From assembly GCA_030549495.1 (NCBI GenBank), contig JAUIRK010000142.1, positions 880,001 through 944,000 on the forward strand: a DNA stretch of 64,000 bases. Reading direction: 5' to 3'. Below are positions 1 through 64,000 of this stretch, piece by piece. Below the pieces are notes generated by a model. The model was not told where the DNA came from. It saw nothing but the letters and a program-made list of their open reading frames with translations, and searched no databases. This DNA is from Nectonema munidae (taxonomy: Eukaryota; Nematomorpha; Nectonematoida; Nectonematidae). The stretch's first letter is position 1; the number at the start of each line of letters is the position of its first letter. The position numbers were made by a program, and so were the translations under genes.

Positions 1-255
1 GCTGAGAGCTTTGGCTGCTAAAACAAGGCCACTCTCGTTCAAGTCTGGGCTACAACTGGCAGTGGTCAAGGCTTTGCTGAAGGAAGTCTTGTCAGAGCTG
101 CGGGAATACGCTACTCCCGCGCCAAACGAAGAAAGCAGGGTTAGGAGAGCGGCGCCAAAGAAGATTCCAGCTTCTTTGGGAAACGTTAGCTTGGAGGAAG
201 ACGAAGTGGGTTTATCTGGGAGAACTGTTGTTTGGGCTTCTTCATTGGAGGTCAT
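1..255 (-). CDS. TMEM242-like protein, N-terminal exon (partial, runs off left edge)
   Basis: On the minus strand an open frame starts at ATG 255-253, with an in-frame stop just upstream at 273-271, and stays open to base 1 (85 codons seen). The product has a short polar, Ser-rich N-terminus, then a hydrophobic Gly/Ala-rich segment at about residues 30-52, then polar residues and an ESGLVLAAKALS block. The order and spacing (membrane helix with GxxFG, an FSK motif, then an ESG..LA.+AL block before a second helix) resembles TMEM242, a small two-helix inner mitochondrial membrane protein linked to ATP synthase assembly. The second helix would lie left of the window. Base composition is much less AT-rich than the flank, as for other coding exons here. 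The plus-strand ORF over the same bases is its shadow. Identification is from remembered family sequence, so moderate. Confidence 0.55.
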   Translation of the reverse strand, partial: MTSNEEAQTTVLPDKPTSSSSKLTFPKEAGIFFGAALLTLLSSFGAGVAYSRSSDKTSFSKALTTASCSPDLNESGLVLAAKALS

Positions 256-825
256 TGTATGCACCGAGATTCATCAAGACAATGTCTAAAATAAGAAAAA
301 TATAGAATGCTTAATTTGAAAGACCAGGTTTTAAAAACAAATCGCCTATTTACTTTTATAATTTTATTTTATGGAATACAAGTGTTTCATTCGGCGTGAT
401 AGGGTAAAAATAAGTAAACATGGCCTAAAAAAAGTAATATTTTTTTAATTCAGTTTTAATTATAAATAGATTTTTATACTATATTTACTTATATTTTAAT
501 ATTTAAATTTTAAATAAGAAACTAAAAATAAATGTGGGTAGAATTGAGCAAGATACATTTAAATTTAAGTATACATTTGAAAATTTGATTTTTGGAAAGT
601 TGAAACAGGAGGAATAGAAAATATTTGATCATTAAATTCACCAAAAACTAAAAAATAAATTGTGACCTAGAATTCTCTTTATTTCAGAAGATATATCTCA
701 GCTCATACTATTATTGAAAAAAGGACGACGCCTTTCATTGCAAAGTTACGTTTCAGTTAGCATTGCTGGTACTCCTGAATTATTTAAAATTTAAGTAATT
801 TTTGCTTATTTTCAATTTTAGTATT
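256..825. other. AT-rich intergenic stretch, no gene seen
   Basis: Upstream flank of the TMEM242-like exon on the minus strand. AT-rich throughout with many stops in all frames. It presumably contains that gene's promoter but no clear motif stands out. Confidence 0.5.
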
Positions 826-1850
826 CATATTCCCATGTGGGAACATTGCCTGAATATAAAACTTTTTGGTTCCATTTCCAATATTTTGTTTAAATATTTT
901 ATAATAATTTTAATCTTTTAACAAAAATTTAAAAAATAAATTTGTCACACTCCAAGAAGCACAAGAACAAGCTAACAAAAATTGCAGAAACATTGTAATT
1001 CTTCCACCTTTTTCTGCTGGCAAGGAGAGGATGGCAAAAATTTCATTACTATACGATACACTAAATGACTCCTTTGTGAGATATGGAATTTTTCATAAGC
1101 TTCTTAGTATCGATGAATCAATGGTTCCCTATTTTGGAAGGCATCGTTGCAAGATGTTCATTCGTGGAAAGCCAATTAGGTTTGCGTACAAAATCTGGTG
1201 TCTTTGTGGAGTAGATGGCTATGCATATCATATGACAATTTATTCGGGTAAAAATGAAAGCCAAGGTGGACCTTTAGGAAGTCGTGTTGTAACTGAAAAA
1301 AACAGATATAATCAATAATTTTCACATTCTTCAAAGCATCAGTTGATTTTTGATAACTTTTTTTACAAGTTATAGTCTTCTTGCTGATTTAACTGAAAAA
1401 AATTCAAAGTGATTGGAACGGTAAGAGAGAATAGAACTCAAGGTGCTTCTAAAACTTTGAAATCTGCCAAAGACGTGAAAAAAACTCAAGAAGGAACATT
1501 TGATTGCTGTAGCAATGGAATCGTTTATTTTTGTAGATGGAACGACAATTCTGTTGTAAACATTGGAAGTAATTTTGTATCTCATTTACCCATTGAATCT
1601 ACAAAGCGTCGAAGTAAAAAAGAAACAGCAAGCGTTATTCAGTCTCAATTAGTAAAACAATACAACATTGGTATGGGAGGCGTGCATGTTTTAGATAGGC
1701 TTCTTAGTGCTTATCGTCCTATGATACGTGGCAAAAATGGTATTGGCCATTAATTACAAACGCCATAAATGTTTCCGTTATAGTATTAGAACTCACTCAT
1801 TTTTCTTGAATAGTACCTTATGTCGGCAATGTTCCCACATGGGAACGTGC
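826..1850 (+). mobile_element. piggyBac-family DNA transposon, decayed
   Basis: A piggyBac (DDE_Tnp_1_7) transposase relic is flanked by near-identical inverted copies of a 25-bp motif. The left copy is at about 830-854 and the right at about 1822-1846; each contains the palindrome GTTCCCACATGGGAAC or a one-base variant next to GGCAATG. The copies face each other around the coding remnant, so they are terminal or subterminal repeats of the element. No TTAA target duplication was found immediately outside them, so true ends may lie further out or be lost. A small MITE at 14910-15046 carries a related motif inside TTAA ends. Confidence 0.7.
950..1790 (+). pseudogene. piggyBac transposase pseudogene
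   Basis: Fragments in different frames align in order with piggyBac transposases. 950-1318 gives the region around LSIDESMVPYFGRH (first catalytic Asp) and RGKPIRF.YK. 1345-1400 gives FDNFF followed by a frameshift and TSYSLL (second Asp region). 1409-1740 gives GTVRENR, CRWNDNSVV (third Asp region), QYNIGMGGVHVLD and YRPMIRGK. A further frameshift at about 1735 leads into KWYWPLITNAI. At least three frame breaks and in-frame stops make it inactive. The N-terminal DNA-binding part and the C-terminal cysteine-rich domain are not recognisable. Confidence 0.85.
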
Positions 1851-2810
1851 ATTTTTTGAGAAAGACAATGAACGAGTGAGCATGAAATTTTTTTATTTCT
1901 GATTTACAAAAACTTGATATTTCATTGAAATACACGTTGGCTATCTCGATGAAGGATCTTGGAAAGAGTTCTCGAGATAAAATTTGAAATTGAAATCTTT
2001 CTTTATAGAAAACGTCATTAACTAGCAAAGCTTATTTATATAAGTGATATTTTACACATCTGAATGAACTTGTTTCAGAAATGCAGGGTAGAAAAATTGC
2101 TCCAAGAAAAGCTTGCTATGGTAGACAAAAGTTAACTAAAAAAAATTAGCTTTGAAGTTGGTGGATTCAAATAACGCTTTTTAAACCTCCAGTGTTCGAA
2201 ATTATGGACTCAACTTAAGAATGAGCCTGTTTTGATTCAGAAAGGCTTTTCAAGTCTTGTTGCAATCAAAACTGAAGTAAGAAACCGACTGGATCCTTAG
2301 CACGATTTGCTTTTATAAAAGCAAAATTTAATAACTTTGTGCACAGCAGTAACTCGTTTCTATTCCGGCTCTCTAAATGTGTTCAAATTTATTAGTTATG
2401 AATATAAAAAAATTATAATGAAGAAAGCTCGCTATAAATTGATTAAATATATTTTAATTTTTTTGGGGTTATAATTCACATTTATAAAATGGGTTAGAAA
2501 TGAAATGTTTGTGGATTTTCAATAACCGATTGTAAGTTTTGGTTTTCCGTTTTATTGAAAATTCTCAAAACCAATTAAAAACAGATTTTCAATCAAGACT
2601 AATTACTATCATTAGGTGCTAAGTAAAGAAATCTCCAAAGAAATACATTCAAAAGAAGCTAATTTAAGATATCTAGCTATGAGGAAAGTAGGCTTGATAT
2701 CACAGGACCGAGTTATCTAAACAAAATATTTAATAAACCTTACTCGACACCCCTAAGGTTTACGGTGAAGTGTTAGAGACAAATTCATTTATAATAAATT
2801 TCAAAAATTA
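1851..2810. other. AT-rich stretch with a possible SINE-like fragment
   Basis: No gene is supported. At about 2672-2715 a short sequence (GAGGAAAGTAGGCTTG...GAGTTAT) resembles the 3' part of the tRNA-like SINE seen at 17.87-17.95 kb, suggesting a very decayed second copy. The rest is AT-rich sequence. Confidence 0.3.
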
Positions 2811-2814
2811 TAAC

Positions 2815-2866
2815 CTCCCCCCCTCACTCTCCGCCCAATAATTTTGAGGATGTGCGCCTCTTGTTC
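2815..2866. repeat. hAT-like terminal fragment (C-run + ATAATTTTGAGGATGTGCGCC)
   Basis: A C-rich run followed by CCCAATAATTTTGAGGATGT and a GCGCC end. The same module ends at about 37828 and, more diverged, at about 14845. Its reverse complement begins CAGGGG(C/T)GCACATCCTC, the form of a hAT-superfamily terminal inverted repeat. Only one end is seen at each place. Confidence 0.4.
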
Positions 2867-2899
2867 AAACCTTAACTATAAAAAAATGAGACAAATTTA

Positions 2900-3420
2900 A
2901 TGTCCTCAATTATCGACCAATTAGTAATAATTCGTTTTTGACTAAAATTATCGAGAAACTTTTACACTGAGAAATCTCGAAGCATTTACAACTAAATAAA
3001 ATAATAAATAAAAAACAGTTTGGATTTAGAAAGAATCACTCAACTGTTCTTGTAGATAAAATTATAAGTAATTTCAATTTTTGTAGATTTGCCAACGGCA
3101 TTTGACTCCATCCTTCAGAGTAAACGTATTCAAAAATTTGATTCGGTTTCTTGAAATCTTAAAGGCTTCATACTGACTCAAGGATTCAAAGAGTTTTTAT
3201 CAATAAAATTCTATCTGATTTTACTTGAATGTGGGGTTCCTAAATGTTCAATACTCTGCCCTATAATATTTTTGATTTACTTAAATGACAATGTTAGTTT
3301 TGATATTGACATCTTATTATACTCTGATATAGCAATGATTATTCCACTTAAAGAAAGGCATTCAAAAAACTGTTCCAGTCAACGTTGTCTCACCATTTGT
3401 AGTACATCTAATTTAACATG
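2900..3420 (+). pseudogene. LINE reverse transcriptase relic
   Basis: Plus-strand translation, broken by stops and frameshifts, gives NYRPISNNSFLTKIIEKLL, then a QFGFRKNHST block and, further on, GVPKCSILCPIIFLIYLND and a YSD remnant at the place of the catalytic (F/Y)ADD box. Order and spacing match palm and fingers motifs of non-LTR retrotransposon RTs of the CR1/jockey type. It is an old, inactive fragment. No 3' tail or target duplication was located. Confidence 0.7.
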
Positions 3421-3599
3421 AGGAAAATTTTATTTAAAAAAATTAGAATTTCTTCTCATATCAAATATAGAGCAAATATATACAACTCTATATATTATAG
3501 GAGTTAATATTTCAAAGTTGTTTTCAACGAATAATCTTATATCACACTTCTGAGGAAACTTAATTATAAAAGGTAGTATTATTTTTGACTAGTGACTAA

Positions 3600-6500
3600 A
3601 AATTATGAGGGATTGTCCCTACCATGTTCAACATATTCTTGAAGTGTTGTAGTTAAATTGTTAGGTTAGGAAAAAATTAAAAAGTAGTAAAATTAAGGAA
3701 CCTACGCTATGAGTTATAAATAAATGAAAATATTCCAATACCCTTCATACTTTTTGGTATTGGATAAATAAAAATATTCTATAACCACGAGTGTTATGAA
3801 CAGTTTTGGGGTGCACTACTTGAACTAGCTTGTTAAAGCCTAAAATAAATAAGAATCTTAAAATTGCATACTTTATAAATCAATCTTTTTTAAAACTGGG
3901 TTTTAAAATTTTTCAAATATTAAAATTTATTAAAATTATTCAAAGCAGACATTATAAAGAATTTAGTAAAATTGGAATAAATTACTAAAAAATAAAAAAA
4001 GAGGAAAATGAAATCATAGAAAACAATACGATTATAAATTTAAAAATATTTGCTAAAAATTATAAATTATATATTTATAAAGAAGGGCAAAAGTTTTTCT
4101 GGCGCAAAAAGTGGAAATTGTTATCTGCTCATATTCAAATTTAAAAAAATTTACACCTCACTGACCTTCCATGAAACACATCCCATCTTCAAATCTTTGA
4201 AACCTCCACCCCTGCTTGTTCCTTCCTTAAAATAAATTCCTAAATGGGCGACTAATGCCCTGCAACTTTTTTTACCTTAGATAACATTCTAAAAGCCATG
4301 AAGTTAAATAGCTAGAAAAGAGAAGGTATTTAACCAATAGCCTAGCTAAAAATAAAAATGCGGTGACACGAAGAAGTAAATATTTTCCAAAAATTTTTTT
4401 TATAATTTTTCACAAACTTAAAAGTCAATAAAATTTTTATTAAAAATTTGAAGCCTATGGTATTTTTGTAAAAAATTTCCATTGTTACCTTACTGTGTTT
4501 ACCCCAAAGTATTATGCATAAAAAAACTTTATCAGTATCTTTGTGTACAAAATGTACGCAATTAGAAAATATCAAATTTGAATGACTAAGAAGTTTATTT
4601 AAAAAAATTTCACAAAAATATAAAGACATTCTGAAATTTATTCTTCACATTCTAGACAAAAATTATTTTAAATTTCTTTTCTATTTTTTGGGTACATAGA
4701 ATATTTGCAGAAAAGACAAGCTAACACTATCCCCTTTTTGTAAAAGAAAGAAAGTTTTGGACATTTTATTAGTATATCTTTAGAAGTTTTAGTTTTATTA
4801 TATGCTTTAAATCCAAAAAGTATTCCAGCTGCATAATGCTTCTAAATTAGAAAGATTTCAGTTTTGGAATCTTAATATTGCGAAAATTTTATCAAATTGA
4901 AAATAAGGAAATAATATCTATAGCTTATCTTAATTATTTTAATAGCTTATCTTAAGCATTTTGATCTACATGAATATCTTAATTGATATAAAATTTATCT
5001 TTAACATTTAAACAATTAAAGAAATCAAGGTGCATGCTTGTTTAATGTCTATTGGCTTGTTTTTAACCACAAAATTGAAAACTTTTTAAATTAGCAAATG
5101 TATTAAGTGAACAAATTAATAAAACATTTTTGATTAAATGTGAAGTGATGTGTTAATTTTTATCATAATGAAGATTTTATGTACGCATGATGTGACATTT
5201 TATACACATCATACATGAAAAACGAATAAGAGCTGAAATGTATAATAAATATGGTCTTTTATGAAGAATTTGAGTTATAATATAGAATTAATACAATAAT
5301 TACGATTTCTGTTGTCAGGAATACGCTATATCATTAACTTTTTTCAAGTTTGTACACAAGAATATTTTTAAGCTTGCGAAATAGTTGAAGAAAATTTACA
5401 GTTGAAGTACTTTAGAGAATTTAAAAGAAGAAATTAAAGATATGTGAAGATTGTGTTGTATTTAAAGCGTGAAAGAATTTTATAGGAGCAATGGTAAGAA
5501 GTAGATTTGGTGGATTATAAATTTCAAATAAGAAAGAAAAAAAGTTTAATTATTTGTGTAAAATTTAAGAGTGAAAAAATGTGCTTGGTAATGAATTTGC
5601 TATTCAAGACTTTAGTGGTATTTATACAATATTGAGAATAGTATCATTTAAAACGTTAATGAGTTTGGGCGCTAAAGGCATTAATAGAACTTCAAGAGTG
5701 AATGATTGAAAGTTTGAATTGATAGTGTAAATCGTGAAAATCTTCCTTGATTCAAATTATGGGAGGAAAGAATAATGTAATCTAGGATTATTTATAAATT
5801 GTAGAAAAGAAGAAAGTGAGGATTGGATTTGTTGATGTCTGAAAAGATAATGTGTAAGAATTTCAAGACGAAAGAAATTTAGATACTTGAATGCTGAGTT
5901 TCAAGATTTCTTTGTGAGTATTTTTTGGCAGGTTTGAGTTGTCAGAATAAAGCCAGAAATGCATAAACAGAAAGTTTCTTTATATTTAAAATATTTGACA
6001 AATGTATTTTTTAGAAGATCAAATTGAAATCAGAAGTGAATAAAACCCAATTTTAAAGCTATAAATTTCTTGCATGCTCATTTTCATAATGCAAATGCAT
6101 ATTTTAGAAAAGATCTAAAAAATTACGTAATTCCATTTTTAACAAAATTTCTTAATTTTGTTAAAAAATAATGTTTATATAAAATTTTATAATATTTATA
6201 TTATTTAAAATAATGTTTTAAATAATATAAATATTTAGTAAATAAAATTTTCTGTGAATTAATTTCCTGTTAACCTTAAATCAATTAAAATTTTCACTCA
6301 AAAATGATAAGTATAAGAATTTGGTTTAGTTTTTAATGGGTCGCAAAAATTATGGAAAGAGATAAAATTGTGTTAACATTGAAAGATGGTTGAAAACTAA
6401 AGCTCAATATCGTTAAGGTATTTAGTTTATGCTCTCGTTTGAATATTAAAATATATAAAAAGAAGAAGAAATTTATTGAATTCAAAAAGAGTAAATTATA

Positions 6501-9500
6501 TTAAAGTAGCACAAAATACACTTAGACAAAACAAAATATAAAAAATTTGAATTTAATATTATACTGAGACTCGCTAAGTTCGAACAGACACAAAATTAAA
6601 TTCACACCCTATTCATCAGTAACAAAGAATGAAGAGAATAAAAACAGAACTTTAAAATATAAATATGGATATGTGACTCATGTAACTATAAAAAAGGAAT
6701 CAAAAATTTTGTACAAGCAAAAAATAACAAAAAAAGAAGTTATGTAGTGTGAGAACAAGAGAAACCTCCCCCACTGGTGATACAAATAGAAGAAAGGATT
6801 TTATTATTTGATTTTTTTTAAATAAAATTTGTATTAAAATTTAATTTGAACTTTTAAGTTTCAATCATACTTTTTTAGTTCGTTTTTCGCATACTTGAAC
6901 TTTAAAAAATACTTTTTAGCTTGTCATTTTGTATATATATTTTTTTTCATACCCCCTCCCCCACACACTTAAAATTTCTTCATCCACCACTGTGCCAACT
7001 ATAATATTTATTCGGTAGGACTTTTTACCCAAATATACCCAAATATGTTCTTTATTTACAAATAAAAACTTAAAATTAAAAATAATATTAAATAAATGCT
7101 TAAAATAAAAAGATATACAGATATTTAAGTTTGAACGAGCTCTGGTAATAGAGTATTGTTATATATTTTTATGTCACCCATTTTCTTGCCAGGCCACACA
7201 TATTAGTAATTATTTAAATTAAAAAATTATTTTGTGTTATCAAACTTACTATTATAAAATAATTATATTATTATTTATAAATAATTATTATATTTTAAGT
7301 TATTATTATAATATAAACAATTTTAATTAAAAAAAAAAGATTAATTTTTTATAATTCAATATCAAATTTATAATTTATATTAGTTTTATCCTGAGAATAA
7401 TTCATCTATGTATATTTAACTTATTCTTTGAATATTTAAATTTATTTTCATCTGTTTGGGTGTATTTGAGTAAAAAGTCTCACCCATATTTATTATATAT
7501 AATTCTTAAAACTTTTTTCTAATATTTTCAACTCTCTTAATTTACCAATAAAAGCTTTTAACTTACAATTTTAAGTATAAATAACTTAAAACAGAATAAA
7601 AAGCCCATATAATTTTCAATAGAAGTTAAATAGAAAATCTCAACGGTGGAAGGCAATTTCCTTCGAAATAAAATAAGAATATTAAATATCAAGTCAATTT
7701 TAAAAATGGTGTCAAGAAATATTTTTTTACTTTAATTTCATAGAGATTTATTATTTTTCTTAAAATTTTTTTCCATGTATGTCAAAATTTATTTTCTAAC
7801 TAAATATTTTGTATAGTAATATATACGTAATAAAATCACTTGAGTGCAAGTTATAGTCTGACTAATTATATGTATATAAAATAATTAAATTAAAATATAT
7901 TCCTCAATAAACACTGTTTTTGTAGAGTGCTATTGTCTATGTATCATTTATAAGTGGTTGTATATGAATGATGCATCAAACCTCGAAACAAATTAATAAA
8001 CAGCAGAGGAAAAGTTATCCACAGTAAGGAAGAAATACATTAAAAATTATTCCTTTAGAATATTTTACATCGACCACAATCGCAAAATATTCATTAAAAT
8101 TTGAGGTGAGCAATATTTAAATCGACTAATCTGATAAATATTGTCTCAAAAGATGATTTTTTATTCCTTACAAATATAACTGATATGGAAAATACACGAA
8201 CTTAAAAAAAGTTTTCATATTTTACAAACATTTTTTTTAATCTAAAGTTATGTGTATAAAACTATTGGATTATTTTATATTTTTCTGGCTTTGCATTGCT
8301 TCCACTGAAATTCTGCCATTTCCAGTAAAACGGGACATTTGTCGGCCTTATATTATGCTCTTTTTGTTTTTGTATAATGCTTGTTTAATTTCTAATTTTA
8401 TATCACGTTTATGATTTCTAACCCATCAATTCTCACCTTAAGGATTGTCTCTCCAGATTTATAATACAATGAAAATGTGATAAAAAAAGTTCAATTAAAA
8501 GAGTTTGATAACAAACCGCGAGTTTTCTATAATTCTTATGGAAAACTGATGTGCATGGATAATATTGGTCTCATTTTTTATAATTAAATTATATATCAAA
8601 GTCATCTGATTTTCCACCCTTGAATTTTCTCTCTAAAGTCCACTCTTAAGAATACTCACTTTATTTGGAGTTTGGGAGGCCAATTCTTATCATGAGCCCT
8701 AATTTTTGTTACAAAAAATGGAAACTATCCTAGATAAAACTTTTTTAGGGATAAATGTGACGAATATGAAAGAAATTAATATTTATATTAATGTTTAAGG
8801 AGGATACGGTTGAAAAAATGAGAATGGCAAATTATTATTAATGTACAATTTCACTAATGGTAATCTAATTAAAAACAACTATTGCTAATTAGTATCTCAC
8901 AATATTTGTAACATATTTTGGCGGTTTTTGTCTTGACACGCCACCATTTTTTGATAAAAATTAATTTAAACTGGACAAAATAAATACATTTGTTCAAGTT
9001 TTAGTCAATTATTATGATGTCATATTTTCTAATTTAACATTAAATGCTTTTTTGATTTAAAAAAATACATTTTTGGGAAAGTGAGAGATATTTTACTTCA
9101 ATCTCAACAACTCATCACTCTTTCTCTTCAGTTGTAGTAGTATAGATCTGTTGTTGACCATAGTGGTCCAAAATTTATCCTACACCAACTTTTGAATAAA
9201 GACCTTTTACTGTTTTTCTCTTTCATTTTAACTATAGATGTTACCGAATAATCAGTAGCTATATCGGCTTCCTTGATGATTAATCGGTATTTAACAAAGT
9301 AGCCCTGATTAAGAGATTTTCTAATTTATCTATTTTTCAAAGACTTTTGGTTCAAGAATAATATGTTTAATTAAGATTTTAAAAGACCTTCACATTAATT
9401 TTTTTTAGTTCTACATTCTTTTTTAAAAAAATGGATTTTTTTTAAAGATTATAAAAGAACAATTAATGTGATTGAAATTTAATTTAATTTAAGTGTTTGA

Positions 9501-9540
9501 ATAAGTTTAAAAACTTGTTGATTTTTTTTGTGAAAAAAAA
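3600..9540. other. AT-rich gene-free interval
   Basis: About 6 kb of AT-rich sequence without a supported gene. It holds short inverted repeats (for example around 6120-6250 and an imperfect palindrome at 9242-9292) and one hAT-like end (6951-6994). Short ORFs such as 4050-4235 and 4342-4629 have the composition of random AT-rich sequence. Confidence 0.5.
6951..6994 (-). repeat. hAT-like terminal fragment
   Basis: Read on the minus strand this is CAGTGGTGGATGAAGAAATT followed by GTGTGTGGGGGAGGGGG, typical of hAT non-autonomous element termini (CAGTGGTGGAT...). A partner terminus was not located with confidence; a CCCCCACTGGTG motif near 6770 is only a weak candidate. Confidence 0.35.
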
Positions 9541-9627
9541 TAAAAAAACTTAAAAAGCAACATATATAAAATAAAATGGTAGAAATGAAAGTAAGTAAAA
9601 TAAATTTAAAAAAAATTAACTTTTTAG

Positions 9628-9708
9628 ATGTCTTCATCATCAAAGCCTAAGAAAGAAACTAAGCCTTCAAAGAAGACACAAGAAAAGAAAACGCAAAAAG
9701 TTATAGAG
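9628..9708 (+). CDS. ZC3H15: ZC3H15 exon 1
   Basis: Codons 1-27, Ser/Lys-rich start ending in KVIE, donor GAG|GTTTCT. The ATG directly follows TTTTTAG, and 41 nt upstream there is an AAA|GTAAGT after a short ATGGTAGAA frame. A micro-intron (9587-9627) in the leader, adding a few residues, is therefore possible but unproven. Confidence 0.8.
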
Positions 9709-12700
9709 GTTTCTTACCGTGATCTAATCCCTTCTTTCACTTCCTCTTCCTAACTTTGTGATTTTTTAAGGATAAGACTTTTGGTTTGAAGAATAAGAAG
9801 GGTGCTAAAGCTCAGAAATTCATCACAAACATCCACAAGCAGACTCAGAATCAAGGCAAATCTAAGGATTCAAAACCCACCGTATTTTCCTTCACTTCTT
9901 TCTCATTCATTTTTTATTTTTATTTTTTCTCTTTCTCTTTGTCTATCAATTTTTTTTAGCTCTTTGACTTGTTATAAGTTGATTCAAAAACAGAACCCCA
10001 TCAGATTTTGTATAAAATAGTTAATAATATTATTATTGCAAGAAAGCATGAAATATTGTTAAGTACTTGTTCTTTGATAAATGTGCGATTCTTAGACAAA
10101 AGCTCTTTATCATTGAAAATTATCTTTCTATTTTTTATATGTTTATGATTTCCTTTTTTCATATGCCTATCCTTCATAGTAAAACTCGAAAATCCTTTTT
10201 TTTATTATTTTTGCTGATTTAGCATATGATGTCAAGCAAGCGTCTTGACATCGATAAAGTCCTAATAAAATATTTCTATTAAAAATTATTAATAAATTTT
10301 TTTGAAATTATTTTGCATAATTATTTTGAAATTTTTTAATTATTAAAAATATTTTATAAAATTTTTGACTTTACATAATAAAGTCCAAGTAAGCGATGCT
10401 TGTAAAAGGTTTATTTCAAGACCACTTTAAAACAAATACGTCCTTTCTCTTTGCAAATAAGCATACTATCATTTCCATTTCTTCATGAAAGCACGCACTT
10501 TTTTGATGTCTCTTTTATAACAATTTTATTTTTTTAAAACTATGAAAAATTGAAATTATAAAATTAAATATCAAAAGGACCTTTTTGTGTATGAAAAACA
10601 ACATATTTTTTTATAAAGTCAAAAATTTTTGATTATAAAGTTAAAAAAAAATTACATGAAAAATAGATTGCCCTATGATCATGTATAATAAACTCCTTAC
10701 AGGTTGAACTACTATAATATCTACGGACCAGATTTGGAACGGAGTACAGAAATTAAGGACCGGACTGAACTACTAGGAACGGGTTTAAACACTTGTGAAT
10801 CAGAGTGATATATCAAGGGCTGGAATACTACGGGCTAAATAAGGCGAATTAAGGTTTGTCTGGCGAGATTTAATATTTGGTTCCATGAAAATTTTAAAAA
10901 CATATTAGTATATTGCAAATACCCTTGACTCATTCAATACACTTAGACAAAAATATATTTTTCATATCATCCATCTCTTTTTGCATCTTTTTCCTTTTTT
11001 AAGTTATTTTGTAAAAAGGACTTGAGTTGTTGACCTGACAAAACTTTCATCTTTCTTAGCTAAAATAAGTTCCAAATTTAAAATGGCATATGATAGATCA
11101 GCTATGTATATATAAACTAGGGGAAAAACATCTTGAAAGAGATAAACAAGTCATTTGATTTTTATAAAGTAATATGGGCAGAGATTTTAGACAGGCTATT
11201 CTTATATTATCAGTCCCTAAAGCTCTTATTTTTCCACAAAATTACGAAATTAGTGGAATGATGAAACGTTCAATCCTCTAAAAAAAGTTCTTCTCCCTTT
11301 TTATTTATTTTTTAAATGTTATCTCATTCTAAAATTTATATGGCTAGCTACATGGATGATTGTGATAAATTTGGTCCATCCATTATGCCTGGATCGGAAG
11401 AGATTTAGGTAAAGAACAAAATGTATTCACGTTTATTTTAGCTAAAACATGATTACAATTAGATGTAACATCAAGTATTTTTTGCAAAAATTAGAATCTA
11501 TTTATCTTATTGCAATTTCCTTCAGAATGCTTTATTTTGCACTCCTCAAATATTTACCAAAGATGTTTATAATCAATCGACTTTTACAGATATGCCCTTA
11601 GAAACACAATCTAAGAGAAATGAAAACGAAAAATTAGACTTTTTATTACTATATTTTTTTTTACTTTTAACAGAAGCCAAATGTTAATTTAAAAATTTAT
11701 ATAAAATTTTTTAAAATAAAAATGATTTATCAATCATGGATAGGATACATTCGTCAACAATCTCATCAATAAATATAAAAAAAAATTATAAACAAATTAA
11801 AAAAAATTTCTGATTTTGGAACTCTTTTTCATGGATCTTGCCAACTTGTTTCTTTTCATTTCACTTGTTTAGAAGAAGGAAGATGTGATGGGTGATTCCA
11901 AACCAGTGATAGTTGTGACCAAAGTTCCTGAAAGTAATTCTTTTGCGTAATAACTTTTGCCTCTATTTTTTAACTGAAAATTATTCGATACATTCTGCAG
12001 GCTTCCGCCAAACCATGTTTCTTAAAAATATTTTTTGCTTAAACTTTTTAATGATAATCAATTTATATGAGCTGAAAATTTGATTAAGCACAAGTGATTG
12101 AATATTGACTTTTTTGTATCAGGAAATGGAGATAAAATTAATGCTTTCTGCCGCAATGGAACGACAAATGGGCTACAATAAAATTGATTGAAAAAGATTA
12201 TACCTATTGTTTAGCAATTTGATATGAAACGAATTGTGTTCGTCATTAAGGATGCCACTGGTATCAAGGGGGTAAATATACAGTAACCCCTTGAAATACA
12301 CATTAGCATTCATCTTACGTCTCTTCAACGACATCTTGTGAAAGGCAACTTAAAATTTTATATATAAACTTGAAATCATGATGCTTGATCACTTAAACAA
12401 ATTCATCCGTGTACCTTACGTGAGTGCTGAACCATCAGACCCATAACATGTAGTAACTATTTTTTCCGCTCCCTTGACACTTATCTCATTTTTGTTTCTT
12501 GTAAGATCTTCATTCGTCAAGAAAAGCGAAGCCTGTTGACGCGATTCTTCAGCAAAGAGTAGAAGTCGTCCAAAATTGATTTGTGTTAGTATTGTGTTGA
12601 AGTGCACACTGCTTTCTGACAAAGATAAAACAAGTGCATTATGGAAAAATTGATTAAAATGTTGATTCAAAATTTATTGAAGTCAATGAAACTGAAAATG

Positions 12701-15700
12701 AAATGTCAAAAAAAAATTTTTTTTTTGCGAAATCTCTCATCGTGGTTTAGCTGTATGCTTGATTTCGTTGTAGGCGTTAAAGTTACGCAATTTCAGTTAC
12801 GCGTTTTAGTTAAAGTTACGCAATTTCAAACTTTCTTCAACATTTCAAATATTTGAAATCGGTAAACACACCTTTCACTCGCCAGGCATTATTTTTTTCT
12901 CGTTTATGTAATTGTGCTTGAAGAAGGATTTTTTGTCTTAGTTCTTGCCATGTTTCAAGCCTCTTTATCACACTCCCCTTTATAAAGGTTTAATTCTTGA
13001 AGGTGCTACTGTTCTATTAACCTTTATTAGCTAGCTAGATCGGGAATCATGAGAATCTAGAATATAGAATTTTTAAACCTATTTGAAACATTTTAATATA
13101 TAGTAGAACAAGAAAAAAAATCAAAAATTAAATATATATTTAAATTTATAGTAGAACAAGAAAGAAAATCAAATGCTTGAAAGATGCATTTTTCTGGACT
13201 TGATGAATGTAACAAGATCCCCAAACTCATTATTCTTTTGTTTATGTGTCTGTATGAATAAGAAAAGTGCTTGATGATAATTGATCATTTCAAATTTAGT
13301 TGCGTACATCTTTGTATTTAGATTTACTGTCACTTTATATCGTATATAGCTTGCGTGTATTTTTGAATGTCATTTTTTTGAATAGATGAAGTAGAAACTT
13401 TTTCCAGAATACTTTTTAAATTTTTAATGTTTCAAATGAAGAAATTCGAATCCTACAAAATCTTGCTATCCTTCCATCACATCCATTTCTTTCAAACGTT
13501 CTCCAACATTTTCATTCCCGCAAGAGTACCGAAAGTGCAAGAGTATGAAAGATAGCATGATGAGGTGCCTGAATTTGTTGATACAAATTTAAAAGCAAAT
13601 AATCGCGAATGATTTTTTGACTTTGTAATAAATATACTACTGAATTGAATATTTCTGCTGTAAAAATGAAAGTTCGGGTAATTTTTCGTAAAATATTTAT
13701 TAAATTTTCTCCGATATCCCCTTATGGAAGCTTTTTTCTAGAGCTATATCACATTTCACTTTTATTACTTCCCCCTGTAGCTCCTCAAGGATATTTGAAG
13801 GTCGGCAGAAAAGGGAACCAATCAAATTAATTTCCTTTCCTTAACTAGGTTTGTTAAAAGGTACATTATAAATATGCAAGGAATATCTGTATTTCGTATC
13901 TCATTCTGCAATAACGTAAATCAAGGGCTGGATGAATTTATCCTAACGGGCCGCATTTTTGACACCTCTATCTTTTTGAGATTTCTCAGTGTATGGGTGT
14001 TTAATGTCAATATGTACTCGTATGTATGTATCCACGGGGGCCATCTTTTTTTTTATTTATATTTTTTAAAATTTATTATAAAAGAATTTTTGTCCAAAGA
14101 ACACACCATCATTATTACCCGACCATATACTTGCACTGTAAACTCTCAATCCCAGCACAACTACACAGATTTTATAAAGTCAAATTACCTTCTTTGTAAT
14201 TCTGATTGCGTCACTACTATCTAGCTCAGTGGTTTTTAAACTGGAGTAAATTCTGCCATAAATAAGTTTAATAATTACCAAAAATTTTAAGCAAAGTGTA
14301 AAAACATTGCCAACTATTCTAAGAAATCTTGATAAAAAAACTAAAACATTAAATCAAATGCATATCTAAGGATAACGATGCTATATATTTGCTTTCTAGA
14401 ATAAAAGACTTGATTGTTTGAATTAGCCATGCGCCCACTTCCTGTAGGGGGGGGGGGGGGGGGGGGTGGCAAAACTGTTTTAATGGGGGCGGGAATATAA
14501 GAAAGTTATTAGTTCTTATAAGAAAGTCTTCCTTGCCCCCTTCCCCTTATCCACGGGCTTGGTTCCAGTAATTAATAGGGATACGCATTGTAAGCTTTAA
14601 ATTACAGAGTTCTTATATATTTATGTGCTATAAAAAATGTTCGCCTCGCACAAATATGCATGGGCGCTTATTCAAATGGCTGGCTACAAAGAGATATAAT
14701 TTAGAAAATTGAAAATTATTGGGGGGGGGGGGGCGAAAAAGCCTTTGAATAGATAAGCATGAGTTTATTCTCGAAAAAGCCTTTCGCCCCCTTGAAATCA
14801 CATGCGGGGGGGGGGGGGGCGTTGCCTCCCCGATGTGCGCCCCTGTTTGAGGAATAATGCTGTAAATCTAACATTAGACCTAAAAAAATGCTGTAAATCT
14901 AACATTAGGTTAACCGATTTACGGCCAATGTTCCTATTTTGGAACATAAGTAATTTCATCTTCGTCTGCTTTTTTCAATGACTCTGAATATAAATCGTCT
15001 GCGTTTTTTAGATATCGTCTGCTTTGCTTGGTCTTAAATGGGTTAATCACACATGTTCTGCAAAATTTCCCATTTGTTCATCTTGTGATTTCCTTTTAAG
15101 GAATCGCCATTTTGGCGTGCATTAGTTTATATTCTGATGTTTTTTTGACTGTCCGTAGGAAGAATAATCTTCCATGTGCTGACAGATGTCAAGATCAGGA
15201 AACACGGGAAAATTTATTGTTATTTTTGTTTTCAAATTTACTTACTTCTTATTTTCCCTTTTGATTCAGATGTGGATCCAAAGTCTGTGTTGTGTGCATA
15301 CTTCAAAGAAGGCATTTGCAGCAAAGGCAATAAGTGCAAGTTCTCTCACGATCTAACGATTGAAAGGAAATCTGCAAAGAAAAATATGTACGTCGATGAC
15401 AGGGAAGTCAGGAGCAATGGTACTTCATTTTCAGAATTCATCCTCCAACCTCGTGATTCACTTCATTTTTGCTTTAGACAATTCCAATTTCAAGGAAGAA
15501 CTTGAAGATGCAAATGATTCGAATATAACGCAAATAGTATTCCTTTTTATCCCTCTTTTGCGCCACTCATTTCCCAACCAGGAGGCAGGAGATTTCATTA
15601 GACGGACACTAGGAAGGCTTCGCCAAAATTTAATTTCAAAATATAAAAGATAAAGGAATTTAGAACATTCCAAAACTTCTCGCATACTCTTCTTTTTTAT

Positions 15701-18700
15701 TCGGCTTCTTTTTACTTTGCTGAAGAAAATGGAGCAAGATGAGTGTATATGAAGTGATGTGATTAGGGAACTTATATGATAGATATGTGTGCATAAATCA
15801 TTGTCTTTATGCAAGTTTTTGATAAAAGTATATTTAGTACTTTAAATAAATAGATGGTACCGTAGTTGGAGCCGATTCTAGGCAATGAATATGATTTTTG
15901 CATTTTTTAATTACAAATCTGATTCTGAAGAAAACATATTTGTGGATATTTATAAAGCATTGCTTTAGTTTCGAGACTTCATTTGTGCTGATGCATGATT
16001 CCCTCAAATATGCATATATCGAGTAAGAATGTAATATTCACAATTCAAAATTTTACGACTCTATTGTGTTAAAAAGGTGTATGTGTGCTAAGAGTAAGGC
16101 TTTGGTTGATTGGCTTATTGGTGATATGATGTTTCAGGGATTTAATATAGTGTTCTTCCTTGTATCTTAAATCGAGGTAGCTGAAGGCGTAGTCTATTAT
16201 TTCCACTGAAAGAGAGTTTGCCTCACTTGGCGTGCGGTCTATGATAATGGAGACACGAGGCTTTAACGGAGTTTTTGAGTTCTGCATCTTTTATGTGTTC
16301 TTGCAAGCGAATTAAAGCTGTTCGTCGTGAAATTTTGAATTCTCAATATTACCTTCTTACTCTAATGAGACGCACGCTGTCAAACACAAAAACGCACGTG
16401 TACAGGACTTCTGTCTCTAGGATTGAAATTTTTTTCTTTATTCGTGGTTTTTGCTCTGTACGCGTATTTTCATCTAATTGTGTTGTCTAGATAGGAAAGA
16501 TGCTGTGGAGCTTTGTTCTTTGTTTTTCACATAACTGCTCCTTCTCATGGTGTATACCAGCCAAACTTCCAGCGCTACAATCATTGATCTCATCCTATTT
16601 CTGTGATTCGCTGGGCCTGATTTTGATTTCTTTGATTATGATTATATCGGAATCGATCTCAAATCTAAATCTAGTTCATATATTTTGAATAAAGACTTTG
16701 CACTATTTTTCTTTTATCTTTTATACATTGCACGTTTTTTCAATGACTCTCTCTACTACTTCATCTATATAATAATAATGTAAGTATTATCAAAATATAT
16801 AGGAAATTTGATGCTGAAATATCATCATTGTTAAAATATCAAATGAACGACACACCCTATATTTTAAAGTTTTTTTCATCAAGTCCTCAGCAGCTATCGT
16901 TCATTTCATACCTTTTTGAAGCTCGTATTCCTTACTGGTATCTTTTTCAGACAAATTTTGCGAGTTCATCAAAAAAATCAAATCTATATATTTAATATAT
17001 AGTATGTCTGGCAAACACGCTATACTTTGTACCTTCTATACATTTCGTTGTTTCCCGTGGTCTTGCCAGACCACTGATATATAGAAAATCTCCTTCAATG
17101 ACTTGTTTGATCATATAAGCAGCCCACGCCAAGTATAGGCGAGAGGGGCAAAACAGTGTATACATTTATATAGTATTTCAAGGGAGTTTCCCAGAAGCAA
17201 AATAAATCCAACGGGGAGGGGGGGGGGGTCGAGCCATCGACGAGTCTACATATAAGAGTACTGTTTTGTCTCTTTTCAAAGGTTTGCAAGTACTTCATAA
17301 AGGCTCTAGAAGAGAGTAAGTTTGGTTGGTTCTGGGCGTGCCCGAATGGCAAGACATGCATCTACCGACACGCCCTGCCCCCTGGATTCGTCCTCAACAA
17401 AGACAAGAAGAAGAAGGAAGTGAGCGAAAATGTGGCCACACTTGAACAACTCATCCAACAAGAGGTAGCATCAAGCTTCGCTATTTCACTTATGTCACTC
17501 GTCGATGAATATGCATCAATAGATCAATGAAAAATTGAGATTCGTTTATTAGATAAAACTAAAAAACTTTGTATAATTTAAGAGAATTTTTTTTCAAATC
17601 ATGCCATACATAAATAAATATAAATAGATTTGGGCTTCCAGGTGAGGCGGTTTTATCTTCCCTTAATAACGAAATCCTGAGCGATTTTAAAGAAAAAAAA
17701 ATTTTCATTCCAAAAATGAGTCTATATAAATTTAACTACACATGTGATTAAAATTTTTTCTATTCTATTAAATAGTTCTTTCCTCAATCATGTCTCACAT
17801 AAGGTAAAGGTACCGTGGGGTGTTTTCATCGGGATGTCTATAAAGTGTGCCTTTCGTATCGAACTCTGAAGAAAGTAGGCTTGTTGCGGGATCGAACCCA
17901 AGACCTTGAGTTATGGAAACCCAGTATCTAACCAACCCTACTCACGCCCTCATTAGTGGATGTGGCGGATCAAAAATTGAGTCTCGTTAAATAAAATAAA
18001 AATAAACCGGCATATTGCTCTACTGGCTCAAGCAGTGTCTTGATCCGATTGTCCCGGTTTGATGATCACCTGCCCCGTTGTGAAGGAATATTCTTTGCTT
18101 AACGACAATTAAGAAAAAAAGACTGCATAAAATTTGAAATAGGATTGAACTAAATTTTTATATTATTTTGAATAAATTTAGGAACTTAGATAAATAAGTA
18201 ATCTGAAAATAAGAGATTCGACTTTTTTGCGATTGTTATTATTATTATGGACGAAATGTTTAACTTTAATATATAAAATACTGTTCAATAATTTTTTCAT
18301 CTTTCTTGCATGCCGTTTTATCTTTGGCTTTGCAATGAAATATGATTGTGTCATTTATCCAAGAATTTGTTTATTTTTTAATTTATTTTTTCCCATTCTT
18401 TCAATATTTTAGCGCGAAAAATTGGATAGCTCCAATTTAACCAAAATAACTCCTGAAACCTTTTTGGTTTGGAAGAAAAAAAGAATTTTGTCGAAAAAAG
18501 AATCCAAAAAGAGGGAGGAAGAAAAAAAGGCAAAACAGTAAATCGTTATTACACATATGTGCCATTTTTTAATCTGTGTATTCCCCTTTAGTGATCTTTT
18601 CCCAGGGCTTGAGAAATGGGATAAAATATAGAGCTCTCCGCATTTTTGAAGGCAAGAGATGTACCTTTGAACCTGACGAAACGCATTTATGAATGTTGTA

Positions 18701-21700
18701 TACGTAAGTGAGCATTGGAGAATCAAAAATGAGAAGGAAATAGAATGCTAAATTACCCAAAGAAATATGATGAGAATGATTGCAGTGCTTTATCAAAGAG
18801 AACAGGAAGTGATATCGAAAAATTATTGCGAATGGAAAGACAAGAAAGGGTAGGCTAAAAAACACACTAAATGAATCCAAAGCCATAAGGAAAAAGGAAA
18901 GCTACCTTGTAAAAACGGATACGTGGATCATTTTTAAATAGCAATCTCATTGATCAACATTCTTACGGCAGTTTGTTTTTAGCTTTACAACTGTCTAGCG
19001 GTCAATAACTGTGCTCAGCTGTCAAGTCAATCTCACATGACTTAAATTAGAAGTTCCCAGGTTTTCTAGTTGGATTGCGTTTAAACACTTTTTTTGAGTC
19101 ATGAACATTTCCCATTATACCTTCTCAATTATGGGCTTTTTAAATGATACTTTTGTTTTATTGATAAATGTCGATACTCGGCTTGAACCACGATGAAATA
19201 TGCTCTCTAAAAAGATCCTTCAATTCATTTCTAAACTCCATTTTATCACTGTGTAGAAAATGTGCAATGTCTTGATCTAATTAGTGATACGTAATACTAA
19301 TATAAAAAATACCAATAAAAATCTAACATGGGTAATACTAATATAAGAGTAATGCGTATCTGATAGCTTTCTTCTCTGAATATCAACATTTCGTATCCAT
19401 GTGAATGAATTGAAAAGTGTAGCTTTGAAATTCTTTGAAAATGAATGACCTGAAAGCACACTGAAATTTCCCTCACTTTTATGCAGCCATCCTGCTAGTC
19501 CTTTAAAGATAAGGAAGTCCACCATTTTCAAATGAACTAGGAGGTGGTGTACTATTGCTTTTCCCTGGGGCCCCTCACTAATTGTTTGCAATTTTTGCCG
19601 CTGGGAATATATTTGTTTTTATCGTTAAAAGCTACGCTAATCTAAGCATGGTTTTCTGTATTTTTTACAACTTTCTTTCCATATACTTACATCATGTATT
19701 GGAAATGAGTATCATTAAGGAAACTTTCATAGTATCTTTCTTAATTAAGAAAACAAAGACGCCTATTTCCACATGTAAGCCATCGGAATTTCTTGCATAA
19801 CTTCTAGTTTGACTTTTAGTCGTATAGAGATCAAGATCTTTCAGCTTGATATCCATTTTTTTAGAATACACTATATAATAAACTTTTTATTGAAAAGTTT
19901 CTTTTTCATTCAAATTTTGGAAGCCATGTTAAAAAATAGTTGATGAGACTCGGTGTAACGCAGCTCTTTCGATAAAGGATAACAACTCATTTGAGATATA
20001 TAAATTTATACGCCTTCCATTAACCCGGCCCTCTAGAATCAGCCGCTCATTTGTCTGGCAAAAGTCCAATTAAACTTCGAGGCGTATTGCTTCCTTATTT
20101 TTATGCACCACTTTCAGCGTTTGAGATCATCAAATATGAATCTATAAATCAAAAGATGCCTCCTTTAGTTTTACATCATTCACCTCTTCTAAATGCAGAA
20201 TGTTCAATCTTATTTGCTGTTGTGTGGTGAAGTTACATTTTATTTGAAATTTTTAACTACCTCTATCGAAATTTATCGTCCTCCCTCATGCCTCCAATAT
20301 TCTAATCGTATGCTCTATTGATTATAAAATCAAATAAAAAAATACAAATTTTGAACCCCCATTTTCTTCAATTTTCCCCGTGAACAGTTGAATTGCAAAG
20401 AAAATCTTTGATAATTAAAAATAATTTCAATGACTTAATCAATCACTAGCCTTAACAATTTCTTTCGCTTATTCAGAATCAAATCAGGAAACTTAAGTGG
20501 GCTGAGTGGACGCGATCTATTTTCCTTCAATCCCGAATTAGTTGATGATGGAAAGAGTGAAGATGATGGAGATTTGGTAAGTTCCTTTTATTTTTGATTG
20601 ACATCTCAACAACCAATTGCATTACTTTGTAATTGCATTCTATTGTTTGTCATTTTTATTGGCTAAATAATTTGACATTATTTTTTAGATTAGAGTTAAT
20701 AAGTCATACGCTGATTTAACATCCAGTCTTTTGTTTCCAAGACGTTTAGCGACACTCTTTCATACCATTAGTTTACAAAAATGAATATTTGAAAAATTAT
20801 TATTATCCTTTGCTTAGGGTGTCACGCTAGCCATGTTTAGCTATTTATTGGTTGTTGGGCAGGCTTAAAAATCCTGGCTTTGAAGTGGAAACCAAGAACG
20901 TCTGTCTATACGTGTTGACTAGTGATACTGAATCCTCTATTTTATACGTTTGTTATTTAATACAATTATTTTAATATTCTTAGTCCATTTAGAAAAATAA
21001 AAGTAGGAATGTAATTTTTTTATATCTGAAGTTTCCTTTTGAAAGTATAAAAAATATTTGGGGGATCCATCGTTTAACCCTTTGAAGACCTAAAAAAGCC
21101 AGACTTAAAAAATTGTTTCTGCTATACTAAAACCATTTTAAATGTTTGTGGGATTCTTCGCTTAAGTAAGATTCAGAGAGTTATTTGTATACGTATAAAT
21201 AGTTATTCGAACCTGGTTGTCATATGCTACTCACTCCATAGTGGATCTCCATATGGGCTGATTTGTCTTGGTGTCAATGCGTTGAACACTTGTGTTGAAT
21301 TCACGCCTTGACTAATTTTTTAGGTTGGTGAAAGAGAGCATGATTCAGATGAAGACGGAAATTTCATAGACATAGACGAATCCGCGTTTCAACTGGAAGA
21401 CGAATTGCTCGAAGGTTCATTCTTTTTTCACCTGCCTTCTTTTATAACTTTGGCATTTCCCGTTAAAAACCAATTACTGTAGAGTAATTTCGCGAACTTA
21501 TTTTTCAGAGTTTCAAGTTTTTTCATATGAAGTTTTTAACATTCATGTATAAAATTAAAAATCACTGTAATTACGAAATTAAGAGCTCAAAATGTAAGAA
21601 AAATATTTTTGTAGCTGAATGTCTACAATTTTAGAATTGTTTATTTGGGAATTTCTTATTGAACCATAATTCATTAAATTTTTGGATGAGTTTGCTTCTG

Positions 21701-24218
21701 TCTAGTTTTTAAAAAAAACTTTTGTATAGATTCAAAATTATATTTTAATTTTCGGTAAATACCCATCCTCCATATGTCCATTCTGTCAAACGTTCTTTTC
21801 GTAAGATATTTGTTTCACCAAATGTACGTCGGTTAAATGTCCATTCCGCCAAATGTTTGGCTACCTTCTCATCATTAGTCCTTTTTCAGTAGAAAAAAAG
21901 GAAAATCTTATTTCAAATATAACTTTTTAAATTTGTCATTTTACGCTGTCTTTCTATCAATACCATATGGTATAAATCGCTACTCTTCACATATTAAAGG
22001 TTCATCATTTTTGTTGATTGAGTCTGAATGTGATACTTAATCTATCAATTTTACGACCCATTCCTTCTAACTTTGTTGCTTCATCTCTCGAATAGGCGAT
22101 AAGCTTTGACGATAAAATTTATAGAAAAGGAAATTTCTGCATTAAAATTACATGATCAAATTTTTACACAAAAGATATTTTAAAAATTCGACAATAAAGT
22201 GATGATCCTTAATATTTGTTTTATTTCAAATTTAAATTGAAAATATTTCCGCGATATCGATACAAATGACCAAGATATTGAAATTCGGTTTTTTTATTAC
22301 TTTTCTAAGAGTAGTCTAAAAAAAGTCTAAAGTAGTCCTCTTAAGAAAAGTAATCATCTCGATTTTTGAGGAATAGATAGAGGCATCAAAGGTCGCTATT
22401 GATAATCATAACTTTATTAAAACAATTGTTTCCTGGCAACTTTCCAATTTGAAATCAAATAATTGTAAAGTTAGAAGTTCAAGTAGATTTTCTTTTTATT
22501 CACAGAGTTTTGGTAGGGAAATCTTTCATCGAGAGAATTCTAAAAGAGTGAGATAGGAAAATACCAGTACAAACAACATTTTCTAATTTTATACAAGAAA
22601 TGCAAATATCGTGTCTACTTTTGTATTTAAAAATGCAATAAACAGTACTTTTAGTATTTAAAAATGCAATAAACAGACTTTTGTGCACCAAAAACGCTTT
22701 GATTTTTCGGGAAAATCATCAAAGAGCATCTCAATAAATTTGATAGGATAACCATTTTTGGATAAGATTGCTTTTCAGTGAATTAATCCTGGTAGAGCAA
22801 ATTTTAAGTGTTCCTCTTTTTAAACTTTGTATTTCATTAGACAGTTCTATGGGTAATGAATGTAGTGCCCAGTAAATGTGATTTTTCTAAAAATCCTCGC
22901 TGTAAAGCCAAGCTTTTTTATCAATTAAAACTAAAACAACTAAAAAAGGTAGACCAGATTCCTTTTCTTCTTCCATTGTAAAGGTAAAAGACGTAGAAGA
23001 AAGTTGATTCAAAAACTTTTCTCTTTTTAGAAAGAATCAAAATATCAAAAGATGTCGCCCCCATATCTAAAATAAAGTTTTGGCATTTTACAATTTTTTC
23101 TTTGTCAAACCAATGTCGGCCTTTTTGACAATATATGATCAGCTCATTTATTGATAATTTCTCGACAAGGTTATATACATTAGTAAATAGAGACTTAATA
23201 TCAAAGGATAACTATTTTGTTAATCTAGGGTATTTTCAAAGCTTTCAATTTGGAAACAAAGTAAACCCGATCCTCTATACACTATTTACTGTATAGTTTA
23301 TATACTCTGAAATTTTTCTAACATGCGTAAATCAACATTGTATTTGTTTGGGAGCGCCATAAAGACGCTGAAGGTATGTTCCAGTAGTTCAGAGTTCGTC
23401 CTTCAAATCCTTACTTATTTCATCTTTTTTGAAAAGAAAAGTCGATAATAAATCTCTAAGTTTCAATGTCATACTTTTCCAAGTTCATTACCTTTTTGAA
23501 TTTAAATATTTCCGATAAAACTGGAAAGTTATTGATCTCAGAATCAATAACTTAATAACTTAATTCAGAATCAATAACTGTAACACGCAGGATCTCCTGA
23601 AGATCTCTCAACCTTCTTGACTAAATCTTAAAAATTCGAAAAACGATCATTATGAAGTAAAAATATCCCGAAAATGTTTCAGCCTTTTTTTCAAACTTTA
23701 ATTCAAATTCTTAGATTCTTTTATATTCGATAAATTCTTCCTACAGATTTCATATTACAAGAAAAAGCTATTTAGCGCTCGAACAAATCCTCAATTCAGA
23801 ACCATTGATCTTTCAGCTGAGATTTTCGATTAGCAAAAATATATTTTGATTGAGATTCTGACTTTATTAAATTCTTATGTAAAAGATACCTTTTAAAAAA
23901 TATCGGAATATTTGTTTATATGCAATGCTGAGATCTTTTCTAGAAAATTGTCCAAATGAATTCCATTTGCGCCCTTCTGTAGAATATGCAGCAACATACA
24001 TTCATTTCTATTTATAATATATGCAGGCGTGTATTCATCCTATGTATCTTTTATCTTGTATATATTTAGCCGATTCATCGATGCTAGCAAGTTTGAATTC
24101 CCATATCGAAGAAGTGTCAAACAATTCCGAAAATAACACACCCAATGATTCCTCTTCACGACGCGGAGATTCAGAAAATGAAGCACTCACCAACATTAAA
24201 AACATGAAAGTGTCATAA
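9628..24218 (+). CDS. ZC3H15: ZC3H15 / DFRP1 (DRG1 partner), ten coding exons
   Basis: Joined exons: 9628-9708, 9771-9881, 11873-11933, 15270-15419, 15478-15536, 17282-17464, 18413-18537, 20477-20576, 21324-21414, 24070-24218. All junctions are GT-AG and in phase; total 1110 nt, 369 aa (human about 426). The N-terminus is Lys-rich, then [13 protein letters not shown](A)QKF, the family signature. CCCH finger 1 is in exon 4 (C-x7-C-x5-C-x3-H) and finger 2 in exon 6 (C-x17-C-x5-C-x3-H). The DFRP segment after finger 2 (exons 6-7, ending TFLVWKKKR) binds DRG1. The C-terminus is acidic. In the family, ZC3H15 stabilises DRG1, raises its GTPase activity and works on translating ribosomes in the cytoplasm. 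The linker between the fingers (exon 5) and the acidic tail are short compared with vertebrates. AATAAA lies 10 nt after the stop. Exons 1, 2, 4 and 6-8 are clear; exons 3, 5, 9 and 10 rest on phase, splice sites and weaker similarity. Confidence 0.9.
9771..9881 (+). CDS. ZC3H15: ZC3H15 exon 2
   Basis: Encodes the conserved [13 protein letters not shown] block and a Gln/Lys-rich tail (37 codons). Flanked by TTTTTTAAG| and |GTATTT. The preceding intron is only 62 nt. Confidence 0.9.
11873..11933 (+). CDS. ZC3H15: ZC3H15 exon 3 (predicted)
   Basis: 61 nt between TTGTTTAG and |GTAATT. It reads KKEDV...SKPVIVVTK, which parallels the vertebrate segment KKEL...FKPVVAAQK just before DPKSV. The one-nucleotide phase it leaves is exactly what exon 4 needs. 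Confidence 0.6.
12775..12828 (+). repeat. short tandem duplication in ZC3H15 intron 3
   Basis: GTTAAAGTTACGCAATTTCA is present twice, with a partial third copy between them. Confidence 0.7.
14092..14244. repeat. dispersed repeat in intron 3, also at 26121-26235
   Basis: The interval from AACACACCATC to GATTGCGTCACTAC is clearly related, with many differences, to 26121-26235 (AACACACACAC ... GATCGCATCACTAC). Just after it comes CAGTGGTTTTTAAACTGG, a hAT-type terminus. Likely two old copies of one MITE family. Confidence 0.4.
14443..14848. repeat. G-homopolymer-bearing hAT-like repeat cluster
   Basis: Three long G runs (14447-14466, 20 G; 14721-14733, 13 G; 14806-14819, 14 G) sit in related sequence with CTTATCCACGGG and GATGTGCGCCCCTG modules. 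The last module is the hAT-like terminus also found near 2850 and 37815. A cousin without long G runs lies at about 25600-25740 (GGGAGGGGGCTG ... CCCCTTTCCCTTATC). Confidence 0.4.
14851..14909 (+). repeat. short tandem duplication
   Basis: ATGCTGTAAATCTAACATTAG occurs twice in direct orientation about 36 nt apart, next to the MITE at 14910. Confidence 0.7.
14910..15046. mobile_element. piggyBac-like MITE (137 bp)
   Basis: Bounded by TTAA on both sides. The inverted ends TTAACCGATTTACGGCCAA and, on the minus strand, TTAACCCATTTAAGACCAA match at most positions. Internal ATCGTCTGC motifs recur. A GTTCCTATTTTGGAAC palindrome recalls the GTTCCCACATGGGAAC motif of the piggyBac relic at 0.8-1.85 kb. 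The related repeat in the duplicated segment (43493-43626, 59009-59142) has the same ATCGTCTG core. Confidence 0.65.
15270..15419 (+). CDS. ZC3H15: ZC3H15 exon 4, CCCH zinc finger 1
   Basis: Starts after TTGATTCAG and encodes VDPKSVLC followed by the first finger with its [10 protein letters not shown] tail. A donor at ATG|GTACTT gives the phase that keeps exon 5 open. An earlier GT at 15407 would put exon 5 out of frame. Confidence 0.85.
15478..15536 (+). CDS. ZC3H15: ZC3H15 exon 5, short inter-finger linker (predicted)
   Basis: 59 nt between GCTTTAG and |GTATTC, preceded by a 58-nt intron. It ends in TQI, which joins exon 6 (VCK...) as in the family (TQIVCK). The acidic linker is roughly half the vertebrate length. 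Confidence 0.65.
17282..17464 (+). CDS. ZC3H15: ZC3H15 exon 6, CCCH zinc finger 2 and start of DFRP region
   Basis: 61 codons containing [20 protein letters not shown] and [10 protein letters not shown], strongly conserved in the family. Acceptor TTTTCAAAG, donor GAG|GTAGCA. This is the clearest exon of the gene. Confidence 0.95.
17862..17952 (-). repeat. tRNA-derived SINE, tRNA-like head
   Basis: On the minus strand 17950-17882 reads like a tRNA: a TGAGTAGGGTTGGTTAGATA A-box region, then TGGGTTCGATCCCG matching the B box (GGTTCGANNCC). Anticodon-stem pairing is poor and no clean acceptor stem forms, so it is more likely the polymerase III promoter head of a SINE than a working tRNA. It lies in intron 6 of ZC3H15, antisense to the gene. 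Confidence 0.6.
18413..18537 (+). CDS. ZC3H15: ZC3H15 exon 7, DFRP domain
   Basis: Encodes [16 protein letters not shown] followed by a Lys/Glu-rich helix, the core of the DRG-binding DFRP region. Acceptor ATATTTTAG, donor CA|GTAAAT. Confidence 0.92.
20477..20576 (+). CDS. ZC3H15: ZC3H15 exon 8
   Basis: Completes the split codon of exon 7 and encodes [16 protein letters not shown], the conserved (S)GR(D/E)(L/V)F.F.PELV motif, then an acidic run. Acceptor TATTCAG, donor TTG|GTAAGT. Confidence 0.92.
21324..21414 (+). CDS. ZC3H15: ZC3H15 exon 9, acidic tail
   Basis: 91 nt between TTTTTTAG and |GTTCAT. The product is acidic with a DIDE element, comparable to the vertebrate VNDIDLSLY region but poorly conserved. 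Confidence 0.75.
21770..21850. repeat. degenerate ATGTCCATTC/GCCAAATG repeats in ZC3H15 intron 9
   Basis: Two to three imperfect copies of a (C)ATATGTCCATTC-TGTCAAACG / AAATGTCCATTC-CGCCAAATG unit about 60 nt apart. Probably a remnant of a DNA transposon's subterminal repeat array. Confidence 0.35.
22608..22682 (+). repeat. tandem duplication (TTTAAAAATGCAATAAACAG)
   Basis: A unit of about 35 nt containing GTATTTAAAAATGCAATAAA is present twice in tandem inside intron 9. Confidence 0.7.
24070..24218 (+). CDS. ZC3H15: ZC3H15 exon 10 and stop
   Basis: Follows ATATATTTAG and completes the split codon of exon 9. It encodes a Ser/Asn-rich tail ending MKVS and TAA 24216-24218. No family motif is seen. 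Support is the phase, composition and the AATAAA at 24228-24233. Confidence 0.6.
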
Positions 24219-24227
24219 TTCCATACC

Positions 24228-24233
24228 AATAAA
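24228..24233 (+). terminator. poly(A) signal of ZC3H15
   Basis: AATAAA 10 nt after the stop codon in exon 10. Confidence 0.65.
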
Positions 24234-24239
24234 GATTTC

Positions 24240-27070
24240 TTGTTATTTCTGCTCAAGAAAGGAAAAGATTTGAGTTTAAAAAATAATCGGATTCAGACAT
24301 TGCAACTGGAAGGCATCTTTCAGCACAAGCTTATTCTAAAAGTTTTTTAGAAATCGTATATTTTATATATATACATCGAAAGATAAAAAACATGGGAAAT
24401 ATGTCTATAATATTTCGAACAAATGTTGCCGAGTCCCAAGAGTTTGAGGTTTAAAATTAGAACGAATCAGAGATGCAATCGTGTGAGAATCTGGAGTCAG
24501 AGTTTAAAAGTAAAGTATTGAGTTATAATTGCAGTTGTTTAGTACTAGCGTTAACAGGGACGCGCAGAGAATTATTTAAGGGCAGGTGCTCAAGTAGAGA
24601 AAACGGCTGAAATACAGTAATCATCGTAGAGTCTACTGAACTATTTATCAGTAAAACTAAGAAATTTATAAGAAAAAATGATATAAACTAATTCATAAAC
24701 GACTATGAGGTATTTGCGTGGGTACGGCCTCTTGCGCCCTAGTCTATCTTTATCTACGTCACTAGTTTGGGCATATAACACATACCTCTATAAAGGGCAG
24801 TTTTAAAACAGGAGAAAAAAGGGCAGGTGCATAAGCACTCCAAGCTAATTGAATAATAAATATAAATATATAAAAATTTTAATTTTATAAAAAATTTTAT
24901 AAACTTTTTTAAATTTATAATTTTTTATATTTTAAAAAAATTAAAAATTTAGTATTTTAAATTTTAGATAATAAAATAAAAAAATTTTTTTTTTATTAGT
25001 GCTACTTAAATCTTTTCTAATTCTTCACAACAATCTCTATTCTCTTATGAAATCAACACCAAAGAATAACAGTTTCACGAAATTTGCGCCAGAGCTCCCA
25101 TTTTCCGAAATAGTGTTAAGTGTGAAAACTTGAAGAGAGTACATTGCTATTGCACCACAGTTTTCGTTTAGACCAGTGGTTCTCATCCGTGGCCCTGAGG
25201 TCAGAATTTCGCCAAGTTATTGATCTATCTACCGCACGTGTAGTTTTATATCTCTCCTTTGTTCTCAAAATTGAAGTACAGATCTTGGTAATGGCAGATT
25301 TAGGGAGCGGACCTATTAGACTTGATTAAGAAGAGTGCTACCTCAGATATGAAGGCCGACATCAGTTGTTATACCTTTGCTATATATATATATATGGACT
25401 AAAGAGAACATTGATCCGTGTATAATGTTATATATCTATGCGGTGCATGCACCTTTTACCGTTTTAGTACGGGGGTATGTACAAAGCCGTTCCTACTTGT
25501 TCATGCCAGACTTAAGTGAAGAATACGATTATATAATTAGCATCCTACTGGATTGAGTAATTAACAAAATTTGTTTTTTTTGTTTGTCTAATACTACTAA
25601 GACTCTATGTATGGGAGGGGGCTGATTTTAATGGAGCCTGGACTATAAGAAAGCCTGTACATTATATATTTTAAGTAGTTTCCAGAGGAAGAAGGCAATC
25701 CAGAGGGGGTTAAGCCCCTTTCCCTTATCGAGCGAGAGGCATATCGTTTTAATTTGGCTTTTTACCGAGACTTTACGAATCCTTTCGCCTCAAAACACAA
25801 AGATGTGTGTTTTGCAAGAAGCACGCAACATCCCAAAACCTTTGGAAGTAAATTTCACAAGTTATAGAAAGCCTGAGATACACGACATGTTACAAACCTT
25901 TTTGGCGATAGCATGTGACTGTTTTTACCAAGCTCTTAGATATATCCTCCCACAATTCAAAAATCAAATGTGAAACTCTTTCTCATTTATTTTATCTGAA
26001 GAGTAATAGCTAATTATAAAATTGATAATTTGAAGGCTTCCGACTTAGCCTAGAAAATAAATCATTCATAATAAGGCGACAGATTGATACCAGGGGCTCT
26101 CACCCTCTAAATTTTTGACGAGTGAACACACACACTATTACTCGAAATTACACTCAGCTCCCATTTCCAGCATAACTGAAGAGATTTTGTCAGTCAAACC
26201 TTGTTTGTAATTGTGATCGCATCACTACCTTCAATCTCGGCAAGAGAAAAAATCGCTCCTGTATGAAACTTATTAAACATAGCGAAAACAAATTGATAAT
26301 TCTTTATATCCGATATTGTTTCTTCGCTCAGCCATTAGTATATTTCGTCTCTAATCACTTGAATAATGATTCAGGCTTCGAATTCCTATAAAAATTTTCG
26401 CGCAATCATGAAGAAAAATACTGGAGATTTATAGCTTTTCACAAAATCTTGCAAATCTTTGAGAGTAAAATGTTTAGCTAACACGAGCTTGCCAAAGTTA
26501 TCCCATTCACCACAATTTTATGAATCAGCAGTTTTATCATGCCAACGATAGGACATCGTATATTTTGAAAAGATATAAAAACAATTAAATAAAAAACTGT
26601 AACAAAATTTTCAAGTAGTCACGGTTGGGGATCAATCAAAAGTCAATCAATAGAACAAGTTACGCCTGATTTTATTTTGGCGGAATAGAGAGACGGTGAT
26701 CACTACGCTTCGCATTGTTAAAAAAATTTCGCCAGTTGTTGAAAGCGGTAATCACAAATGTTTTTCGGATTTGGATATTTCGGTATGGGAACAACTGCGC
26801 CCATTTCAAAACGCCGTATCGTTCCATATGCTATACCAACTGAAAGTTGAAACGGACAATAAAAAGTGTTAAGGAAACCGTGAAACATTCATCTCCTGTC
26901 TTTCTAAACAGATTGTCAATTAACTTTTTTTTTTGAATTAAAATAAATATTCACAAATCTAGAAAATCGGCTTATTTTTACATTATATTATAAATAAAAA
27001 ACCAGAGAATGCACTCTTTCAATTTTCAAGAATTTAGAGAACGTTTGTTACACGAAATTTCATTTGCCGG
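24240..27070. other. gene-free interval between ZC3H15 and VPS53
   Basis: AT-rich, with a hAT-type end CAGTGGTTCTCATCCGTGG at about 25173, a G-rich repeat at 25600-25740, a short (TA)n at 25381-25393, and the second copy of the 14.1-kb dispersed repeat at 26121-26235 preceded by CAGGGGCTCTCACCCT at about 26094. No gene is supported. Confidence 0.45.
26094..26235. repeat. hAT-like MITE fragment, sibling of 14092-14244
   Basis: Begins with CAGGGGCTCTCACCC, a hAT-style end, and continues with the dispersed repeat shared with ZC3H15 intron 3. Confidence 0.4.
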
Positions 27071-27079
27071 TATTTTGCT

Positions 27080-27560
27080 CAATAGAATATATACATTGGT
27101 AACCGGACGTCAACTTACCAACGGATACATGTCATATAAATGTAATTTTAATCAGTAGCATCGTTGGGCCATCATGCATCTTCAAGGAGAATGAGGCTGG
27201 AACGCGGGCTACCCTAAGGTTCACCTCTAAACCCAGTTCTGTTAAACATCTAAGTATATCTGACATTAATGACTCTTCAATAAATCTATCTATGCTCGGT
27301 TCAGCTTTGCAGATGACATATGTGTAGGCGCTAAACGTGTCTGTCATATATTTAAGCACCGTGTTAGGGAGGTATTTCACTGAATGGAACCTTAAGGTGA
27401 ATTACTCTAAATGCTTTGGCGCTAATAGTCCCAAAAATAAGCCGCCACTTATAGGGATTATTTTTCGAGTTCACTACCTTAATTATCCTTGAAATGATTT
27501 GGGATGCAGAATTTAATTTTCATCATGAAGTTCACTAAAAGACCTTAAAGACCGTATGTC
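27080..27560 (+). pseudogene. reverse transcriptase relic (LINE-like)
   Basis: Broken plus-strand frames give RFSFADDICVGAK, the FADD catalytic box of a reverse transcriptase, and about 30 residues later WNLKVNYSKCFGANSP, the usual W-x-(L/M)-x-(V/I)-N-x-x-K-(S/C) motif. Upstream frames look like a decayed G-x-P-x-G box. Stops and frameshifts show it is dead. The 82-residue minus-strand ORF at 27132-27380 is its shadow. Confidence 0.55.
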
Positions 27561-28780
27561 AATATCATTTTTATGATTGTTGAATGACCTTCTCATGTCA
27601 ATCAAAATCAATTGACATTATCTGAAGTTAACCTTGAAACTTAAGGTCTATATTATATACTCCCTTGAAAATTTATAATTATATACAGTTTGAACGCATA
27701 ATACTTTATATATTTAATTTTTCAATAATCATGGCTATTTTTTTAAAAATGCTAATCAATTGATGATAAATATATCTAATAAAATATTCATTTAAATTTT
27801 ACACAAAATTGGCCATGATGGTTTCATTTCTGGTCTCATTGTATTTGGCATTTGCAAATGTACATATAAGTGTCAATCAAAAGTATTTTAACTTTTAGAG
27901 AATAATAAAAATATACTTTTGCTGTCTAATTGTTCAGCAAATTTTACATTTTAAAAATAATGTAACTGAAGTCTGTGGGTTTATTTAATAATCCTATTTG
28001 AGGGACATTTAAACGGTCATGAACTTTAGATGAAAATAAAAGCATTCTAAAAAACAGAGTTGCGGAATTTGAGAAAACAATAGTAGTAAGCGATTTTCAG
28101 AAGAAAGGCATGACTGAATGTATTTTAACGGGTGCTTGGAGTCAGAGTTTTGTAAGTCCTTCAAACGGGAGTGAGCTGTTTAACTCTTCGACTCTGAAAC
28201 CCTGGTGAAATGTAATAAAATTAATGTTTTGTTTGCCCAATAGGGAGTCTGTTTTCAGGATTGTCAGTAGGTGAAATTTTACTTTATTTGACTGATAAGT
28301 TTACTTGTCTAGTTTCGATCTACAAATTTACTTTAAAATATAGAAAATAAGATTTTAAATGAAATAAAATTATTCAAAATCCCGGGTTAGTAAGACGTTA
28401 AAAGTAAAGAATTTTCAAAATGTGTTTCTTCTGAAGAGTGGTTTTTGGAAATCCTCTTCGTATACATTGGGAATTTAATGAGGACTTTAATTTTCATCAT
28501 AAGCGAATGTGATATGCTTTTTTTCCACTGGAAGTTAGCACTAATTGGACAAAAGCTTTAATTTAAAGCATGCTAACCAACCGTCAGTGAAAAGTTTTAG
28601 CCTGTTCACTGACGATTTTTGCAGACACTTTTACGAAGCCTAAGCAATTTTAACAGATCGTAATCTAATTCACTTGTCTTTTGCCTTTTTTACAAAATAT
28701 TTGCATAATTTTTAATTAATGATGACCCTAATTATAGAACGCTACTGAATTAGTTATTTTTGGATCAGAGATTACAATAT
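27561..28780. other. AT-rich downstream flank of VPS53, no gene seen
   Basis: No coding signal. It contains the presumed VPS53 3' end at its right border. Confidence 0.4.
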
Positions 28781-28787
28781 GTAAATT

Positions 28788-28793
28788 TTATTA
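28788..28793 (-). terminator. candidate poly(A) signal of VPS53
   Basis: Minus-strand AATAAA about 115 nt after the VPS53 stop codon. Confidence 0.45.
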
Positions 28794-28906
28794 ACACGAA
28801 ATAAATAGTAATTAAAAACATTGATATCCATATCTGCAAATCAGGTAATAAACGTGTAACAGATGTTTATATTGAGATGGCCTCTTCTCAATAGGATATT
28901 TAGATT

Positions 28907-31495
28907 TCATCTATCATAGGAAATGTTATGATTTTTTATCATTTCACTGAGTTTGTCCATAGACTCACTGTGACTTTCACTCCCCACTTTCACGTTTTCT
29001 TGAGAAGGAGCTGTTTCGGATGGTGAAATCGGTTCTCTTTCAGCAAAAATAAATTGAGAGACCGGAGAAGAAGAGTGCGTCGCATTGAACGTTTGCATCA
29101 GCGCATTGAATTCACTCCTTTTAACAGCCTTCATTTCCAACACCTTTTGAAATTCCTGCGAATTGGCATTCGGAAGCAGACTGATGAAATTTTCCACGAA
29201 GCTTTTGCCGAGGCTTGATTGCTGAGAAGACATGACAACTTTCAAAATCATTTCAGCTTTGGCTATTTCCTTACTCACAACAGATGTGTAGGAGATGGGA
29301 GGCTTAACGTCGGCTAACAGAGCTGCGTTTGGCATTTTAAGTAGGTAGATCTTAAGAGAATGCGTATCCAGCAGTAATTGCTCAGCTCCGATCTTGCCCA
29401 ACGGCTTACACTTGAAGAGGTAAGAGATGAACTTTGTGATGAAATTGAGGGCAAATTTGATGCAGAATTGGGTGAAGTATTTACGACAGCGAGACAAACT
29501 TTCACGAATGTAGGGAATCGCTGTATTCAGCAGAGATATGAGTTGAGTGATGTATATGGACTGATCACCAACCACTTCCAAAGAGGCCCACGAATTCTTG
29601 GCCATGCTTATCAATATGGGCTCGGTGATGGTTTCAAGGTTTTGCGCAAGAAGTTGAATGCAAGAAGCTATGATTTCTTTAAAGAGCGAAACTTCATTCG
29701 AGAAATCGTAGGTCTCTTGAAAGGCTTCATTTTCTGGTTTACCCGATTTGGCAACTTCTTGCATCTTGGCTTGTAGCTGAAGAACTGTTTCTTGGCAGTA
29801 CTCCGCGGTGAGCAGAAACGAACAAATCAAATACACTTCTTCTCTACTGAAGGCTTTTGAAGTTGAAGCATCAGAGGTGTCTTTGAGGAAACTTGCGATG
29901 TAATTCCGTGTTTCGCGAATATTCACAACAGCCGCCATGTTCAATAATGGAATGTTACTTTTGGAAAAGTTATTCAACAAAACTTTGTAGGCATACTCAC
30001 TCAAATACTTCTTGAATAGCATGTAAGTGTCTTTGGAGAAGCTGGTGACAAAGTGTCCAGAAAGTTGGGAGGCCTCCTTCAAGCAGTTTCGGTAAAAGCG
30101 AAACAAATCGGCGGAACTCGGTAAAACATCGGCAATGTCACTTGTAACATCTCTTCCTTCCACCTTAGCGAGTTCTTCTGGATGCTTTGAAGACGAGGCT
30201 TTCAAGTTGATGGCCGTGACTTGTTTGGCCTCATCTGCAAACTTCACAATCTTTTCGCACAAGATAGCATTTTTGGCATCTATGAAAACAGGAATAGCGC
30301 ATTCCACGAAGCACAGCGACACGCAGCCGATGAAGGGAGAGATGCGCTGCCTCTCACCAGCATTCGCACTGATATCCTCAGAATGGTTCTTCAGGAAAAG
30401 AGGACGGGAATCGATGATGGCGTTTAAGATGGGGATGTCAGCGAATTTTCTGCTAAGCAGCAACTCGAAGTTTGTCAGCTTTGGAATTGCATACAAGAGT
30501 AGGCTGATGTTGAGTTCGTTTTTTCGCACCGCCAAAATCCTCTGTAGCAAGGATTTGCTGAGGCAACAGAATTTCAAAGCTATGCACTCTTCCACATGCC
30601 AATTAGGCGGGAAAATTTTTTCGTAAAATTGTTCGTGATGCATCACACATTTTTTGAACCACGCAAATCTCTTCTCAATCTTATCGATCCACGCAATGTC
30701 CTCGGCTTCATGAAAGAGAAGCGAGTATTCAGTGAAGGTGAAGCCAATGTACCAAGCCAGCAAACTTTCCTTAGCACTTTGCGGAAGAACTTCAACTGCG
30801 AGGCAAGCTTGTGTCAGCGTGGTGATGGTTATGGCAGTGTCTTGATCTTTGCTGCTGAAAAACGCTTCGAAATCCGAAAGAATTTGACTCGCCAAACGAG
30901 ATTTTATTTCCTCCACTTTAGCCTTCACTTCGCAAATCTTATCAACCACATTCTCCATCTTGGAAAAGTGGGAAAGGACGTCCAGGATTCCGTTGAGCAG
31001 ATTCGCGATTTCCGCATACTTGCGCGTGTCCATCAACTTTTCCAGAGAGTCCACACCCCCTAGCAGCAGATGCAGGTGATTCAGTGTTGTGATGGCGAGC
31101 GTTATGTTCTTTTTAGCGCAGTCAAGTTCTTTGATGTCCTTTGTGATGTCGTCCACCATTTTTTCTGATGTTTCTACCTTGACTTTAATCGTGGTGACCA
31201 ACTCACTCAATTTTAAGATGCTTTCTTGAGCACTCTTCAGAGATTCCTCTCCCTGGCGCATGAGAAGAGCGTCCTCCGAAATCTCAAAATTGATTTCTTG
31301 ATCCAACTGAGCAATTTCAGATTCGATGGTGGCGATGAACGAGTCGAGATTAACGAGGGATTGCTCATTCGGAAATGCTTTGTTGATGTAGGCGATTTCA
31401 TTAAAGTCGTTGCGGCAGATCTCACTCGAGGAAGGAAAGACGGAGTCAATGAGGGAGGCCACTTCATCGCTCAAAACAAATTCATCGTTTTTCAT
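28907..31495 (-). CDS. VPS53: VPS53, GARP/EARP tethering complex subunit
   Basis: Single open frame of 862 codons (human about 830). The N-terminus carries the Vps53 signature: VFPSSSE..R.DFN...YIN..FP.EQSL.N.D (residues about 20-55), then coiled coil and D.K.LD.AK.N(I/L)T..ITTLNHLH.LLGGVDSLE (about 115-150), a Vps53_N domain in the CATCHR fold. The rest is helical and ends in a Ser-rich, low-complexity tail (about 800-862). Vps53 joins Vps51, Vps52 and either Vps54 (GARP, endosome to trans-Golgi retrieval) or VPS50 (EARP, endosomal recycling), acting as a membrane tether. The ATG at 31495 fits the family N-terminus; no better upstream start is seen. No introns interrupt it, unusual beside the ten-exon ZC3H15. 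The long opposite-strand ORFs within it are shadows. Confidence 0.95.
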   Translation of the reverse strand: MKNDEFVLSDEVASLIDSVFPSSSEICRNDFNEIAYINKAFPNEQSLVNLDSFIATIESEIAQLDQEINFEISEDALLMRQGEESLKSAQESILKLSELVTTIKVKVETSEKMVDDITKDIKELDCAKKNITLAITTLNHLHLLLGGVDSLEKLMDTRKYAEIANLLNGILDVLSHFSKMENVVDKICEVKAKVEEIKSRLASQILSDFEAFFSSKDQDTAITITTLTQACLAVEVLPQSAKESLLAWYIGFTFTEYSLLFHEAEDIAWIDKIEKRFAWFKKCVMHHEQFYEKIFPPNWHVEECIALKFCCLSKSLLQRILAVRKNELNISLLLYAIPKLTNFELLLSRKFADIPILNAIIDSRPLFLKNHSEDISANAGERQRISPFIGCVSLCFVECAIPVFIDAKNAILCEKIVKFADEAKQVTAINLKASSSKHPEELAKVEGRDVTSDIADVLPSSADLFRFYRNCLKEASQLSGHFVTSFSKDTYMLFKKYLSEYAYKVLLNNFSKSNIPLLNMAAVVNIRETRNYIASFLKDTSDASTSKAFSREEVYLICSFLLTAEYCQETVLQLQAKMQEVAKSGKPENEAFQETYDFSNEVSLFKEIIASCIQLLAQNLETITEPILISMAKNSWASLEVVGDQSIYITQLISLLNTAIPYIRESLSRCRKYFTQFCIKFALNFITKFISYLFKCKPLGKIGAEQLLLDTHSLKIYLLKMPNAALLADVKPPISYTSVVSKEIAKAEMILKVVMSSQQSSLGKSFVENFISLLPNANSQEFQKVLEMKAVKRSEFNALMQTFNATHSSSPVSQFIFAEREPISPSETAPSQENVKVGSESHSESMDKLSEMIKNHNISYDR

Positions 31496-31499
31496 GTGT

Positions 31500-34400
31500 T
31501 CATTCTGTGAAGGAAAATACGCATAAGTAAATACCTAGTGTGCTTTTGTCATGAGTACAATCACACCTCAGATTCAAGAACTTTATATTAAATTTGTTAG
31601 AAAAATGAAAAAAAGAATTTGAAGAAAAGCATTTTCAATAAATGAAAAAAGCCAGTAGTGGAAAATGACAAATATGCCCGTATAAAAAAGGTTTCAGGCC
31701 CTCTTGATTCAATGAAAGATATAAGTTAGCTTTCAATAAATTATAGTTTGTTTTGTTTCTGTTGGCGCACAATGATATTGTGTTGCTTTTTTGCAATAAA
31801 AGAGTTTCCTCCGTTTTTAGTTTAGCGAAGTATTGAGTGTCCAGTGTTGCCTCATTAAGTTGGACTAAGAAATCTAAGTTTTAGTAGACAACTTCTCATA
31901 AATTTGGCTAAAAATACATCATTTCAAAAATAGATTTCAAATGATTAATCTTATATTGTTCGCAATGTTAGGAGAGTTCAGATTCGTTTGGAATGAGCTT
32001 TTTATTGAAAATTTTGATGTAGACAAATTTAGCTTTCACGTACTTAGCAGTGAAGTTATCAAACTTTTTTTAATTTTTTATCCTCTAAGAATATATTTTA
32101 TCATTAAAAATCTTTTTTTTTTTTAAATTATACCTATTCATAGGACTTTTTTTAATTTAATCATCAGCTTTAAATCTTCTAATAAAGTACTTGTTTCGAC
32201 TTTCGAGCTAAACTCTTTATCAATTGTACAGGTATAAATCTCCATTAACACTATTACGTAACACCATATGAGGAAGTGGTGTTAAATAGTGTCACAAACG
32301 TTATACAAGCGGAAGGATGTGAATGTTACATACGTTAGACGGAATTTGTGAACAACTTGGATATACCCTGACTCGAAACGAGATGGCGTCAGTCAGGACC
32401 AAATGAGGTATCCGGTTTGGAAACTGGGTCTCTCTTTGTCAAGTGTGTATGCTTGAAATAGATGATTGCTCGCGAGTATTTAATGCTTAAAAAATTGAAC
32501 ACAGACAGATAACTGCATTGCACATAAAAACAAAACACCAAAGTAACTAACTTTTTTCATAAACAATTCTTCATCGTTTAAAACGTGATAAAGAAATTAA
32601 ATAAAAAGAAATATGAGCAGTTTTTAGTGAATGAGAGTGGGAAACAGGAAAACCTAGAGGATTATGATAGGAAAGAATGGAATCATGGGAGATGCGTGCA
32701 AAATAAGAAAAATGAAACCTGCAAGCAAAAATGAAAATGTGTGATAGCGTTGAAAACACGCCCGCGCCATGCCTAAATCCGAGATGATATTGATATTCGC
32801 AATTATGTTTTTGCATTGATTTAAAACGGCGCATAATCAACGTCTTTATCACAAGAATAAATATTTCATCTTTGAAGACTTGAAACTTGTTGAGTTGAAA
32901 GCGTTAAAAAAATCCCGCCTCAAAAGTTCGGCCTTGTGTGCCACGGACTTAATTAAAAACACATTTTGTTAAGTTTTTGATTAGATATACGAAAGTGCTT
33001 AACATCAAACACTTGATTACTTACTGACAAAAAATTGATTTATTAGTTAAATTTGTTAAATATTTAACCTGTATAAAGTAAAGAAATTTGCCGCGTTTAT
33101 AGACGTCAAATTTTTTTTTAAAAAAATTCATTTTTGATATTCTTGAGAATTGAGACAGTTTTTCTATTTTTTTTTATTGTAAAATATAAGATGCTGCCCA
33201 TCTATTCAAATCACCACATGCTATAATTAGGTAGACTCTTTTTTATACTTAAAATCTAATATTTAATAGTTCTCTATTATTATAAATCTCTTACTTCATC
33301 CAATATAGAGCTAGCTTTTTTTTAAATTAGTAACAACATAAATGGGGTCATTTTTGAAGAGGAATGTAGCGATATCTACTGTAATTGTGAATTTAACTAA
33401 AGTTTAAAAAGCATAAACAGCGTATAAATTTGTAATAATACAAATACTTCATCATAATATTGATTAAACTTAATTATTATTATTATAACTCTTTAATTAA
33501 ACTTCTTCAGGTTGAAATTTACAAACGTTAGCTTTTTGTGCGACTTCTGGAGAAAGAGCTTCGTTATTTTTCGCCAGAGTTGGCCTTTTTAAAAATTTTA
33601 TGTACTCGAAATAAACTGTACCATTTCGACTCTAATAAAAAAAAGGTCATGAAGCTAGCCAGGTGTGGCCGCCAAAGATATATACATGTATGCAGTTACA
33701 TTAGTCAACATGTTTAGTTGGAAAGTCTAAAATGGGGTACTGAAGTATTTGTATTAGTTTACCAGGGTCCATTCTTTGAATTGAAGTTAACAAGTGTTGC
33801 TTTTACCACCTTATTTGTATTAGCAAAATAATTAAAAAAAGTTTGATATTATAATTTAAACATTCATTTATATATTATAATCCATTGATAGATTTCAATT
33901 TTGATTAAATTAAAGAATCGCTATTTTTTGTTTTTTGCCGATTCCCCAAATTTTAGCGTAATTTACCGATGCGCTTTTATCGCTAAATCGCCATTTTTGA
34001 CAAAAAAAACGGTGAAAGCAAATTTTAAGATGTAAAGAAAAAATGAACATTTTGTTCAACTTTCTAAACTTAATTTGTTGGGGGCAGCAAAAAAAAAATA
34101 AAAGTTCGAAAATTTTAAATATTTTTCACCATCCCGGTGATCATTAATAACATTCTTAAGAAATTGATATCAATTAAAATTGATTACTTCTGATAAACTT
34201 TCAACACTCAAAGAAGAACTACTAATTTTTAGCACTAAACTTTTCTAAGTCTTTAAGAAATTATCTTGCTTTCGATGCATTTTTATTTAGTAAAATGTAT
34301 GCAGAATATATTAACATATGTGTAAAATAGAAACTATTTTGTTTAAATGATTAATTACCAAAATATGGATTTGTTTTGATTGTCAATTGATGCGGTTACA

Positions 34401-34810
34401 GTCAGTACCTGGATTATTTATAATAATAAATAATTAGTATAATCCATATAAATAATGGATTATTTATATGGTAATTATTTAATGCAATTAAATAATTTCT
34501 TTTCGATCTTCTAAAATCGAAAAGAATTTGTGAATAAGGTTCAATGTTACCATAAGATCCTATAAAAAACGCCGCAGACTTTGAAAAGAAAACATCGTTA
34601 TTGAAGTTCAAAGTTTTCAATTCTAAATTAGAAGATTCAATTATAATTTCATTGTATACATTTAAAAATGGCAGACATTTTTACAAAGTCATTTCAATAA
34701 AGATGCGTGAAGTCATAAAAAGAAAAATTATGAAGAAGTATCGAAATGAATTGAGATCAGGATTAAGAAAATAAATGCTAATAAGATCGAACAAAATAAG
34801 ATTCCAGAAG
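31500..34810. other. AT-rich interval between VPS53 and DRG1, no gene seen
   Basis: About 3.3 kb upstream of VPS53 and downstream of DRG1. It contains a 12-bp perfect palindrome arm pair (CCATATAAATAA / TTATTTATATGG, about 34445-34471) and a 9-bp hairpin (CTTTTCGAT...ATCGAAAAG, about 34499-34525). No coding signal was found. Confidence 0.45.
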
Positions 34811-34822
34811 GATTAAAAAGTA

Positions 34823-34828
34823 TTTATT
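34823..34828 (-). terminator. candidate poly(A) signal of DRG1
   Basis: Minus-strand AATAAA about 50 nt after the DRG1 stop codon. Confidence 0.55.
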
Positions 34829-34878
34829 TTGTAAAAAAGGGAAATTTGTTCTCTGCACCTTTTTTGAGAATTATTATT

Positions 34879-35979
34879 TTAAATTTTCTTTATAACTTGT
34901 ACAACGTCTTCATCGTTCAAGACGTGATTTCTTCCAACGATTTGTGGATTATGCTTCACCGAGGAACCCCAAACGAGAGCGTGCTTGAACTCTGTAAGGA
35001 GTCGCTTGTGAATTGCCCTCAGCAAATCTTCCACCTGGGGATGGTCTGTTTTTAGGACTATTGGACTTTGGTAATCAGGAAGACTGCCTCTCGGTTTCGT
35101 GTAGATACGAACCAACTTTAAGTAGTCCCAAATCGTTTCTAAGAGTTCGTCGAAGTTCCACTTGTGGAAGGCGGAAATAGGGACACAGTGGGGAATCTTT
35201 GAGATGATGTCAAGCTCTTCGATGGAAATTTGATCGATTTTGTTGAGAACATAGAGGCAGGGAATGTACGTTCGATTTCCTTCGACGACGTCAATCAAAT
35301 CGTCACTTGTTACGTCTTCCCGCAGGGAAATGTCGGCATGATGAATTTTGTACTCAGAGAGGATATTCCGCACAACATCCGCATCCAACTCCGATTGTGG
35401 AACGATGCAGTTCAAATTGATGCCACCTTTATCTTTCTTCTTGAAGCCGATATTTGGCGGGAATTTGTTCAGACGAATTCCAAATCCTTCCAACTCGCGT
35501 TCAATGATCTTCTTGTGCTCCAGTGGCTTCATCACGTCCAGCACCAAGAGAATTAGACTACACGTATGCGCTACAGCAATCACTTGTCTGCCCCTTCCCT
35601 TGCCATCCTTCGCCCCCTCTATAATTCCAGGCAGATCCAGGAGTTGGATGCGGGCGCCTTTATACCGAACGAGACCGGGCACCACCGTCAGTGTCGTGAA
35701 TTCATAGTCGGCAACTTCTGAGTACACTCCAGCAAGATTCGTCAACAACGTACTCTTGCCAACCGAAGGAAAGCCCACAAATCCGATTCTAGCATCGCCA
35801 GTCTTAGCTACATCGAATCCTATGCCAGCTCCCCCACCGCCACTTTTGGGAGTGATCAATTCATGACGCAGCTTGGCCAGTCTCGCCTTCAAAATGCCCA
35901 GATGACCCATGGTAGCTTTGTTGCGTTGGGTTCGAGCCAGCTCTCTTTCAATGTCACTGATTTTTTCAAGAATACTCAT
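34879..35979 (-). CDS. DRG1: DRG1, developmentally regulated GTP-binding protein 1
   Basis: Single open frame of 366 codons, the family's usual length (human 367), colinear with animal DRG1. The N-terminal helical segment includes RTQRNKAT; Lys21 aligns with the human Lys22 hydroxylated by JMJD7. The Obg-type GTPase motifs are intact: G1 GFPSVGKST (69-77), G2 YEFTTLT (92-98), G3 DLPGI (115-119), G4 NKID (246-249). The DRG-specific S5D2L insert ([17 protein letters not shown]) and a C-terminal TGS domain (about 290-366) are present. DRG1 is a cytoplasmic translational GTPase activated by DFRP1 (ZC3H15) and acting on stalled or paused ribosomes. Its partner gene is at 9.6-24.2 kb. It has no introns in the coding region. 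Composition is markedly less AT-rich than the flanks. Confidence 0.98.
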
Positions 35980-35999
35980 TTAATTGTCCCAAGAGGACG

Positions 36000-36403
36000 C
36001 TGTAAACAAACGCGAAACTAAAAAGTGTGCATCAGAATATATAGTTTTGCGATTTGGATTCCACCAAAAACTAAGTTCCCCACTATCCAATGCTATAATC
36101 CGATAGTATTTATACTATCCGATTATAATTTTTTAATTATAAGGGTTAGCTACTTAAACGTTGGCTTTTGCTGCTTATAAAAACTTGAAAATATAAAATA
36201 AACTCTAATTCTTCATGCCTCCTATTATTTTGGAATTATTCTGAGAACAGATGGTTCCATTTTAAAATAGTGAAAATTGCTTTATTAGTTCATTTTGTTT
36301 CCTTTCTCTCTTATGTTAATTATGTAGCAAATTTTTTAATTTTGAGTAAAAGGTAAGGTGGGGCGGGTGTATTTTCATTGACAAGGCACTGATGTAGCGC
36401 TTA
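36000..36403. other. DRG1 upstream region, possibly a divergent promoter
   Basis: About 400 bp between the DRG1 start (minus strand) and a candidate plus-strand first exon at 36404. Contains a TATAGT palindromic patch (CCGATAGTATTTATACTATCCG region, 36090-36125). No definite promoter element is assigned. Confidence 0.3.
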
Positions 36404-36502
36404 TGTCAAACTATAAACAAATTCGTATCGATGAAGAATCTAATCCAGAGGCTTCCGTGCTGAGTCCATCATCTCAACCAACCTGCTATGCCACCCATAG
36501 AG
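36404..36502 (+). CDS. candidate first exon of an unknown gene
   Basis: ATG 36404 opens 33 codons (starting MSNYKQIRIDEE) of balanced composition, ending at AGA|GTATGC, a plausible splice donor. Read-through meets a stop soon after, and an acceptor TTTTTCAG at about 36970-36977 would be in phase but leads to a stop within 12 codons. The product is polar and Pro/Ser-rich and is not recognised. It could be the 5' exon of a gene whose remainder lies beyond the window, a small protein, or chance. It sits head-to-head with DRG1. Confidence 0.3.
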
Positions 36503-37029
36503 TATGCTGGATACGTCAAATTAGTTTTCAAAAAACTTAAGTTATGCTCGAAATTTTTTTAGTTTTTGTTGAAGCTCTATAACGTTTTCTGATAGACTTT
36601 TTTTCCATAAAAGTTATTATAAAAGGCAAATCATTGCAAAATGTTAACAGTTATTTTACTTTTTATAGATTTTAGTAGCTTGTATCAATTTAGCTTTTAA
36701 ACTATTTTTGAATGATGCTGAGTAAAATGAAATAATGCGATCTTAATTTTTTGGTTTATTTTTGTTTGCACAATTATAACTTCGTTTTATACCCTTGCCC
36801 CTGAATCAATCACATTTTTTCATATAAACATCGCAGGGTGTCTAGTAGACTCTTTGTCTTTACACTACATTCACTCATATAAAATTAACCAACCTTCAGT
36901 TATTTGTTTTCTCTATGAATCAAATATCCTTTCATCAATTCTTGTAATGTGGCTGGTAGACTACTTTATTTTTCAGCCTATTCCATCCCCTAACATTTTT
37001 GGATTTTTTTAAACTAGTGTATATTCGAT

Positions 37030-37576
37030 GGTTGTAGGTAAAAATGCCCCCAGAAAAATGCCCTCGGAAAAAATGCCCACAATTAAAAAGTAGGAAAAAA
37101 TGCCCCTAATTTTTGATTTTCAGGATTTTTTTAATTATATAAATATTTTTATTTGGTACCGTTTTGAAAGGCTAAATTTCTTAATCTATAGGGTTTTTTC
37201 TTTATAAAGTTCTTGAAAACAATAGCAAAGGTGCAGATTTATGGGAATGTGTCTTAAAATCAATTAAAATACAAATTATATTTAGAAAGTGTTCTGATAA
37301 ACACAAAGTCCAAAAATATTTGCTCTTTTATAAAAAAAAAATTGTCGTATGCTGAGTTTTTTAGTTTATTTTAATTAAATTTTAAATGTTTTAGATGAAA
37401 AGTTAACTTTTTTTTTACAAAAAATCTTTATTTGACATATCTTTTTTAAAAATTTTAATTAATATTTTTTTGTAATGGGGCATTTTTTCTTAATTTTAAA
37501 TTGGGGGCACTTTTTCTTACTTTTTAATTTGGGGCATTTTTTCCTACTTTTTAATTGGGGGCATTTTTTGTGCGCA
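37030..37576. mobile_element. foldback element with GCCCC-tipped repeats
   Basis: The left side has several plus-strand AAAAATGCCC(C) units (37040-37110) spaced by AATTAAAAAGTAGGAAAAAA. The right side has the same units inverted and repeated (37476-37575): GGGGCATTTTTTCTTA, then GGGGGCACTTTTTCTTACTT, GGGGCATTTTTTCCTACTTT and GGGGGCATTTTTTGTGCGC. The two sides could fold back over a 370-nt AT-rich centre. It looks like a non-autonomous DNA element with subterminal repeats; no coding capacity. Confidence 0.6.
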
Positions 37577-37711
37577 CTATATTCGATATGCAAATTTAAT
37601 TAAAATATTTTCGCTGGAAGTATAGTATTTAAATTCACCAATTTTTTAAAAAAAAATATAAAGTAGTCTTATAAATTTAGGACTTTAGGTATGCGCTGAA
37701 TACACTGTATT

Positions 37712-37957
37712 TTAAAGGATTGCTTGAATATTTGATCTCCCGTGGTATTTCCAGACCACTAATTTTGAAAATTGCAAGAAAAAAATTTCGCCCCCCCCCC
37801 CCAATAATTTTGAGGATGTGCACCCCTGGTTTGATCTTAAAAATAGCATTGCTTCAACAATGTCTTCTTTCACACTAGCGCGTATATCCGATTTTAAAAT
37901 TTTGAGAGCCAAACAGTGAGACTTTGATACATCACCAAATGGCTTGAAGCCAGACAT
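37712..37957 (-). other. unrecognised 81-codon ORF next to a hAT-like end
   Basis: Minus-strand frame beginning MSGFKPFGDV with an amphipathic stretch (about residues 15-42) that looks protein-like, then running into the C-run and ATAATTTTGAGGATGTGCACC module of a hAT-like terminus (37789-37828). It may be a transposase fragment carried by that element. The family was not recognised. Confidence 0.25.
37789..37828. repeat. hAT-like terminal fragment
   Basis: C-run followed by CCAATAATTTTGAGGATGTG and CACCCCTG, the same module as at 2815-2866. Confidence 0.4.
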
Positions 37958-37979
37958 TGCGAGCCGCTTTTTGTTATTT

Positions 37980-39137
37980 GTGACTCCGGCTCTGGTCTGT
38001 GCGGCTGCAGCTCGAACTCCGAAGTCCTGTACTCAAGAAATAAAAAAGTTAGAAAAAAAGGAGTTCAGAAGTGAATAAGTTATTGCTTATATGACAATTA
38101 CAACTTTATCAGATACGAAAAATTCAGGGCGACATTCTTTAGCAAAGAATTCTAATACGGAATTAACAAAAAATTTGAACTAATCTCGGAAAGCAAAGAA
38201 AATTGGCTTTATACAAATAAAAATCCGAGAAAAGAGTGCTCAAAATGTAACGTTGATTAACATGTTCACTGCATGAAGGAATGGATACAATAAAAGTCTC
38301 TAAAGCATACTTTTTTAATTTTAAAAATTATTTGTCCTTTTTTACCATGATCTCCAATTGGGACTTTATTGAAAACTGATCAAATTTTCTAAAATAATTC
38401 GAATATGAAAAAAATTAACTGAATGACCGTTTTTAAACTCTATGAGCAAACAAACAATAAAAAAATTGGCAGCTAATGGGTTAAAAACACAGAAAAAAAA
38501 CTTGTAAATTTACGCATTATAATGATTTAAAAATGTAAAAAAAAAAATCCATGGGGATTTTTTTTAGAAAAATGGAATACAAATGGCAAATAAATGAAAT
38601 TAAGAATTTTTAAAAGTCAAAAATCATACTAAATATTTAACTTTCTGGGATTTATTTTACGACTGAAAGGATCAAACTTTTTCAAACAATTTTTTTACGT
38701 TATTTAAATTAATATCTTCATTTTATATATATAGATTTAATTAGGAGTCGTAAAAGAAAAATAAAAAATTTTTAAAAGATTTTTTCATTAGAATTATATT
38801 GATTTAAATACAGTAAAACCATAGATTAGAGATATTTTGATATTTAGGAGCCTTTTGATATTTGTAAAGCTGAAAATATAATGTTTTTATACAAATGACC
38901 GATGCAAATTTTACCATTCCAATTTTGATAATTGATGTTAGGACAAAAGCAAAAGATATACAAATTTGCTCATGTTCGGATTTAAAGTTTGACACCTCTT
39001 AATGGTTCTCATTCCACTTTAAAACGTCAAAATCGAATTATATAAATATTCAAAAGGAAAATATTTGAAGCATATAATATATAAATAAAAGAGCTAATAT
39101 TTGTATATATTAAAATACCAATGAAAATAAATTGTGG
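37980..39137. other. AT-rich stretch before the duplication, no gene seen
   Basis: Unique sequence left of copy A. A short G+C-rich patch occurs at 37965-38035. Nothing coding is supported. Confidence 0.4.
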
Positions 39138-40376
39138 AACTCCAATAAGACTTTTCCTTTTTTTAAGATTTTTGTTGTTAATATGAAAAAATAATATTTG
39201 TTTTCTAAATTCAAATCAGCTATTTTGAATAAAAAGTTCTAAATAGGTAAAATAACACAAAGTTATACAATAATGTTTACTTTTCAAAAAGAGAACTTCA
39301 AAATTGTATGAAATAAAAAAAAATGAAAAGATTTTTTATAACCCAATTCATGCATAACCATAAGTCAAAATATAGAATAATCTCCATAATGTCTTGTTTC
39401 GTCAAATTATTTGCCAAAATTTTGTTTGTATGTAAGGGGTGGGTATATATGATCTTTTTTATTCAATATTTCATCTTTCAGTTTTTCTTTTTTTTTTAAT
39501 ATTGTGATGCTGTTAATAAGTCTTCAAATATTATTAAAGTTAAATTTTATGATTCTAAAGGGGTTCTTCCATTTAAAAATTTATCTTATGATGCCTTATC
39601 CTAAATCATAATTTCTCTTATATAAACTCACATAATTTTTTTTCAGACCTATCCCCTTAGATAGAGCTAAAAATATTTTGATGATAAAGTTTGTAATTGT
39701 TTTTATTGATAAGAACAAATCTTATCTTTATTCCAAAATGATAATAAAAATCTTTTTTGCTTGAAAGGGAACCGGTTCTTATGGTCGTAGACAAAATAAA
39801 AATCGTAGTAATGATATGAATAAAAATATCATTATAAGTTCCATCTTGTATTAAATTGAACATGTAAAAAATCAATGGAAAAGTGCAAAACATTTAAATT
39901 CATAATATTTTTGAGTTTTATTCTTTAAGCAATTAACTTTATTTTGTTAATAAAACACACTTCTTGTAAGAATATCACTACTATGATATGTAAATACTTT
40001 TCTAGGAACCGTAAGTTTGACTAATGTTCTGCATTATACAAATGTTCTAATTGTACTCTTAAAAAATATAATAACTACAACTATAATGCTTTTGATGTGC
40101 CCTGTTAAGAATAGTAATTATGATTTTATTAAAAAAAAACACTGATAACTCTCTTTCTAGTCCCTCTATTATAAATAAATATGTTCGACTTCACCTTTTT
40201 TTAAAGATGTAGATACAATATCTTGTCCTAACGTTAATTTTGAATTTATACAGTTCAACGCCTGATAGATAGACTTAATTATTCACAAAGTTTGCTACAT
40301 ACAATCATAGTATATCTCATTTAAACTGTCGAAGATATATAATTTCTAATTCATGAAATAGAATCCATGCACAATT

Positions 40377-40660
40377 CAGAGCCCGCGCTACCTATTAAAT
40401 TTTGGGGCACAAGCCCCCCCCCCCCCCGTAACTATTTCTCAAGCTACCCTAAAAATATCTTCATTACCCTAAAAAAAATATGACAAACATCTAGCAATCA
40501 TGATAATTTTTTCATGAATATGTAATCTGTATAGATATGGCTTGACAAACACAACATATGTTTTCTTTTCGCCTTGAAGCAGATTAATCTGATAGTTCAA
40601 AAATCATCGCCCCAATCAAGCCCCCCCCCCCTCAAAAATTTTTTCTTAGCGCGGGCACTG
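40377..40660. mobile_element. hAT-like MITE, copy A
   Basis: Terminal inverted repeats CAGAGCCCGCGCTA and, on the minus strand, CAGTGCCCGCGCTA. ATGCACA flanks both sides, offset by two or three bases on the left, consistent with an eroded 8-bp target duplication. Long C runs lie just inside both ends (14 C near 40417; 12 C at about 40620-40631). Non-coding. Confidence 0.6.
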
Positions 40661-41407
40661 ATGCACATAAATGTATTAGCTTTAAATGAAATATGGAAAC
40701 CTAAATTAAAGTTTGAAAAGAGGGGTTTAATTTTGTCTGTCATAAACGGTTATAACGTAGATTTAATCCTGATGAGGACAATAGTCATTTTACTTTACCC
40801 TCAGATCAGCCAAAAGGCGTCAATCTTTTGAATTTTTCACTGAGTTGTTCATTTTATTTTGATAATATCACAGGGAATGAAATATTAGTAATAGTTAATT
40901 ATTTGAACTTAATTATATTGTATAATAGTTAATTTGCCTCACTTCAACTCGTTCTAAAATGACTCCTAAACCCGACTCCTTCATTTATATACAAAAAAAT
41001 TCACTAAGCAGATTTGTCTAGGATTGAGGAAAAGTTTTTCCATACAGTTTAAGATAAAATTCTTATAAAGTGTATTTATTATAGAATAAAAGAGTGTTTA
41101 TAATAAAATGAAATAGACCAACTTTTAAAAAATAAAATGAAATGACCAAGTTTTTCAAATGATCTGCTTTTTTGACCGATAAGTATTAATTCTTCATATT
41201 TCTCGAAATTCAAACATCTCTTTTTTAGTGTTTATGATATTCGAATCAAAACTAATAGATCTTTCCGTCTGAGAATTGCTGAACGGTATCATCAAGTTAA
41301 AATATATTTTTAAAGAAGCGAAATATATAGGTTTGTATTATATACTTTTTGTTTCAAAATAAAAATTCTTTTTGTATTTTATTTTTGATCATTGATTTAT
41401 ACTACAC

Positions 41408-41470
41408 ACACTGGGCCCCGCGCAATCTATCTTGCATAGGGCCCGCGAAAACTAGGGCCGACCCTGAATG
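41408..41470. repeat. hAT-like terminus (copy A; also 56922-56982)
   Basis: Ends in CTAGGGCCGACCCTG; the reverse complement CAGGGTCGGCCCTAG is a classic hAT terminal repeat. The opposite terminus was not found. CAGAGCCGGTGCTAGGAATT at 43329 is a terminus of a related element. Confidence 0.4.
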
Positions 41471-42250
41471 GAACAACCTACATTTTATCTCGATTTTAAA
41501 TTAAAATATCTTCTCGTTAGTAATATTAGATGAGCCAATCTGCATGTAAACAATAAACTTCCATTTTCATTATTTTTTTAGGATCTCTACAACTTTAAAA
41601 AGTTATAATATAAAATTTATTAAAAAGAAAATATTGAAAGAGTTAAAAAAAAATGCGTGTATTTTAACAAGCCTAATGTGTACTGTATAACTAATAAAAA
41701 AAGTAAAATTGATTCCTCAAAAACAGGGTTCAGTTTTTTTGCGGGGGAATGAGGATTAACTCTCCCCTCGGTGAATGGGCAGGTTTGGAGTCCCCTCAGA
41801 GCTCGGATAAAGATATATGTGAATAAAGAGTGGTATCTCGGTTTTCGAAAAAACTCGTTTTAACAAAGTGTTCGAAAGCCGATTTAGTATATTACGAAAA
41901 TTGGTAATGTTGTACTATCCGTGCATCGATGAAAAGCAATTTTAATTGTAAAGAAGTTGTTCAATGATATAATGCTCTCATATGTCAATCTTTTCTTGAA
42001 TGCGATTAAAGTTTGAGTATCGCACTATACGTGCATTGTAGCAAATACAGTCTATGCCTGCCTCCATAATACGGGTATATCTACATGATACACATATAGT
42101 GCGATGTAACGTGTCTTATAATGTTGTAATGAAGAGGGTGATGTGTTAAAAAAGAGTGATGCGCACATAAAGAGCAACACAGTCTGTGTTTCTCTCTCTC
42201 TTCACTACTATACACATACACACACATACAAATTGAAGACCAGTATTATG

Positions 42251-44356
42251 GACCGTAGACGGATAATCTCTGAAGTCGGAAAATCTCTGAAGTAAGTTCT
42301 TTGTGCATAAGTCGCTTTCTCTCTCTCACTAGCTGGCCTATCTCCCCTTGTGTTACAATTTCTCTGTCACTTTTCTCACTCCCCAAAGTGTAATCTACGC
42401 CAATATCACAAGGCCAGGAAACAATTTTTAAAAGAGATGAGGAAGTTTAAAGCTTCATAGCTCAGAGTGAATCTTCACTCACTAAAGTGTAACCGTTCTT
42501 ATGAAGAAAAAATAGACTTTAACCAGGGGTGTGCAAACTTTATCAACGGCGAGTACAATTCTAAAAAATATATGAGTATCTGGGCCATTTACTCAAAGTA
42601 AGTACATCTTGATTCTCCTGGTTTAAGAGTAACATAAATTAATTATTTGAAAAACATTAAAAAATCATTATTATTATTATTGAAAAGATACACAATCCAA
42701 AGATTAATATAAAACAGATGAAGAATAACGACCACAAGACAATATTTTAGTAGCAAGTGAAGAACAACCACCCCGCATGACCCTTTTGAAGAACCACCAC
42801 CCCAAATAGTTTTCCAATAATATTGTACAGAATATACCACTGAAGCAAAATTAAAAAAATTTATTTAATAAAAACTAAAATATTAAAATTTTGATTTAGT
42901 AAAGGCAAAATAAAATCTTGAAAATTCATTTTGTGAGAAGAATTAAAAAAATAAACAATAAGTATACATCTATAATATTATATAGCTGACTTGCAAAACA
43001 GGATATTGTTTCAAGATTATAAAGTGTTATAAGATTAAATATATACTAGTGAAATCAGTATCAGTGTAATCCGATTAAAAACACCTTGTTTAGTATACGC
43101 TCGATTTAATTATACAATACACATTTCAAAGTTTAAATAAATATAAAACTCAACTGAAGAATAGCCACCCTAAAATCTCTCTTCTGAAGAATAGCCACCC
43201 CAAAATTGTTGGGTTGGTTGTTCTTCATATGATCCCAAAACAGTTAAAACATTAAGGTAAACAGTCCACAAAAAAACAGAAATGTCCACTTACTCGGGAG
43301 CAATTAAAAAAATGGTCATCAATATCAGAGCCGGTGCTAGGAATTGCGGGGCGCAATTATAATTCTGATAGAGGGGTCCCGACTTTACATAGTAAAATTT
43401 ATCGTTGTTTATATTTAATATAAAAAAAAGGAAAAAAGACATCAAAAAATTTTTAAGCCACTATGGATACTTTTATTGCTTTACTTTTAACATTAACCCG
43501 TTAACACCCAATGCCGACTATAGTCGACTTTACAAAACTAAAATCGTCTGCGTTTATCAAAGCTCTTTAATACAAATCTTCGGCTTTACATTAGATATCG
43601 TCTGATTATTCTGGTCGTCAACGGGGAGGGGCAAACTAGGCAATTACATATATTCCTTTAGAAAAAGATTCTTCTAGCTTTTATATTAGCAATATCTTTT
43701 AAAATATTTTTCGAGATATAATTCTAAAATGTAGTTTATTAATTTTTAAAAACCTCTTTCAAAAAACTTCTAAAGTAATAAAAACTAAATTTTAGAACAT
43801 GAATTTATAGATTTTGGTTGGCTGTCTGTAAATATTAATATTTTCATGTGATTTTGAAATTTTAGAGAAAAAATTTCTTTTTTGAAATTTGAAGCTGTAG
43901 AAAACTTAAATGTATACACTTAAAGGATAAACTTATAGTAAAAATGGAGAATTTTCTTATCGCAGCACTAATGCAATAAGTAAGGAGGGCGAGAATGATT
44001 GTGGGAAAATCCACACATGTGAAAATAATAGTACTGACTTATGTGCTAATAAAATGCCCGAGTTAGTATTACCAAATAGTAATGATGGATGATATACCAT
44101 GTGTGGCTCAGTTAATTCAAATAAAACATTGAATTTCCTCATCTCTTTATAAATTGTTTCCCAGCGTAAGTGATATTGGCGTAGATGTCACACTTTGGTG
44201 AGTAAGAAAAGTGAAAGAGAAAATGTAACACAGAGGAAGATAGGCCAGCTAGAGAGAAGGAGGAGCGCCTTATGCACAAAGCGTGAAAAATTATTACTTC
44301 ACAGGTTTTCCATGGAACTTCAGTGATTTTCCGACTTCAGAGACTTTCCTAGAACC
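42251..44356. mobile_element. long inverted-repeat foldback element, copy A
   Basis: The left arm 42251-42455 and right arm 44131-44356 are diverged inverted copies of each other. Shared blocks are CTCTGAAGTCGGAAAATC, TTTGTGCATAAG.CGCT, CTAGCTGGCCTATCT, ACACTTT(G)G/C..AAAGTGT with GATATTGGCGTAGAT, and GAAACAATTT.T.AAAGAGATGAGGAA. The 1.7-kb centre is AT-rich and includes a piggyBac-like MITE. No transposase is encoded, so it is a non-autonomous foldback or MITE-like element with arms of over 200 bp. Confidence 0.75.
43493..43626. repeat. piggyBac-like MITE remnant, copy A
   Basis: Begins TTAACCCGTTAACACCCAATG and ends ATTCTGGTCGTCAACGGGG. The inner ATCGTCTG motifs and inverted ends match the MITE at 14910-15046. 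The right TTAA is lost. Confidence 0.5.
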
Positions 44357-44397
44357 CATATGATGGTTAAAATAAAGAGATTATAGCTTTTTAATAA

Positions 44398-44880
44398 AGT
44401 GAAGGGAGATAAGCAAGCAGTCTTGAAATTGCTTTCCAAGTAATCGAAGTGTTATAAAAGGAGACGTAGCGAAAGAGAGAGAAAGTATGCATATGGCAAT
44501 ATTTTAATATATGTTTTGCTCTCATCCATACTCTTTCTCTTTGTGCGTGAGGAAAAGATAGGCAAGCAATGTTAGTTTTGCTTAAACAAGAGAGATAGCG
44601 TGTATACAAGCAATCTGTTTTGCTTCATTTATACTCTCTCACTGTGTGATGCAAGACAAGCAATATTAGTTGTGCTTTCATAGCAAGAAAGATAGAGTAT
44701 GTGAAAGCAATGTATCTTTAGCTTTCATGAATATTCTGCTGCATGATGCAAGGCAAGCAATATTATTTACGCTTTCACTTATTCAATACAAAATATATGT
44801 GAAGATGAAAAATAAACAAATGATAGTTTTTCCTAGAAAAGTATACGAAGATAGGCAAGCAGTTTTAGCTTTCTAAGTAA
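44398..44880. repeat. degenerate minisatellite (AGGCAAGCAATATTAG units), copy A
   Basis: Six or so imperfect units of about 70-90 nt, each with (A/G)(G/A)CAAGCA(A/G)T.TTAG.TTTGCTTTC and an AGAGAGATAG-like part. The GATAGGC..GC motif resembles GATAGGCCAGCTAGAGAGAA in the right arm of the neighbouring foldback element, so the array may derive from it. The right end passes into a short (GA)n at 44903-44932. Confidence 0.6.
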
Positions 44881-45169
44881 CGTATTAGAAAAAGAGATAT
44901 ATAGAAAGAGAGATTGAGAGAGAGAGAGGAAAAAAAATTTATTGATATGAAAAAGTTCAAAAGAATCATAATTAAATAAAATGAGTGCATGTATACTCAT
45001 AATATGAACATTCAGATATTGTACAAGATCATCGTTATGGGATAAATCAATAGCCAAAATGGCCGTTACTCAGATTTTCCCGATTAGTTATTGGTAGATA
45101 ATAACAATTTCGTAACAAACAGGTAAGCTTAAAGTTTCACATGCTAAAAATTTGAATTTAGATTATGAA

Positions 45170-47408
45170 CTAGTTTAAACGCGAACTTAAAAGATGATAT
45201 TTTATTATCTTTTTGAATGTAAGCAAAGATATAGATATATGATCGAAAAGTTGTAAATTTTCAATATAAAACTCATTTACTTTTTTTACTAGTGAGATAT
45301 CTGAACTTTTAAGTCTGTATGAAACTTTCAGGGGTTTATTGGAGTTCCTAATGATATATTTCGGATTTTCATTATATCTTATCATTTGCCCAAACACATT
45401 TTGTAAATGACCGTTGAAGTACTTATAGAGGAATACACCGATCCTTTGTTTGAAAATCTCTTCAATGCACAGAATATTATTTTGAATAAAGATTTCCGAT
45501 GTGTGCTCATTCTTTTTCAAATTAAAAATCACTCTGATAGCCCTTTTTTGAAGAATTTGTAATCGTTTTTTACCTTTTGGATACCAGTTTATAATGCTAT
45601 AGTTTATATAAGAAATGAACAATTGTTTATAAAGCATAAGTTTAATATTCAAAGGAAAAATATTTTTAGTAAAGTATAGTATACCAATCACTCGATTCAG
45701 GTCGTGAGCTAATTTATCTATATGATGCCTAAATTGCATTTTATTATCAAATTGTAACCCAAGTATTTTCATACTACTTACTTCAGGAATTCCAGTAGAC
45801 TCCAAAAAATTATATTTTCTCTTTTTATTTGAGATTATCATGCATTTAGATTTGTTTTTACTCAAAATTAAATTATTCTCAGAGCACCAACTGTAAAGTT
45901 TATCTAGACTGTTGTTCAAACATATTGTATCGATAAATTGACCATATTTTATTTTAGACATTGGAAAGTATACGCAAATGTCGTCTGCAAATATCAGAAA
46001 TTCAAAAAATGTATCAAGGAAGAAAATGCTGTTGATAGCGACATTAAAAAGTATTGGCCCCAAAATCGAACCTTGTGGGACACCATTTCCTATTGATAAT
46101 TTTCCAGAAAATGCATCATTAACTTTAACAATTTGGTGTCTATTTGTGAGATATGAGTTCAGAAAAAGTAAAGCGTTTTCACTAAAACCACATTGATTCA
46201 AATTTTTTAAAACTGTCGAGTGATTAACTCTATCAAAAGCCTTTGACAGGTCAAATAGAAAAATACTGCATCATCCTTCTGTTCTAGAATATTGACTACT
46301 TTATAAATCAAACATGAATGAAAAGACTCAGTGGAGTAATTTTGGCGAAATCCAAATTGATGGTCATTCAAGTAATTTATTGAGTTCAAATAAGCTTTTA
46401 GCTGAAAATGAATGAACTCTTCAAATATTTTAGAAACTGCAGGAATAATTGAAATTGGTCTGTAATTATCAATACAGTTCCTATCATTTTTCTTATGCAC
46501 TGGAACAACTTTATGTAGTTTAAGGATTTCAGGAAAGATGCAACTTGATTGACAGCTTCACACAAAACAATACAAATGTCAGATTTTATTAACTTCAAAT
46601 GATTTATGCAAATCCCATATATATCTTTCGCTTCATTCATTTTCATTTTGTCAATAACGGATAATAGAATTTCATTAGAACACAGTTCGAATTCAAAAAA
46701 ATTCATTGTATTGTCAAGAAAATTAAAGTTTTTCCGATTTGGCAACGAATCATTTTGAATACAAGCAAAGCTTTCGTTGAAAATGTTTGCAAGGCTAAAG
46801 TCATCATAATACTGATTATCTCTTTTAATTAATATTTTGTTATTTTTCTTTCCTTTTAGGATCATGTTAATACTTGATCAAGTTTTCTGAGTAGTATCAC
46901 TGTTGTGAAAAACCGTTGAGTAATACTTTTGCTTCAACTCCCTTATCTTATACTTTATACGATTTCTTAATAAAGTATACTTTTTTTTAATGTTCAAATC
47001 AGTACTCTTTTTGCATTTTCGACGCAATTTATCTCGTAATTTTATCATTTGTATGACTTCATCAGTGATCCAGGAACTAAATTTTTCCTTGTATTTGTTG
47101 GTACTAAACTTAACAAATGAAGTACACTCATTGACCATGTAAGAAATTTGAGAAATCATTTGCTCAAAAATTCTTGAAGGGTTATTTGGGTACAACTCAA
47201 TAATTGAAACCCAATCTATTTCACTAGACAATGAAGAGAATAAGTTCCGGTTGAATTTTTCTCTTAACTTTTCTTTTATTTTATTAACTTTAAAATTGAG
47301 AGATAAAAGTATCGGTATATGATCGGAAAAGAAGGACATACAATTGAATGATTTATAGTCAACATTATTTTCATTTAAAAAAGTTATTTTTTGCGTATAT
47401 AGAAGCAA
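45170..47408 (-). pseudogene. LINE ORF2 (endonuclease end + reverse transcriptase), copy A
   Basis: Frames in order: 47408-46878 has FFSDHIP, the C-terminal SDH box of an APE endonuclease, and a W-x-T-x-x-(V/I) linker. 46865-46398 continues the linker. 46500-46207 has NYRPISIIPAVSKIFEEF and FGFRQNYSTE. 46201-45170 has GVPQGSILGPILFN, FADDICVY and LGLQFD. Frameshifts occur at about 46530 and 46262. Both are shared with copy B, so the element was already dead before the duplication. Confidence 0.88.
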
Positions 47409-48201
47409 TTAAAAATGTATATATGCAACATGTGTATTGCTGTTTACTTCATTTTTGTTTTTGCATGCCCTTTGTGTAGAAGCACGCTTCGCCACTGATT
47501 TATTGCTATATATACTCTTTACAATATCGTACTTAAACTTAATGCCAATATTACAAAACTTGGTATTTTTTTGTTCTAATCTTAAAAATTTTAAGCAAAG
47601 AATCAAGAGGAATATTATTTTGCTCACTAATTGTAGTCTTTAAGTATTCTAACTCTAAATTAGCATCAAATCCTTTTAAATTTTTCTTTTAAATCTTTCA
47701 TGCAGACTTTGTTGAATTTATTGTGCATATCCAACGATGAGGATTCTACAATAAGAGATGAGTCTTTGGTGGACTTTATCTTATTAAAACAAAATTTATT
47801 AGCACTTGGTTGTAAAACTTTTTCAACGTGAGATATACTACTACCACTTTTTTTATGTCTGAAAAAAATCAGGTATGCGCAGAGATAAATCAGGCTTAAA
47901 TATTTCAACTTGACTAGATTTTGTATTAACTTTAGCTGCGTAAGATACATTCTTATCGTTTAACTTCGGATAGGTCAAAAAATTTTTGTGATTCTTTATA
48001 CATTTTTCAATTGAATCAGTTTTTTCACTGACGGTCTTAAGATTCGTTAAAATTTCATGACAACTTTGTTTTGAATTATTAAAATTATTGATCTTTTCTT
48101 CAATAGTATTCAACTTGGATTCAATAATTTTAATAATGTCAAAATGTTTATTTTTTTTCCATCAGAAAAAGCAGTCTTACATACGTCTTCCTTTGAAATT
48201 T
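47409..48201 (-). pseudogene. LINE ORF1 remnant, copy A
   Basis: Frames 48113-47853, 47950-47666 and 47627-47409 are consecutive pieces of one Lys-rich ORF1-like protein with a coiled-coil start (IEEKINNFNNSK) and a later KY.IVKSIYSNK block. At least two frameshifts. Assignment as ORF1 is from position and character rather than a specific motif. Confidence 0.5.
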
Positions 48202-48212
48202 TTTTTTTTTTT

Positions 48213-48445
48213 GCAGTCCTCCTTTAGCGGAGCTGCTTGTTTTATTCAATTTTATTGAAACAAGGGACAAGGGGAGAAAACAACAAAATATTGACACAAC
48301 AAAATAATGGCACAAGTTTTATGAGCGAGGAATCCTCTGCTGTGCCGTCAAGAATCTTGAGGTAGTTGTGTGAGCCATGCTGGAATCCAGGAGGTCTTCG
48401 TTGTTTGTTGTCTTCCTTGTCCGCTTTGCAGCTCCGCTAAGGACT
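48213..48445 (-). ncRNA. structured 3' tail of the GC-rich element
   Basis: In the transcript, AGTCCTTAGCGGAGCTGC (complement of 48445-48428) can pair with GCAGCTCCGCTAAAGGAGGA and CT (complement of about 48236-48215), interrupted by a 3-nt bulge. This closes a loop of about 190 nt immediately before the poly(A) tract. It could serve as an RT recognition or replication signal. The structure is inferred from complementarity only. Confidence 0.55.
48241..48256 (-). terminator. tandem AATAAA poly(A) signals of the GC-rich element
   Basis: Minus-strand AATAAA at 48256-48251 and 48246-48241. The second lies about 28 nt before the poly(A) tract, a normal cleavage distance. Confidence 0.75.
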
Positions 48446-48496
48446 GGAAATGACCAAAAACTTTGGCTTTCGTAGCATCAAGGGAGTGGTGGGTGG

Positions 48497-48734
48497 GAAG
48501 TAGAGTGAGTGAGAGCAAAAAGAAAGTGAAGTGGGCCTGTGCGCGGCTGCTTATATACCAAGGGGAGCAGCGGAAGCCCGGGCTGGCTTGCTATTGGACG
48601 GGCAGTTAGCAGCTCCTCCTGTTAACAAGGGGGCGTAGCCCGTCCTTTTGCCAAGCTTTATTGACCAATGAGAAGAATCTTCTGCTGTCGTCTTGGCGCC
48701 AAATGGGCAGTCGATAGGGTCTATCTTCATGGCA
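48497..48734 (-). promoter_or_regulatory. 3' copy of the direct repeat, downstream of ORF2
   Basis: Starts 9 bp after the ORF2 stop. Its TATATAAG is at 48557-48550. If active it would drive a short RNA of about 300 nt covering only the structured tail to the poly(A) site. Confidence 0.7.
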
Positions 48735-48742
48735 TTGTAGGT

Positions 48743-51301
48743 TCATTGCACAGGCCACTTAGGAGAGAACTTCTTCATCCTAGCTTCAGTGATCCACTTG
48801 AAGGTGAGGAGGATGTTGCTGAAGAAGTCTCTCCAAACTTTGGAATCCAAAGAGATCTGGGAATCCCAGATGTCGAGCGTGTGTTCTTTCGCGGAAGATT
48901 GGCGTCGGGACGGCTCGTCCGCCGGATTATCTTCCGATTTGACGTACTCGATGGAGGAGCGCAAAGCATCTTTCCAGTTACTGGAGGCCTCTAACCATAG
49001 AAGCAGGATGCCTTGGCGCCAGGAGCTGCTGCCAAGTTTGCGTATGCATCCGATTGCAGCCATAGAGTTCGAAAGGATCTTTCGGGATGGCCAGGTGAAG
49101 TGGGCTAAGATGATGGCGAGGAGCTCCAAGTCCGTTATGTTCCATTCCGGGGCCCGGATAGGAAAGCACCAGGAGCCTTCTTCGGTGTAGAGTCCCAAGG
49201 CCGCTAGGGACGCATCTACATAGACAACGCCATCAAGCTGTCTGGATTTTGCCAGACTCCAGGGGACAAGGATGGTATCCATCACATACGGGAAGGCCAA
49301 CTGAACCAGTTGACCATAGGAGGCGAGATCTTCCCAATGATATAGGTTGGAGATCATCCTGAACTTTCCAGGGAGCGTGGCTGCGTAGTAGTTCAGGATT
49401 CCCATGATCTTCTGCCTCCATTTGAGTGGTACCTCCGGGCAATTTTGTGCCAACAAAAAGGCGCACAGTGCCCGGAGGAGGGCCTCTTTCTTGGTATCCG
49501 GGATACCCATCGTCCTGGTGCCAAGATCGAGGCGGGCCCCGAGGAACTCGAGGGCCTGGGTGGGTTGGAGGATGGACTTTTCAGAGTTTATGCGGATCCC
49601 GCATTCCTCTTCCAAGAAAAGGGTGAATTGTCTGGTGATCCAGCCCGATAGATCCCGGGAATCCGCCAGGATAAGGAAATCGTCCAGGTACACGATGATC
49701 TTGACCGTTAGCGCGCACTGGGGGGGCAAACGTGCCTTGAAAGTGCCTACTAGCCGGCGCATCGTGTTCTGGAGGATGGCTGGGCTGAAACAGGCTCCCA
49801 TCGGGAGCCTGGTGAATTGCCAGACTCGGCCGCCTAATTTGACGCAGAAGCAGTTTCGCCAGGCTGCTTGGATACGGATCCCGTAAAAGGCGTCAGATAG
49901 GTCTAGCCTAGTAGCCCAACTTAGGTTCTCCGGTATATACCTAAGCTGGAAGGGTGCCGTTAGGCGTATGGGGGGCGTGGCAAAAAGCTCCTTAGTGAAG
50001 CCGAAATCCGCGACTAGACGCGTCTTCCCGTTAGCCTTGGGTACCAAGAAGCATGGGGAGATGATTCTGGGCTTCCTAGCCAATTCCAAAATGCCATGTT
50101 CCACGAGTTTGGGCAGGACCTGCTGGGCCAGGAAGGCCCTCTGGCTCGCGGGTGGCTTCGAGAACCTCGAAAAGGAGTGGAAAGGCTTGTTGGAGAGGAG
50201 CTTAGGCCTGTAACCTCGTTTGAGGATGTTGAGGATGCCTGCGTGCTTTAGATCTGACGGGGGCCTGAAAAGGGGGGCCGAGACCCGGAACGAGGCGTTG
50301 GCCGGCAACTCCGACATTCTTGCCGATGCCGAGTAGGACCTGAGGAGGTTCCGGCAGGAGGCTATGTCGATGATCGACTGTATCTGGTCCTCGTCCGGAT
50401 CCGGGCATGGGTTGTCCTCCGGGTCGAAGGACATGACCTGTGAAAAAATGTTCTTACAGAATCTGGGAGGGAACAAGGTCTTGTGGGCGTTATAGAAGTC
50501 TAGAAAAGCACCGGGGTGGGCGGGGATAAAAAAACTTTGGTCCCCGACCCGGACCGAGATGGACCCGTCTGACTGAAACGTAAAAGATGGTGCCTCAGCT
50601 GGGTCGATGGGGGCTGGTAAGAGAATGTTGAGGGGCGGCAGCGTTGGTGTCTGAGGCGAGTCTCCCTTTACCAGCACCGGTATTCCATCGACAATCTTTA
50701 TCCTCGTCTGGATCAGTCCGGGCGGATGGGTCGCCACGGGCTGGGGGGAGGACGAGGGGGCTGGGGGCGGTTCCCGAGTAATGGAGGGCTGTCCGTTGGA
50801 GATCGTGATAAAAGACTGAACCAGTCTTGTAGGTGCTGGGGCACGAGGGGGGATCTCCGGAACAGGTACGGGTAAGCCGACGGGAACCCCCAGTTCTTGG
50901 AGAAAACCACCTTCAGGGACCCTGAAGGATGGGACGTCTGTGGGATCGGATAGCAAACTATCGAGGGGCAGGGGCTCTGGTGAAGGAGGTTCTGGGCTGG
51001 GCGGGATAAAAGGCTCATAGCCGTGCGGGTGCCCCGCAGGAGTGACAGGAGGAATCCTACTGTCAGGAGGGAGCCTTCCCGTGATTAGTGGCGGTGGGGA
51101 TGCCAAGGCGCGGTGCAGCCTTGGTGGCTCCTCGGGGCCATACCCATGGGGGAAGTGAACTGACCGCCTCCCAGGCGCCCAGGCCTCCGCGGGGAGACCC
51201 GAACCGGGTGGTGGGGGCATAGCCTCTGCCACTGGAGGAGGCGAGACTAGCCTTCTGTGCCTGGAACCCAGGGGGGGGGGACGTCGCACTGGGCGGACCA
51301 T
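48743..51301 (-). CDS. retroelement ORF2, reverse transcriptase-RNase H
   Basis: 852 codons. Residues 1-300 are Pro-rich and low complexity. The RT runs about 390-620: NGKTRLVADFG, ATRLDLSDAFYGIRI, FTRLPMGACFSPAI and the catalytic YLDD at 538-541, then INSEKSILQPTQALEFLG. RNase H runs about 690-815: YVDAS (Asp696), DLELLAI (Glu726), LSNSMAA (Asn745 where Asp is expected) and DNPADEPSR. The RT-RH type is closest in feel to DIRS-like elements. There is no integrase or recombinase downstream: the stop is 9 bp before the second repeat. A G10 run at 51271-51280 lies close to the start; a one-base change there would join ORF2 to the overlapping open frame reaching up to 51632, so the true N-terminus is uncertain. 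Confidence 0.85.
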   Translation of the reverse strand: MVRPVRRPPPLGSRHRRLVSPPPVAEAMPPPPGSGLPAEAWAPGRRSVHFPHGYGPEEPPRLHRALASPPPLITGRLPPDSRIPPVTPAGHPHGYEPFIPPSPEPPSPEPLPLDSLLSDPTDVPSFRVPEGGFLQELGVPVGLPVPVPEIPPRAPAPTRLVQSFITISNGQPSITREPPPAPSSSPQPVATHPPGLIQTRIKIVDGIPVLVKGDSPQTPTLPPLNILLPAPIDPAEAPSFTFQSDGSISVRVGDQSFFIPAHPGAFLDFYNAHKTLFPPRFCKNIFSQVMSFDPEDNPCPDPDEDQIQSIIDIASCRNLLRSYSASARMSELPANASFRVSAPLFRPPSDLKHAGILNILKRGYRPKLLSNKPFHSFSRFSKPPASQRAFLAQQVLPKLVEHGILELARKPRIISPCFLVPKANGKTRLVADFGFTKELFATPPIRLTAPFQLRYIPENLSWATRLDLSDAFYGIRIQAAWRNCFCVKLGGRVWQFTRLPMGACFSPAILQNTMRRLVGTFKARLPPQCALTVKIIVYLDDFLILADSRDLSGWITRQFTLFLEEECGIRINSEKSILQPTQALEFLGARLDLGTRTMGIPDTKKEALLRALCAFLLAQNCPEVPLKWRQKIMGILNYYAATLPGKFRMISNLYHWEDLASYGQLVQLAFPYVMDTILVPWSLAKSRQLDGVVYVDASLAALGLYTEEGSWCFPIRAPEWNITDLELLAIILAHFTWPSRKILSNSMAAIGCIRKLGSSSWRQGILLLWLEASSNWKDALRSSIEYVKSEDNPADEPSRRQSSAKEHTLDIWDSQISLDSKVWRDFFSNILLTFKWITEARMKKFSPKWPVQ

Positions 51302-51459
51302 ATCCCACCGGGAAACCGGAATCCGGTCGTCCTAGCCGCCAATCTGGCGGCAGAGAGGACATAGGGGAGTCTGGATCAGACTGAGGCGAGGACGAAGGGG
51401 AGGGCTGTGGACCACAGCAGAACAGAGAGGTAAGACGATACCTCCTGTTATTGGACCCT

Positions 51460-52266
51460 TTACTTCTTGCGGGCCAATGTTGTGGAGGGGCGAAAACGGC
51501 CCCTACCCCGGGTAGCTGGAGCATCTCGTGAGCTAGCCGGAGCCCTAGGGAAATCCATACCGGTAATCCCGGCGATGGAGAGAAGCGAGGGCGCTTGGTG
51601 ATGGACATTGGTCCAGGTCGAATGGGCCGCAATTACGTGCGTTCGGAGCATTCCGTTGATTTCTGAGAGATCCTCAGAAGACAGAAGGGGGAAAAAGGGA
51701 CGAAGCTTTTCCAAGTAACAGATCATTACTTCGTCCTTTATATTCATGTCACGGGATTTGATCAATTCTAAGATGACTCGGACCCGACGGTCGGCAAGGA
51801 CGTCTGGAGGGGTAGCGTAAATGCTAGAGTCGATGTGATCGGCCGTAGCATAGCCAGCTGGCAGAGCACCGGGAAGAAGGCCGGGCACATAACCCAAAGG
51901 TTTGGGTACACCCTGGACCGACGGGAAGGTCGGAGCCGAGGGGAGCAAGGGGGTGGACACCGTAGTGGGGATAGCACTTACGGAGAGAGAAACATGAGTG
52001 TTAGCCGAAGAAGGTGTCGCAGGAGAGGATAAAGCGGTAGCTGAGGATGAGGCTGGTGTGCTGGTAGACGAGGCTATCCCCGGAGTCACGGAGCGAGCGG
52101 GCGCTAGTTGCCCCTCCAAAGCCGTGAACCGGGTTTCCATCCTTCGCAGCTGCGAAGTAATGGTGGATAAAGCGGTACTAAAATCAGTGAGGTTGACGGA
52201 ACAAGATAGTAGAGGTGTGTCGGTGATGCGGGTAGATTGTTGAGAGGACGCGGGGGTCTTGGACAT
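51460..52266 (-). CDS. retroelement ORF1, gag-like
   Basis: 268 codons from the second Met at 52266. The first ATG at 52299 lies inside the terminal repeat, about where transcription should begin, so the later start is preferred. The N-terminus is polar with a predicted coiled coil (TALSTITSQLRRMETRFTAL), the middle is a long Ser/Thr/Pro/Ala linker, then a helical segment (about 160-225). The end is basic (RGRGRFRP...ARKK), suitable for RNA binding. No CCHC knuckle. This is typical of gag-like proteins of DIRS and related elements, but similarity is by character only. Confidence 0.6.
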   Translation of the reverse strand: MSKTPASSQQSTRITDTPLLSCSVNLTDFSTALSTITSQLRRMETRFTALEGQLAPARSVTPGIASSTSTPASSSATALSSPATPSSANTHVSLSVSAIPTTVSTPLLPSAPTFPSVQGVPKPLGYVPGLLPGALPAGYATADHIDSSIYATPPDVLADRRVRVILELIKSRDMNIKDEVMICYLEKLRPFFPLLSSEDLSEINGMLRTHVIAAHSTWTNVHHQAPSLLSIAGITGMDFPRAPASSRDAPATRGRGRFRPSTTLARKK

Positions 52267-52277
52267 AGTTTCAGTAT

Positions 52278-52515
52278 GAAGTAGAGTGAGTGAGAGCAAA
52301 AAGAAAGTGAAGTGGGCCTGTGCGCGGCTGCTTATATACCAAGGGGAGCAGCGGAAGCCCGGGCTGGCTTGCTATTGGACGGGCAGTTAGCAGCTCCTCC
52401 TGTTAACAAGGGGGCGTAGCCCGTCCTTTTGCCAAGCTTTATTGACCAATGAGAAGAATCTTCTGCTGTCGTCTTGGCGCCAAATGGGCAGTCGATAGGG
52501 TCTATCTCCATGGCA
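52278..52515 (-). promoter_or_regulatory. 5' terminal direct repeat with CCAAT and TATA motifs
   Basis: Identical over 238 bp to 48497-48734 except one base seen (52508 versus 48727). On the minus strand it has ATTGG/CCAAT boxes (52445-52450 region and 52374-52378), TATATAAG (52338-52331) and a pyrimidine-rich CTTTCTTTTTGCTCTCACTC stretch where transcription would start about 30 nt downstream. The architecture is that of a compact RNA polymerase II promoter. ORF1 begins 12 bp after the repeat ends. Confidence 0.75.
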
Positions 52516-53758
52516 ACTCCAATAAGACTTTTCCTTTTTTTAAGATTTTTGTTGTTAATATGAAAAAATAATATTTGTTTTCTAAATTCAAATCAGCTAT
52601 TTTGAATAAAAAGTTCTAAATAGGTAAAATAACACAAAGTTATACAATAATGTTTACTTTTCAAAAAGAGAACTTCAAAATTGTATGAAATAAAAAAAAA
52701 TGAAAAGATTTTTTATAACCCAATTCATGCATAACCATAAGTCAAAATATAGAATAATCTCCATAATGTCTTGTTTCGTCAAATTATTTGCCAAAATTTT
52801 GTTTGTATGTAAGGGGTGGGTATATATGATCTTTTTTATTCAATATTTCATCTTTCAGTTTTTCTTTTTTTTTTAATATTGTGATGCTGTTAATAAGTCT
52901 TCAAATATTATTAAAGTTAAATTTTATGATTCTAAAGGGGTTCTTCCATTTAAAAATTTATCTTATGATGCCTTATCCTAAATCATAATTTCTCTTATAT
53001 AAACTCACATAATTTTTTTTCAGACCTATCCCCTTAGATAGAGCTAAAAATATTTTGATGATAAAGTTTGTAATTGTTTTTATTGATAAGAACAAATCTT
53101 ATCTTTATTCCAAAATGATAATAAAAATCTTTTTTTGCTTGAAAGGGAACCGGTTCTTATGGTCGTAGACAAAATAAAAATCGTAGTAATGATATGAATA
53201 AAAATATCATTATAAGTTCCATCTTGTATTAAATTGAACATGTAAAAAATCAATGGAAAAGTGCAAAACATTTAAATTCATAATATTTTTGGGTTTTATT
53301 CTTTAAGCAATTAACTTTATTTTGTTAATAAAACACACTTCTTGTAAGAATATCACTACTATGATATGTAAATACTTTTCTAGGAACCGTAAGTTTGACT
53401 AATGTTCTGCATTATACAAATGTTCTAATTCTACTCTTAAAAAATATAATAACTACAACTATAATGCTTTTGATGTTAATTGCCCTGTTAAGAATAGTAA
53501 TTATGATTTTATTAAAAAAAACACTGATAACTCTCTTTCTAGTCCCTCTATTATAAATAAATATGTTCGACTTCACCTTTTTTTAAAGATGTAGATACAA
53601 TATCTTGTCCTAACGTTAATTTTGAATTTATACAGTTCAACGCCTGATAGATAGACTTAATTATTCACAAAGTTTGCTACATACAATCATAGTATATCTC
53701 ATTTAAACTGTCGAAGATATATAATTTCTAATTCATGAAATAGAATCCATGCACAATT

Positions 53759-54034
53759 CAGAGCCCGCGCTACCTATTAAATTTTGGGGCACAAGCCCCC
53801 CCCGTAACTATTTCTCAAGCTACCCTAAAAATATCTTCATTACCCTAAAAAAATATGACAAACATCTAGCAATCATGATAATTTTTTCATGAATATGTAA
53901 TCTGTATAGATATGGCTTGACAAACACAACATATGTTTTCTTTTCGCCTTGAAGCAGATTAATCTGATAGTTCAAAAATTATCGCCCCAATCAAGCCCCC
54001 CCCCCTCAAAAATTTTTTCTTAGCGCGGGCACTG
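53759..54034. mobile_element. hAT-like MITE, copy B
   Basis: Same element as 40377-40660, with shorter C runs. Confidence 0.6.
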
Positions 54035-54470
54035 ATGCACATAAATGTATTAGCTTTAAATGAAATATGGAAACCTAAATTAAAGTTTGAAAAGAGGGGT
54101 TTAATTTTGTCTGTCATAAACGGTTATAACGTAGATTTAATCCTGATGAGGACAATAGTCATTTTACTTTACCCTCAGATCAGCCAAAAGGCGTCAATCT
54201 TTTGAATTTTTCACTGAGTTGTTCATTTTATTTTGATAATATCACAGGGAATGAAATATTAGTAATAGTTAATTATTTAAACTTAATTATATTGTATAAT
54301 AGTTAATTTGCCTCACTTCAACTCGTTCTAAAATGACTCCTAAACCCGACTCCTTCATTTATATACAAAAAAATTCACTAAGCAGATTTGTCTAGGATTG
54401 AGGAAAAGTTTTTCCATACAGTTTAAGATAAAATTCTTATAAAGTGTATTTATTATAGAATAAAAGAGTG

Positions 54471-54483
54471 TTTATAATAAAAT
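54471..54483 (+). repeat. target site duplication, left (TTTATAATAAAAT)
   Basis: Identical to 56610-56622 and single in copy A at 41097-41109, which preserves the empty site. Confidence 0.92.
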
Positions 54484-56609
54484 CTATTATATTTAATATA
54501 ATAAGCATTCTGACAATAAACTGATTGTTTCCAAGTCTCAGAAACCACCTTGGATCAATAGTGAGTTTATCAGGGTTCGAAACAAAAGAAGGGTCGCTTT
54601 CAAAGTTTGGATTAAAAATCAGACATCTGGAAATAGAAAGCTTTATCATGACTTAAGAAAAAAAACTAGTTTAATACTGGAAAAGAACATTTCCAGTTAT
54701 TGTGATGAATTTATAAATAACTCGTCTGACTCAAAAAAACTCTATAGTTTTTTTAGAGTTTTAATGGGTAAGTCTCAGATAAGTAAAGTTAGTTACTCTG
54801 CTGTGGACAAAAAAAACTTTGCGAAAAATTTCAATTTATTTTTCTTAAATAAAGTTGAAATGATTGTGAAGGATTTATGTTCAAACAAGTCACAAGACTT
54901 TTCGGATGTTTTAAGAACCGAAGCCCGTTCTTCTTCTTTCACAAATTTTGAGTTGACAAACCTGCTTGAGGTTGAAGACATACTGAAAACTCACGGCACA
55001 AAACTGGGGCCAGCCGACACCCTTAATACCGAGCTATTCAAACACTGTTCCTACATTTTGCTACCTCTTTATGTTACTTACATCAATATGTCAATTAAAT
55101 CATGTTCTTTTCATGGCATGAAACAAGGCTACATCATTCCACTCCCTAAGATTGAGAACGCTACTTTTGAAGATATGAAAAATTACAGACCAATTTCTAA
55201 CCTATCTCTTCTGAGTAAATTGATGGAACGAGTTGTCCTGAAGCAACTTCAAGTCTATTGCCTTGAAAACAGTTTGCTTGATGAACAACAGTATGCTTAC
55301 AAAAAACATTGTAGCACAGAGAGCCTTGTTCAAAGTCTAGTCGACACCATCAGCGAATCATTCCACCGAAAACAACTCATAGTGCTTCTCACACTTGACA
55401 TCAGTTCAGCGTTTGACACTGTAGATCGAGAACTCTTGCTTGGGATACTCTTCAGACAGTTTGGAATTAAAGGCAACGCTTTCAATTGGCTACAATCTTA
55501 TTTAAAAGATAGAGAACAATGTACAATCATCGATGGATTTCGCTCTTCATTCAAATCTACTAGATTTGGTGTCCCTCAGGGATCTGTTCTGGGACCATTT
55601 CTGTTCAGCATGTACATTTCTCCCATTCTGAAATATATCAATACAACTGGATTTAGTTCTTTCGCCTATGCTGATGATATTTTCATAATTAAAGAGTTTG
55701 ACTCAAAGTTCCAATACTCCACGCTTAATGTCATGATACCTCAGCTCTTGAAAAATCTTTCCTCACTATTTGCAAACTTCAATTTGAAACTGAATGATAG
55801 CAAAACAAAGGCAATGATATTTTCTTCACCTTCAACTCATCAAAGAATATTTCCTTCATATATACCTCTCTGCAATAATGTTTACTTGCCTGTTCTCGAC
55901 AAAGTAGATGTTCTTGGTGTTTGTATGGATAGAAACTTATGCTTTGATCAGGAGATTGCCAATATTTTGAAAAGTGGTTATAGTTTTATAAGAAGCTTTT
56001 CTAAAATAAAAAAGTACTTGTCGCAAACAAACATGAAAATTTTAATCAACTCCTTCGTAATATCCAAGCTTGATTATTGTAATTCTATTCTCTATGGAAG
56101 ATACGAATACCAGATCAACAAACTTCAGATTCTTCAAAATACATGCGCAAGAATGATTCTCAAAATTCCTAAACGACAGAGTATAACTCCTGGTTTGAAA
56201 AAGCTCCATTGGTTGAATATTAAAAAAAGAATTGTTTTCAAAAATGCGATCCAGACATACAAATGCTTGAAATTTAAAACTCCCTATCATTTAGCGAAGA
56301 AAATAAAAGTTAATGAGAGGATGCGTCTTTGTATACCTCCACGAAGTCATGGTATGATTGTGAAGACTGCTGAAAGAATTTGGAATTCATTACCTATGTT
56401 CTTAAGAAACGAAGACTTCGTATCTTTTAAAAAAGACTTGAAAACGTTTCTTTTCACTCGTGATGAGAGATTTTGATATTTATCCTTGATCAAATTCATT
56501 ATGTTATGCTGTTAGTGTATTTGAGCATACTTTTGTATATAGCGAGACTGTACAGTCTAAATCAATTTTTAGCAGTAGTTTCGCTCTAAATAAACTTTTC
56601 ATTCATTCA
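54484..56609 (+). mobile_element. 5'-truncated CR1/L2-like LINE insertion in copy B
   Basis: Flanked by a 13-bp target duplication and ending in TTTT(CATT)n, a microsatellite tail instead of poly(A), as in CR1/L2-clade elements. The 5' end is truncated within ORF2, upstream of the RT, so it could not move again. The empty site in copy A dates it after the copies separated. Confidence 0.92.
54500..56476 (+). CDS. LINE ORF2 fragment, intact reverse transcriptase
   Basis: The open frame runs from the truncated 5' end through an internal Met at 54764 (570 codons from there) to TGA 56474-56476. A linker with PPWINSEF and R..A....(K/R) is followed by RT motifs NYRPISNLSLLSKLMERVV, LTLDISSAFDTVD, FGVPQGSVLGPFLF, FAYADDIF and a C-terminal LGVCMDRNL region. 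The catalytic ADD is intact and no frameshift is present, so the insertion is recent. The endonuclease is missing through truncation. Confidence 0.9.
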   Translation, partial: NKHSDNKLIVSKSQKPPWINSEFIRVRNKRRVAFKVWIKNQTSGNRKLYHDLRKKTSLILEKNISSYCDEFINNSSDSKKLYSFFRVLMGKSQISKVSYSAVDKKNFAKNFNLFFLNKVEMIVKDLCSNKSQDFSDVLRTEARSSSFTNFELTNLLEVEDILKTHGTKLGPADTLNTELFKHCSYILLPLYVTYINMSIKSCSFHGMKQGYIIPLPKIENATFEDMKNYRPISNLSLLSKLMERVVLKQLQVYCLENSLLDEQQYAYKKHCSTESLVQSLVDTISESFHRKQLIVLLTLDISSAFDTVDRELLLGILFRQFGIKGNAFNWLQSYLKDREQCTIIDGFRSSFKSTRFGVPQGSVLGPFLFSMYISPILKYINTTGFSSFAYADDIFIIKEFDSKFQYSTLNVMIPQLLKNLSSLFANFNLKLNDSKTKAMIFSSPSTHQRIFPSYIPLCNNVYLPVLDKVDVLGVCMDRNLCFDQEIANILKSGYSFIRSFSKIKKYLSQTNMKILINSFVISKLDYCNSILYGRYEYQINKLQILQNTCARMILKIPKRQSITPGLKKLHWLNIKKRIVFKNAIQTYKCLKFKTPYHLAKKIKVNERMRLCIPPRSHGMIVKTAERIWNSLPMFLRNEDFVSFKKDLKTFLFTRDERF

Positions 56610-56622
56610 TTTATAATAAAAT
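56610..56622 (+). repeat. target site duplication, right
   Basis: Partner of 54471-54483. Confidence 0.92.
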
Positions 56623-57764
56623 GAAATAGACCAACTTTTAAAAAATAAAATGAAATGACCAAGTTTTTCAAATGATCTGCTTTTTTGACCGATAAGTATT
56701 AATTCTTCATATTTCTCGAAATTCAAACATCTCTTTTTTAGTGTTTATGATATTCGAATCAAAACTAATAGATCTTTCCGTCTGAGAATTGCTGAACGGT
56801 ATCATCAAGTTAAAATATATTTTTAAAGAAGCGAAATATATAGGTTTGTATTATATACTTTTTGTTTCAAAATAAAAATTCTTTTTGTATTTTATTTTTG
56901 ATCATTGATTTATACTACACACACTGGGCCCCGCGCAATCTATCTTGCATAGGGCCCGCGAAAACTAGGGCCGACCCTGAATGGAACAACCTACATTTTA
57001 TCTCGATTTTAAATTAAAATATCTTCTCGTTAGTAATATTAGATGAGCCAATCTGCATGTAAACAATAAACTTCCATTTTCATTATTTTTTTAGGATCTC
57101 TACAACTTTAAAAAGTTATAATATAAAATTTATTAAAAAGAAAATATTGAAAGAGTTAAAAAAAAAATGCGTGTATTTTAACAAGCCTAATGTGTACTGT
57201 ATAACTAATAAAAAAAGTAAAATTGATTCCTCAAGAACAGGGTTCAGTTTTTTTGCGGGGGAATGAGGATTAACTCTCCCCTCGGTGAATGGGCAGGTTT
57301 GGAGTCCCCTCAGAGCTCGGATAAAGATATATGTGAATAAAGAGTGGTATCTCGGTTTTCGAAATAACTCGTTTTAACAAAGTGTTCGAAAGCCGATTTA
57401 GTATATTACGAAAATTGGTAATGTTGTACTATCCGTGCATCGATGAAAAGCAATTTTAATTGTAAAGAAGTTGTTCAATGATAAAATGCTCTCATATGTC
57501 AATCTTTTCTTGAATGCGATTAAAGTTTGAGTATCGCACTATACGTGCATTGTAGCAAATACAGTCTATGCCTGCCTCCATAATACGGGTATATCTACAT
57601 GATACACATATAGTGCGATGTAACGTGTCTTATAATGTTGTAATGAAGAGGGTGATGTGTTAAAAAAGAGTGATGCGCACATAAAGAGCAACACAGTCTG
57701 TGTTTCTCTCTCTCTTCACTACTATACACATACACACACATACAAATTGAAGACCAGTATTATG

Positions 57765-59863
57765 GACCGTAGACGGATAATCTCTGAAGTCGGAAAATCT
57801 CTGAAGTAAGTTCTTTGTGCATAAGTCGCTTTCTCTCTCTCACTAGCTGGCCTATCTCCCCTTGTGTTACAATTTCTCTGTCACTTTTCTCACTCCCCAA
57901 AGTGTAATCTACGCCAATATCACAAGGCCAGGAAACAATTTTTAAAAGAGATGAGGAAGTTTAAAGCTTCATAGCTCAGAGTGAATCTTCACTCACTAAA
58001 GTGTAACCGTTCTTATGAATAAAAAATAGACTTTAACCAGGGGTGTGCAAACTTTATCAACGGCGAGTACAATTCTAAAAAATATATGAGTATCTGGGCC
58101 ATTTACTCAAAGTAAGTACATCTTGATTCTCCTGGTTTAAGAGTAACATAAATTAATTATTTGAAAAACATTAAAAAATCATTATTATTATTATTGAAAA
58201 GATACACAATCCAAAGATTAATATAAAACAGATGAAGAATAACGACCACAAGACAATATTTTAGTAGCAAGTGAAGAACAACCACCCCGCATGACCCTTT
58301 TGAAGAACCACCACCCCAAATAGTTTTCCAATAATATTGTACAGAATATACCACTGAAGCAAAATTAAAAAAATTTATTTAATAAAAACTAAAATATTAA
58401 AATTTTGATTTAGTAAAGGCAAAATAAAATCTTGAAAATTCATTTTGCGAGAAGAATTAAAAAAATAAACAATAAGTATACATCTATAATATTATATAGC
58501 TGACTTGCAAAACAGGATATTGTTTCAAGATTATAAAGTGTTATAAGATTAAATATATACTAGTGAAATCAGTATCAGTGTAATCCGATTAAAAACACCT
58601 TGTTTAGTATACGCTCGATTTAATTATACAATACACATTTCAAAGTTTAAATAAATATAAAATTCAACTGAAGAATAGACACCCTAAAATCTCTCTTCTG
58701 AAGAATAGCCACCGCAGAATTGTTGGGTTGGTTGTTCTTCATATGATCCCAAAAACAGTTAAAACATTAAGGTAAACAGTCCACAAAAAAACAGAAATGT
58801 CCACTTACTCGGGAGCAATTAAAAAAATGGTCATCAATATCAGAGCCGGTGCTAGGAATTGCGGGGCGCAATTATAATTCTGATAGAGGGGTCCCGACTT
58901 TACATAGTAAAATTTATCGTTGTTTATATTTAATATAAAAAAACAGGAAAAAAGACATCAAAAAATTTTTAAGCCACTATGGATACTTTTATTGCTTTAC
59001 TTTTAACATTAACCCGTTAACACCCAATGCCGACTATAGTCGACTTTACAAAACTAAAATCGTCTGCGTTTATCAAAGCTCTTTAATACAAATCTTCGGC
59101 TTTACATTAGATATCGTCTGATTATTCTGGTCGTCAACGGGGAGGGGCAAACTAGGCAATTACATATACTCCTTTAGAAAAAGATTCTTCTAGCTTTTAT
59201 ATTAGCAATATCTTTTAAAATATTTTTCGAGATATAATTCTAAAATGTAGTTTATTAAACCTCTTTCAAAAAACTTCTAAAGTAATAAAAACTAAATTTT
59301 AGAACATGAATTTATAGATTTTGGTTGGCTGTCTGTAAATATTAATATTTTCATGTGATTTTGAAATTTTAGAGAAAAAATTTCTTTTTTGAAATTTGAA
59401 GCTGTAGAAAACTTAAATGTATACACTTAAAGGATAAACTTATAGTAAAAATGGAGAATTTTCTTATCGCAGCACTAATGCAATAAGTAAGGAGGGCGAG
59501 AATGATTGTGGGAAAATCCACACATGTGAAAATAATAGTACTGACTTATGTGCTAATAAAATGCCCGAGTTAGTATTACCAAATAGTAATGATGGATGAT
59601 ATACCATGTGTGGCTCAGTTAATTCAAATAAAACATTGAATTTCCTCATCTCTTTATAAATTGTTTCCCAGCGTAAGTGATATTGGCGTAGATGTCACAC
59701 TTTGGTGAGTAAGAAAAGTGAAAGAGAAAATGTAACACAGAGGAAGATAGGCCAGCTAGAGAGAAGGAGGAGCGCCTTATGCACAAAGCGTGAAAAATTA
59801 TTACTTCACAGATTTTCCATGGAACTTCAGTGATTTTCCGACTTCAGAGACTTTCCTAGAACC
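57765..59863. mobile_element. long inverted-repeat foldback element, copy B
   Basis: Duplicate of 42251-44356; arms 57765-57969 and 59638-59863. Confidence 0.75.
59009..59142. repeat. piggyBac-like MITE remnant, copy B
   Basis: Duplicate of 43493-43626. Confidence 0.5.
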
Positions 59864-59904
59864 CATATGATGGTTAAAATAAAGAGATTATAGCTTTTTA
59901 ATAA

Positions 59905-60387
59905 AGTGAAGGGAGATAAGCAAGCAGTCTTGAAATTGCTTTCCAAGTAATCGAAGTGTTATAAAAGGAGACGTAGCGAAAGAGAGAGAAAGTATGCATA
60001 TGGCAATATTTTAATATATGTTTTGCTCTCATCCATACTCTTTCTCTTTGTGCGTGAGGAAAAGATAGGCAAGCAATGTTAGTTTTGCTTAAACAAGAGA
60101 GATAGCGTGTATACAAGCAATCTGTTTTGCTTCATTTATACTCTCTCACTGTGTGATGCAAGACAAGCAATATTAGTTGTGCTTTCATAGCAAGAAAGAT
60201 AGAGTATGTGAAAGCAATGTATCTTTAGCTTTCATGAATATTCTGCTGCATGATGCAAGGCAAGCAATATTATTTACGCTTTCACTTATTCAATACAAAA
60301 TATATGTGAAGATGAAAAATAAACAAATGATAGTTTTTCCTAGAAAAGTATACGAAGATAGGCAAGCAGTTTTAGCTTTCTAAGTAA
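59905..60387. repeat. degenerate minisatellite, copy B
   Basis: Duplicate of 44398-44880, followed by a slightly longer (GA)n. Confidence 0.6.
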
Positions 60388-60677
60388 CGTATTAGAAAAA
60401 GAGATATATAGAAAGAGAGATTGAGAGAGAGAGAGAGAAAAAAAATTTATTGATATGAAAAAGTTCAAAAGAATCATAATTAAATAAAATGAGTGCATGT
60501 ATACTCATAATATGAACATTCAGATATTGTACAAGATCATCGTTATGGGATAAATCAATAGCCAAAATGGCCGTTACTCAGATTTTCCCGATTAGTTATT
60601 GGTAGATAATAACAATTTCGTAACAAACAGGTAAGCTTAAAGTTTCACATGCTAAAAATTTGAATTTAGATTATGAA

Positions 60678-62916
60678 CTAGTTTAAACGCGAACTTAAAA
60701 GATGATATTTTATTCTCTTTTTGAATGTAAGCAAAGATATAGATATATGATCGAAAAGTTGTAAATTTTCAATATAAAACTCATTTACTTTTTTTACTAG
60801 TGAGATATCTGAACTTTTAAGTCTGTATGAAACTTTCAGGGGTTTATTGGAGTTCCTAGTGATATATTTCGGATTTTCATTATATCTTATCATTTGCCCA
60901 AACACATTTTGTAAATGACCGTTGAAGTACTTATAGAGGAATACACCGATCCTTTGTTTGAAAATCTCTTCAATGCACAGAATATTATTTTGAATAAAGA
61001 TTTCCGATGTGTGCTCATTCTTTTTCAAATTAAAAATCACTCTGATAGCCCTTTTTTGAAGAATTTGTAATCGTTTTTTACCTTTTGGATACCAGTTTAT
61101 AATGCTATAGTTTATATAAGAAATGAACAATTGTTTATAAAGCATAAGTTTAATATTCAAAGGAAAAATATTTTTAGTAAAGTATAGTATACCAATCACT
61201 CGATTCAGGTCGTGAGCTAATTTATCTATATGATGCCTAAATTGCATTTTATTATCAAATTGTAACCCAAGTATTTTCATACTACTTACTTCAGGAATTC
61301 CAGTAGACTCCAAAAAATTATATTTTCTCTTTTTATTTGAGATTATCATGCATTTAGATTTGTTTTTACTCAAAATTAAATTATTCTCAGAGCACCAACT
61401 GTAAAGTTTATCTAGACTGTTGTTCAAACATATTGTATCGATAAATTGACCATATTTTATTTTAGACATTGGAAAGTATACGCAAATGTCGTCTGCAAAT
61501 ATCAGAAATTCAAAAAATGTATCAAGGAAGAAAATGCTGTTGATAGCGACATTAAAAAGTATTGGCCCCAAAATCGAACCTTGTGGGACACCATTTCCTA
61601 TTGATAATTTTCCAGAAAATGCATCATTAACTTTAACAATTTGGTGTCTATTTGTGAGATATGAGTTCAGAAAAAGTAAAGCGTTTTCACTAAAACCACA
61701 TTGATTCAAATTTTTTAAAACTGTCGAGTGATTAACTCTATCAAAAGCCTTTGACAGGTCAAATAGAAAAATACTGCATCATCCTTCTGTTCTAGAATAT
61801 TGACTACTTTATGAATCAAACATGAATGAAAAGACTCAGTGGAGTAATTTTGGCGAAATCCAAATTGATGGTCATTCAAGTAATTTATTGAGTTCAAATA
61901 AGCTTTTAGCTGAAAATGAATGAACTCTTCAAATATTTTAGAAACTGCAGGAATAATTGAAATTGGTCTGTAATTATCAATACAGTTCCTATCATTTTTC
62001 TTATGCACTGGAACAACTTTATGTAGTTTAAGGATTTCAGGAAAGATGCAACTTGATTGACAGCTTCACACAAAACAATACAAATGTCAGATTTTATTAA
62101 CTTCAAATGATTTATGCAAATCCCATATATATCTTTCGCTTCATTCATTTTCATTTTGTCAATAACGGATAATAGAATTTCATTAGAACACAGTTCGAAT
62201 TCAAAAAAATTCATTGTATTGTCAAGAAAATTAAAGTTTTTCCGATTTGGCAACGAATCATTTTGAATACAAGCAAAGCTTTCGTTGAAAATGTTTGCAA
62301 GGCTAAAGTCATCATAATACTGATTATCTCTTTTAATTAATATTTTGTTATTTTTCTTTCTTCTTAGGATCATGTTAATACTTGATCAAGTTTTCTGAGT
62401 AGTATCACTGTTGTGAAAAACCGTTGAGTAATACTTTTGCTTCAACTCCCTTATCTTATACTTTATACGATTTCTTAATAAAGTATACTTTTTTTTAATG
62501 TTCAAATCAGTACTCTTTTTGCATTTTCGACGCAATTTATCTCGTAATTTTATCATTTGTATGACTTCATCAGTGATCCAGGAACTAAATTTTTCCTTGT
62601 ATTTGTTGGTACTAAACTTAACAAATGAAGTACACTCATTGACCATGTAAGAAATTTGAGAAATCATTTGCTCAAAAATTCTTGAAGGGTTATTTGGGTA
62701 CAACTCAATAATTGAAACCCAATCTATTTCACTAGACAATGAAGAGAATAAGTTCCGGTTGAATTTTTCTCTTAACTTTTCTTTTATTTTATTAACTTTA
62801 AAATTGAGAGATAAAAGTAGCGGTATATGATCGGAAAAGAAGGACATACAATTGAATGATTTATAGTCAACATTATTTTCATTTAAAAAAGTTATTTTTT
62901 GCGTATATAGAAGCAA
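60678..62916 (-). pseudogene. LINE ORF2 pseudogene, copy B
   Basis: Differs from copy A by a few amino acids (for example Ile/Thr in the YI(I/T)RNSNK block, Ile/Arg in FKK(I/R)IKYH, and Lys-Gly/Arg-Arg at the start of the 155-residue piece). It carries the same frameshifts at about 61770 and 62040. Confidence 0.88.
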
Positions 62917-63779
62917 TTAAAAATGTATATATGCAACATGTGTATTGCTGTTTACTTCATTTTTGTTTTTGCATGCCCTTTGTGTAGAAGCACGCTTCGC
63001 CACTGATTTATTGCTATATATACTCTTTACAATATCGTACTTAAACTTAATGCCAATATTACAAAACTTGGTATTTTTTTGTTCTAATCTTAAAAATTTT
63101 AAGCAAAGAATCAAGAGGAATATTATTTTGCTCACTAATTGTAGTCTTTAAGTATTCTAACTCTAAATTAGCATCAACTCCTTTTAAATTTTTCTTTTAA
63201 ATCTTTCATGCAGACTTTGTTGAATTTATTGTGCATATCCAACGATGAGGATTCTACAATAAGAGATGAGTCTTTGGTGGACTTTATCTTATTAAAACAA
63301 AATTTATTAGCACTTGGTTGTAAAACTTTTTCAACGTGAGATATACTACTACCACTTTTTTTATGTCTGAAAAAAATCAGGTATGCGCAGAGATAAATCA
63401 GGCTTAAATATTTCAACTTGACTAGATTTTGTATTAACTTTAGCTGCGTAAGATACATTCTTATCGTTTAACTTCGGATAGGTCAAAAAATTTTTGTGAT
63501 TCTTTATACATTTTTCAATTGAATCAGTTTTTTCACTGACGGTCTTAAGATTCGTTAAAATTTCATGACAACTTTGTTTTGAATTATTAAAATTATTGAT
63601 CTTTTCTTCAATAGTATTCAACTTGGATTCAATAATTTTAATAATGTCAAAATGTTTATTTTTTTTCCATCAGAAAAAGCAGTCTTACATACGTCTTCCT
63701 TTGAAATTTCCCTCGAGAGAAGAGACTTCAGACCACCACTCTCTGCTGTACTTAGAACTGATTCAACAGTTTTTTTCAT
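62917..63779 (-). pseudogene. LINE ORF1 remnant, copy B
   Basis: Complete 5' side. The ORF1 start at 63779 runs to about 63665 where an A/T-run frameshift leads into the IIESKLNTIEEKI frame. Confidence 0.5.
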
Positions 63780-63836
63780 ATAAAATTTTAGAGTTTTAAG
63801 AATTTTTTATAAAATATAAACCATATGAAGATGAAT

Positions 63837-64000
63837 TACCTTTATCTCACACTATATCGATCATGCAATTGAATATCAGAAGCCTATCGCAAAGTTTTCA
63901 AGTTTTTCCAAAGCGCTTTGCTTTATAGTTTTTACTGAAACCTGGAACTCGATTGATTATATAAATTTCAGACTAAATGGCTATAAAGGTAAAGCTACCG
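63837..64000 (+). pseudogene. start of a LINE APE endonuclease on the plus strand (partial)
   Basis: Plus-strand frames read QLNIRSLSQSFQ and, after a one-base shift, FIVFTETWNS....NFRLNGYKG. This is the first helix and the TETW motif of a LINE endonuclease. It faces away from the minus-strand LINE copy B, whose ORF1 start is only about 60 bp away, and runs off the window. It is either a second LINE head-to-head or an inverted 5' part. Confidence 0.6.

Follow-up and report, generated by a model that had tools for sequence, protein, structure and literature searches.

The element at positions 48202..52515 of the window, the 64,000-nucleotide stretch of Nectonema munidae DNA analysed here (host assembly 211.6 Mb), is probably an endonuclease-free retrotransposon whose reverse transcription is primed at DNA breaks. 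The further proposal that it represents a separate retrotransposon order, combining an RT-RNase H of LTR/DIRS type, nuclease-free break-primed integration and R-to-R upkeep of the promoter, is considerably more tentative and may well be wrong.

The element covers about 4.31 kb of the minus strand, from the 5' end at 52515 to the 3' poly(A) at 48202, in the order repeat, ORF1, ORF2 (RT-RNase H), repeat, tail and poly(A). Repeat search and BLAST placed the 5' repeat (U3-R, the promoter copy at the 5' end) at 52278..52515, with a TATA box (TATATAA) read from the sequence at 52332..52338, and the internal 3' repeat (U3-R) at 48497..48734, with TATATAA at 48551-48557 and its beginning 8 nt past the ORF2 stop. 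The two repeats, 238 nt each, differ by one mismatch in BLAST (237/238, 99.6%) and by none in the repeat finder (100%), a likeness far beyond chance. The U3 border of the repeat reads TGCCATGG. The internal repeat is followed by a unique tail of 285 nt (48212..48496), which starts with CCCACCCACCACTCCC, includes AATAAA signals and ends in GGACTGC, and by the poly(A) end at 48202..48211, extending to 48198-48211 when Ts shared with the target are counted; three such Ts leave the length of the A-run at 11-14. All the features listed in an earlier note on this DNA, two ORFs, a 238-bp direct repeat, a tail and a poly(A) end, were recovered, on the minus strand, together with the YLDD it had read in the RT of ORF2.

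ORF1 (51460..52266, minus strand, 268 aa; first ATG at 52266, stop at 51460) is gag-like by position only. It has a basic end (RGRGRF..RKK), no Pfam match was obtained in the window copy, and the AlphaFold2 model is helical with low confidence (mean pLDDT 46.7). ORF2 (48743..51301, minus strand, 852 aa) consists of a proline-rich N-terminal part, the RT and, following it, an RNase H-like C-terminal part. In the window copy Pfam identified RVT_1 (E 3.4e-14) and, as a weak match of the RNase H type, DNA_pol_viral_C (E 2.9e-4), which is under the cut-off here and in the copy L048 and just over it in C658. These were the only Pfam matches in the three copies, none being to a DDE integrase, tyrosine recombinase, GIY-YIG or other endonuclease, and the earlier claim that an integration enzyme is absent thus agrees with all three scans. 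The AlphaFold2 models of ORF2 (mean pLDDT 32.4) and ORF1 were too poor for structure search.

The offset between the ORF1 and ORF2 frames differs in the window copy from that of seven others (C658, C246, C743, C681, C579, C596 and C162), the change being located near a G-run at about 51271. Also the conserved RNase H Asp, present in 9/9 other copies readable there, is Asn in the window copy; the residue presumably has a role in the enzyme. Because of these two changes the window copy may be dead. Across families ORF2 is under purifying selection, with dN/dS about 0.1 at dS up to 1.58 (55 pairs, C579 being partial); one outlier, the near-identical pair C246-C693, has 0.72 at dS 0.007.

The ORF2 search of the host assembly yielded 61 matches, fragments counted, and to judge from the sequences the window copy is a member of a large, diverse and long-resident family. 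The relative family L048 has the same layout at 31% protein identity, with an 82-nt TATA repeat at both places and CCCACCCAC after R as in the family of the window copy, the border between repeat and tail reading CTCTAC/CCCACCCAC. In the 26 ORF2-repeat joins mapped, alignment puts the repeat directly after ORF2 or no more than 27 nt away, which leaves no space for a third ORF between them. Copies with an integrase or recombinase ORF, which had been named as evidence that would speak against the reading, were found neither in these joins nor in the three Pfam-scanned copies, and the 31%-identical family repeats the arrangement. Outside the genome, phmmer with the whole ORF2 against 5.8 billion proteins returned nothing at 1e-3, while the RT-RH region gave seven matches at E<=1 and an alignment query eight at E<=0.1, with identity of at most 28%; the protein search scores only the about 8,000 candidates with most words in common. 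Scans of IMG/VR with ORF2, an alignment and P0010 gave no match, and no account of the lineage was found among the open-access papers searched.

The RT tree comprised 18 rows, none of them a named DIRS/Ngaro reference or a LINE or Penelope RT, and with P0008 left out. The RTs of the element formed a clade (E) with support 100/100, outside the Gypsy branch (100/100, three rows) and separate from a branch formed by P0001, P0009 and P0011 (99/99). A weak fork (72/82) joined E with the P0003-type RTs and P0014. P0001, the best protein match of the RT-RH search, is labelled DIRS-type on a sub-threshold Dam match and is one of four proteins so labelled, P0014 among them. The tree that the earlier note had called for thus separates the element from Gypsy and from three of the four DIRS-type proteins, and leaves the fourth, P0014, adjoining it on a long branch that warrants caution. 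The PF00589 profile had no matches in the whole genome; elements with a tyrosine recombinase (YR) are imperfectly detected by this profile, and divergent YRs could be missed. Of repeats of the Ngaro kind, the copies A1 and A2 are present in the element, with no B1 copy and no terminal inverted repeat.

Comparison with the defining features of the known orders supports the earlier statement that the layout matches none of them fully. LTR elements have identical repeats at both termini and a short fixed TSD, whereas here the tail and poly(A) follow the 3' repeat. Penelope elements have GIY-YIG and a telomerase-type RT without RNase H; here no GIY-YIG was found and an RNase H-like domain is present. 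The APE or REL endonuclease and the LINE-type RT of LINEs are missing, the RT being judged from the RT-RNase H layout, but a poly(A) 3' end and variable 5' truncation, also LINE features, occur, with 13 of the 19 3' regions ending otherwise. In most forms, LINE-type and Penelope RTs are not known to have an RNase H. Helitrons carry Pif1-like helicases. Of pararetrovirus-like features (virion or envelope genes, an episomal life), the only hint is the DNA_pol_viral_C match described above. A telomere-specific element was rejected because copies are found well within large contigs, C596 for example at 1.2 of 2.26 Mb, though a bias towards chromosome ends may exist, several other copies being located in short contigs.

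The 5' ends point to the repeat as the promoter. Six of the 14 5' regions written out start at R, five of them 28-36 nt past the place of the TATA and one, C579b, 41 nt past it, with a reference repeat lacking an intact TATA. The repeat used for comparison was the copy's own 3' repeat in C743a, C743c, C681 and C596, while for C268b and C579b it was taken from a neighbouring copy of the same family; in C743a, R and the own 3' repeat differ by 2 nt in repeat length. The other 5' regions are truncated in ORF1 (C658, C268a, C268c and C162), have a full or partial repeat (C579a and C66b) or belong to shared-repeat arrays (C693 and C246). Since six copies begin 28-41 nt past the TATA, the repeat would be the promoter, whole in the RNA only near its 3' end, both RNA start and poly(A) being deduced from the DNA. 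In the window copy the RNA start is predicted about 30 nt past the TATA, at about 52308, and R, the portion expected at the RNA 5' end (52278..52310, minus strand, 32 nt), was placed according to the 5' junctions of other copies.

Within copies the two repeats are nearly identical also in the C126 array, where one unit has 212/213. The identity of R is 61-91% between families and 94-100% between near-identical copies, C693 being without an anchor for R. To keep R alike in a copy, in addition to U3, the switch would have to occur at R's inner border, or a different homogenising step would have to act. The start of the 5' repeat in the window copy and that in the C126 array agree to within about 4 nt, although these repeats are 84.5% alike; this common start is not predicted by random truncation after a switch and counts against the model presented below.

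The poly(A) ends claimed in the earlier note are supported by the genome-wide pattern of tail ends. GGACTGC followed by ten As has 10 occurrences in the genome, compared with 0 for the reversed control. All ten sites are tail ends, with A-runs of 11-17, lengths bounded from below by the search pattern, which itself demands at least ten As. Poly(A) is at the canonical end in six of the 19 3' regions written out, and the remaining four of the ten ends are those of the window copy, of the 5'-truncated copies C39 and C449 and of a tail piece at C268. The other 13 regions are cut off in the tail, the repeat or earlier, lie within arrays, or form tail-to-tail fold-backs (C743a and C268a), and many copies are therefore rearranged.

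The tail alignment contains a complementary pair of arms, the 5' arm at 48428..48446 and the 3' arm, beside the poly(A), at 48212..48235 (minus strand), and a stem closing the tail is plausible. The arms are nearly invariant, with scarcely any covariation, in the nine tails aligned of the 14 distinct ones found (the rest mostly near-copies), and, of the 26 predicted pairs, only two vary on both sides in at least one of the sequences. The RNA ends did not fold clearly better than shuffles (z 0.23, -1.15 and -1.58). Nothing in the whole window reached the Rfam gathering score. Within the element there was a single snoRNA match, at chance level (E 4.6), and no ribozyme match; a ribozyme-made 5' end was rejected on this basis.

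Arrays with one or two repeats per unit occur. In C579b and C681 the start at R lies about 4 nt or less from the poly(A) of an upstream copy; C268b also starts at R, behind an A-rich end and in poor sequence. C638 has a 5'-truncated ORF2, then the repeat, then ORF1, and C693 and C246 are made up of 3.8-kb units with one common repeat; such arrays with a single shared repeat would fit template switching from R to R. An arrangement like the pLTRs of Penelope, formed by partial tandem copies, is thus present in the family. In the C126 array the tail is joined to the repeat without poly(A) at 6/6 junctions read, which suggests a step at the DNA level (a circle or unequal exchange).

In the assembly the window element lies between direct repeats of 9.07 kb. 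The left duplicated flank A1 (39135..48201, plus strand) ends exactly at the poly(A), and the right flank A2 (52511..63709, plus strand) starts exactly at the 5' end of the element and equals A1 once a later 2.1-kb insertion is subtracted. Over about 9.06 kb, 22 substitutions and no more than 12 gap events separate the two flanks. A paralogue continues unbroken over the left outer border of the duplication, and therefore that side is ancestral. The tandem-duplication junction at the element had been missed in the earlier note.

The insertion present in A2 only (54484..56609, plus strand) is a non-LTR element with a 13-bp TSD (54471-54483 / 56610-56622), and it ends in CATTCATTCA, not poly(A). 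This TSD contrasts with the missing short target duplications of the element: in five sites besides the window, drawn from the ten poly(A) ends, none had a TSD above shuffled expectation. The window copy was outside this test, as were the ends at C743, C268 (two) and C579, these four belonging to rearranged clusters or to arrays that offer no clean 5' partner. The 5' side tested for C681 was that of its upstream tail fragment, C39 could conceal a 6-nt TSD in microhomology, and the insertion of C658 is blunt or involves a loss of at most about 3 nt in comparison to a related target ORF. LINE target-primed integration in the strict sense, as suggested earlier, is not supported by these sites.

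According to the preferred reading, the lineage would make two proteins, that of ORF1 and an RT-RNase H, no integration enzyme having been found. Pol II would start about 30 nt past the TATA in the repeat, giving an RNA of the order R-ORF1-ORF2-U3-R-tail-poly(A), and because of this start the only complete promoter of the RNA would be near its 3' end. The RT, presumably the element's own rather than that of another element, would begin copying the RNA at its poly(A), and the primer would most likely be a free 3' end where a chromosome is broken. Joining of the cDNA end to any available end would produce an insertion without short target duplication; if that end lay 9 kb back on a sister chromatid or a homologous one, the outcome would be a large tandem duplication like the one in the window. 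The promoter would be restored when nascent cDNA, at the R of the 5' end of its template, changes over to R in another RNA molecule and copies the U3 there; continued copying would then lead to head-to-tail concatemers with one shared repeat, and an early stop to a copy of the window type.

The poly(A) copies could instead be processed copies made by resident LINE machinery, the element's own integration route being different or lost. Processed copies that LINEs make of cellular mRNAs end in poly(A), show 5' truncation and begin at the RNA 5' end, features matched here, and LINE-like RT ORFs are abundant in the window. This explanation is nevertheless unlikely: short TSDs are missing at 5/5 tested sites, while the only LINE insertion in the window readable at both ends has one of 13 bp and a terminal CATTCATTCA; shared-repeat concatemers are atypical of processed copies; and ORF2 is under selection across families, so that a route of the element's own would have to exist unseen. 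It is also quite unlikely that the 9-kb duplication is a misassembly of two haplotypes head to tail, with the element a plain poly(A) insertion at the end of A1, as both duplication borders are exactly at the two ends of the element, and the 5' end of the element and the start of A have no more than a few nt in common, too little for the shared sequence on which a false join would depend. The differences between A1 and A2 could, though, be allelic, and A2 carries an insertion absent from A1.

The lack of a B1 copy and of PF00589 matches in the genome and the separation of E from P0001, P0009 and P0011 speak against the DIRS/Ngaro derivative proposed in the earlier note. They also make it distinctly improbable that the element is of DIRS/Ngaro type without tyrosine recombinase and B1, spreading as circles by recombination or by amplification into arrays, with the poly(A) copies as a by-product. 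The same layout in a deeply diverged family indicates an old state and no recent loss, although the RT is of the LTR/DIRS kind with the DIRS-labelled P0001 as top match and P0014, on its long branch, as neighbour, and although the one- and two-repeat units and poly(A)-less C126 junctions are as from one- and two-repeat circles. Hardly credible is a retrovirus-like LTR element which lost its integrase gene and the cDNA of which is passively captured at breaks. The U3-R logic and the repeat identity within copies are LTR-like, but the 3' repeat is not terminal, being followed by the 285-nt tail and poly(A), the RT is outside the Gypsy branch (100/100, three rows) and the 31%-identical relative has the same layout.

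The LINE-type RTs of TART, TAHRE and HeT-A are not known to have an RNase H. As described in excerpts of PMC5537684, these Drosophila telomeric non-LTR elements have oligo(A) 3' ends and head-to-tail arrays, with the promoter in the 3' UTR in HeT-A and TAHRE and perfect non-terminal repeats in TART. The present element shares the 3' promoter, the non-terminal direct repeat pair, the A-rich 3' ends and the head-to-tail arrays, but differs in having an RT-RNase H of the LTR/DIRS kind instead of a LINE-type RT, no endonuclease found, copies not confined to contig ends, and TTAGGG repeats present in the genome. Penelope-like elements, in the sections of PMC11167929 concerned, form flanking promoter repeats (pLTRs) by tandem or partial-tandem copies and have a 'tail', both paralleled here; the canonical ones have a GIY-YIG endonuclease, without a match here, and begin reverse transcription inside the RNA, whereas a start at the poly(A) is proposed here. 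Ngaro, DIRS and VIPER are similar, as far as the excerpts of PMC3783388 and PMC6681497 extend, in having gag, RT-RNase H, no protease or DDE integrase and, in the Ngaro type, partly internal direct repeats; the present element differs in the missing tyrosine recombinase and B1, which the Ngaro order A-pol-B-A-B needs, in its poly(A) end and in an RT apart from three of the four DIRS-type proteins. With LTR retrotransposons (Gypsy, Copia, BEL and Troyka; PMC12440569, in part) it has in common the fused RT-RNase H and, probably, the U3-R terminal redundancy of the RNA, but no integrase was found, there is no true 3' LTR and no 3-6 bp TSD at the tested sites, and the poly(A) is inserted along. 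In tumours, L1 makes tandem duplications by bridging sister chromatids, a cDNA that ends in poly(A) being linked to an end far away, with the element at the junction, as in the window (PMC7058536, in part); there this is an aberration of an endonuclease-bearing element, whereas here a regular route without endonuclease is proposed.

The lineage bears on the old question of how LTRs originated and how a promoter that the element's own RNA leaves behind is kept up. HeT-A was reportedly put forward as a model in a Cell paper of 1997. Many families in this one genome pair LTR-type enzymes with poly(A) ends of the LINE type, their junctions recording the steps, and a 9-kb tandem duplication is linked to a single insertion. 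The findings suggest that retrotransposition can last long without an integration enzyme. If the lineage is a separate order, it would bridge LINE-like and LTR-like replication as a living intermediate, with insertions mending breaks while making tandem duplications.

The composition of the element, which the earlier note had taken to suit recent arrival from another genome, is indeed far above the host background (G+C 55.5% vs 30.8% for the first 48 kb of the window). Recent foreign origin was rejected, since families inside the genome reach dS 1.58 under purifying selection and relatives with lower G+C are found there. The contrast in composition is also reduced by two host ORFs within the window (43.5% and 46.8%) and by a relative element with 44.3%.

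The element in the window is a retrotransposon copy on the minus strand, with its 5' end at 52515 and its poly(A) at 48202. The 238-bp direct repeat with a TATA motif described in the earlier note was confirmed on this strand at 52278–52515 and 48497–48734, the two copies differing by one base and each including TATATAA. In Pfam, ORF2 matched the reverse transcriptase (RT) profile RVT_1 (3.4e-14) and, weakly, an RNase-H-type profile. The window copy looks damaged, since its ORF1/ORF2 offset is unlike that of the seven copies read and one RNase H residue is Asn, whereas all nine other copies readable at the position have Asp.

ORF2 of the window had at least 61 matches, fragments counted, in the host assembly (211.6 Mb, 748 contigs), and the protein of a relative gave 79 as query, at places partly shared with those of ORF2. 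Altogether 20 stretches around copies were read, and then two more. Among 11 ORF2 sequences, one near-identical pair excepted, dN/dS was 0.07–0.16 and dS reached 1.58, which marks the lineage as old, diverse and under selection in the genome of Nectonema munidae. A diverged family, read in stretch L048 (contig C325), showed 31% identity to the window ORF2 over 550 aligned residues; its identity to ORF1, read in the same frame, was 21% (E 2e-6). It has a single ORF of 1,085 aa. A perfect repeat of 82 nt, including TATATAAGCAGC, stands at the 5' end and again across the ORF end, and CCCACCCAC follows the repeat as it does in the window element. No integration domain was found in L048. Its tail enters a helicase-like ORF shortly past AATAAA; such ORFs, which we take to be Pif1/Helitron-like, adjoin element copies in L048 (~800–1160) and in another stretch, L014 (8491–9840, minus strand).

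The closest relatives found among 5.8 billion proteins had 28% identity at most. In the tree of 18 rows, the element lineage formed one long-stemmed clade (100/100). It lay outside the branch of three Gypsy proteins (100/100) and separate from that of three proteins of DIRS type (99/99), a label based on a sub-threshold Dam match in one protein, P0001, and on our own reading. A weak fork (72/82) joined the clade with proteins of the P0003 type, one of which belongs to the coral Oculina patagonica, and also with P0014. We labelled P0014 DIRS-type as well, the fourth such protein; its long branch may be drawn to the element lineage according to a program warning. The window element departs from LTR elements and from tyrosine-recombinase elements in defining features of each. 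It resembles TART and HeT-A (PMC5537684) in the promoter within the 3' repeat, the head-to-tail arrangement and the oligo(A), and Penelope elements (PMC11167929) in the partial tandems producing pLTRs, but its different RT type and nuclease place it in neither group. Unusual are the combination of LTR-type enzymes with LINE-type ends, the persistence of a long-lived lineage apparently without a nuclease, and the junctions, which make the mechanism testable.

A canonical poly(A) end was present in six of the 19 3' regions examined, the remaining 13 showing earlier truncation, arrays or rearrangements, of which two were tail-to-tail fold-backs. The poly(A) ends have AATAAA a short way upstream, and the sequences past them are unlike each other. 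GGACTGC followed by ten As occurs ten times in the genome, always as a tail end, although it closes a minority of the 3' regions examined. Nine aligned tails have a nearly invariant start (CAGTCC..AGCTGC) and a nearly invariant extreme end (GCAGCTCC..GGACTG), complementary to each other, and a divergent middle; the end is cut short in the tail from contig C126. It is plausible that start and end pair as a closing stem; covariation for this stem was lacking among the nine tails. The internal A-tract of the tail has ~25–40 As in the C743 copies (L017, L018) and about six in the C268 copies, and a C and A homopolymer stretch in L019 (~5450–5850; C268:29.4–29.85 kb) resembles a poor consensus of the element tail.

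Six of the 14 5' regions start 28–41 nt past the TATA position in a repeat of the same family, which is where Pol II would begin RNA; these copies lack a 5' promoter of their own. The part of the repeat before this predicted start is here called U3 and the part after it R. The other 5' regions are ORF1-truncated, have a full or partial repeat, or have one repeat common with the preceding unit. Copies C579b and C681 start at R, with the poly(A) of a different copy lying ~4 nt away or less; C268b starts at R after an A-rich end, where the sequence is poor. In C638 the order is a 5'-truncated ORF2 end, one repeat and the ORF1 of the next unit. Arrays in C693 and C246 consist of 3.8-kb units with a single repeat in common, and that in C126 of 4.3-kb units, each with two repeats and a tail, joined without poly(A) at all six junctions read. 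Element copies in C268 also adjoin a long degenerate tandem array (36.9–38.5 kb, L020) with a CACAGGCAGGCACAAACAGGGAGCACTTAAA-like unit of ~30 bp.

If RNA does start at R, its 5' end would be without U3, and the promoter in the repeat, left behind in this way, would need regenerating. Switching from R to R between RNAs would restore U3 at the 5' end and would also produce concatemers with a shared repeat. The two repeats within one copy are identical at 237 of 238 positions in the window and at 212 of 213 in a C126 unit; over R, four R-start copies match their own 3' repeat exactly for 23–32 nt and two match the repeat of a neighbour for 18 and 34 nt. Since the repeats are this alike within copies and R differs between families (61–91% alike between most, 94–100% in near-identical copies), the two repeats of a copy evolve together. 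The likeness of R within copies would require a switch at the inner border of R, or another step. The 5' repeat begins at almost the same point in the window copy and in C126, which random truncation after a switch would not predict.

The self-comparison of the window showed that 39135–48201 (A1) recurs at 52511–63709 (A2), A1 stopping at the start of the poly(A) and A2 starting at the end of the 5' repeat. A2 is split by a 2,126-bp non-LTR insertion (54484–56609) with a 13-bp target duplication; this element is young, confined to one duplicate and has the 3' end CATTCATTCA. With the first 8 positions, located at the junction, omitted, the duplicates differ by 22 substitutions (0.24%) and at most 12 gap events across ~9.06 kb. 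A paralogue 235 kb off (85% identity) crosses the left outer border unbroken, making this border the ancestral one and the join of element and A2 new; no paralogue spanning the right outer border in that manner was found. Because the inner borders of the duplicates lie at the element ends and the left outer border is ancestral, the flanks can be read as a 9.07-kb 'target duplication' or, equally, as a tandem duplication jointed by the element. Tandem duplications with the element at the joint are described for L1 in tumours (PMC7058536), and the window duplication is like these. Alternatively, the duplication in the assembly may be a haplotype misjoin.

At five sites besides the window, k-mers shared by both sides did not exceed the shuffled-flank level, in contrast to the LINE insertion in the window and its 13-bp target duplication. 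For this small sample, the difference favours insertion primed at existing breaks rather than at a LINE-type nick pair. The C658 copy lies in an ORF of the L048 family, with a blunt join or a loss of at most ~3 nt.

Elsewhere in the window, two long single frames on the minus strand encode VPS53 (862 aa, 28907–31495) and a GTPase with a TGS domain (366 aa, 34879–35979), by our reading DRG-like; their G+C is 43.5 and 46.8%, respectively, in an otherwise AT-rich region. On contig C559, TTAGGG arrays are present in at least several separate places (~3.6, 14.7–14.9, 25.9–26.4 and 28.1 kb), which suggests telomere-like arrays interrupted by other sequence.
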